Shown piece by piece: positions 1 to 32,685 of a stretch of 32,685 nt of DNA (position 1 is the stretch's first letter; each line of letters begins with the position of its first letter). A program made the translations under genes and the position numbers. Source of the stretch: a virus; the IMG/VR virus record IMGVR_UViG_3300042868_004461, positions 1-32,685 of that record, one strand, 5' to 3'. A model generated the notes under the pieces. The model was not told where the DNA came from. It saw only the letters and a program-made list of their open reading frames with translations, and ran no database searches.

Positions 1-35
1 TAGATCCCACTCTAGACCTGTTGACTGGCCTCTAG
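1..35 (+). other. Possible C-terminal end of an upstream gene
   Basis: Read from base 3, the first bases encode DPTLDLLTGL followed by TAG at 33-35. The small protein at 151-324 ends in a similar way (LDPTAGQA, stop), and the 10-base string tagatcccac occurs both at 1-10 and at 299-308. This suggests, but does not prove, that a related gene ends at the left edge and that the two are tandem relatives. The stretch is too short for a firm call. Confidence 0.3.
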
Positions 36-37
36 AT

Positions 38-89
38 CTGCGCAAAAAATCTGCGCTACTGCTTCGCAGCAAAAAATTTTGCGCTGCGC
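38..89. repeat. GC-rich inverted repeat, possible terminator
   Basis: GCGCAAAA (40-47) is the exact reverse complement of TTTTGCGC (77-84). Inside is a second hairpin, CTGCG/CGCAG with a CTGC-TTC-GCAG core. TGCGC occurs four times, at 39, 52, 80 and 85. The cluster follows the stop at 33-35 and precedes the gene at 151, so a transcription terminator is the simplest reading. The tail is A-then-T rather than a clean T run, and the block is clearly more GC-rich than its surroundings. Confidence 0.45.
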
Positions 90-150
90 TTCGCCATCAA
101 CAACTGAAATCTCACAGCTAAATACAGCACTAACCTATTTGGAGAACTTC

Positions 151-324
151 ATGGCAAGACCAATGACACCCGAAGCAATCGCAGCCACAGAAGCTGCTAA
201 AAAATTAGCCGAGACCAGCGAGCGTAAAGCACACATGGCCCATTGGGATCAACAGACGCCCAGTGATAAGCCACCTGTTGAACCACCACTGCCTTCACTA
301 GATCCCACTGCAGGACAGGCCTAA
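151..324 (+). CDS. Small hydrophilic protein of unknown function
   Basis: The product is 57 residues and is not recognised. The ATG at 151 is chosen over an in-frame ATG at 79 because GGAG at 141-144 sits six bases before it, whereas the earlier start lies inside the inverted-repeat cluster with no ribosome binding site. The N-terminal half is Ala/Glu/Lys-rich and probably helical, with an EAIAATEAAKKLAE stretch. The C-terminal third is Pro-rich (PPVEPPLPSLDP) and probably unstructured. Its C-terminal LDPT resembles the residues encoded at the left edge of the window, so it may be one of a tandem pair. No catalytic motif, signal peptide or membrane segment is visible. Confidence 0.6.
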   Translation: MARPMTPEAIAATEAAKKLAETSERKAHMAHWDQQTPSDKPPVEPPLPSLDPTAGQA

Positions 325-360
325 TCACAGCCACTTAGCGGGTGGCAGTTGATTGCATGT

Positions 361-376
361 GATATATACTCACATG
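361..376 (+). promoter_or_regulatory. Late-promoter-like element at the start of the oxygenase gene
   Basis: GATATATA (361-368) is one base away from the GATAAATA/CATAAATA elements in front of other genes here. It is followed by exactly five bases and then the ATG at 374. That spacing is the same as at 25271 and 27447 on the other strand. No Shine-Dalgarno sequence is visible. The match is weaker than the other copies. Confidence 0.35.
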
Positions 377-949
377 TCCATCACACTCATACAAGATCTG
401 CTCAAACCCAATCAATTCAGCTATGTCTGCCAACGCCTCACTGATCCTGCTATAGATTGGTTCTATCTGCCCTTTACTGCTAACCCTGATGATATCAGTG
501 GGGCGGATCCCCAGTATCAGGGCTCGTTCAGCCATTTGATCTACAAGGACAGTCAAAACATCAGTCCCTTATGGGATCCCAGTCTGCTCATACTATTGGC
601 TGCTCTGGATCATCAAGATCAACAATTAGATTCAGTACTAAGAGTGCGCCTGGGATTATGCACACGCACACCTTGGAGTGTGGAGCACTCACCGCATATA
701 GATCATCCTGTGCTGAACCATCGCACAGGCATATTCTATCCTGCATCTAGTGATGGCGACACTGTCATCTTTGATCAACGCAAGGAACAACCTAAAAGGG
801 AAATGTACACAGAATGGCACAGACAAAAACCCACTGCCAATCTTTGGATGGACTTTCCCGGCCGGCATTTTCACTCATCAACCACACCTGTGGCACACGA
901 AAGCAGATATGTGTTGACCATTAACTACACAGTTAAAGAATCCAAATAG
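374..949 (+). CDS. 2-oxoglutarate/Fe(II)-dependent oxygenase-like protein
   Basis: The 191-residue product has the metal-binding pattern of the 2OG-Fe(II) oxygenase (prolyl 4-hydroxylase-like) superfamily. There is an HxD at H108-D110 (SPHIDHP), a beta-strand region ending in DTVIFDQ, a distal histidine around H165-H167 (GRHFHSST) and an arginine at R178 that could bind 2-oxoglutarate, followed by the typical strand YVLTINY. These enzymes use iron, oxygen and 2-oxoglutarate to hydroxylate proteins, sugars or nucleic acids, and they are common accessory genes in T4-like marine phages. The substrate cannot be told. A TTG 21 bases upstream is in frame, but the ATG at 374 is preferred. The gene stands alone on the + strand. 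Confidence 0.7.
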   Translation: MSITLIQDLLKPNQFSYVCQRLTDPAIDWFYLPFTANPDDISGADPQYQGSFSHLIYKDSQNISPLWDPSLLILLAALDHQDQQLDSVLRVRLGLCTRTPWSVEHSPHIDHPVLNHRTGIFYPASSDGDTVIFDQRKEQPKREMYTEWHRQKPTANLWMDFPGRHFHSSTTPVAHESRYVLTINYTVKESK

Positions 950-969
950 GTAATGATGTGTCTAGGTTG

Positions 970-976
970 ATAAATA
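970..976 (+). promoter_or_regulatory. T4-late-like promoter element (ATAAATA)
   Basis: GATAAATACT lies 18 bases before the ATG at 995, with an AGGAG ribosome binding site between them. The core ATAAATA matches seven of eight positions of the T4 late promoter TATAAATA and recurs in front of many genes in this window. Confidence 0.55.
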
Positions 977-994
977 CTCGACCAGGAGCACACA

Positions 995-1198
995 ATGCAA
1001 GCATACAAGATCATGGCCCGAAACAGCCGCACAGGTATTAGACTACAGCGTCAATTTCTCGCTGGTGAACACATCACCGATCTCAGCAGAGCCAATCTTG
1101 TGGCACAACAGTTTGCTGAAAGTCAAACAGCCAAAGATCGTGAAAATTGGGAACCTGTGGTTTCTGTCTACACAGTGGGTTTTAAGCCCGGCAGCTAA
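995..1198 (+). CDS. Small basic protein of unknown function
   Basis: The product is 67 residues and is not recognised. The start is supported by AGGAG about seven bases upstream and by the ATAAATA element before it. The protein is hydrophilic with basic residues near the N terminus (YKIMARNSRTGIRLQR). The middle, ITDLSRANLVAQQFAESQT, looks helical and could make a small fold with the C-terminal strand VVSVYTVGFK. The end overlaps the converging gene on the - strand by four bases, so the two genes share their stop-codon region. Expression late in infection is inferred only from the promoter element. Confidence 0.65.
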   Translation: MQAYKIMARNSRTGIRLQRQFLAGEHITDLSRANLVAQQFAESQTAKDRENWEPVVSVYTVGFKPGS

Positions 1199-1629
1199 TC
1201 ATAGAGATAGTTCACTGAATCAGCGTTTTCTCTATAGGTGGTGGCTCCGTTTTTGTGATGAAAACGTCGAGCCATTTCTGTTTTTGGACTCAGAGTCACG
1301 TAGGTGGTAATTTCGGGTTCATGGGTTTTGATGTCTTGCTGTGCAGCTTCAATCAACCTGCGTCCCGCACCTTGGGCATAACTCCAAATGGTATAGAACA
1401 CTGCTGTAGTGGTATTAACTGCCACATTGGCAAGATCGTCTACTGAACCCGGAACTTCAGCTAGAAACTTCACACAGGTCACCGCCATAGTCTCACCTGT
1501 TTCACTCTTCAACACATAGACTCTGCTGTTCTTGTTCACTCTAAAGTCTGCAGGAATCTCAGGTCGAACAGGGTCGTCCTTGAGCAGTTTAATCAATTCG
1601 TCTGTGAGTGTTGTGATTCGTTCTAGCAT
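1195..1629 (-). CDS. GNAT-like acetyltransferase-fold protein
   Basis: The product is 144 residues. After a helical N terminus, residues 30-60 form strands (VYVLKSETGETMAVTCVKFLAE). A segment near residues 75-95 (FYTIWSYAQGAGRRLIEAAQQ) resembles the acetyl-CoA pyrophosphate loop and following helix of GNAT enzymes, with G-x-G-R-R in place of the usual Q/RxxGxG/A. The C-terminal part (TLSPKTEMARRFHHKNGA) resembles the last strands and helix of GNAT folds, where the residues before KNGA end the acceptor-side helix. The family call rests on this pattern only, and the substrate is unknown. A strong sigma70-type promoter lies 23 bases upstream. Confidence 0.55.
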   Translation of the reverse strand: MLERITTLTDELIKLLKDDPVRPEIPADFRVNKNSRVYVLKSETGETMAVTCVKFLAEVPGSVDDLANVAVNTTTAVFYTIWSYAQGAGRRLIEAAQQDIKTHEPEITTYVTLSPKTEMARRFHHKNGATTYRENADSVNYLYD

Positions 1630-1652
1630 TTTGTTCCACTAAGTTATGTTTA

Positions 1653-1681
1653 ATTATATACTGCTATTTAACCTTTGTCAA
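1653..1681 (-). promoter_or_regulatory. Sigma70-type promoter for the GNAT-like gene
   Basis: On the reverse strand, TTGACA (1676-1681) and TATAAT (1653-1658) are separated by exactly 17 bases, a perfect consensus promoter. The -10 ends 23 bases before the ATG at 1629. This is the strongest sigma70 match in the window, which suggests early expression by host RNA polymerase. Confidence 0.8.
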
Positions 1682-1721
1682 GAAAATTCAGTGAATATGA
1701 TTGAGAAGATAATTATAACAA

Positions 1722-2552
1722 ATGACCACAACTCCGAGACTAATCATGATAGGCGACAGCTTCTCTGTTGAACCCATGGAATCAACAGACGCCACCATCA
1801 CATGGCCGCGACAGGTGGCTGCTGACCTAGGACTCAAATTAATGCCCCTGAGTCAGCATGGAGTCAGTCAAGATTGGTGCTTTCAACAGTTGAGAGCAGG
1901 ATTTCATTCTGTGAATCAAATCACAGCTGAAGATCGAATCGTCATATGTCTAACACATCCCAACAGATATTGGTTTGTGCAAGATGAACCCAATCTCAGT
2001 AACATGCACATCATAGGTATGGATCAGTATGTTTCCAAGGAAAAAAACAAAGCCATAGAAGGATTCATGCAGCACATTCAACGACCACAATTGGATACTC
2101 TGCACATGATGATGAGATTGGGTTGGCTCACCAGTTACATCACTAGACTGGGCTTGCCCAAGCCTTTGATATTGCGCTGCTTTGACATAGACGTCAGTGA
2201 AGCTCAACACCACCAAGAAATAGCCTGGGCCACGGGCACCTTGTTTGATATTCAAACTCAAGAATTCGCAGAACCGGATACTCAAAGTGATCGATATTTT
2301 AGGGGCATTGACTGTAGATACAATCACATCACCTTGAGCAATCATGGCATATTGGCAAAAAAAATTGTTGATTTTTTCCAGCACGATATAACAGTGGATT
2401 TAACCGAGGGATTTATCAAAGGCCTTATTCTCAAAGACAGTTGGAAAGATACAGATTTTTGTGCAAGAGAATTCAATCAATATCGCATCACAGACATGCA
2501 TGCTAGGCCTGCGTGGACTATGTCAAAAATAATGAAAAGACCCAGTTGGTAA
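1722..2552 (+). CDS. SGNH/GDSL hydrolase-like protein, copy 1
   Basis: The product is 276 residues. It opens with a strand followed by MIGDSFS (G11-D12-S13), the block I serine motif of SGNH hydrolases. QHGVSQDW near residue 45 matches block II in position, and ICLTHPNR (75-82) stands where block III (GxND) is expected. RYNHITLSNHG (199-209) resembles the block V histidine region, with H202 as candidate catalytic base. The usual Asp three residues before that His is replaced by Arg (R199), so a Ser-His dyad or a non-hydrolytic role is possible. SGNH proteins act as esterases, acyltransferases or glycan deacetylases. The next gene is a tandem relative. No Shine-Dalgarno sequence is seen. Confidence 0.65.
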   Translation: MTTTPRLIMIGDSFSVEPMESTDATITWPRQVAADLGLKLMPLSQHGVSQDWCFQQLRAGFHSVNQITAEDRIVICLTHPNRYWFVQDEPNLSNMHIIGMDQYVSKEKNKAIEGFMQHIQRPQLDTLHMMMRLGWLTSYITRLGLPKPLILRCFDIDVSEAQHHQEIAWATGTLFDIQTQEFAEPDTQSDRYFRGIDCRYNHITLSNHGILAKKIVDFFQHDITVDLTEGFIKGLILKDSWKDTDFCAREFNQYRITDMHARPAWTMSKIMKRPSW

Positions 2553-2599
2553 AGTTTCAAGATTTTTGTGACTGAGCATGCCTTGCAGATAACTACTGT

Positions 2600-3478
2600 A
2601 TGACTGATACAAAATTCTCTACACTATACGTAATTGGCGACAGCTTTTCTGTACCACCTCGACCCGAAGATGCCACAGTAACTTGGCCACAACAGGTAGC
2701 CCGTGGTCTTAAAGAACAGTTGGGGCACGATGTTGTTTTGGAAAATCTCAGCATCATGGGCTGTGCCCAAGACTACTGTTGGGACATTCTACAACAACTA
2801 TTGGAATACAGAATCAAAGAAGATGACTATATCATCATTGCTCTAACTCATCCCAGTAGATTTTGGTTTCTAGATAGAATGCCCGAGATGACCAATTCCA
2901 ACATCATTGATTTAGACAGCTTTGTTACCAAGGATGAAGCCCAGGCTATAGAATACTTTATACGCTATATTCAACGAGTTAGATTAGATCTCATACACAT
3001 CAACAATCGCATGGGTTATCTTGCCTATCAGACTCTAAAGAAAAAACTCAACAGACCTATAATAATGAAATGCTTTGGGCAGGACGTGGATCAAGCTGAA
3101 ACCTGGCCAGAAATCAATTGGGCCAAGGGCGTACTGATGGATGATGTGCAACAATGGGAATTTGAAGATATCACGGCAGATCTTGATGCTAAATTTTGGT
3201 ACGGACTCGATGGCAGATACAATCACATGTGCCTAAGCAATCACAAAATTCTAGCGGATAAATTGGTTCACAGTCTTCTCACAGACACTGAGCTAGACCT
3301 TACAGAAGGATTTGTCAAAGGCCTGATCAAAGACAATGCACTCAAAGACGATGACTTTATTTTCAAAGAATTGGACGTGGCCACAGTGAGATCAAATCTA
3401 GAACACCGTGACAGATACAGGCCCGTATTACCTTGGGCAAAACGTCGCAAGATATACACAGGACAGGTTGACAAATAA
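2600..3478 (+). CDS. SGNH/GDSL hydrolase-like protein, copy 2
   Basis: The product is 292 residues and is a clear paralogue of the preceding gene: GDSFSVPPRPEDATVTWPQQ against GDSFSVEPMESTDATITWPR, ALTHPSRFWF against CLTHPNRYWF, RYNHMCLSNHKILA against RYNHITLSNHGILA, and DLTEGFVKGLI against DLTEGFIKGLI. The block I serine is S15 and the block II region is SIMGCAQDY. The same RYNH replacement of the block V aspartate occurs in both copies, so it is a feature of the family rather than a defect. About 14 extra residues are spread through the protein. The C terminus is basic (WAKRRKIYTGQVDK). A role in modifying host or virion glycans is an inference from the fold and from the sugar genes elsewhere in the window. 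Confidence 0.65.
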   Translation: MTDTKFSTLYVIGDSFSVPPRPEDATVTWPQQVARGLKEQLGHDVVLENLSIMGCAQDYCWDILQQLLEYRIKEDDYIIIALTHPSRFWFLDRMPEMTNSNIIDLDSFVTKDEAQAIEYFIRYIQRVRLDLIHINNRMGYLAYQTLKKKLNRPIIMKCFGQDVDQAETWPEINWAKGVLMDDVQQWEFEDITADLDAKFWYGLDGRYNHMCLSNHKILADKLVHSLLTDTELDLTEGFVKGLIKDNALKDDDFIFKELDVATVRSNLEHRDRYRPVLPWAKRRKIYTGQVDK

Positions 3479-3481
3479 ATA
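3475..3481 (+). promoter_or_regulatory. T4-late-like promoter element (ATAAATA)
   Basis: ATAAATA overlaps the stop codon of the upstream gene and lies 37 bases before the ATG at 3519. AGGAGG follows at about 3507-3512, a strong ribosome binding site. Confidence 0.5.
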
Positions 3482-3518
3482 TTGTTAGTGTATACTTACT
3501 ATACCTAGGAGGATTTTT

Positions 3519-4214
3519 ATGTTTGGAACAAATTATACAGGTGGTATCACAGACTACCGCTCAGCAGAAGAAGTAAACTCGGCCATGGGTCGTGTCTACG
3601 GCCACATGAGTCTTGCTGTTATTGTAAGCATGATTGTGAGTTACTTTGTGGGTTCTAGTCCAGAGTTGTTGGCATTCTTTTTTACGGGTGCAATGAAATG
3701 GATTGTGATCTTTTCACCTTTAGTAGTCATATTGGCCTTTGCTTTTGCTGCTCAGCATTTTAATAAAGGGCAACTACAGCTATTCCTATATGCGTTCGCT
3801 GCTCTAATGGGACTTAGCTTTGCCACAATCTTTGCTGTGTTCACTATGGGCTCAATTGTGTCAGCATTTATGTCAGCGAGTGTACTGTTTGCTGTAATGT
3901 CGGGCTATGGTTATTTTACCAAACAGAGTTTGGACAGCATGGGCAAGTTCATGTTTGTAGGACTAATTGCCATTATTATTGCCAGCATTGTGAATATCTT
4001 TATTGGCAGCACCGTGATGCAGATGGTGATCTCTGCATTGGCAATTATTATCTTCCTCGGATTGACTGCCTACGACACGCAAAAGATTCGTGAAATGGTG
4101 TCAGTGGATGGCGATACAGGTCGTGAAGAAGTTATGGGTGCATTGACTCTATACATGGACTTTATTAACCTGTTTATCAACCTATTACAGTTGTTTGGCG
4201 TCAAGCGGGATTGA
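3519..4214 (+). CDS. Bax inhibitor-1/YccA family membrane protein
   Basis: The product is 231 residues, the usual length for this family, with about six membrane segments (near 31-45, 61-78, 86-100, 103-125, 141-162, 165-183) and a C-terminal hydrophobic hairpin (207-226). The family signature is present: GLTAYDTQKIR (181-191) followed by LYMDFINLFINLLQLFG. Asp186 and Asp214 are candidates for the conserved acidic pair that in bacterial homologues controls a pH-sensitive calcium leak. In E. coli the relative YccA binds and inhibits the membrane protease FtsH. A phage copy could protect phage membrane proteins from FtsH or affect lysis timing; that is inference. The start has AGGAGG upstream. 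The 3' end overlaps the converging gene by 14 bases. Confidence 0.85.
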   Translation: MFGTNYTGGITDYRSAEEVNSAMGRVYGHMSLAVIVSMIVSYFVGSSPELLAFFFTGAMKWIVIFSPLVVILAFAFAAQHFNKGQLQLFLYAFAALMGLSFATIFAVFTMGSIVSAFMSASVLFAVMSGYGYFTKQSLDSMGKFMFVGLIAIIIASIVNIFIGSTVMQMVISALAIIIFLGLTAYDTQKIREMVSVDGDTGREEVMGALTLYMDFINLFINLLQLFGVKRD

Positions 4215-4920
4215 TTTGTTGCTGAGCCTGTTCTAGGCTCAGTTCTTGATCTTCTAGTTCACGAATTAGATCAGCAATCTCATCAATAAGACCTAGGTTT
4301 CGAAGTATTTTGAAAACTAGGTTTTCTACTGACCACTCCCCGGCTCGTTCTAAACCAGCTTTACGCATCTTGGTGATCTTTTCTTTAACTGCTCTAAGTT
4401 TATTAAGATCTTTACTTAATAGAGCAGTTTCGATATCGTGGATGACTGAATCTTTTTTACGTTCTACAGCACTGTCGTCTACTTCTGGTTTCGTCTTCTT
4501 TGGTTCGACCAGCCATTGACTGCGAGCTATGCTATACACACCAGTGCTGTGATGCTCTTCTTCTTGACCCTGAACATAACATTCTACAGGCAGACCTTTG
4601 ATGGTAATGTTGTGCTGTTCGGCCCAGAGTGCCTTTTTGGCATTGAATAATTCGCGACTGTTATCGTCAACTGCTCCCGACACAATTATGTGCAGATCTA
4701 GATCGCTGTGCTCGGTCCAGGTATAGTTGGCATTAGATCCTGTAATTGTGTAATCTACCACATCAAGGTCAATACCAATGAACTCTTGAAATGCATCAGC
4801 AATTTCTTTGAGTTTTTGTGCAACCGCTGGGTTGAGTGCATCACCGTCCCATATCTTGGGATTAAGACGGCGATTAACTGTGATTAGATCTGATCGTTCT
4901 TGTAATTCTCTTAGACGCAT
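4201..4920 (-). CDS. Nucleotidyltransferase-fold protein
   Basis: The 239-residue product carries the signature of the polymerase-beta-like nucleotidyltransferase fold: GS at 61-62 followed by SDLDLHI, with D73 and D75 as the metal-binding pair. A helical C-terminal half (about 145-239) is rich in Lys, Glu and Leu, with KKDSVIHDIETALLS and a final acidic helix ending in Gln-rich residues. Proteins of this kind are recurrent in T4-like phages, but their substrate is not established; the fold covers tRNA nucleotidyltransferases, MNT antitoxins and aminoglycoside-type enzymes. It is the last gene of the gp41 operon, three bases after the preceding stop. Its end overlaps the Bax-inhibitor gene. 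Confidence 0.75.
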   Translation of the reverse strand: MRLRELQERSDLITVNRRLNPKIWDGDALNPAVAQKLKEIADAFQEFIGIDLDVVDYTITGSNANYTWTEHSDLDLHIIVSGAVDDNSRELFNAKKALWAEQHNITIKGLPVECYVQGQEEEHHSTGVYSIARSQWLVEPKKTKPEVDDSAVERKKDSVIHDIETALLSKDLNKLRAVKEKITKMRKAGLERAGEWSVENLVFKILRNLGLIDEIADLIRELEDQELSLEQAQQQINPA

Positions 4921-4923
4921 TCA

Positions 4924-5160
4924 TTATTTAGCCCACATTAAGTGGTATTGTGTTAATGTACGATCATCATAAAATTCAGCTACTAAACGGCAATGCATGT
5001 CGCTTCTTTCTAGTACCATTTGACAGATATTTTCAGGCTGTGTTAACAACCAATTGGTATGATCTAATCCTATGGTCTTATGTACCTTGGGCCAATCAAT
5101 TTCAATATTTTCGCCTTCTTCAGGCAACCACTTGTACAACTCTACTTTTTTAGTCTTCAT
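4924..5160 (-). CDS. Small conserved-looking protein, unknown function
   Basis: The product is 78 residues and is not recognised. The sequence is mixed and well folded in appearance (YKWLPEEGENIEIDWPKVHK, then NICQMVLERSDMHCRLVAEF), with many aromatic residues and no signal or membrane segment. Its ATG overlaps the last 11 bases of the gp41 helicase gene, and its stop is three bases before the nucleotidyltransferase start. It is therefore translated as part of the helicase operon, probably by coupling. A link to replication is only suggested by position. Confidence 0.6.
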   Translation of the reverse strand: MKTKKVELYKWLPEEGENIEIDWPKVHKTIGLDHTNWLLTQPENICQMVLERSDMHCRLVAEFYDDRTLTQYHLMWAK

Positions 5161-6586
5161 CGCCGAACTGCTTGTTTAAAATCTCACGCATCTTACTTGA
5201 CTCAACATTGGCACGAACCTTGCCTAGACCAACACCTTGAGTCGGATCTTGTATAACACCATCTTCATCGATGCGACCTTGAATAGTACTGCGAGCCTTG
5301 ATTGACTCAATTATGCTGGAACTACCTCTACTTGTTGCACCGTTATTTTCTTGTTCATCTTCTGGTAGGTCGCTAATACGCAAACTTTCAAGATTAAACT
5401 CTAGATCAATCTTCATGCCTACACCACTCGATGAACGTGTCTTCATTAATTGTATTTGATATCGACCACGTTCACGCATAGCACGACTTGTAAAGATACC
5501 AAACACGTTATCTGCTGTTTGAATCTTAGATAGTCCACCTGAGATATGACTATGATCAAATTCAACTTCTTCCACTGCTCCACGATTTAATTGTGCGGCA
5601 GTAACAAACACGCAGTTCTTTTCCACTGCTAGATTACGCAGTTCTTCTGATACATATTTGTCTTTGATAAACAAGTCTGCTGGTGAAATCTTCTTGCTAA
5701 GTGGCATTAACAGGTCCAAATAGTCAACCAATAATACATCAACTTTCTTACCTACTTTGATTTCATATTCTTTTAGATATGCACGAATGTCATTGGCAGT
5801 CTTGCCACTTGGCATATACTTGACCTGTAGCAGGCCCGCTTTCTTGCCAATGATCTTAACCTTCATCTCAACATCGTCGATGTCTTTAAAAATGTCTTTA
5901 GTTGATGTTCCTGTTAACATTGCATCAATACGCATACTGACCAGTGCTTCTGAAAGTTCTAGTGTTAGATAAACTACATTAAGACCCATTAAGGCCCAGT
6001 TAACCCCTAGGTTAGCCAAGAACAAACTTTTACCTGCACCTGATCCACCTGCAAAGATATTCAGTTCTCCTCGATTGAACCCTCCGAACAACTTACGATC
6101 CATACAGGGCCAGCCTGTTGATACTTGACCGTTCTTGTCTTTGATGCCCATCAATCTACCACGGGGATCAGCAAAATAGTCTGTGCCCATGTCTCGAGCA
6201 AGACCAATCTGTACCGCTTCTTTGATTAATACTTCTACTGCACCATAGTCATGTTTTTCTAATAGATCAGCACTTTCAATAATGGCACGTTCCAGAGCCT
6301 TGTGTTGCGTAAACTTTTCAAATTCGTCCATGAACCATTCCATGTGACCATCTTTAAGATCCTCAGGACGTTTAAGTTCAACCCTACAGGTAGCATTGAC
6401 CATTTCATAGTCTGGCAATACGTTGTAACCTTTGGCATATTCATGAATAAATTCTGCCGCATCTTGCAATTTGCGGTCAAACAATGAATGATCAAAAATG
6501 CCTTGACAGCGAACAAATACTTCTGCATCTGCCAGCATGAGTTCAAGATATAATTTTTGTACTTCGTAGTCGTAGGTCTTTATCAT
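5150..6586 (-). CDS. 41: Replicative DNA helicase, DnaB/gp41 type
   Basis: The 478-residue protein matches T4 gp41 in length and order. It has an N-terminal helical domain (about 1-130), a linker, and a RecA-like helicase core with Walker A GGSGAGKS (180-187) and Walker B LLVDYLD around D288. A motif-3-like stretch follows (TAAQLNRGAVEE), then an arginine-rich DnaB motif 4 region with MKTRSSSGVG near residue 380. gp41 is the hexameric 5'-3' helicase that drives the replication fork and activates the primase. Its partner primase is encoded immediately upstream in a neighbouring operon. The ATG overlaps the stop of the oxygenase gene (ATGA). The C terminus (after about 400) is variable and Ser/Asn-rich. 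Confidence 0.93.
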   Translation of the reverse strand: MIKTYDYEVQKLYLELMLADAEVFVRCQGIFDHSLFDRKLQDAAEFIHEYAKGYNVLPDYEMVNATCRVELKRPEDLKDGHMEWFMDEFEKFTQHKALERAIIESADLLEKHDYGAVEVLIKEAVQIGLARDMGTDYFADPRGRLMGIKDKNGQVSTGWPCMDRKLFGGFNRGELNIFAGGSGAGKSLFLANLGVNWALMGLNVVYLTLELSEALVSMRIDAMLTGTSTKDIFKDIDDVEMKVKIIGKKAGLLQVKYMPSGKTANDIRAYLKEYEIKVGKKVDVLLVDYLDLLMPLSKKISPADLFIKDKYVSEELRNLAVEKNCVFVTAAQLNRGAVEEVEFDHSHISGGLSKIQTADNVFGIFTSRAMRERGRYQIQLMKTRSSSGVGMKIDLEFNLESLRISDLPEDEQENNGATSRGSSSIIESIKARSTIQGRIDEDGVIQDPTQGVGLGKVRANVESSKMREILNKQFGDED

Positions 6587-7200
6587 CGTATCACTTTATA
6601 ATCCATAATAATTGTTCTGCGTGGCAATGTTTTTATGGGATAAACACCGTGAAAAATATCGCCACGGAGTATTATACAACGTCCTGCCCAACTGCTGAAT
6701 GATTTGTATAATGGTTTATCGCCTTTAGTTAAAAAGGCATACATAGACCCCCATGCATTTTCTTTTGCACTAACATTTGGGTCTTGGTTTATTTCTCCAT
6801 CTAAATAGAATATCTGTGTAACACAATCGTTGTCATGTGTATGCATGCTTTGCCAGCCGCCTGCGGCATATTCCATGCTCCATGAAATAGTTGGCACAAA
6901 ATTTAGGTCAATTTTATTTCTTTTCAATCGTCGCTTGGTCCATTCGAATATACCATGTGTTGCTTCTTCCCAAGCGGGGTGTTGAACATAGTTATTAAGA
7001 AATTGTTTGTGTCTTACTGTCTGTGCAACCACAGGATCACTCCACAATGGGTACTGTCTAGCATTAAACGCCACAGTTTCGTTGCTGTATTCAGTATTGG
7101 GATTTGATTCGACCAACGGTAATAGGTCTTGATACTTGGTATATTCTGTATCAATCAACCATTGATCACCTGTCTGATATTTCTTATTATGATAAAACAT
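6583..7200 (-). CDS. 2OG-Fe(II) oxygenase-like protein leading the helicase operon
   Basis: The product is 205 residues. The metal-site pattern is MHTHDND (near 118-124) followed by a strand with FYLDG, then GRCIILRGDIFHGVYPI with the distal His, and RRTIIMDY with candidate 2-oxoglutarate-binding Arg residues. This resembles phage 2OG-Fe(II) oxygenases in which the proximal motif is written HxH. The protein is unrelated in detail to the oxygenase at 374-949. The substrate is unknown. Its placement directly before gp41, with an ATGA overlap, means it is co-transcribed with replication genes. The ATG has no Shine-Dalgarno sequence and lies seven bases after a TATAAT, so the mRNA may begin at the start codon. 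Confidence 0.7.
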   Translation of the reverse strand: MFYHNKKYQTGDQWLIDTEYTKYQDLLPLVESNPNTEYSNETVAFNARQYPLWSDPVVAQTVRHKQFLNNYVQHPAWEEATHGIFEWTKRRLKRNKIDLNFVPTISWSMEYAAGGWQSMHTHDNDCVTQIFYLDGEINQDPNVSAKENAWGSMYAFLTKGDKPLYKSFSSWAGRCIILRGDIFHGVYPIKTLPRRTIIMDYKVIR

Positions 7201-7207
7201 ATATTTT

Positions 7208-7237
7208 ATTATACACTAATTGCTAGGTGCTTTGCAA
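7208..7237 (-). promoter_or_regulatory. Sigma70-type promoter, predicted leaderless start
   Basis: On the reverse strand TTGCAA (7232-7237) and TATAAT (7208-7213) are 18 bases apart. TATAAT ends seven bases before the ATG at 7200 and overlaps the stop codon of the carbamoyltransferase gene. Transcription would start at or beside the A of the ATG. Confidence 0.6.
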
Positions 7238-8150
7238 CACCAAAGTTGTATTTCCACTCTCGTTGTTTAGTGTGATACAAGACTGCTCCGATAGAACTAG
7301 ATGGATCTCCTGGATTAGGTAAACTCCACCTGTACTTAAATGCAGGTTCCACAAATCGTTTATTAGCATCTGAATTCATAGCACAACCGCCCATGTAGAC
7401 TAGACAATCGGTATTGACTAATTTCTTAGCTTCTAGCATAACCATACGAATTTGATCTTCAAACACTCTTTGAACTGCGGCAGCAATATCGTACCTGTCT
7501 TGTTCGTTGCTAATGTCATACGGCCAATCGAGGACGCCCTTGTGCATGTTCTTACCAGAGATTAATAGTCCGCTCATGTATTTGTGAACATCATGTTTAT
7601 AACGATGTGGGTCGCCCTTCTCAGCCATTTGTTGCAATAGATATTCGTCTTGTATTGGAGTCATTCCTAACAAGTCAGTAAATGCGCTATAGAATAGCCC
7701 TAGACTATTAGGATAACTTCTGCTCCACACTTTTTTCATTTCGCCGTGTAGGCCTTGCCAAATACTTGCACATTCAAATTCACCTATGGCGTCGAGTACC
7801 ACAATAGCACAATGATTAAAAGGACTGGTATAGTAGCCTGCGGCTGCGTGGCTACCATGATGCGGTGTATAAGTGATCGGAGCATAATGTTGCGCTTTCA
7901 TATATCTACGTGGAAGTACCTTCATATCTAAGACACGATGCCACTGTCCTGCGTATGCCTGTCTTGCTTTCTTTATCCAGGGTCGTTCGTACCAAAAGAT
8001 ACGATCTGGTGCTCCAAGATGCAGGGCATCGGTAATTATTTTGCTGTCTAATTCATCCGAAGAACCCACTTGATTGGACCACAGACTGCCGTCCTTGAAT
8101 ACAGCAAGACTACTTCCATGATTAAGGGCATTTACCCCCCACATGATCAT
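7209..8150 (-). CDS. Carbamoyltransferase, Kae1-like domain only (NodU/TobZ family)
   Basis: The 313-residue product matches the N-terminal Kae1-like domain of NodU/TobZ/CmcH O-carbamoyltransferases. It has the metal-binding HxxxH at H97-H101 (PHHGSHAAAGYY), the strand VVLDAIGE with D120, the conserved SLGLFYSAFTDLLGM segment, a DIAAAVQRVFE helix, MGGCAMN, and the terminal NPGDPSSSIGAVLY. Family members of about 570 residues have a second, C-terminal domain that is absent here: the protein stops about 25 residues after the Kae1 domain. Full enzymes use carbamoyl phosphate and ATP to carbamoylate a hydroxyl of a sugar or antibiotic. It may act on a glycan or nucleotide, and the acceptor is unknown. 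It is co-transcribed with primase; its ATG overlaps the TGA of the 38-residue gene. Confidence 0.85.
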   Translation of the reverse strand: MIMWGVNALNHGSSLAVFKDGSLWSNQVGSSDELDSKIITDALHLGAPDRIFWYERPWIKKARQAYAGQWHRVLDMKVLPRRYMKAQHYAPITYTPHHGSHAAAGYYTSPFNHCAIVVLDAIGEFECASIWQGLHGEMKKVWSRSYPNSLGLFYSAFTDLLGMTPIQDEYLLQQMAEKGDPHRYKHDVHKYMSGLLISGKNMHKGVLDWPYDISNEQDRYDIAAAVQRVFEDQIRMVMLEAKKLVNTDCLVYMGGCAMNSDANKRFVEPAFKYRWSLPNPGDPSSSIGAVLYHTKQREWKYNFGVAKHLAISV

Positions 8151-8263
8151 TTGTAGATAAATGGATCACGTTTACGCAATTCTTCTAAACGTTTTTTCCA
8201 TGCCTTGCGTTCTTGATACTTGTGCCACGGATATAAAATAAAATCTAATATTTTTTTAATCAT
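8147..8263 (-). CDS. 38-residue basic protein between primase and carbamoyltransferase
   Basis: An open frame from the ATG at 8263 to the TGA at 8147 encodes MIKKILDFILYPWHKYQERK and a further 18 residues ending in RKRDPFIYK. The start overlaps the primase stop (ATGATTAA) and the stop overlaps the next ATG, the same packing as its neighbours, which argues that it is a real gene. It has an amphipathic or hydrophobic N-terminal stretch (ILDFILYPW) followed by a strongly basic helix rich in Lys, Arg and Glu. It could bind membrane or nucleic acid. The sequence looks like a small protein I associate with T4-like marine phages, but I know of no function. Confidence 0.75.
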   Translation of the reverse strand: MIKKILDFILYPWHKYQERKAWKKRLEELRKRDPFIYK

Positions 8264-9278
8264 TTTGATTCTCCAATACTGCTATCTTGTTTAGCATCTT
8301 TCTTTTTTCAATTTCAATCTTTGCAGGATTTGATGTTGCTGTTTTTATAGCATCAACAACAACAAATAGTTTGCCATATTTTTTCACAGCGTCTGCACAA
8401 TCTTTCACAGAGTCATCCCAAGTTGGAAATGCTATCGACCAGCCTAGTTCTTTAGCTTGATCTATCAGCATTGTGCCTGCTTTGTCTTGATCTGGAATCA
8501 CAATCACTTCTTTGCCTATACTGTTAATTATCCGAGCCTGTTGGTCGGAGATTTCATTAGTGAGCAAGGCCACTCCGCCGACGCTGATAGCGTCAAATGG
8601 GCCTTCTACCACAAACAGATATCTATGTGCCTCACATTGTTCGTCAACGTTGAACACAAAGAATGGATGTTGATCGGACAAATACTTGGGTTTTCCTTCT
8701 GTGACTTTACGTGCTGTGTTGCCTACAATTTTTCCAAGATATTTGAAAGCAATTATCACACGATCTGCATAGCCTGCTTCTGGACTCCAATAGAAGTGAT
8801 TGCTTAATGGATCGTAGCCTCTACCTACCACATATTCTACCACCTTGACCAACTGTTGTTCTTGAACATCAGTCAATTGAGAATCTAACCATTCAATCAA
8901 GGGTAATGCACCTTCGGGCAAGGGCTTTTCTGTAAATGTGGGTTTTTCTACAAATGCTTCTGGTTGATATTCTGCCGACTCAGTTTTCATCGCTTCAAAT
9001 ATCAACTGTTTGATGTCTTCGTCATTAGCCCCTAGCCATTGGCAAAGACTTTTGAATTTAGCAGTGATCGTCGAGCCGGGTTTCCAACCTGTGGAATACT
9101 TGCAGTTGAAACAGTTATAGACTATACTGTCTGTAATAATGATGCCACCACGCTTTCTAGTATCGTGGGCATGACCTCTATGTTGACAGCAGGGAGCGTT
9201 GAAACTGATCCAGCCGCTAGGACTGGATTTTAATTTCGAAGGAAGAAGAGTTCTAAACTTATCAAGAACAAGAGTCAT
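8256..9278 (-). CDS. 61: DNA primase, T4 gp61-like
   Basis: The product is 340 residues, the size of T4 gp61. An N-terminal zinc-binding module uses C30/C31, H33-H38 and C56-x2-C59 (YNCFNCK). The TOPRIM part of the primase core has VVEGPFDAIS (E225, G226, D229) and the second acidic motif PDQDKAG (262-268), both needed for metal-dependent RNA primer synthesis. Together with gp41 it forms the primosome. The gene is the first of an operon with the 38-residue protein and the carbamoyltransferase, and a strong promoter stands right in front of it. There is no ribosome binding site, and the ATG coincides with the predicted transcription start. Confidence 0.92.
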   Translation of the reverse strand: MTLVLDKFRTLLPSKLKSSPSGWISFNAPCCQHRGHAHDTRKRGGIIITDSIVYNCFNCKYSTGWKPGSTITAKFKSLCQWLGANDEDIKQLIFEAMKTESAEYQPEAFVEKPTFTEKPLPEGALPLIEWLDSQLTDVQEQQLVKVVEYVVGRGYDPLSNHFYWSPEAGYADRVIIAFKYLGKIVGNTARKVTEGKPKYLSDQHPFFVFNVDEQCEAHRYLFVVEGPFDAISVGGVALLTNEISDQQARIINSIGKEVIVIPDQDKAGTMLIDQAKELGWSIAFPTWDDSVKDCADAVKKYGKLFVVVDAIKTATSNPAKIEIEKRKMLNKIAVLENQND

Positions 9279-9284
9279 GTATAC

Positions 9285-9313
9285 AGTATACTATCTATAT
9301 AGTACGCTGTCAA
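9285..9313 (-). promoter_or_regulatory. Sigma70-type promoter of the primase operon, predicted leaderless start
   Basis: On the reverse strand TTGACA (9308-9313), 17 bases, then TATACT (9285-9290). Only six bases (GTATAC) separate the -10 from the ATG at 9278, so the expected transcription start falls on the start codon. Confidence 0.75.
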
Positions 9314-10103
9314 CAGTTCCTGTATTCAATAGTGCCGGAATATATTTGACTCTAAACCAATTAAATTTACCAGTGATATTTTGGTAAAGAATAGGATCTT
9401 GTGATGCTGGTATAGTTTGCAAATCTACCCAACGCTCTGGATTACCGCCAGCACTTTGACTGCCCTGGATGATGATATCACCGCTGTAATTGGTCATGTT
9501 AAATTGAAATGTGTGCAGACTCTGTGGAGTACCGTACTGGGGTTGTGCATCAATAATACCACTGATATAGTATAATGCTGTGCCAGGGTCGTAAGGTTGA
9601 TAATTTTTAAATTCTTTTATTACTAGACTATCAACTGGTTCTCCGAATACATTCCCAGTAATTTCTAAAGGACTAAATGCACCATACTGACTGTCTATAT
9701 AGAGAGGTGTTTTTGCGCTAACGGTATACGTGTCACCGTTCAACACCCGAGTTTCGGTGACAACAGAGTATTGATAAAAGCCAGGTTCTATCCCTGCTAA
9801 CTCGGTATTGGATAAAATAACATATGCCTTTCCTTCCAACACATTCTGAATTACACAATCCTTTTGCAGTATGAGTTCTTTAGATTCTCTATTAACTAGG
9901 TTAAACACTAGATATGAACCTGTTACGGCTTGGGCCTTCTGGTCAGAATTCCGTACCTGCAGATCTATTCTGTTATCGACGCCTCGATGGATTTTTAAGT
10001 TACGATTGTACACTCTACGATACCTCTCTGGTTGCCAGGCGGCCAACGTATTTGTAAATACATCTATCTTATTTGGATATAAATAAACTGAAATGAGTTG
10101 CAT
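9291..10103 (-). CDS. Beta-rich protein, possible virion or adsorption component
   Basis: The product is 270 residues and not firmly recognised. It is almost all beta strand with few charged helices. Residues 45-120 look like an Ig-like or baseplate-upper-protein-like domain (ITGSYLVF-type strands, GFYQYSVV, TPLYIDSQYG). The C-terminal 90 residues (TFQFNMTNYSGDIIIQGSQS, then WVDLQTIPASQ and FNWFRVKYIP) resemble a discoidin-like beta sandwich. Such two-domain beta proteins are often tail or adsorption parts. A GATAAATA late-type element lies 20 bases upstream, which would fit a structural gene. It interrupts the two early replication operons. The function is inference. Confidence 0.6.
   Translation of the reverse strand: MQLISVYLYPNKIDVFTNTLAAWQPERYRRVYNRNLKIHRGVDNRIDLQVRNSDQKAQAVTGSYLVFNLVNRESKELILQKDCVIQNVLEGKAYVILSNTELAGIEPGFYQYSVVTETRVLNGDTYTVSAKTPLYIDSQYGAFSPLEITGNVFGEPVDSLVIKEFKNYQPYDPGTALYYISGIIDAQPQYGTPQSLHTFQFNMTNYSGDIIIQGSQSAGGNPERWVDLQTIPASQDPILYQNITGKFNWFRVKYIPALLNTGTVDSVLYR
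10078..10085 (+). promoter_or_regulatory. Perfect T4 late promoter octamer TATAAATA
   Basis: TATAAATA on the + strand is the exact T4 late consensus and lies 47 bases before the ATG at 10133. It sits inside the 5' end of the opposing gene, so a chance match from its codons is possible. Confidence 0.45.
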
Positions 10104-10123
10104 ACACTAGCGGACCTTTACAC

Positions 10124-10131
10124 TATTTATC
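10124..10131 (-). promoter_or_regulatory. T4-late-like element GATAAATA for the beta-rich protein
   Basis: Read on the reverse strand, GATAAATA ends 20 bases before the ATG at 10103. It has the same core as the elements at 970, 18083, 25277 and 27453. Confidence 0.55.
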
Positions 10132-10132
10132 T

Positions 10133-10504
10133 ATGAGAATCACACATAACCTACAAGAAAACTTTCCTTTTATCAGTGTTGTAACCCACGTTGATCAGGA
10201 ATATGTGGGCATCATAATTAATCAAGATTCCGCTATCACTAGCATGTATGACTATGCACATATCAAAACTGAAGCAGAAAAAGCAAAATTCTTAGAACTA
10301 GGCGAAGTTTGGTGGTGGGAATCAAATAGGCAGATTCCCATTAATATATTTTTACTTAAAGAAATTTATGCTTTCCGATACACTATCAAAAACTTTTCAA
10401 CTAAAGATGTCAAGGTCATATTTGGTCCCTGTACCAGCCTCAACGACATTATTGTAAAACGTATCAAACGCAAATCAATCACATTGGTTCGCCGTGCTAC
10501 TTAA
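10133..10504 (+). CDS. Conserved-type phage protein, unknown function
   Basis: The product is 123 residues with no catalytic motif that I can identify. The N-terminal part alternates strands (NFPFISVVTHVDQEYVGIII) and is followed by a tryptophan-rich motif, GEVWWWESNRQIPINIFLL, and a basic C terminus (VKRIKRKSITLVRRAT). The character of the WWWESNRQIP motif suggests a conserved fold, and I believe similar proteins occur in T4-like marine phages without a function. It is a lone + strand gene: divergent from the beta-rich gene and ending with an eight-base overlap with the converging methyltransferase-like gene. Confidence 0.65.
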   Translation: MRITHNLQENFPFISVVTHVDQEYVGIIINQDSAITSMYDYAHIKTEAEKAKFLELGEVWWWESNRQIPINIFLLKEIYAFRYTIKNFSTKDVKVIFGPCTSLNDIIVKRIKRKSITLVRRAT

Positions 10505-11057
10505 TGCCAATAATCATTACTCGATTAAAGGCTTTGTCTTCAAATTCAAATCTTTTAATGCCATCGTAGAGCTGTTCGCTCATGGGGTACTTTAGCATTA
10601 GGTCCTTGATACTGGACATAGAATTAACATGATCCTCATCTAGCATATCGCTGGCCTGTAGACATACCACTGTGCCCGCTGGGATATTTGCGTACCATTG
10701 GCTCGAAGTCATGTGCTCAACACTGGAATTTATAATCACATCTGGTCTTGGTTTATATTCCAACAGATTGATGTCAACGGTATGTGCCTTGAATTCCCAA
10801 GCTCGATAGACCCATAGATTGTTGATGGCCTCTGCTATAGGTTCACATGCGGGATCTTGGTCAAAGCTACGGACTTCCAGCACAGGTATTTTATTTCTAG
10901 TACGGATTAAAAAATTAGCTAAGGCATACCATCCCGCTAAAATCCATATACGATAACCGTCCTCAATAGGTCTATGTTCTTCAAGTGTACGCTCTAATCG
11001 ATCCACGAGCCAAATCTTGCTCTGTATCTGAGCACTGCTAAAGGCATCAAAGTTCAT
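10497..11057 (-). CDS. Class I methyltransferase-like protein
   Basis: The product is 186 residues. RIWILAGWYALANFLIR (about 35-51) stands where the first strand and glycine loop of SAM-binding Rossmann folds occur. LEVRSFDQDP (60-69) ends in an acidic residue as in motif II, and PDVIINSSVEHM (108-119) resembles the motif IV/post-I loop. AGTVVCLQASDM follows as a further strand. The glycine loop is poor, so SAM binding is not assured. Position: last gene of the long uvsW operon, overlapping the DnaE-like gene by four bases (ATGA). The target could be nucleic acid or protein; nothing in the sequence decides. Confidence 0.6.
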   Translation of the reverse strand: MNFDAFSSAQIQSKIWLVDRLERTLEEHRPIEDGYRIWILAGWYALANFLIRTRNKIPVLEVRSFDQDPACEPIAEAINNLWVYRAWEFKAHTVDINLLEYKPRPDVIINSSVEHMTSSQWYANIPAGTVVCLQASDMLDEDHVNSMSSIKDLMLKYPMSEQLYDGIKRFEFEDKAFNRVMIIGIK

Positions 11058-11632
11058 TGATATCCATAACTGATCTGTTCACAGATTAAATTCATCTGTA
11101 CCACAATGGCCACAGCATAGGCAGTGGCATGACTTTTCTTAAAATAGTATTCATCGTTACTCGGTTTCGTCCAAACTTCTGTCATAATCGTAGTCCAGTC
11201 TTTCCCAATCAGATAACGTTTGGCTGGGCGGATCATAGCAAGGACGGCAGATAATTGTTCCACGGAAGTCGGTAGGGTCTTCCGGATTATATCTCCATGC
11301 CCGTTCAAATGAAATAACAGATTTACAAATTCGTCTTGTTGTAGTAGATCCCATAGTGGCTCCTGATTCATTAGATAAATTAGATGTTCTTCATCACGAA
11401 CACCTTTATAAATTCCAACATTGAGAAAATCTATTTTAAAATACTTTTCTTCTTCTGCCTGTTCATAGGGAAGTTGACATAGACCACTAACTGCATCTAC
11501 AGGAACAGCGTGTAGATATACACCTGTGTTATGCTTGACCAATCGTTGATTGTCTAGTCTACTGGCAGGGATGTGTTCAAACAATTTTAATGCTTGATCG
11601 CGGTCTACAAAGTCTATGTCAATATCCGGCAT
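11054..11632 (-). CDS. Miniature DnaE-like (DNA polymerase III alpha palm) protein
   Basis: The 192-residue product aligns by eye with separated pieces of the C-family polymerase palm. PDIDIDFVDRDQAL (2-15) matches the DnaE motif PDxDxDF with its two catalytic aspartates. HNTGVYLHAVPVD (34-46) matches the DnaE HAGGVVIAP region. KIDFLNV (66-72) matches KFDFLGL, which carries the third catalytic aspartate. FKKSHATAYAVAIV (164-177) matches the FNKSHAxAYA motif. Everything between these motifs is much shorter than in DnaE (over 1,100 residues), and PHP, fingers and OB domains are absent. All three aspartates are kept, so nucleotide chemistry is possible, but a structural or regulatory role is equally open. 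It overlaps both neighbours by 1-4 bases. Confidence 0.7.
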   Translation of the reverse strand: MPDIDIDFVDRDQALKLFEHIPASRLDNQRLVKHNTGVYLHAVPVDAVSGLCQLPYEQAEEEKYFKIDFLNVGIYKGVRDEEHLIYLMNQEPLWDLLQQDEFVNLLFHLNGHGDIIRKTLPTSVEQLSAVLAMIRPAKRYLIGKDWTTIMTEVWTKPSNDEYYFKKSHATAYAVAIVVQMNLICEQISYGYQ

Positions 11633-11880
11633 TAGTTCAATCTCGTGGTTTCAAACAATAGCAAAGGCAATGTATCTGCTAGAAACTGTGCATACTCTTC
11701 AGAATCTTCGCGATCATTGAACCCCGTAAATTTTACAAATACATCGTCGGAATCTTCCGCAATCACTATCTCAATGTCTATATCGTCTCTGGATATGTGT
11801 TCTTCGTTGTGTGCTAACTCTACTTCTTCGTCTTCTACAGGTGGTGCGCTTGCTTCTTCTTTTCTTTTCTTATAAATCAT
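11632..11880 (-). CDS. Small acidic protein
   Basis: The product is 82 residues and is not recognised. A short basic start (MIYKKRKEE) is followed by a very acidic stretch (VEDEEVELAHNEEHISRDD), then a predicted strand-rich part (IDIEIVIAEDSDDVFVKFTGF) and a C-terminal helix ending in LPLLLFETTRLN. Acidic phage proteins of this kind can mimic DNA or act as adaptors, but nothing specific is shown. It starts within the last four bases of the zinc-finger gene and ends with a TAATG overlap into the DnaE-like gene, so it is tightly coupled in the uvsW operon. Confidence 0.6.
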   Translation of the reverse strand: MIYKKRKEEASAPPVEDEEVELAHNEEHISRDDIDIEIVIAEDSDDVFVKFTGFNDREDSEEYAQFLADTLPLLLFETTRLN

Positions 11881-12596
11881 AATATTTTCGCCTCCTTGAT
11901 GACGTCTTTAACTAACTCTACATCTGCGGGTAAAGATTTAAAACGTCTGGACCAATAGTTAGGATCAATAATTGGACCAACTATATCTAGTTGCTCATCA
12001 TTCATACGCTTTAACATTTCCTTCCCCGACTTGCTATTTAACACTATCCACGGACTAATCAATCCTTCCTTGATATCGTGCGTAGCGCGGTTGAGATTAA
12101 CGTATTGAAAGTAGTGTTCCCAGGGGGCTGAGTTAGCATCACCCCATTCCATCATAGTTTTGATGGTTCTCTGTATTGCACCGTCTGCTGGTTCTATTTT
12201 TATCAGCTCACTGATATAGGTATCATAGAGTTCATCTCTGCACCAATGATCTAGTTTTACTCCACTCTTGACCACAAAGTCAATAAATCTCTCTGGATAG
12301 ATAGGAGCAGTGTTTACAAGAAAACTACCAAACTTTACCATGGCATTGTAGAATGAACTACCTGCAAAATCATCAAAGGTCTTGGGACTAGAACCTCGTT
12401 GTGCCAGTTCATAAAATCGTTGGAATGTTAACAGGCCTGCCTGAACATGTCTTTCATTCTTGCTCATGTGTCTACGTTTCTGTTCACAGACATGCACAGC
12501 CAAAGTTTTTTCTTTGACAAATTCTTTGCCGCAGTATTCGCACTTATAATTTAATGTCTGCAATTTGCTTCTTATCCCAACCAAGGTCCTTAGCAT
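11877..12596 (-). CDS. C2HC zinc-finger protein
   Basis: The product is 239 residues from the ATG at 12596. Near the N terminus YKCEYCGKEFVKEKTLAVHV continues with a Cys and a basic tail, giving C-x2-C-x12-H-x-C, a C2H2/C2HC-type finger that usually binds DNA or RNA. The remaining 190 residues are mainly helical (FQRFYELAQRG, SFYNAMVKFGSFLV, RFIDFVVKSGVKLDHW) and are not recognised, although similar zinc-finger proteins recur in T4-like phages. The start is uncertain: the ATG overlaps the upstream gene by 53 bases, and an in-frame TTG about 30 bases downstream would begin just before the finger. Position in the uvsW operon suggests a DNA-transaction role. Confidence 0.75.
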   Translation of the reverse strand: MLRTLVGIRSKLQTLNYKCEYCGKEFVKEKTLAVHVCEQKRRHMSKNERHVQAGLLTFQRFYELAQRGSSPKTFDDFAGSSFYNAMVKFGSFLVNTAPIYPERFIDFVVKSGVKLDHWCRDELYDTYISELIKIEPADGAIQRTIKTMMEWGDANSAPWEHYFQYVNLNRATHDIKEGLISPWIVLNSKSGKEMLKRMNDEQLDIVGPIIDPNYWSRRFKSLPADVELVKDVIKEAKIL

Positions 12597-13020
12597 ATTC
12601 TTTTATTTCTTTGTCTGTAGTTATTGCTGCTAGAGTTTCAACATCTGTCATTTTCATGTTCGGAAACAGCTCTGCTAGAAAATCTACTTTTTTATTTTTT
12701 TGTTTTTTAAGAGGAATCCATTCATGAAAATAGGTTTGACCTGTGCCTCTACTACAGGCACACAACGACTGCCAAACCAGTTTGGGATGTTTTTGAATAT
12801 TATTCCAATTTTTATTGTAGTATTCATTTACGGTCAAAACAAAATGCTCTTGAAGCGCCCGATCACTGCTTTTAACACTGCTGATATATCTATTAAGATT
12901 CCAGAAATCTCCTTTGATCTCTTTCCTTCCATCATCAGTAGCGGCATCCCATAAGTCTTTCATTCCAAGATCAACTGCTGGAATTATTTCTTTAAAAAGG
13001 TCTATGTGTTTATTTGCCAT
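12544..13020 (-). CDS. Helical protein, possibly clamp-loader small subunit (gp62-like)
   Basis: The product is 158 residues. LFKEIIPAVDLGMKDLW is followed by FWNLNRYISSVKSSDRALQE and NEYYNKNW, a layout like gp62 proteins of T4-like phages, where a conserved VNRxLS segment is followed by a helix containing an asparagine-aromatic motif. The C-terminal part has a Lys-rich linker (PLKKQKNKKVDFLAELFP) and a short helical end. gp62 would be the small clamp-loader subunit that works with gp44. No gp44 or gp45 gene is in this window, so context does not confirm the call, and the identification is tentative. Confidence 0.45.
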   Translation of the reverse strand: MANKHIDLFKEIIPAVDLGMKDLWDAATDDGRKEIKGDFWNLNRYISSVKSSDRALQEHFVLTVNEYYNKNWNNIQKHPKLVWQSLCACSRGTGQTYFHEWIPLKKQKNKKVDFLAELFPNMKMTDVETLAAITTDKEIKEYAKDLGWDKKQIADIKL

Positions 13021-13267
13021 TGTCTTTGCTCAGATGATATAATATTTTAACACGTTCTAGGGCTTTTTGTAAAGTGATATTTGTTTGAGATTCTTTAATT
13101 ATGCCTTTCCATACGGTTTCTAATTCATATTCTAGAATGACAGAGTTAGTAAATGAATCATGATTATATCCAATAATTTTTCTTTCGTCTGTGCCTAACT
13201 CTGTGGCATAGACAACTCCATCTTCATACTCGTAATTGTAAGTTGCGCCAGGAGTAAGAGAGCCCAT
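13010..13267 (-). CDS. Small conserved-type protein, unknown function
   Basis: The product is 85 residues and is not assigned. The first part is strand-rich with repeated Tyr and Glu (GATYNYEYEDGVVYATELG) and then a segment DERKIIGYNHD. The second half is helical (ETVWKGIIKESQTNITLQKALERVKILYHL). This looks like a compact alpha-beta domain. It begins with a one-base TAATG overlap with the cupin gene and its end overlaps the next ATG by 11 bases, so it belongs to the uvsW operon. I see no catalytic motif. Confidence 0.6.
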   Translation of the reverse strand: MGSLTPGATYNYEYEDGVVYATELGTDERKIIGYNHDSFTNSVILEYELETVWKGIIKESQTNITLQKALERVKILYHLSKDNGK

Positions 13268-13611
13268 TATTTTGCATATCCTACAGTTTCACGCTCAATA
13301 TCATCGTGATCAAATTCTGCCCAATAGAGCTCAAAAGCAACGCAATCAGTGACTGCTTCAAATTGATGATATTCGCCCGGTGCAACTTTTGTGTATTGCC
13401 CTGCTACTAACACTGTCTCATCAACTAGATCGTAATTGTTTTTCCACACACGAATAATCATAGTTCCTTTTTCAACAAAGAAGCCATTCCATTTATATCT
13501 GTGTTTGTGTTTAGAACATGTGCCGCCTTTTTTAGCTTCAATACGATGAAACTCTAGTACACCGTTTGCTTCTAGGAGTTCGGTCTGCCCCCATACTTTT
13601 CCTGCTTTCAT
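13267..13611 (-). CDS. Single-domain cupin protein
   Basis: The 114-residue protein has the two cupin motifs in order. Motif 1 is around 29-47 (GGTCSKHKHRYKWNGFFVEKG), with H35 and H37 as metal ligands and a Trp/Phe-rich strand where the Glu is expected. Motif 2 is around 78-90 (APGEYHQFEAVTD), with the final histidine. Cupins of this size bind a metal and often act on sugars or as sugar-phosphate isomerases; several T4-like marine phages carry one. The substrate is not shown. It is separated from the upstream gene by no spacer and shares one base with the downstream start. Confidence 0.75.
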   Translation of the reverse strand: MKAGKVWGQTELLEANGVLEFHRIEAKKGGTCSKHKHRYKWNGFFVEKGTMIIRVWKNNYDLVDETVLVAGQYTKVAPGEYHQFEAVTDCVAFELYWAEFDHDDIERETVGYAK

Positions 13612-14118
13612 TTAAATTACCTTATCTAATTGTAAAATTTCGCTCTGTCTACTGATTTCTTTAACAAAATATGCACATGGCGGACTAGGACCATCATGCA
13701 ATGGCACAGTGAGTAATTGTCCGTTTTTCATTTTAGGAAAGTACCATCTCACGTCTTGATAGATATTTACTATTTCAATGGGCATGTACTCACATTTAAA
13801 TCCATTTATAGGATTAAAAATAAATGCATCAAACCCACGTTCATTTAGGCTGGTCAAGGGCAAAACTTCAGGATCAAGTCCACAATCTCGATCTCCAACA
13901 ATCATGCACCAGTCCAGTGGCATTTGTACTTCATAGCCTCCCACACTTAATAATATAGCAGGTGAGTTAAATGATTCCAAAAATATCAACGGCATAAAAA
14001 AGAAATCTGGTTCGTTAGGATTGGAATTATCTAATACTGAAAATCTAGTGTCTTCGTCTACCTCATCTGGCAATTCGTTTAGATCAAAAGATCTATTGTT
14101 CAATGTTAATATTTTCAT
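13612..14118 (-). CDS. Conserved-type phage protein downstream of uvsW
   Basis: The product is 168 residues and its function is not known. It is beta-rich with repeated Pro and aromatic residues: FFFMPLIFLESFNSPAILL, GGYEVQMPLDWCMIVGD, EVLPLTSLNERGFDAFIFNP, and a C-terminal segment WYFPKMKNGQLLTVPLHDG ending in a helix. The even spread of hydrophobic strands suggests a folded regulatory or structural domain. I believe similar proteins sit near replication genes in T4-like phages, always without an assigned role. The ATG overlaps the uvsW stop by four bases (ATGA). Confidence 0.65.
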   Translation of the reverse strand: MKILTLNNRSFDLNELPDEVDEDTRFSVLDNSNPNEPDFFFMPLIFLESFNSPAILLSVGGYEVQMPLDWCMIVGDRDCGLDPEVLPLTSLNERGFDAFIFNPINGFKCEYMPIEIVNIYQDVRWYFPKMKNGQLLTVPLHDGPSPPCAYFVKEISRQSEILQLDKVI

Positions 14119-15569
14119 ATTGTTACCTTTGTAATTGTAAAGGGGTACTTGGCCTCTTTGTAAAATTTCTTTCGTTCAGTGAGATGTCGTTTAGAATATT
14201 TGCACTGTGAAGTGATATCCCAAATCTCTACGTGATCCTTGTCCTGCGCTTTTCTAATGCCGCGCCCAATACTTTGTATAACTCGGACAAAGCTCTTTCC
14301 GGGCTCCACAAGAACCAAATTAAAAATCCTAGGGATATTAATACCCACAGCGGCCACACCATAAGTCGCCACAATAATCTTGCCATCACTTGTTTTAATC
14401 TCGTCATATTCTTCTTTCCTGTCGTCTAGTTTCATCCCACCACTAACGAATACAGCTTCGGGAATACGTTCAATTAATTTGTTTCCAGTGTCAATACGAT
14501 TGATCAACACTAGAGTATTTCCTGTTAAAGCTAGTGATTGTATTTTATTTGCCATCCAGGTAATTCTAGAATCGTCAGTGACTAAAAATGCATATTCGTC
14601 TGCGAAACTTCTAAATTCCTGTACTTCGTTGGTTTGCAAAATGTTAATTTGCAGTTGTGCCAACACGCCCTTCTCCTGTAGGTCATGTGCCGATACCTGA
14701 TTGATAACTGGTCCTATGCTGGCAAGTATGCCTTGAAATTCCCATGCTTCTTTGGGAATAGTTCCAGTCAGCCCCCAACGAATTGCACAGTTGTTAAAGT
14801 TCTGTGTCAACAATTTAGTCAGCACTTCGGCCTTGGCCTGATGTACTTCGTCGATAATGATTGCTGATACCCCGGCAGTGAATTCTGCCAAGCTCAATGA
14901 AGCATCGTCATAACTTTTCTTGTCTAACACATTGAGACTTTGCCAAGTACAAATAGTATGTGTTTTGTTTAATTCTTTACGGTCACCGAAATATACGCCG
15001 ACATCTAGTCCAAGATTTTTGTAGTCTTCCTCAGTTTGTACAACAAGAGATTTGTTCGGAACAATAACCATCGTACGCCCATACGCCTCACAAAGATGCG
15101 ACAATGTCGCTGTAGTGATTGTTTTACCTGCACCTGTTGCTACCTCCTGTAATGATTGTGGATTGTCTAAAAACTTGTTAACAACATCGTATTGATAGTC
15201 TCTAAGTATAATAGGCTTGCCTGCATCAGGATGACCTTTAGGCCATGTCTTGCCTTTGTCTGCCCAGTAGTTTTCAGTGACTGGTTCAAATTCTATTTTA
15301 CTGTGCTGTCGCAGATCTTCGATATCAATCTCGTAGCCAGCCTCTTCTATGATAGGTAGTATGATATCCAAGTGTGCAAGATAACCAGTGCCACCAATGC
15401 TAAAATAAGTCTTAGTCCCATCCCAGCGGCCTAATTTATATGCTGGCATATGACGTGCATATGGTAAATCAAATTTTAGTTTGTTAACAATTTTTCTTCG
15501 TGTTTCAACACTAAGACCTTCAACCTTAATGTTAACTTCATCTCGAATTACTAATTTACAAACTGACAA
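14115..15569 (-). CDS. uvsW: UvsW-type DNA/RNA helicase
   Basis: The product is 484 residues, close to T4 UvsW. An N-terminal DNA-binding domain (about 1-95) includes PYARHMPAYKLGRWDGTKTY. Superfamily 2 motifs follow: Q-region ILRDYQYD, motif I VATGAGKT (143-150), motif II DEVH (240-243), motif III LTGT (267-270), and motif VI QSIGRGIRKA near residue 445. UvsW unwinds branched DNA and R-loops, and in T4 it shifts replication from origin-dependent to recombination-dependent initiation. The gene is second in its operon, overlapping the lead gene by 14 bases. Its recombination partners UvsX and UvsY lie on the far side of the sugar island. Confidence 0.93.
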   Translation of the reverse strand: MSVCKLVIRDEVNIKVEGLSVETRRKIVNKLKFDLPYARHMPAYKLGRWDGTKTYFSIGGTGYLAHLDIILPIIEEAGYEIDIEDLRQHSKIEFEPVTENYWADKGKTWPKGHPDAGKPIILRDYQYDVVNKFLDNPQSLQEVATGAGKTITTATLSHLCEAYGRTMVIVPNKSLVVQTEEDYKNLGLDVGVYFGDRKELNKTHTICTWQSLNVLDKKSYDDASLSLAEFTAGVSAIIIDEVHQAKAEVLTKLLTQNFNNCAIRWGLTGTIPKEAWEFQGILASIGPVINQVSAHDLQEKGVLAQLQINILQTNEVQEFRSFADEYAFLVTDDSRITWMANKIQSLALTGNTLVLINRIDTGNKLIERIPEAVFVSGGMKLDDRKEEYDEIKTSDGKIIVATYGVAAVGINIPRIFNLVLVEPGKSFVRVIQSIGRGIRKAQDKDHVEIWDITSQCKYSKRHLTERKKFYKEAKYPFTITKVTI

Positions 15570-16752
15570 TTTTCTGTTTCCTTATAGGAGTAGGCTTAAT
15601 TTCTCCCAAATAACACACACACGGATGAGCAGCTAACCAACTCGATATAGTGGGTTCGTTAATAGGTGTATAGCTATTTGTAATAACTATTTTAACATCA
15701 ATATTGTCTTTAAACAACCACTTAGGAGGTTTATGAAGAAATATTAATATCTTTCCGCCTTCTACTTTTCCACCTAGATTGTTGTCTTTAACCCATTCAT
15801 TTAGTTTTGATTTTTTTTCAATTGGATCTCTAAAACAGACTTTTATTTCCGATCTAGGAACGCCTGCAATGTCAGCTGATCCAACAAATTTTTCAAGCCA
15901 TGCAACAACGTCTTGAGTATTACGATCAACTAGAATGCAGGCAACTCCGTTTATTTCTTTGTATAAGTTGAAAAAATCAGAGTTAACTTTTAACCAAAAA
16001 TACTTGGAAGTTTCTTGGCAAATTGTCTCTACATGAGTCACCGGTGATCGATTTAACTGTATCGGATAGCCCATGGACTTTGCCAGAAACAAATCGTGAT
16101 TAATGTTGTCAGTTCGATGTGATTGATAAAAATTTAATGCATCTTCGGAAGCGTTGATTAGCACAACACTATTATTGACTAGTTCTGCACGGGGTATAAT
16201 TTGCTCTTGTTGATCCCATATTTCTGCAACAGTATCAACCAATGTCAAGAATGATTCGTCAAGCTCGAATTCGTGTTTACGTAGAAATTCTTCGAGATGT
16301 ATTACATTAAATTTGCAAACATCTAACACTCTAAGTTTTCGATCACTATCCCATTGACTAGCGGCATATCCTTGACTTTCTGTGTCAAACTCTTTATCGA
16401 ATGTGTCTTTAAGAAGATATGGAAATTTTAGACAAATATTAATTTCACCGTCTTCGGTTTCTTCTACAAATGCCCGTTTAGACAAATCTAATTTTCTAAA
16501 TGAATTTTTCCACACAGGAGCATCAACAAGTGTACCGTAATCAATACCTAATTGTGTTGCATGAGATTTGTATTTTGTTAGAATTTTCAGTAAAAAATTC
16601 CCCTGATTTACAGTCAGTTGATTTCCTAAAGATATCTGATTATAAAAGCTGTGAATAGCTGAGGTATCTTGAGCCTGCAGAATTTCTACATCTAAAAAAG
16701 TGTGATCATAGAATTCAACAAATAAATCTTCAACGTAAGAGAATTTCGACAT
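15556..16752 (-). CDS. Unrecognised 398-residue protein leading the uvsW operon
   Basis: I do not recognise a family. An N-terminal 100 residues are helical (NQLTVNQGNFLLKILTKYK), the middle (about 120-200) is a mixed domain rich in acidic residues, and the C-terminal half alternates strands and helices (VNNSVVLINASED, GVACILVDRN, GKILIFLHKPPKWLF, DVKIVITNSY, HPCVCYLGEI). That rhythm could be a Rossmann- or degenerate helicase-like fold without Walker motifs. Position as first gene before uvsW, and a strong promoter directly at its ATG, point to an early role in DNA transactions. The ATG at 16752 has no Shine-Dalgarno sequence; the predicted transcription start coincides with it. Confidence 0.75.
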   Translation of the reverse strand: MSKFSYVEDLFVEFYDHTFLDVEILQAQDTSAIHSFYNQISLGNQLTVNQGNFLLKILTKYKSHATQLGIDYGTLVDAPVWKNSFRKLDLSKRAFVEETEDGEINICLKFPYLLKDTFDKEFDTESQGYAASQWDSDRKLRVLDVCKFNVIHLEEFLRKHEFELDESFLTLVDTVAEIWDQQEQIIPRAELVNNSVVLINASEDALNFYQSHRTDNINHDLFLAKSMGYPIQLNRSPVTHVETICQETSKYFWLKVNSDFFNLYKEINGVACILVDRNTQDVVAWLEKFVGSADIAGVPRSEIKVCFRDPIEKKSKLNEWVKDNNLGGKVEGGKILIFLHKPPKWLFKDNIDVKIVITNSYTPINEPTISSWLAAHPCVCYLGEIKPTPIRKQKIVSL

Positions 16753-16758
16753 ACTAAT

Positions 16759-16787
16759 ACTATACTGTATTTTTAGGTGAAAGTCAA
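16759..16787 (-). promoter_or_regulatory. Sigma70-type promoter of the uvsW operon, predicted leaderless start
   Basis: On the reverse strand TTGACT (16782-16787), 17 bases, then TATAGT (16759-16764). Six bases (ATTAGT) separate it from the ATG at 16752, the same geometry as at the primase gene. It would drive about 6.2 kb and eleven genes down to 10497. Confidence 0.75.
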
Positions 16788-16793
16788 TGATTT

Positions 16794-17633
16794 TTAATAA
16801 TTTTTTAGGTTGGCTGCAAGCCGTTGTATGGGCAAGCCTTTTGATATTTCATCCACGGTCCATTCAGTGTGACATAATTTTAAAAACCACTCGTCTCTAT
16901 CTCGCAGTGTTGGATTGTTAATATTCTCAATCTGTTCACTGACTGGAAAAGCCAGGCTCGAACTATCGCAAATTACCGGAATTCCATTAATTGCTGCTTG
17001 AACAGCAGGGCCACTATTGTGATTAATCACACAATGATAATTGTAGTCAATGTCAAATGAATCATAACTGTTTGGAATTTTTTTTGGCTGTTCAACTTGA
17101 ACTCCGGTCATGTTTAATGTAAACGGGGATCTAGGGTGTGGTCTAATTATTATGTCTTTTTCGGTAAATTTCCTAATTTCTGCAACCTTTCTTTTTGCCC
17201 ATTCTGCCATGGAAGGTTGCCCTTCCCATTGAAGGCTGCGTTCATGTTGACAGGCAATTAAAACTTTATTATTTCTTTTTTGATTTAACGGCTTTAGATT
17301 TAGTCCCAAGACAGTTGGTCTAGATTTGTCAAGATTTTCACTATTTCCAAAAATTCCCAGGCCATGAATGTGGTCTAAACTGATGCGCCAGGTACTGCCT
17401 CTTACAAGATTGCCAACTTCAATTATCATGACTGGTTTTCCTTTAGCCCGACATTGATTATAGATCAGTTGATTCCGTTGCATACGACCTTGCCACAAAA
17501 CTGACCAGATGACATCAACGTCTTGACCAGAATCTACCACCGAAAAACCGGTATTTTTGATACCTTGTTCCAAGGCTGCAAATATAGGCGGACTGTTAAG
17601 TGCTCCGTTGTCTTTATGAATTTTGAATCGCAT
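16794..17633 (-). CDS. KpsC/KpsS-like putative glycosyltransferase, copy 1
   Basis: The product is 279 residues. The C-terminal half has IIIRPHPR (about 161-168), CVINHNSGPAVQAAINGIPV (about 200-220) and a conserved end with NNPTLRDRDEWFLKLCHTEW. An HP pair followed by an NS...A...G.P loop is the pattern of capsule-synthesis GT-B proteins such as the KpsC/KpsS beta-Kdo transferases. Two further copies lie at 20612-21547 and 22994-23797. It likely transfers a sugar to a glycan in the cytoplasm; the acceptor is unknown. It is the last - strand gene before the uvsW promoter region and has no close upstream partner. No Shine-Dalgarno sequence is seen. Confidence 0.65.
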   Translation of the reverse strand: MRFKIHKDNGALNSPPIFAALEQGIKNTGFSVVDSGQDVDVIWSVLWQGRMQRNQLIYNQCRAKGKPVMIIEVGNLVRGSTWRISLDHIHGLGIFGNSENLDKSRPTVLGLNLKPLNQKRNNKVLIACQHERSLQWEGQPSMAEWAKRKVAEIRKFTEKDIIIRPHPRSPFTLNMTGVQVEQPKKIPNSYDSFDIDYNYHCVINHNSGPAVQAAINGIPVICDSSSLAFPVSEQIENINNPTLRDRDEWFLKLCHTEWTVDEISKGLPIQRLAANLKNY

Positions 17634-17640
17634 TAGGTTA

Positions 17641-17647
17641 ATAAATA
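17641..17647 (+). promoter_or_regulatory. T4-late-like promoter element in a divergent region
   Basis: ATAAATA lies 22 bases before the ATG at 17670. The segment 17641-17661 is near-palindromic, so TAAATA also reads towards the - strand gene that starts at 17633. Confidence 0.45.
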
Positions 17648-17669
17648 TATGTGTATTTAATGAATAACA

Positions 17670-18062
17670 ATGACAAAATTTTCAAAACGAATGAAGAAAG
17701 CTCACCGTAAAGCACGAAATGTGCTGGCCGTGGGCACAGCTTTGGGCAATCTAGAGGACCTATTAGAAACCTTTGACACGGTGTTTGTGGTCAATGGCAC
17801 ACTGCCACGTATTCAAAAAAGAAATGTGGTATACAGAGAAAATTTCGATAATATCCATTTGGTGTCTGATGTGGATTTAATAATTATTGATTTTTTACAT
17901 GAAAAATTTATACCTGAACTTCAACAGATATGGCGCCGAACACAACCCACAATCATAATTGAAGGACCTGAACTGATATCTAAAGAATGTCAAAAATTAT
18001 TGAAATCAGATCACTACGCCATTAGAGAAGTTGCTAAAAATTACTACTTGTGGAAGAAATAA
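17670..18062 (+). CDS. Small Rossmann-like protein of unknown function
   Basis: The product is 130 residues. A very basic N terminus (SKRMKKAHRKARN) precedes NVLAVGTALGNLEDLLETF, which resembles a short nucleotide-binding strand-loop. Then come FDTVFVVNG and a strand DVDLIIIDFLHE, typical of a Rossmann core in which acidic residues follow the strand. PTIIIEGPELIS may be another strand-loop. It could be a cut-down methyltransferase-like domain, but no SAM motif is convincing. It sits alone between the KpsC-like gene and the GDP-mannose dehydratase, on the late-type + strand side of the island. Confidence 0.55.
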   Translation: MTKFSKRMKKAHRKARNVLAVGTALGNLEDLLETFDTVFVVNGTLPRIQKRNVVYRENFDNIHLVSDVDLIIIDFLHEKFIPELQQIWRRTQPTIIIEGPELISKECQKLLKSDHYAIREVAKNYYLWKK

Positions 18063-18082
18063 CCTAGCATTGAAAATAACTC

Positions 18083-18089
18083 ATAAATA
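18083..18089 (+). promoter_or_regulatory. T4-late-like promoter element before GDP-mannose dehydratase
   Basis: CATAAATA ends 27 bases before the ATG at 18117, and AGGAAAAAT (from 18108) provides the ribosome binding site. Confidence 0.55.
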
Positions 18090-18116
18090 ATTCACCTTAT
18101 TGAAATTAGGAAAAAT

Positions 18117-19097
18117 ATGAAAAAAATTGCATTTGTCACAGGCATGACAGGACAAGATGGTCCTTACCTTGCCAAACTACTTTTAGAAAAAGACTACAAG
18201 GTCTACGGACTGGTCAAACGATATTCAAACCCCAATCTTGACAATATTAAATTCCTAGGCATTGAAAATGAAGTGGATTTGATCACCGGGGATATCACAG
18301 ACGATGGCTGTATGAACCACTTGGTCAAGAGTCTCAAACCTAATGAATTTTACAATCTCGCTGCACAGAGTTTTGTCGGGGCCAGTTGGGATCTAAACAA
18401 AATGACTACTGAAGTTAATGCAGTTGGCGTCTTAAATATCCTAAATGCCATCAAGCAACACAACCCAGATACCAAATATTACCAAGCCAGTACCAGTGAA
18501 ATGTTTGGTAACAGTATTGAGATTTCTGGAGGACAGCAAGATGAAATGACTCCTTTCTGGCCACGCAGTCCCTATGGTGTTGCAAAACTTTATGCCTATT
18601 GGATGACCGTAAACTTCCGTGAAAGTTATAGCCTACATGCATCAAACGGTATTTTGTTTAATCATGAATCACCGATCCGTGGTAAAGAATTTGTCACACG
18701 CAAAATCACAGACGGGGTTGCTCGTATTAAACTTGGCCTTCAAGATAAAATTGTTCTAGGAAATCTAGATGCAAAACGTGACTGGGGATTTGCCGGTGAT
18801 TTTGTTGAAGCCATGTGGTTGATGTTGCAACAACCTGAACCAGGCGACTATGTTATTGCCACTGGAGTTCAATATACCATAGGTGATCTATTAGAACGTG
18901 CATTTAAACATGCAGGTATCGTTAACTGGCAAAATTATATTGAAACTAATCCAGCATTTGTTCGTCCTGCTGAATTACACAGCTTATGTGGTAATCCTAC
19001 TAAAGCAGAAACGGTGTTAGGATGGAAGCGTCGAACAGATTTTGACGGACTTGTTAAGATGATGGTTGAAGCCGATATTAAAAGATACTCTAAATGA
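18117..19097 (+). CDS. gmd: GDP-mannose 4,6-dehydratase
   Basis: The 326-residue protein has the short-chain-dehydrogenase NAD(P) loop TGMTGQDG (8-15), the family stretch AAQSFVGASW (82-91), ASTSEMFG (124-131) with catalytic T126 and E128, and YGVAK (153-157) with the Tyr-Lys pair. The segment SNGILFNHESPIRG is diagnostic for GDP-mannose 4,6-dehydratase. The enzyme turns GDP-mannose into GDP-4-keto-6-deoxymannose, the precursor of fucose, rhamnose, colitose or perosamine. No GDP-fucose synthase is seen, so the next step must come from the host or from the epimerase at 27509. The stop overlaps the next ATG (ATGA), coupling it to a glycosyltransferase. Confidence 0.93.
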   Translation: MKKIAFVTGMTGQDGPYLAKLLLEKDYKVYGLVKRYSNPNLDNIKFLGIENEVDLITGDITDDGCMNHLVKSLKPNEFYNLAAQSFVGASWDLNKMTTEVNAVGVLNILNAIKQHNPDTKYYQASTSEMFGNSIEISGGQQDEMTPFWPRSPYGVAKLYAYWMTVNFRESYSLHASNGILFNHESPIRGKEFVTRKITDGVARIKLGLQDKIVLGNLDAKRDWGFAGDFVEAMWLMLQQPEPGDYVIATGVQYTIGDLLERAFKHAGIVNWQNYIETNPAFVRPAELHSLCGNPTKAETVLGWKRRTDFDGLVKMMVEADIKRYSK

Positions 19098-19918
19098 AAA
19101 AAGCAGTAGTCACTACGTTTCACAAGGCTGGCTATGAAAAATATGGTCGCAAGATGATTGAAACATTTTTAAAAACTTGGCCGGCTGATATTACCTTGTA
19201 TGTCTATTCAGAAGATTGTGAAATAGTCGAGTCTGCTCCTAATCTAGTGGTTAGAGATTTACATGCCACTGTGCCTGCACTAGTAGCATTTAAGGAAAAA
19301 TGGAAAAATGATCCTAAGGCCAACGGACTTGTTGCCACTGGGCCCGTGGATAGGAAAGGCAAAGCACCTGGAGTTGGGTTCCGTTGGGACGCTATCCGGT
19401 TTAGCCATAAAATTTATTCAGTGTGCCACGCTGCCGCAAACTGTGATGCCGATGTACTATTTTGGATGGATGCTGATATGGTGTGTCATACACCTGTTCC
19501 CCATCACTTTATAGATAAAATGGCCGCTCCTGCTATTGGTCTAGGATTTTTAGGTAGAGAGAAAAAGTTTACAGAATGCGGCTTGTATTCCATGAACTTG
19601 CAGGACAAAAACACTCAAGAGTTTCTTGTTGAATTTCAAAAAGCCTACGACACTGGCAGACTGTTTACCATGAGTGAGTGGAACGACTGCTGGGTTTTCG
19701 ACATTGTTAGGAAAGAAGTTAAGCAACGTCATCCAGAATGGCAATGGTATGACTGGAGTGCAGGTTTATTCAAAGGTGAAGGCCATCCTTTAATCAATAG
19801 TGCATGGGGTGCATACCTTGATCACCTTAAGGGCAAACGCAAAGACTACGGTAAGAGCGCAAAGAGTGATTTAATTGTAAATCGCCACGAAAAATACTGG
19901 ATCAGTTCTCCAGGCTAA
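19094..19918 (+). CDS. GT-A glycosyltransferase, DxD type
   Basis: The product is 274 residues. The N-terminal strand-helix (AVVTTFHKAGYEKYGRKMIE) and the central VLFWMDADMV (121-130) with D126-x-D128 mark a GT-A fold glycosyltransferase with the metal- and nucleotide-sugar-binding DxD motif. CGLYSMNLQDKNTQEFL is the type of segment that follows it, and the C terminus contains GAYLDHLKGKRKDYG. It is related by eye to the gene at 19902-20615, which converges on it (WLDAD in the same place). It is translated with GDP-mannose dehydratase, so a GDP-sugar is a plausible donor. The end overlaps the converging gene by 17 bases. Confidence 0.75.
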   Translation: MKKAVVTTFHKAGYEKYGRKMIETFLKTWPADITLYVYSEDCEIVESAPNLVVRDLHATVPALVAFKEKWKNDPKANGLVATGPVDRKGKAPGVGFRWDAIRFSHKIYSVCHAAANCDADVLFWMDADMVCHTPVPHHFIDKMAAPAIGLGFLGREKKFTECGLYSMNLQDKNTQEFLVEFQKAYDTGRLFTMSEWNDCWVFDIVRKEVKQRHPEWQWYDWSAGLFKGEGHPLINSAWGAYLDHLKGKRKDYGKSAKSDLIVNRHEKYWISSPG

Positions 19919-20615
19919 ATTCGTGTTTAGAATGTTTGGCCTTGTAGTGTTCAATGTAAGGTCCAAGCACAGTATGACGCAACGGTGTCTTATAGCCCTT
20001 GGTAAAATCTTTACATAGATCATTGCCCGGGGCTTTTAATTTCTCAAAAACATATCCATAGACATCGTTGTCGTAGAATCTTCTCAACATGCTGTTGTCG
20101 CGTTCTACATAATGTCTTTTATATTCACTGGCAAATTCTTTAAACTGCGGATGATGAGTATTGACTGCAAAGAAACCTGTTTCCGGAACAAACCACCTAC
20201 CGGGACTTCCATCTTTGGCCGTTGTGTAGGTCACTCCCATGTGAGTGCTGAGCACATCTGAAGGAAGTACATCTTGTAATAATTTCAATGGCAACTGGTC
20301 CACTGACAATACATCAGCATCTAACCATACAATTCTATCTGCTGTGGAATTTTCCATGGCATGGATAAAGCTCCAGGCTTTTTTAGCAAATTTCTGGACT
20401 TGTTTACTTGACGTTGATTGAAACTCATAGTATTCAGGTTTGAATACATCAAATGATATTTGTTTTAGTCTAGGATGTTCCGGCAAATAAAATTCTTCTA
20501 CATAACATGTCAATGTCAATTCTTTTGGCCAGTATTTTAGCCATGTTTCAACACAATCTTTACCTATAAGATCATAATACCTTTGATTAAAACTTGTTAT
20601 AATTTCTATGTTCAT
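19902..20615 (-). CDS. GT-A glycosyltransferase, DxD type
   Basis: The product is 237 residues from the ATG at 20615. That start is preferred over one 27 bases upstream because it overlaps the upstream stop as ATGA, like its neighbours. RIVWLDADV contains D99-x-D101, the DxD of GT-A enzymes, and is followed by the typical ETGFFAVNTHHPQFKEF segment. YIEHYKAKHSKHEF at the C terminus matches DHLKGKRKDYG in the converging gene, which suggests common descent with the + strand glycosyltransferase at 19094. It is the last gene of the six-gene - strand operon that starts at 25271. Confidence 0.75.
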   Translation of the reverse strand: MNIEIITSFNQRYYDLIGKDCVETWLKYWPKELTLTCYVEEFYLPEHPRLKQISFDVFKPEYYEFQSTSSKQVQKFAKKAWSFIHAMENSTADRIVWLDADVLSVDQLPLKLLQDVLPSDVLSTHMGVTYTTAKDGSPGRWFVPETGFFAVNTHHPQFKEFASEYKRHYVERDNSMLRRFYDNDVYGYVFEKLKAPGNDLCKDFTKGYKTPLRHTVLGPYIEHYKAKHSKHEFSLEN

Positions 20616-21547
20616 ACGTATTTTCTCATATGTGCCCAACACTCGCCGCTTTCAATTTCGGCAAAGTTCCAATGAAACATGGCCAGTCTTTCTGCCCAAG
20701 TTTGTCTGTCCGGAAGGTTGGGATTTTCGATTTGGGCTAGATCAGTGTTGGCAATTTCTGCGCATTGACTTCTTGTAGGGTCTGTAACAAAAATAGGAAA
20801 CCCTTCAATGGCAGCACCCACAGTAGGACTGGAATTATGATTGACCACTGCCCAACAATGTTTTAAATCATGCTCTAACGAGTGTCCATCTCTGGATAAT
20901 CTCACTCCTTTCAACATGCCTATTTTTTTAATGAGGTTGTTGGGACTTAGATATCCCTTGGCTCCTTTGTCTCCTGGATGCGCACGAATAACGATGTCTC
21001 TCGTAGAATGTTTGCGTAGTTCTTTGATTGTTTTTGCTGTCCAGTCAATAACATCGTAGCCACCCATGCTCCACCCGCCATTTCTTTGAAGGCATAATAG
21101 AATATGATTGCCGTTTGATCTATAATCTCTAAGACTGATACCTAAATCTGTAGATAATTTTTTCCAGCGGGCAGGATCAATTTCTTTGTCACAATAATTA
21201 CCAGTATTGGGAAATATTCCATCATAGCTGTATCTCAAGTAGTGCAATGGGTTGGCTGTGTTTTTATAAAGAAATAAATTGCTGTCTGCAAGCAACACTC
21301 GTTTGCCTTTGGCTCTTTGATAATCGATAATCTGCTTGCGAAAATCCAAATGAGCACTTTCTTTGGAATTTTCATGTACCCAACCTATCATCATGGCCAC
21401 GTCTGCGTCTACTAATGTTCGTTGAGTATGAGCTATAACTTGATCACCCATGTAGGCTACTCCCATAGCGTATCGATCAAGGATCTCGCCTTTCTCTACA
21501 TTTTTATTGTTAGGCGGTAAACAGGCTAGATAGGAAACAAATTTCAT
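20612..21547 (-). CDS. KpsC/KpsS-like putative glycosyltransferase, copy 2
   Basis: The product is 311 residues. It shares with the gene at 16794 the IVIRAHPGDKG motif (residues about 184-194), AVVNHNSSPTVGAAIEGFPI, and the final ENPNLPDRQTWAERLAMFHW segment. The N-terminal half differs more and begins MKFVSYLACLPPNN. It is thus a member of the same capsule-synthesis-like GT-B group with the HP and NS signatures intact. The gene overlaps both neighbours by four bases: the double glycosyltransferase upstream and a GT-A gene downstream. Its partner order, KpsC-like next to GT-A, repeats at 22994/21544. Confidence 0.65.
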   Translation of the reverse strand: MKFVSYLACLPPNNKNVEKGEILDRYAMGVAYMGDQVIAHTQRTLVDADVAMMIGWVHENSKESAHLDFRKQIIDYQRAKGKRVLLADSNLFLYKNTANPLHYLRYSYDGIFPNTGNYCDKEIDPARWKKLSTDLGISLRDYRSNGNHILLCLQRNGGWSMGGYDVIDWTAKTIKELRKHSTRDIVIRAHPGDKGAKGYLSPNNLIKKIGMLKGVRLSRDGHSLEHDLKHCWAVVNHNSSPTVGAAIEGFPIFVTDPTRSQCAEIANTDLAQIENPNLPDRQTWAERLAMFHWNFAEIESGECWAHMRKYV

Positions 21548-23004
21548 TTGGTGCCTTTGTCTTTCTTTTCTTTCTTGGTACTGTTGTTTAACAGTTCTTT
21601 TCTATCTATACCAAGATAGTGTGTAAAATAATCTTTCAGTCTGCTGTTTTCCATGGCAAATCTACTGATATGGCCTTGAGGAATAGTTAACCAATTGTTG
21701 TAGTGTGGACAATATGTTGACATGGGCCATTTTCGTCTCACATAATTTGCTGCATGATGATCGTATGGCTGCGGCAATTTAAAAATATCGCCGTTGTACC
21801 AGGTCATAGAATAGTCTCTAATAAAATTATTAAATTCTGGATTCTTTGTATCAAATGCCACTATACCGGTGTCTATGGGGCAATCGTCTTTGTGCGGCCA
21901 ATCTGACCCAGTGTCCAATGTTGCCCAGACATTGTTGCCTGGATGTAAAATTTCCATGGCCTTGGCTCGTGACAACTCTTTTTCTACCATTATATCAGCA
22001 TCTATCCACACCACCAGCCCTCGAAATTTTCTAGCAGCCCATACTTGTGTACGACTCTTCTTCCAGAATCTATCAGCTTTGCTACCGCCCATACCTTCTT
22101 TCATCCAAGGGTCTTCTGGACTTGCTACATCTTTCCAAAAATTATAGACTTTGCCAAAACCTAGATCCGCCGGCTTGTCATCCCAAACAAAAACTACATC
22201 TCCGGGCAATTTATCCCACGACGGTAGTGTTAAATTGGCTGCATAATTATAATACTCTCTAGATAGACTAGTCACCCAGGTAATAGGTGCATATACCTGC
22301 GTATTATTTCTGCCTATTTCATTGGCGTAGTCTATAAGATACTTCCACCAAACATCAGCATATTCGCAGGTTCTATAATTTTCAAACCAAGGACCACCTT
22401 CGGTCCAGTGATAGGCCAACGGTTTTCCGGTAACAGATTCCTTGTTCCATCCTACTAGAAAATTAAATTTTGTTTGCAGTTCTCCAATTTCATTATCTTG
22501 CAACCATTGAAATCTATGTAGATAAGCACCGTCTTTGGTGTTGACATCATCTATGGTCAACCGCTGATTGCTGGGATGCTCGCAGTTCCAAAGTATCATC
22601 GAACTCCAATTTTTTCGAGGATATTGTGTCTGTGTTTTTCCGTCCATTTTTGTTGTATTGATTGGCACATGATCGTGCTTGACAACCATCACAGCAAATT
22701 TTGGATCTGCCTGTTTAAAAACTTCTTGAATATCACCGTCCCATACAAAATCACAGTCGCAAAACAAGGCCCATCCTTGGAAATTAGTCAGTGTCGGAAC
22801 AAGAAATCTTGTAAAAGTAAATTCTGTTGATCCCAATTGATCAACATCTCTAGAATACAACCCATCTCTACGAAGTTTAGACTGATTAAGAGATTTAACC
22901 TCGGCCGTAGAAGAATTTTTATATATGGAATATTCACAGACTCGATACGCTATGTCTTCTCTGCTGTCATAACCGATGTATACGGGTAAAAAATCATTGT
23001 TCAT
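21544..23004 (-). CDS. Double GT-A glycosyltransferase fusion
   Basis: The 486-residue protein contains two GT-A modules. Module 1 (about 1-235) has WALFCDCDFVWDGDI with D83-x-D85. Module 2 (about 240-465) has VVWIDADIMVEKEL with D335-x-D337. Module 2 aligns with the separate protein at 24558: LPSWDKLPGDVVFVWDD against VPSWKDLPGDKFLICDS, and FWKKSRTQVWAARK against FWRKMQSQVWAIKN, followed by the DxD. The C terminus is a lysine-rich tail (NNSTKKEKKDKGTK). Two active sites in one chain would let two sugars be added in sequence or alternately, as in polymerising synthases. The start overlaps the upstream gene by 11 bases. Confidence 0.75.
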   Translation of the reverse strand: MNNDFLPVYIGYDSREDIAYRVCEYSIYKNSSTAEVKSLNQSKLRRDGLYSRDVDQLGSTEFTFTRFLVPTLTNFQGWALFCDCDFVWDGDIQEVFKQADPKFAVMVVKHDHVPINTTKMDGKTQTQYPRKNWSSMILWNCEHPSNQRLTIDDVNTKDGAYLHRFQWLQDNEIGELQTKFNFLVGWNKESVTGKPLAYHWTEGGPWFENYRTCEYADVWWKYLIDYANEIGRNNTQVYAPITWVTSLSREYYNYAANLTLPSWDKLPGDVVFVWDDKPADLGFGKVYNFWKDVASPEDPWMKEGMGGSKADRFWKKSRTQVWAARKFRGLVVWIDADIMVEKELSRAKAMEILHPGNNVWATLDTGSDWPHKDDCPIDTGIVAFDTKNPEFNNFIRDYSMTWYNGDIFKLPQPYDHHAANYVRRKWPMSTYCPHYNNWLTIPQGHISRFAMENSRLKDYFTHYLGIDRKELLNNSTKKEKKDKGTK

Positions 23005-23797
23005 TTAACATTCTCCAGGCTGAGCCGTCTTTAAGTTCACTGACATGAAATTGACAGTAGGCCAAATGATGTGCCCACGCTTCAACTTGTTGTAGATCGG
23101 GATAATATGGTGTTTCAATCTTGCTGAGATCTTGTTCAGTTACAGATTTAGCTGCGTGTGTTGAGCATAGAGTGAAAGCAGGATATCCATACAACACTGC
23201 TTCAGTGGCAGCGTTGCTGTTGAATGTCACTAGCGCATGAACATCTTCGTCTAGAGCTTCTTTGAGTGAGTTAGTGATCATTCTATCAGTGCGACTTTTT
23301 ACACGTTCTCTAACTTCAATAGGACGATCAGTATATTGCTTAATAGTTGCAATGGTTTCTTCTAACCATTGCTCCAGTTCTAGATTATAGAACTTCATGG
23401 GTTTTTCATCAGGTTTGGCAATGAGTATTTTTCTCCCGCCTTTTTTCCAGCGATGCACCGGAATGGCCAACTTCTTGAATCTATCAGGCGGTCTGTGAAT
23501 TACTTGATCATGTTGCAGATCATTTTTTACAATACGGTGCCAAAACTTCCAGCCCATAGGATTTAACGGACCTCGTTGATTGCCCATGTATCCGGTGTCC
23601 ATAAAATAAAAATCTCTGCCTTCAAACCAACAGCGTTTCATTATTTTGTGTTTTAGGATTCCGCGTAAAACAATAGGATCGTCACTGTCGTCATAATTAA
23701 AATCATCAGAATTGATTACTCTACCACCACTACCTATTGCAAAAGAATTGACATATTCGTCTTTGCCTTCCTTGCTGAGAAAGATCCAATTGTTCAT
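22994..23797 (-). CDS. KpsC/KpsS-like protein, divergent copy 3
   Basis: The product is 267 residues. The C-terminal pattern of copies 1 and 2 is retained in part: ALVTFNSNAATEAVLYGYPAF, a SKIETPYYPDLQQVEAWAHHLAYCQFHVSELKDG segment, and AWRML near the end. The HP pair is not seen: in the place of RPHP/RAHP there is VRERVKSRTDR. If those residues are catalytic in the family, this copy may be inactive or use another residue, or it may act as a binding partner. The N-terminal half contains many aromatic residues (DFYFMDTGYMGNQRGP). It overlaps the next gene by 11 bases and the upstream gene by four. Confidence 0.6.
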   Translation of the reverse strand: MNNWIFLSKEGKDEYVNSFAIGSGGRVINSDDFNYDDSDDPIVLRGILKHKIMKRCWFEGRDFYFMDTGYMGNQRGPLNPMGWKFWHRIVKNDLQHDQVIHRPPDRFKKLAIPVHRWKKGGRKILIAKPDEKPMKFYNLELEQWLEETIATIKQYTDRPIEVRERVKSRTDRMITNSLKEALDEDVHALVTFNSNAATEAVLYGYPAFTLCSTHAAKSVTEQDLSKIETPYYPDLQQVEAWAHHLAYCQFHVSELKDGSAWRMLNEQ

Positions 23798-24561
23798 ACT
23801 CTTTCTATATCCTCTTCAACACAACTTTGTCCGTACTGTATTTCAACAATTTTACAAGGTACATCATAGGGGTTTGTTAATTGATGCCACTCAGCAACCG
23901 GTATTTTATATTCTTGATGTTGTTTTAATTCTGCAGGAAGTAGGCGATATCCATTGGGCATCATGCTATTAACTACGCACTGGCCTTCGCTAACCATCCA
24001 ATACTCCGCACGTAATTGATGACGTTGCATGCTTAAACTCTTGCCGGGATCTACAGTAAGTTCTTTAACTTTCATTCCCGGAACTTCGTGTAGTACACGA
24101 TAGTAGCCCCACTGGCGTTCAGTTTTGGGTGCTTTCCATTCTTGCAAGATCCATGAACTAGAATTCATTTTATGTTCACCGCCTACAGCAAAAACAAATT
24201 CTAAATGCAACATTTCTTCTAGTACATCCATTTCTGGAATGTTAGTTTTAGTTCTATCACCGCCGTTGGCGAAAACAATTTTATCATGAGGAAAAATTGA
24301 TCTTACTTTTCTAATAGCATCTTTTGCGCTACCGTCAGTATCATCAAAGTTGATAACACGATCCACATCTTTGATGGCGCTCAAAATACTAGCACGTTCT
24401 TCCCAGGGCATAAACTCTTGCCCTTTCTTTCTGCGTAGCCACGCATCTGAATTTGCACCTACAATTAGTACATCGCCTAATTTTTTGGCCTCTTTAATAT
24501 AGTTAATATGACCTGAATGAATGGGATCAAATCCGCCTGTTGCAATTACAATTTTTTTCAT
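23794..24561 (-). CDS. Cytidylyltransferase-like domain fused to a sugar-phosphate isomerase cupin
   Basis: The 255-residue protein is a fusion. Residues 1-130 form a HIGH-type nucleotidyltransferase domain: GGFDPIHSGH (9-18), GANSDAWLRRKKG, and the ANGGDR segment, as in RfaE C-terminal and TagD-like cytidylyltransferases. Residues about 150-255 are a cupin of the mannose-6-phosphate isomerase type: WGYYRVL, VKELTVDPGKSLSMQRHQLRAEYW with the histidines and Glu of the metal site, and a final VEIQYGQSCVEEDIERV typical of type II PMI/ManC. It could isomerise fructose-6-phosphate to mannose-6-phosphate and also activate a sugar or alcohol phosphate. That would feed GDP-mannose dehydratase. It overlaps both neighbours by four bases. 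Confidence 0.8.
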   Translation of the reverse strand: MKKIVIATGGFDPIHSGHINYIKEAKKLGDVLIVGANSDAWLRRKKGQEFMPWEERASILSAIKDVDRVINFDDTDGSAKDAIRKVRSIFPHDKIVFANGGDRTKTNIPEMDVLEEMLHLEFVFAVGGEHKMNSSSWILQEWKAPKTERQWGYYRVLHEVPGMKVKELTVDPGKSLSMQRHQLRAEYWMVSEGQCVVNSMMPNGYRLLPAELKQHQEYKIPVAEWHQLTNPYDVPCKIVEIQYGQSCVEEDIERV

Positions 24562-25271
24562 TTTATATTATCAATTTTATTTTTTATATATCCTAAACCA
24601 TCATCAATATTTTGTCTAATTGGTTTGGATTCCTTACTACCCCAATGGAATAGTCCGATATTGTACGAATGCATTCCTTGACCGTGATTAAAGTTTTTTA
24701 TTTTAACTGATTCGTACAACTTTAACATTTCAACAACAACGTCGCCATCGTATCCGTGTTCTAAGAGTTTAATCTTTCCTGTCTCCCAATAGTCTTCATA
24801 TATTTTTACAAAGTTATCGATTTCAGGATGTTTGCAATTTATAATAATTATTCCAGCATCTAAAAACCCATCATTAGATTCTCCGGTTGCCCATAGTAGA
24901 TTTTTATTTTGTAATACAATCAATGTATCGTGCAATATTTCTAATTTTAAATCGTAGACTTCAATGTCTGTATCTAAAAGCACTAACCAGTCGTATTGTT
25001 TTAAGTTTTTAATTGCCCAGACTTGGCTTTGCATTTTACGCCAAAAGTTTGTTTGTTTTCGGCCTTGACTATAAGTAGATGGAAATTTAGAAGTTAGATT
25101 AACAACATTGTCCCACTGAATAACACTAACAGTTGGAACTAAAATATCTTTACTATCACATATTAAGAATTTATCTCCTGGTAAGTCTTTCCAGGAAGGC
25201 ACACAATATTTGGCTATGTGATTCCAATAGTTTAAATCAGCTAGCCCAGCCCAAGCAATATTTAATTTCAT
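24558..25271 (-). CDS. GT-A glycosyltransferase, first gene of the - strand sugar operon
   Basis: The 237-residue protein has DWLVLLDTDIEV with D100-x-D102, the GT-A DxD motif, preceded by FWRKMQSQVWAIKNL and followed by GFLDAGIIIINCKHPEIDNF. It is the single-domain counterpart of module 2 of the fusion at 21544. The ATG at 25271 has no ribosome binding site; a GATAAATA element ends five bases before it. The stop overlaps the next ATG (ATGA). Expression is therefore expected from the late-type element, and with it the whole overlapping operon down to 19902. The gene is AT-rich and Lys/Asn-rich compared with the replication genes. Confidence 0.75.
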   Translation of the reverse strand: MKLNIAWAGLADLNYWNHIAKYCVPSWKDLPGDKFLICDSKDILVPTVSVIQWDNVVNLTSKFPSTYSQGRKQTNFWRKMQSQVWAIKNLKQYDWLVLLDTDIEVYDLKLEILHDTLIVLQNKNLLWATGESNDGFLDAGIIIINCKHPEIDNFVKIYEDYWETGKIKLLEHGYDGDVVVEMLKLYESVKIKNFNHGQGMHSYNIGLFHWGSKESKPIRQNIDDGLGYIKNKIDNIK

Positions 25272-25276
25272 AGTAA

Positions 25277-25284
25277 TATTTATC
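25277..25284 (-). promoter_or_regulatory. T4-late-like element GATAAATA, predicted leaderless start
   Basis: On the reverse strand GATAAATA is followed by TTACT and then the ATG at 25271, a five-base gap. If RNA starts 6-7 bases after the octamer, as in T4, the mRNA begins at the start codon. Confidence 0.6.
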
Positions 25285-25300
25285 TGCGCATATTATGATG

Positions 25301-25307
25301 ATAAATA
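25301..25307 (+). promoter_or_regulatory. T4-late-like element before the FkbM gene
   Basis: GATAAATATC lies 18 bases before the ATG at 25326, with AAGGGG between them as ribosome binding site. It is divergent from the element at 25277. Confidence 0.55.
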
Positions 25308-25325
25308 TCTTATAAGGGGAATGAA

Positions 25326-25916
25326 ATGAAACATCCTAGAATGACTCAAATATTTTTAGACGCTATTTGGCGCGATAGAAAAGCAGGATTTTATGTTGAA
25401 ATTGGTGCATGGAACGGTTATAAGAAAAATAGCACTGTTATATTAGAAAACCTAGGATGGGATGGTGTTTGCATTGAACCAACTCCTGAAAGTTTCGAAA
25501 CACTAGAAAAAAATAGAAAGTGTCGTTGTTTAAATGTTGCCGTGTTTAATAAAAATGGCACAGCAGAATTTGCAGCTTTTAAAAACGATCCTGCTACAAA
25601 CGGACTCATCGAAACACATCCAGACTCGCATAAAAGCAAATATAACCAAGATCAAACTCAGTTTATCACAGTCGAAACTAGAGAATGGAATAGCTTAGGA
25701 TTGCCTCTTCACATCGATTATCTGCAACTAGATACCGAAGGATCAGAGTTGGCTATTTTGAATTGTGTAGATTGGACAAAACAAAAAATTTCTTATATCT
25801 GTTTAGAAGATAATGCTGCCGAGCATGGCGACACCACTTACTATAAGTATATGTCGGATTTAGGATATCATTGTATCTTGAGTCAAGGCGTAGATTTTCT
25901 TTGGTATAAAGATTAA
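25326..25916 (+). CDS. FkbM-family methyltransferase, copy 1
   Basis: The product is 196 residues. GFYVEIGAWNGYKKNSTVIL (about 22-41) is the SAM-binding glycine-loop strand of FkbM proteins, DGVCIEPTPESFETLEKNRK follows with the acidic motif II residue, and IDYLQLDTEGSELAIL is the motif IV region, where D-x-E-G-x-E is diagnostic. FkbM enzymes O-methylate sugars and other hydroxyls. In a sugar island it most likely caps or decorates a glycan, which is inference. The gene is on the + strand between two - strand operons and shares four bases with the converging GT17 gene. A second, dissimilar FkbM gene lies at 26761. Confidence 0.8.
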   Translation: MKHPRMTQIFLDAIWRDRKAGFYVEIGAWNGYKKNSTVILENLGWDGVCIEPTPESFETLEKNRKCRCLNVAVFNKNGTAEFAAFKNDPATNGLIETHPDSHKSKYNQDQTQFITVETREWNSLGLPLHIDYLQLDTEGSELAILNCVDWTKQKISYICLEDNAAEHGDTTYYKYMSDLGYHCILSQGVDFLWYKD

Positions 25917-26764
25917 CGTTTCTTAGTACCATTATTAGGTAAACGACCCTTACTCCACAATACAGGATATTGCTTTAGTATTTTAGTCACTCCTGGAGTA
26001 AGCCCTTGTGTTCCTACTGGGTTTCCTCCTATTTTCTTTTTCTTAGTGACTCTATTCCATCCGCCACCGTGGAATATTTCATGTGCTGCTTCTTCAGCAG
26101 TCATACCAATTTTAGTTTCCCAAGTTCGCCATTCTCTAATACTTCCCATTAGTTTGGCTTTGGTCTTTTCATCGCCCATTTTACTAAAATGCCAGCCGCC
26201 AGTGAAGCAATGAAATATAAATGGGCCTTTATTTTTGCTGCAATAAAATTCAGCCATTGTAGTGATATCTTTTAATCGACCCATTTTAGATCCAGGCCAT
26301 GACGGAAATCCTAATGTTTCCCAATCTACAAAACATACTCTGTTGTTCTGCATCCATACTATTTTTCCGTGTTTCTCATATTCAGTTTTAGCAGCTTCCC
26401 ACAACTCCGGGTCCCAGAATTCATCTAAATCATTCATGATAACCCAATCCTCTGGATCAGCCCATTTACGCATTTCTATTAATGCTTGTTCTCGAGTACC
26501 ATTTTCGACCCATTTGCCTTGAACTCCTGCTTCGTCATTTAACCATTCAACAGGCCACTCAGCAACTACATGATGAATTTTGTTCTGTATATCAATTGGC
26601 AGTGTTGGGATAACTTCTGCGAAACACGGAGTATTGGGTTGATGTCTCCAGGTTTGGTTGCTCTCTACTATAATAAAGTCAGTAACTATATCATTAAGAT
26701 ATTCAAGTCTAGCTTTAACTAATTCTATTTCATTAAGAAATGTAAATGCATCTATTATTCTCAT
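25913..26764 (-). CDS. Glycosyltransferase family 17-like protein
   Basis: The product is 283 residues from the ATG at 26764, which overlaps the upstream FkbM stop as ATGA; a longer start 54 bases upstream would intrude further into that gene. IIDAFTFLNEIELVKARLEY at the N terminus and WVIMNDLDEFWDP (about 107-119, D112-x-D114) are the hallmarks of GT17, the family of eukaryotic beta-1,4-mannosyl-glycoprotein N-acetylglucosaminyltransferase relatives that also occurs in phages and bacteria. The phrase FIIVESNQTWRHQP is typical for the family. The C terminus is basic (KGRLPNNGTKKR). Acceptor and donor are not shown. Confidence 0.85.
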   Translation of the reverse strand: MRIIDAFTFLNEIELVKARLEYLNDIVTDFIIVESNQTWRHQPNTPCFAEVIPTLPIDIQNKIHHVVAEWPVEWLNDEAGVQGKWVENGTREQALIEMRKWADPEDWVIMNDLDEFWDPELWEAAKTEYEKHGKIVWMQNNRVCFVDWETLGFPSWPGSKMGRLKDITTMAEFYCSKNKGPFIFHCFTGGWHFSKMGDEKTKAKLMGSIREWRTWETKIGMTAEEAAHEIFHGGGWNRVTKKKKIGGNPVGTQGLTPGVTKILKQYPVLWSKGRLPNNGTKKR

Positions 26765-27447
26765 ACTGGTTCCATAATGTAGTCGTACTTGTGATTCCAA
26801 ATTGTTCGGTATCCCCACGACTCAAGTAGACCTAATGCGTCAGCATGGCCTTTGCTAAGTTCTTTATCTAGCACTTTATTTTCAAAACTAATTTCAATTG
26901 CAATTAACGGCTTCTGAGACTTTATAGTTTGTTCAGCGCCTTTAAGAAGATTTAACTCGTGTCCTTCAACATCAATTTTGATCATGTCTATGTTAGATAA
27001 ATTTAAACTGTCTAATGTAGCAGCTGGAACTTCAATTGCACTCCAGTGTTTTTTTAATACGTCTACTGAGCTAACAATTTGATTAATTTCTGACCTTGAC
27101 TGGACTGCAAACAACACTGTGCCGGTTTCATTGCTAAGAGCTATAGGCATGTTAGTAATATTAGCTCTGGTGCAATTTTGTGTTAGACAAGCAAATACCG
27201 ACGGCGTTGGTTCAAATGCAGTAACCTTTTCCCAACGTTTGCCAAAATATGCAGTCATAAACCCTACGTTAGCTCCTATGTCAAGAGCGTGCATTCTAGT
27301 TCTGCCAACAAAGAAGTTGTCAATAACTTGCGCCATCGACTCGTTTACTCCGGCTTCGCCCCATTCGATATCCGCATATTCTTTTCGATTAGGATCATCG
27401 TTTAAAAACCACCAGTTTCCTATCTTTATCATGTTAACATTGTTCAT
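26761..27447 (-). CDS. FkbM-family methyltransferase, copy 2
   Basis: The product is 228 residues. ALDIGANVGFMTAYF (about 53-67) is the SAM glycine loop, VTAFEPTPSVFACLTQN the motif II region, and IDMIKIDVEGHELNLLKGA the diagnostic FkbM D-x-E-G-x-E segment. It is not a close copy of the FkbM protein at 25326, so the two were probably acquired separately or act on different positions. It is the first gene of a two-gene operon with GT17. The ATG has no Shine-Dalgarno sequence, and CATAAATA ends five bases before it. Confidence 0.83.
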   Translation of the reverse strand: MNNVNMIKIGNWWFLNDDPNRKEYADIEWGEAGVNESMAQVIDNFFVGRTRMHALDIGANVGFMTAYFGKRWEKVTAFEPTPSVFACLTQNCTRANITNMPIALSNETGTVLFAVQSRSEINQIVSSVDVLKKHWSAIEVPAATLDSLNLSNIDMIKIDVEGHELNLLKGAEQTIKSQKPLIAIEISFENKVLDKELSKGHADALGLLESWGYRTIWNHKYDYIMEPV

Positions 27448-27452
27448 AGTAG

Positions 27453-27460
27453 TATTTATG
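27453..27460 (-). promoter_or_regulatory. T4-late-like element CATAAATA, predicted leaderless start
   Basis: On the reverse strand CATAAATA is followed by CTACT and then the ATG at 27447. This repeats the arrangement at 25277 almost base for base. Confidence 0.6.
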
Positions 27461-27474
27461 TTAGCAGTTAATGC

Positions 27475-27481
27475 ATAAATA
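27475..27481 (+). promoter_or_regulatory. T4-late-like element before the epimerase gene
   Basis: CATAAATACT lies 27 bases before the ATG at 27509, and AGGAG at 27498-27502 is the ribosome binding site. It diverges from the element at 27453, with 14 bases between the two. Confidence 0.55.
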
Positions 27482-27508
27482 CTTTATAAAGAATTTCAGG
27501 AGCAATTG

Positions 27509-28408
27509 ATGAGGTCATTAGTAACAGGCGGTGCAGGGTTTATAGGTTCGCATATTGTGGACAAATTATTAGAATTAGGACACGAAGTAGTTGTCATAGA
27601 TAATGAATCATCTAAATGTCACGATCAATTTTATTATAATAAAAATGCAAAATATCATAAACTAGATATAACTGATTACGAGGCAACTAAAAACTTGTAT
27701 GTGGGTGTTGATTATGTATTTCATTGTGCTGCTGAAGCAAGAATTCAAAATGCGTTAACTATACCACTAGGTACTGTTAATACTAATGTTGTAGGAACAG
27801 CTACAGTACTAGAGTGTTCAAAGGCTGCTGGCGTTAAAAAAATAATGTATTCTTCAACTTCATCATCTTACGGTTTAAAAAATACGCCGCCGTTAGAAGA
27901 AACTATGCAAGAAGATTGTCTCAATATCTATTCGGTATCTAAAGTTGCTGGAGAAAATCTGTGTGAACTGTATGCTAAGATGTTTAATATGAAGATTGTT
28001 TCTTTTAGATATTTTAATGTGTACGGACCTAGAGAGCCGGTAAAAGGCCCGTATGCTCTTGTAGTAGGAAAATTTTTAAAACAGCACCTAGCTGGAGAAT
28101 CGCTTACTATTGTTCCAGACGGTACACAACGTAGAGACTTCACTCATGTAGATGATGTAGTCAATGCAAATATTTTAGCGATGATGGTTGATCACAACCA
28201 TTATGGAGAAATATTTAATGTAGGTACAGGAATTAATCATTCTGTACTAGAACTAGCAGCCATGATTTCAAACAATACTACTATGATTGAACCTAGGGTT
28301 GGTGAAGCATATATTACGCTAGCCGATAATACTAAAATTAAAAAAGCACTAGGTTGGACACCAACTAAGGATATTAAAAATTACATCAAAGACGAATTAT
28401 TAAAGTGA
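27509..28408 (+). CDS. NAD-dependent sugar epimerase/dehydratase
   Basis: The product is 299 residues from the ATG at 27509, chosen over the TTG three bases upstream because AGGAG is six bases away. It is an extended short-chain dehydrogenase: TGGAGFIG loop (6-13), VFHCAAEARI, catalytic-type YSSTSSSYG and YSVSK (Tyr-x3-Lys), then SFRYFNVYGPRE, and GTQRRDFTHVDDVV in the C-terminal sugar-binding part. These are features of UDP-glucose/GlcNAc 4-epimerases and relatives. The exact reaction (4-epimerase, dehydratase or reductase) cannot be told. It could act after GDP-mannose dehydratase or on a host UDP-sugar. Its end overlaps the UDP-glucose dehydrogenase-like gene by nine bases in convergent orientation. 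Confidence 0.88.
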   Translation: MRSLVTGGAGFIGSHIVDKLLELGHEVVVIDNESSKCHDQFYYNKNAKYHKLDITDYEATKNLYVGVDYVFHCAAEARIQNALTIPLGTVNTNVVGTATVLECSKAAGVKKIMYSSTSSSYGLKNTPPLEETMQEDCLNIYSVSKVAGENLCELYAKMFNMKIVSFRYFNVYGPREPVKGPYALVVGKFLKQHLAGESLTIVPDGTQRRDFTHVDDVVNANILAMMVDHNHYGEIFNVGTGINHSVLELAAMISNNTTMIEPRVGEAYITLADNTKIKKALGWTPTKDIKNYIKDELLK

Positions 28409-29173
28409 TCGATGTCGTTTGTTAATTGTCTCAACTCTCTCTAATAATTCTAAACTCATTCCTACGTCAATTGCCTGTTCGCAGATGGCTGCAACGTCTT
28501 TTGGAAAACACGCACCACCAAATCCAAACTTGCCGTCGGGTCCAGGAACATCCCAGTGAGTATGTCCTAGTCTAGAATCGTTCTTTGCTATTTCTTTGAT
28601 GTCTTGCCAACTAACATCAAAGTGCTGCGCCAACTGATAAAACTCATTCATAAACGTCACTTTTGTAGCCATAAAGGAGTTGGCCAAATATTTAAACATT
28701 GATGCTGTTGTAATATTAGTCTTATGATAATGTGTTGCAGCAATAGTACTCGTAGAAATTATCGCTATTGCTTTTTCTACATTATCCGGTTTGCCGCCAA
28801 CTAACACCCATGTTGCTGATTCATAATCGGCTGTAGCATTTGCTGCGGTTAGGAACTCAGGTGCATGAACAATATTGGAATATTTACTTTCAAGATATGC
28901 GTACACACCTGGAGGCACTGTACTTTTACAAATAATAATATTTTTGTAATCTGCTAATTCTGCCAATACAGATTTTACAAAACTGTCATCACAATGACCG
29001 TCTTCTAGCATGGGAGTAGGAACGCAGATATAAACTGCATCACATGCCTTAATCTCTTCAATACTAGCAGATTTGTCTCCTAGCTTAGGATCACGGGCAA
29101 TAACTTCATGATGCCGATGTGTCCATGCTACTGCTGATCCTACATAACCTAATCCTAAAATACCTATTTTCAT
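28400..29173 (-). CDS. Short UDP-glucose/GDP-mannose dehydrogenase-family protein
   Basis: The product is 257 residues. GILGLGYVG (4-12) is the NAD loop, CVPTPM and STVPPGV (84-90) are family motifs, KYLANSFMATKVTFMNE (161-177) holds the catalytic Lys region, and GFGGACFPKD (217-226) contains the catalytic Cys222. The C-terminal UDP-sugar-binding domain of normal enzymes (390-450 residues) is missing: the protein ends about 30 residues after the Cys motif. Active enzymes oxidise UDP-glucose to UDP-glucuronate in two steps. The N-terminal and dimerisation parts look intact, so this may be a reduced phage form rather than a decayed gene. It overlaps uvsY by four bases and so is read with the recombination operon. 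Confidence 0.82.
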   Translation of the reverse strand: MKIGILGLGYVGSAVAWTHRHHEVIARDPKLGDKSASIEEIKACDAVYICVPTPMLEDGHCDDSFVKSVLAELADYKNIIICKSTVPPGVYAYLESKYSNIVHAPEFLTAANATADYESATWVLVGGKPDNVEKAIAIISTSTIAATHYHKTNITTASMFKYLANSFMATKVTFMNEFYQLAQHFDVSWQDIKEIAKNDSRLGHTHWDVPGPDGKFGFGGACFPKDVAAICEQAIDVGMSLELLERVETINKRHRSL

Positions 29174-29625
29174 AATGATGCGTCTTCTAATCCTGATACT
29201 CGTAATTTAACAATGTTGCTAAGGTGCCATTGTTTCTGGTCAAGTGCTTTGATAATGCCCAGCCATTTATTGCGTAGTAGGGCAAAGTCGTTGATAATTT
29301 TCTCAAAGTCTACAACGTCGGCCTCACCTTCTACAAATTTCTCACAATCCCTAGAAGATAAAGCTCGTTGATAGTTTTCGAGATATTTGCGAAAGTGTTG
29401 ACTACGAAGTCTACGAAGTTCAATGTTTAAGTACTCAAGGATACCTTCAATTTCTTGAAGTTGATTAAAGCGTTCTTCCACAATGCCTGGCATCTGCGAA
29501 CTTGCCTTCTCGATGTTTCCCGCTATGCGGACATCTTGTTTTGCTTCGATTAACTCAGCTTCATAATAGGCCACAGCATCTGGAATGTTGCTTATATCTT
29601 TACTAACCCTATCATACCAATTCAT
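29170..29625 (-). CDS. uvsY: UvsY-like recombination mediator
   Basis: The product is 151 residues, near the 137 of T4 UvsY. It is almost entirely helical, with the family-like core RRLRSQHFRKYLENYQRALS, SRDCEKFVEGEADV, and a C-terminal NKWLGIIKAL segment before KLRVSGLEDASL. UvsY forms a ring that binds single-stranded DNA, displaces gp32 and loads UvsX. The neighbouring genes support this: uvsX and gp32 lie in the same direction just upstream. The gene follows the small acidic gene with no spacer. Its stop overlaps the start of the UDP-glucose dehydrogenase-like gene. Confidence 0.85.
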   Translation of the reverse strand: MNWYDRVSKDISNIPDAVAYYEAELIEAKQDVRIAGNIEKASSQMPGIVEERFNQLQEIEGILEYLNIELRRLRSQHFRKYLENYQRALSSRDCEKFVEGEADVVDFEKIINDFALLRNKWLGIIKALDQKQWHLSNIVKLRVSGLEDASL

Positions 29626-29865
29626 TTAATCCTCATCTTCGTCGTAGTATTCTTCTTCCTCATCTTCAATTTCTTCACCGTCGACTGCATATTCAATTGC
29701 GGTATCAAGATAAGCATCAACACCTAATAGGCTTTGAAGTGTTGATTCTTTAATACCGTAATCTAATAGAGTATTAACAAAATCGGCAGCTAAGTCTTTT
29801 CTGTGCTTCTCTGGAATGTGCTCAATAACCAATGTCCAGATATCTGCAATCAAGTCGTCTTTCAT
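29626..29865 (-). CDS. Small acidic protein between uvsX and uvsY
   Basis: The product is 79 residues and not recognised. The first 60 residues form amphipathic helices (LIADIWTLVIEHIPEKHRKD, DFVNTLLDYGIKESTLQSLL). The last 20 are almost all Asp, Glu and Tyr (EEIEDEEEEYYDEDED). An acidic tail of this type could compete with DNA for a binding protein, as the acidic tail of gp32 does, but that is only an analogy. Its ATG overlaps the uvsX stop by four bases and its stop abuts uvsY, so it is made with the recombination proteins. Confidence 0.65.
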   Translation of the reverse strand: MKDDLIADIWTLVIEHIPEKHRKDLAADFVNTLLDYGIKESTLQSLLGVDAYLDTAIEYAVDGEEIEDEEEEYYDEDED

Positions 29866-30941
29866 TCGGTGACCTCCAAGTCTGATTCAACTGTATTAGT
29901 TATCTCAGAAGTGGAAATTTCACCGTGTTTTGAAATGTCAGCCATTGCAATGTCTAGTCCGTCTTTCTCATTCTTTTCCCATGCCTTGCGGAACTGTTTG
30001 ATAATCTCACCGTCTTTGGTCGTGTAGACAAGGCTGTTACCTTCTTTCTTGAGCAACCCTTTGGCTTCGAACAAGTCGACTAATCCACTATATGGACTCA
30101 TACCTGTTTCATAAGGAATCTCAACCTGTACACTTTCAAACGGCTTTGCATAACGTGTTTTCATAATCTTACAAGCTGCACGAATACCTTGAACAGTTGT
30201 AGTCTTATTGCCGTCTGCATCAAGTTTCAATTTTAATTTACGCATGGCAACAACAATCGAACTTGCATAAATGAAACCTTGACCACCTGAAATTTTATCA
30301 TCTGGGTCAAACATGTCTTGACTTGCGTATGTGTGATTGGTACATACCATACCGATGTTGTAGGCGCCAAACATGTTTACACAGTTGCGAACCAGTGCTG
30401 TAAGTGCTTTAGGCTTACGGCCCATATCACCTTTCATATCCCCGGCTTGGAACTGATTAACATCAGTGGGGGTCAGTAACATGCCCAACGAATCGATAAC
30501 AAACAATATCTTAGGACGCTCTGTCTCGTCCATTGTTTTGTATTCTGCAATAAACTCTGTAATGGTTTTTGCTACATCGTCGATCATGGCCATGTTAAGT
30601 TTTAACAACTTGTCTGGACTTGTGTCAACACCAAGAGCGTGTAACCATTTTTCGTCAAGTGCATTTTCTGTATCAATTAAGATAGGATAAATGCCTTGTG
30701 CTTGTGCGTTCTTGACTAGATTACCCGAACAGATAAATGATTTACCTGCACCACTTTCTCCGGCAAATACAGTGACTTTGCCTAGTGGAATACCACGATC
30801 AAAGTATCCGCTGATAAGATAGTTTAATGCGTAGTTGTTTGTACTAACCCAATCTGTTGGGTCGTTAAAGCCAATACTTAAACCGTCGATAGATTTAGTA
30901 ATTGACTTTCTAAATTTAGAAATATCAAATGCTTTTGCCAT
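29862..30941 (-). CDS. uvsX: UvsX recombinase (RecA-like)
   Basis: The product is 359 residues (T4 UvsX is 391). Walker A is GESGAGKS (61-68), preceded by the strand VTVFA, and Walker B is ILFVIDSLGML (about 145-155). The RecA-type L1/L2 region includes CTNHTYASQDMFDPDDKISGG. The protein forms filaments on single-stranded DNA and performs strand exchange, which drives recombination-dependent replication with UvsY, gp32 and UvsW. It is co-directional with gp32 upstream and UvsY downstream, and a 63-residue gene ends two bases before its ATG. Confidence 0.95.
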   Translation of the reverse strand: MAKAFDISKFRKSITKSIDGLSIGFNDPTDWVSTNNYALNYLISGYFDRGIPLGKVTVFAGESGAGKSFICSGNLVKNAQAQGIYPILIDTENALDEKWLHALGVDTSPDKLLKLNMAMIDDVAKTITEFIAEYKTMDETERPKILFVIDSLGMLLTPTDVNQFQAGDMKGDMGRKPKALTALVRNCVNMFGAYNIGMVCTNHTYASQDMFDPDDKISGGQGFIYASSIVVAMRKLKLKLDADGNKTTTVQGIRAACKIMKTRYAKPFESVQVEIPYETGMSPYSGLVDLFEAKGLLKKEGNSLVYTTKDGEIIKQFRKAWEKNEKDGLDIAMADISKHGEISTSEITNTVESDLEVTE

Positions 30942-30942
30942 A

Positions 30943-31134
30943 TTAATTGTCCAGATCCATTGTGTTCCATTCTTTAATTACAGCAAGAAGTTCTTCTTCT
31001 GTATTACAGACAGTCTTGGCAGTTTTCCATTCTTCTTTTTTATCGCGCCCACCAATTTCAACCATCCATGCGTTGTCATAACGATTGATAGTGATTGATT
31101 CGTTTACTTTTGCTAGTTTAGTTAGTTTTGCCAT
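30943..31134 (-). CDS. 63-residue protein before uvsX
   Basis: The start at 31134 (MAKLTKLAKVNESITINRYD) is chosen over one 42 bases upstream because AGGA lies in front of it and the longer form would run into the hairpin downstream of gp32. The product is 63 residues: a basic N terminus, then strands (SITINRYDNAWMVEIGG), a segment KEEWKTAKTVCNTEEELL and a C-terminal helix. I believe similar small proteins accompany uvsX in T4-like marine phages, but no function is known to me. It lies between the gp32 hairpin and uvsX, with its stop two bases from the uvsX start. Confidence 0.7.
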   Translation of the reverse strand: MAKLTKLAKVNESITINRYDNAWMVEIGGRDKKEEWKTAKTVCNTEEELLAVIKEWNTMDLDN

Positions 31135-31157
31135 TATTATTTTCCTAGAAATGAAAG

Positions 31158-31181
31158 AGAGTGTGAGTTGCCCCACACTCT
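31158..31181 (-). terminator. Hairpin after gp32, possible attenuator
   Basis: AGAGTGTG and CACACTCT form a perfect 8-bp stem with an 8-base loop in the gap between gp32 and the small gene. On the reverse strand it is followed by CTTTCATTT, an imperfect T-rich tail, so partial termination or mRNA end protection is more likely than full termination. That would give more gp32 than UvsX. Confidence 0.55.
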
Positions 31182-31194
31182 ATGTTTAGTCTAA

Positions 31195-32175
31195 TTACTT
31201 CTGACGATTGCGAATCATGGCAAGAATGTCTTGCGCACGACTTGCACCATCAGCTGATGCTGGAGCTGCCGCTGGTGCAGTCTTAACTGCCGGAGCAGAC
31301 TCTTCATCAAAATCTTCACTGACTTTTGCAGCCGGTGTTGATGTATTAGCTGTTGCACGATGTGGATCACCTGTTGCGGATCCCATACCTGCTGGCTTGA
31401 AGTATTGACCCCAACGATCCATGTCGTAGGCTTCGCCATCAACAGATGCTTCAAACATTTCTTTCATTACCTTCAACTCAACATCAGTTGGCTTCTTGGG
31501 TAGGAAATCGCTCAAATTAAACAGGCCGTGAGCTTCAATGGCTGCTGCTTCGACTTCCGTTAAAGAACGTTCACGACGGCTCCACTTACTAGTAGAGTAG
31601 TCAGCAAAGCCACCTTTCGATGTCTTGGCAATACGGAAGTCTACACCCTTGAGGTAGTCAGTTGGCAATTCTTCCAACTCTGGATCCATTAGTGCTGAAC
31701 GGATGATTTGATAGATTTGAGGACCGATGATGAATCTACGGATTGGATTCTCGGGCTGTTTATCTTCCTTGATAGGATCTTCAACAACAAAGCCTTGGAA
31801 AATGTACGAACGCTTTTTCCAATACTTACGACCCATTTCTTCTAGTGATTTATCTTTGAACCAACCACGCACTTCGCTAAGGATTGGGCAAACTGTACCG
31901 TCGTTGTACATTTCAACGCAAGGAACTTGCACTTGAACTGGACGACTGTCTGTTTCACCTTTGATACCTGCAAACGGCAATTTGATCATTGCACGTTCTA
32001 CCCAGAAAAATGTATTGGCTGAATTGCCATCGGGTAGCAAACGAATAACCGCTTCCTTGCCTTCTTGCATGTTCCAGTGTGGGTAAATTGCGTTGTCTCC
32101 ACCGCCGGTGGATTGTCCTGTGGACTTTGATTGTGCTTCTTGAAGTTTCGCACGAATTTCTGCTAATGATGCCAT
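31195..32175 (-). CDS. 32: gp32 single-stranded DNA-binding protein
   Basis: The product is 326 residues (T4 gp32 is 301). A basic N-terminal helix for cooperative binding (ASLAEIRAKLQEAQ) is followed by an aromatic and Lys/Arg-rich OB core. VPCVEMYNDGTVCPI (around 82-97) carries cysteines in the place of the zinc module. IRRFIIGPQIYQII and FRIAKTSKGGFADYSTSKWS are typical core segments. The C-terminal 80 residues are Ala/Pro/Ser-rich with an acidic patch (EDFDEESAP) and a basic end, which differs from the fully acidic T4 tail. It coats replication-fork DNA and interacts with UvsY and primosome proteins. A strong AGGAGG precedes the ATG, with a promoter about 57 bases upstream. Confidence 0.92.
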   Translation of the reverse strand: MASLAEIRAKLQEAQSKSTGQSTGGGDNAIYPHWNMQEGKEAVIRLLPDGNSANTFFWVERAMIKLPFAGIKGETDSRPVQVQVPCVEMYNDGTVCPILSEVRGWFKDKSLEEMGRKYWKKRSYIFQGFVVEDPIKEDKQPENPIRRFIIGPQIYQIIRSALMDPELEELPTDYLKGVDFRIAKTSKGGFADYSTSKWSRRERSLTEVEAAAIEAHGLFNLSDFLPKKPTDVELKVMKEMFEASVDGEAYDMDRWGQYFKPAGMGSATGDPHRATANTSTPAAKVSEDFDEESAPAVKTAPAAAPASADGASRAQDILAMIRNRQK

Positions 32176-32231
32176 TTTAAATGCCTCCTATGTTATGCCT
32201 AAAATGTTTATATGCCTTATGCACATGTATT

Positions 32232-32260
32232 ATTATGCGCTTTTTATTTAGCAAGGTCAA
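32232..32260 (-). promoter_or_regulatory. Sigma70-type promoter of gp32
   Basis: On the reverse strand TTGACC (32255-32260), 17 bases, then CATAAT (32232-32237). The leader to the ATG at 32175 is about 50 bases and contains AGGAGG eight bases before the start. Unlike the primase and uvsW-operon promoters, this one gives a normal leader. Confidence 0.65.
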
Positions 32261-32291
32261 TGATTATCTGCTATTTTTTTAACTTATTTTT

Positions 32292-32323
32292 ACCAAAAGA
32301 AAAAGCGGGTCAAGCCCACTTTT
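32292..32323 (-). terminator. Rho-independent terminator before the gp32 promoter
   Basis: On the reverse strand AAAAGTGGG and CCCGCTTTT pair as a 9-bp stem with one T-G wobble and a five-base CTTGA loop, followed by TCTTTT. The stem overlaps the stop codon of the gene ending at 32310. It separates that transcript from the gp32 promoter 32 bases further on. Confidence 0.7.
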
Positions 32324-32537
32324 CCTTATATGCTGCCATTGCTCTTTGTCTGGCTAACCATAATCTAAACTTTACATAGTCTGATAAGTCATCTTCAACT
32401 AACTTACCAAAATTGCGAGCCTTTAGATTACGACCAACTGTGATCTCATCATCAACAATGAGATCGCTATCTTCTAGGTCAAGTTTACTTAGCGGCTTTT
32501 GCGTCTGCTTTAGCTGGCTCTTTCTTAGCAGCGTCAC
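32310..32537 (-). CDS. Small phage protein overlapping the secreted protein in another frame
   Basis: The last 60 residues (from about LDLEDSDLIVDDEITVGRNL to RFLWLARQ-like RLWLARQRAMAAYKEKWA) look like a real conserved phage protein: acidic start, ARNFGKLVEDDLSDYVKFR, then a basic amphipathic C-terminal helix. No ATG precedes it in frame. The first upstream candidate is the GTG at 32537, which lies inside the A/K-rich gene and lacks a ribosome binding site; other options are a non-standard start near 32487 or a +1 frameshift from the upstream gene. The terminator at 32292-32323 closes it. The start coordinate is therefore a guess, while the 3' part is better supported. Confidence 0.5.
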   Translation of the reverse strand: MTLLRKSQLKQTQKPLSKLDLEDSDLIVDDEITVGRNLKARNFGKLVEDDLSDYVKFRLWLARQRAMAAYKEKWA

Positions 32538-32685
32538 TTTTTGCAGGCTTTTTCTCTTCCTTCTTAACTTCAGCCTTAGCTGGTGTTGGAGCACTTGCTG
32601 TTGCAGCCGGTGCTGCTGGCTTGGCTTCTTCTTTCTTGGCAGGTGCTTGTGCAAATGCTGATACTGCGAACACGGTAGCGAGGAT
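32485..32685 (-). CDS. Secreted Ala/Lys/Pro-rich protein, N terminus cut by window edge
   Basis: The frame is open to the right edge and ends at the TAA at 32485-32487. The visible part begins ILATVFAVSAFAQAPAKKEE, a hydrophobic stretch ending in AFA-QA, a good signal-peptidase I site, so the mature protein is exported to the periplasm or beyond. The mature part is a low-complexity run of Ala, Lys, Pro and Glu (such as PAKAEVKKEEKKPAK) and is probably disordered. Such proteins are common as bacterial secreted or envelope-linked proteins and unusual next to phage replication genes. It may be a recent acquisition from a host. Its 3' end overlaps a second gene in another frame. Confidence 0.6.
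   Translation of the reverse strand: MLATVFAVSAFAQAPAKKEEAKPAAPAATASAPTPAKAEVKKEEKKPAKSDAAKKEPAKADAKAAK

Follow-up and report, generated by a model that had tools for sequence, protein, structure and literature searches.

A candidate sigma70-type promoter set directly on the start codon of a 398-aa protein gene, and a predicted class of leaderless genes in uncultured T4-like jumbo phages

Gene content and promoters of the window

The stretch of DNA analysed here (the window, a virus record of 32.7 kb) carries a T4-like gene set, including UvsW, UvsX, UvsY, a ssDNA-binding protein, a DnaB-type helicase, a primase and a piece of DNA polymerase. In IMG/VR the contigs closest to it measure up to 353 kb, and the window is therefore read as most probably a piece of a jumbo phage genome. 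Genome-contig matches were also considered as a guide to the host, but the matches were just phage-like contigs binned in a Neomarinimicrobiota MAG and a weak one to Novosphingobium, and neither assignment was accepted. Between the uvsX and ssDNA-binding protein genes lies a hairpin of 10 pairs (AGAGTGTG..CACACTCT, window 31158-31181) that forms a terminator-like stem on both strands.

The preliminary description of this DNA had pointed to a strong promoter on the minus strand, TTGACT-17-TATAGT, ending six bases before an ATG at 16752 with no Shine-Dalgarno (SD) sequence, at the head of a 6-kb uvsW operon. Re-reading of the sequence confirms this arrangement, in which the -10 box fills the place that a SD would occupy. 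The co-oriented run extends from 16752 to 10497 (6.26 kb, ten ORFs), in agreement with the size given. The operon can keep its name; its first gene, on the other hand, encodes a 398-aa protein, and uvsW (phrog_16) comes second. The features are as follows.

16782-16787, minus strand: -35 hexamer TTGACT; TTGAC or TTGAT is kept in most orthologous loci
16759-16764, minus strand: -10 hexamer TATAGT after a 17-nt spacer (16781-16765); TATAAT, TATAGT or TAAAAT across 20 of 20 orthologous loci
16753-16758, minus strand: discriminator ATTAGT, 6 nt, without SD; 5-6 nt long in all orthologues
16750-16752, minus strand: ATG, whose A (16752) is the predicted transcription start, judged by discriminator geometry and by the +1 A preference in the relatives' leadered promoters
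15556-16752, minus strand: 398-aa protein gene, operon head, predicted leaderless; conserved start; no family in PHROG and Pfam searches
14115-15569, minus strand: uvsW-like SF2 helicase gene, second in the operon, TTG start with AAGGA upstream (phrog_16, E 4e-80; ResIII/DEAD)
10497-14118, minus strand: eight remaining co-oriented operon genes, including the DNA polymerase piece at 11054-11632

The 5′ end of uvsW overlaps the 3′ end of the 398-aa gene. The DNA polymerase piece comprises 192 aa (phrog_11778, E 3e-65); the polymerase seems to be divided over separate genes. None of 50,697 cultured phage records matches the 398-aa gene, and a structure model of its product (mean pLDDT 74, pTM 0.41) gave no confident match against the PDB; SF2 helicases were the best structural matches, but with a TM of 0.25 this assignment was not accepted.

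The second site, at the primase gene, had been said to show the same six-base gap, and it does so (TATACT-GTATAC-ATG 9278).

9308-9313, minus strand: primase -35 hexamer TTGACA, located within the 3′ end of the preceding gene 9291-10103
9285-9290, minus strand: primase -10 hexamer TATACT after a 17-nt spacer; spacing conserved in 43 of 46 orthologues
9279-9284, minus strand: primase discriminator GTATAC, 6 nt, without SD; invariant in length, variable in sequence
8256-9278, minus strand: DNA primase gene, ATG at 9278, predicted leaderless (phrog_47, E 4e-25; Toprim_2)

The promoter at 16752 has the features of a sigma70 promoter, namely a TTGACA-like -35, a spacer of 17 ± 1, a TATAAT-like -10 and a purine at +1, and it matches the sigma70 consensus at 10 of 12 positions. 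Such a score says little by itself, since sites with at least 9 of 12 matches number 60 in window positions 1-18000 against 52 ± 6 in shuffled sequence. This near-chance count is what speaks for one alternative, that promoter look-alikes happen to lie near ATGs in AT-rich DNA. When TTGAC, a 17-nt spacer and at least 10 of 12 matches are demanded, just four sites are left in the same 18 kb, and two of them (those of the 16752 gene and the primase) have an ATG after a gap of exactly 6 nt. This 6-nt distance, found at both 16752 and 9278, agrees with the 6-7 nt or so between the -10 and the start of leaderless (TA-led) genes. It is position and conservation, not consensus score, by which we credit the 16752 site as a putative real promoter.

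Three further promoters of the window, one of them absent from the preliminary description (ATG 7200), are listed below with their genes, two serving as leadered contrasts.

7201-7237, minus strand: third candidate, TTGCAA-18-TATAAT-7 nt-ATG 7200
6583-7200, minus strand: 2OG-Fe(II) oxygenase-like gene, possibly leaderless (phrog_81, E 9e-5; Pfam 2OG-FeII_Oxy_5 below cut-off)
3468-3518, plus strand: leadered contrast, TTGACA-17-TATACT, serving the Bax1-I gene 3519-4214 through a 22-nt leader with AGGAGG
1630-1681, minus strand: leadered contrast, TTGACA-17-TATAAT, 23 nt to ATG 1629 (gene 1195-1629)

For the 7200 candidate, a search for independent conservation yielded near-identical (99%) copies only, and the site could therefore be due to chance. 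Orthologues of the Bax1-I gene are SD-led, and the distance of their promoter is variable or the promoter is gone. The product of this gene is a Bax1-I/BI-1 membrane protein (Pfam E 8e-52), yet it has no PHROG family; identity is 73-97% in the best 80 of at least 597 matching viral stretches.

Conservation of the gap and of the start codon

For the primase, 80 loci of 40-96% identity were reduced to 46 nonredundant upstream regions. Exactly 6 nt separate the -10 from the start codon in 43 of these; of the exceptions, L080 has no aligned start; L094 and L117 each have their nearest ATG about 7 nt past TATACT. Nearly all primases start with ATG, GTG being used in L095 and in the cultured phage PA5oct. 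Over the 43 aligned upstream regions, information content reaches 1.85 bits per base in the -35, 1.73 in the -10 and 1.95 in the start codon, compared with 0.56 in the discriminator and 0.59 in the far upstream background. Because the discriminator is as poor in information as the far upstream sequence, what is kept at the primase is the length of the discriminator, not its sequence. An inverted repeat (ATACTATA-nn-GATAGTAT) covers the spacer and -10 of the primase promoter in near relatives (window 9285-9307; L041-L093), and this is possibly an operator; in distant relatives the repeat is absent and the 6-nt gap is retained.

For the 398-aa gene, 20 loci that include the full N-terminus, at 39-74% identity, came out of a scan of IMG/VR viral contigs. 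The start codon is ATG in all 20, and in all 20 the -10 ends 5-6 nt before it, while the hexamers (TTGACT/TATAGT, TTGATT/TATAAT, TTGACA/TATAAT, TTGACC/TATAAT, TTGCTC-18-TAAAAT) and the discriminators (ATTAGT, ATAACA, ATAAAA, ATATT, TAACAC) differ among loci.

The preliminary description had named translation from a downstream start with a ribosome binding site as a finding that would count against it. In this account the protein is made from a downstream in-frame codon with its own SD, and the upstream ATG has been wrongly annotated as the start. Nothing turned up in favour of this account. It is disfavoured because M1 is gap-free in the alignment of 13 orthologues of the 398-aa protein (39-74% identity), where Y6, E8 and D9 are aligned as well, and because codons 2-20 differ from those of near relatives by 0-1 second-position and 9-10 third-position changes. 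For the primase, the matches in most of the 80 loci extend back to residue 1. We regard a downstream start as very improbable.

Another possibility is that the main mRNA is a leadered read-through transcript, or comes from some other promoter, so that the promoter at the ATG would be minor and translation would begin internally without a SD. The upstream gene 16794-17633 is co-oriented with the 398-aa gene, and the 41-nt gap between them showed no terminator; for these reasons, mRNAs with a leader but no SD may indeed also be present in the window. As the main route of expression, read-through leaves the constant 6-nt gap between -10 and ATG amid diverging sequences unexplained, and likewise the separate mode of promoter-ATG distances described below. 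In the relative G015, uvsW itself has the leaderless layout (TTGACT-17-TATAAT-GTTAAT-ATG), and a hairpin that resembles a terminator and has a T run (CAGACACC...GGTGTCTGTCTTTTT) lies immediately upstream of this promoter, arguing against read-through there. We consider the read-through account unlikely. In the same genome, a later operon gene, orthologous to 13612-14118, has a leaderless-type promoter of its own.

A putative leaderless mode of promoter spacing in the jumbo relatives

Four relatives of 347-358 kb contain 413 strong sigma70-type sites, for which the first ATG opening an ORF of at least 50 codons was taken as the gene start. The distances from strong promoter to gene start fall into two modes, as seen in G001 (353 kb). 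Over the four genomes, the first ATG lies 5, 6 or 7 nt past the -10 in 8, 26 and 5 cases (39 genes), only 7 genes fall at 8-18 nt, and a broad mode at 19-41 nt holds 143 genes. A SD of at least 4 nt precedes 113 of the 143 leadered genes (79%) and 1 of the 39 leaderless ones (Fisher 2e-19); with slightly different windows the figures are 131 of 174 and 0 of 39. Thus about one promoter-led gene in five in this uncultured group would be leaderless, as predicted from promoter spacing.

These counts bear on the chance account introduced above. Against the 39 genes observed at 5-7 nt, the background expectation is 4.8, and scrambled-consensus decoys gave at most four such genes, save for one decoy that overlaps the true consensus. 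In 13 further records the pattern likewise exceeds its reversed control. The arrangement is moreover conserved in orthologues and absent from cultured control phages of lower GC. As a general account, chance is ruled out by the decoys, the background rates and the sharing among orthologues, and for the 16752 promoter we find it scarcely credible.

The spacing also points to where transcription begins. The sum of spacer and gap is 23 in 28 of the 39 leaderless genes, including four of 18+5 and one of 16+7, so that the two lengths compensate each other. The seventh base past the -10 is an A at 210 of the 413 strong sites, and among leadered promoters ATA is the commonest triplet at this place (47 of 143). 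This seventh base is the expected +1, and leaderless genes have their ATG exactly there. The predicted start position could be off by 1-2 nt.

A further 29 strong promoters in G001, G014, G015 and G016 (e.g., G001 316799, minus strand) are followed at 5-7 nt by an ATG whose ORF is a mini-ORF of just 2-42 codons; several of these mini-ORFs share an ATGA with the next gene (gap -4) or lie flush against it. The layout looks as if leaderless mini-ORFs delivered ribosomes to the main gene, and the excess of mini-ORFs may in part be a mere preference for AT at +1.

Sharing was assessed over six relatives and the window. Among 151 orthologue pairs of leaderless genes, 81 have leaderless spacing in common, compared with 15 of 360 for leadered ones (Fisher 2e-36, indicative only, as the pairs are non-independent). 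Since the other 46% of leaderless-gene pairs differ in spacing, the layout is apparently gained and lost over time. Some relatives show the class only weakly (G018, P 0.03; G016, P 1e-3). The primase has leaderless spacing in 7 of 7 genomes; other shared leaderless genes are the 398-aa gene and those for a DnaJ protein (Pfam DnaJ + DnaJ_C), a radical-SAM protein with a QueE-like N-terminus and a Rv2179c/RNase-T-like exonuclease, and the DnaB-type helicase is leaderless in some genomes.

A gene for the ribosomal protein bS21 occurs in four of the six jumbo relatives (L316, which is G001 33352-33510, and L315, L317, L318), and in G001 it lies directly upstream of the leaderless exonuclease gene. 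A requirement for bS21 was rejected, since G015 shows a clear leaderless class without encoding this protein. A search for a phage-encoded initiation factor 3 found none.

Outside this group, T4, RaK2 and ICP1 were run through the same script and pattern counts, and showed no leaderless class and at most chance numbers; pattern counts for Phosso, Atu_ph07 and Vibrio 2.275.O were at most those of chance. The idea of a general feature of large phages was dropped, all six being without the class. In PA5oct, where no genome-wide class was evident either, the homologous primase is preceded by TTGACA-17-TATAAT-GTGCGC-GTG. Its annotated start (NC_071039 145884) directly follows TATAAT, six bases too early, and the conserved primase geometry favours the GTG six bases downstream as the true, presumably leaderless, start. 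PA5oct thus resembles the present lineage in having TTGACA-17-TATAAT and 6 nt before the start codon of the primase, and differs in the GTG start and in lacking an evident genome-wide class.

Predicted leaderless expression and its possible meaning for the lineage

Taken together, we hold it highly probable that the 16752 site is a sigma70-type promoter firing at the A of the start codon, that the 398-aa gene and the primase are leaderless, and that they belong to a lineage-wide class. The claim that the start point falls on the ATG is supported by comparison, through the 5-6 nt in the 398-aa loci, the 43 of 46 primase regions, the SD-less mode and the A at +1. In the proposed mechanism, a host-type sigma70 RNA polymerase, as suggested by the consensus, would bind the -35 and -10, and transcription would begin at the A right after the 6-nt gap, as geometry and the +1 preference of leadered promoters suggest. 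The 5′-terminal AUG would then be bound directly by 70S ribosomes, as in other leaderless mRNAs (PMC9031893), and the downstream operon genes would probably start at their own SD or by overlap coupling.

Leaderless genes have been surveyed in bacteria and are few in most proteobacteria (PMC3160421). In Deinococcus-Thermus, a -10 motif 6-7 bp before the ORF is a described mode (PMC12340547). The genes studied here resemble these TA-led genes in having TANNNT directly before the ATG, no SD and an RNA expected to start from the A of the AUG, and in coexisting with SD-led genes. In D. radiodurans, nearly one-third of genes are of this kind, described as having a -10 motif, whereas the present promoters have a full -35 with 17-nt spacing and belong to phages, where they serve a limited number of shared genes. 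In Sinorhizobium meliloti, 171 of 17,001 TSS are leaderless (PMC3616915); there too the start on the first base of the AUG occurs alongside SD-led mRNAs, measured in that case and predicted in ours. The sinorhizobial jumbo phage Phosso, in contrast, has a SD-led primase and no leaderless class.

Among phages, the lambda cI mRNA is leaderless and starts at the AUG (PMC9031893, PMC3160421), but in that case one repressor gene of a temperate phage is concerned, whereas here the predicted class is conserved at replication genes of lytic jumbo phages. For the Thermus phage phiYS40, leaderless middle and late mRNAs and changes in IF2/IF3 have been reported (Sevostyanova 2007, summarised in PMC3594737). 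As far as that summary goes, phiYS40 likewise is large and lytic and makes many leaderless transcripts, the present ones being predicted from sequence. Most of its middle and late mRNAs are leaderless, compared with about 20% of promoter-led genes here, which have sigma70-type promoters in T4-like phages; a majority of leaderless transcripts was not found, the four genomes having 39 leaderless against 143 leadered genes. The AR9 paper states that phage transcripts are often leaderless, yet the UTRs of AR9 itself are 26-491 nt long (PMC5312081). No literature on leaderless promoters in this phage group was found in a search that covered few subscription papers. Leaderless genes are of a known kind, and their lineage-wide, gene-specific conservation is new as far as checked.

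Leaderless translation in phages has mostly been known from single genes, such as lambda cI, or from Thermus phages. The present comparison indicates a conserved leaderless set, with the primase foremost, in abundant uncultured giant T4-like phages. The comparison gives single-base predictions of start sites and corrects the annotation of gene starts, including that of the cultured PA5oct. Such phages would also offer a natural setting for competition, within one infected cell, between leadered and leaderless mRNAs from one type of promoter, and therefore why a gene stays leaderless becomes a testable question. One speculative reading, to which we give a small chance, is that a single promoter type serves two translation regimes, the primase and a few replication and repair genes being kept leaderless so as to remain expressed when SD-dependent initiation is impaired or altered, as a selected switch and not only a compact layout. 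If this were true, leaderlessness would be a selected regulatory switch in a lineage some members of which also encode bS21.
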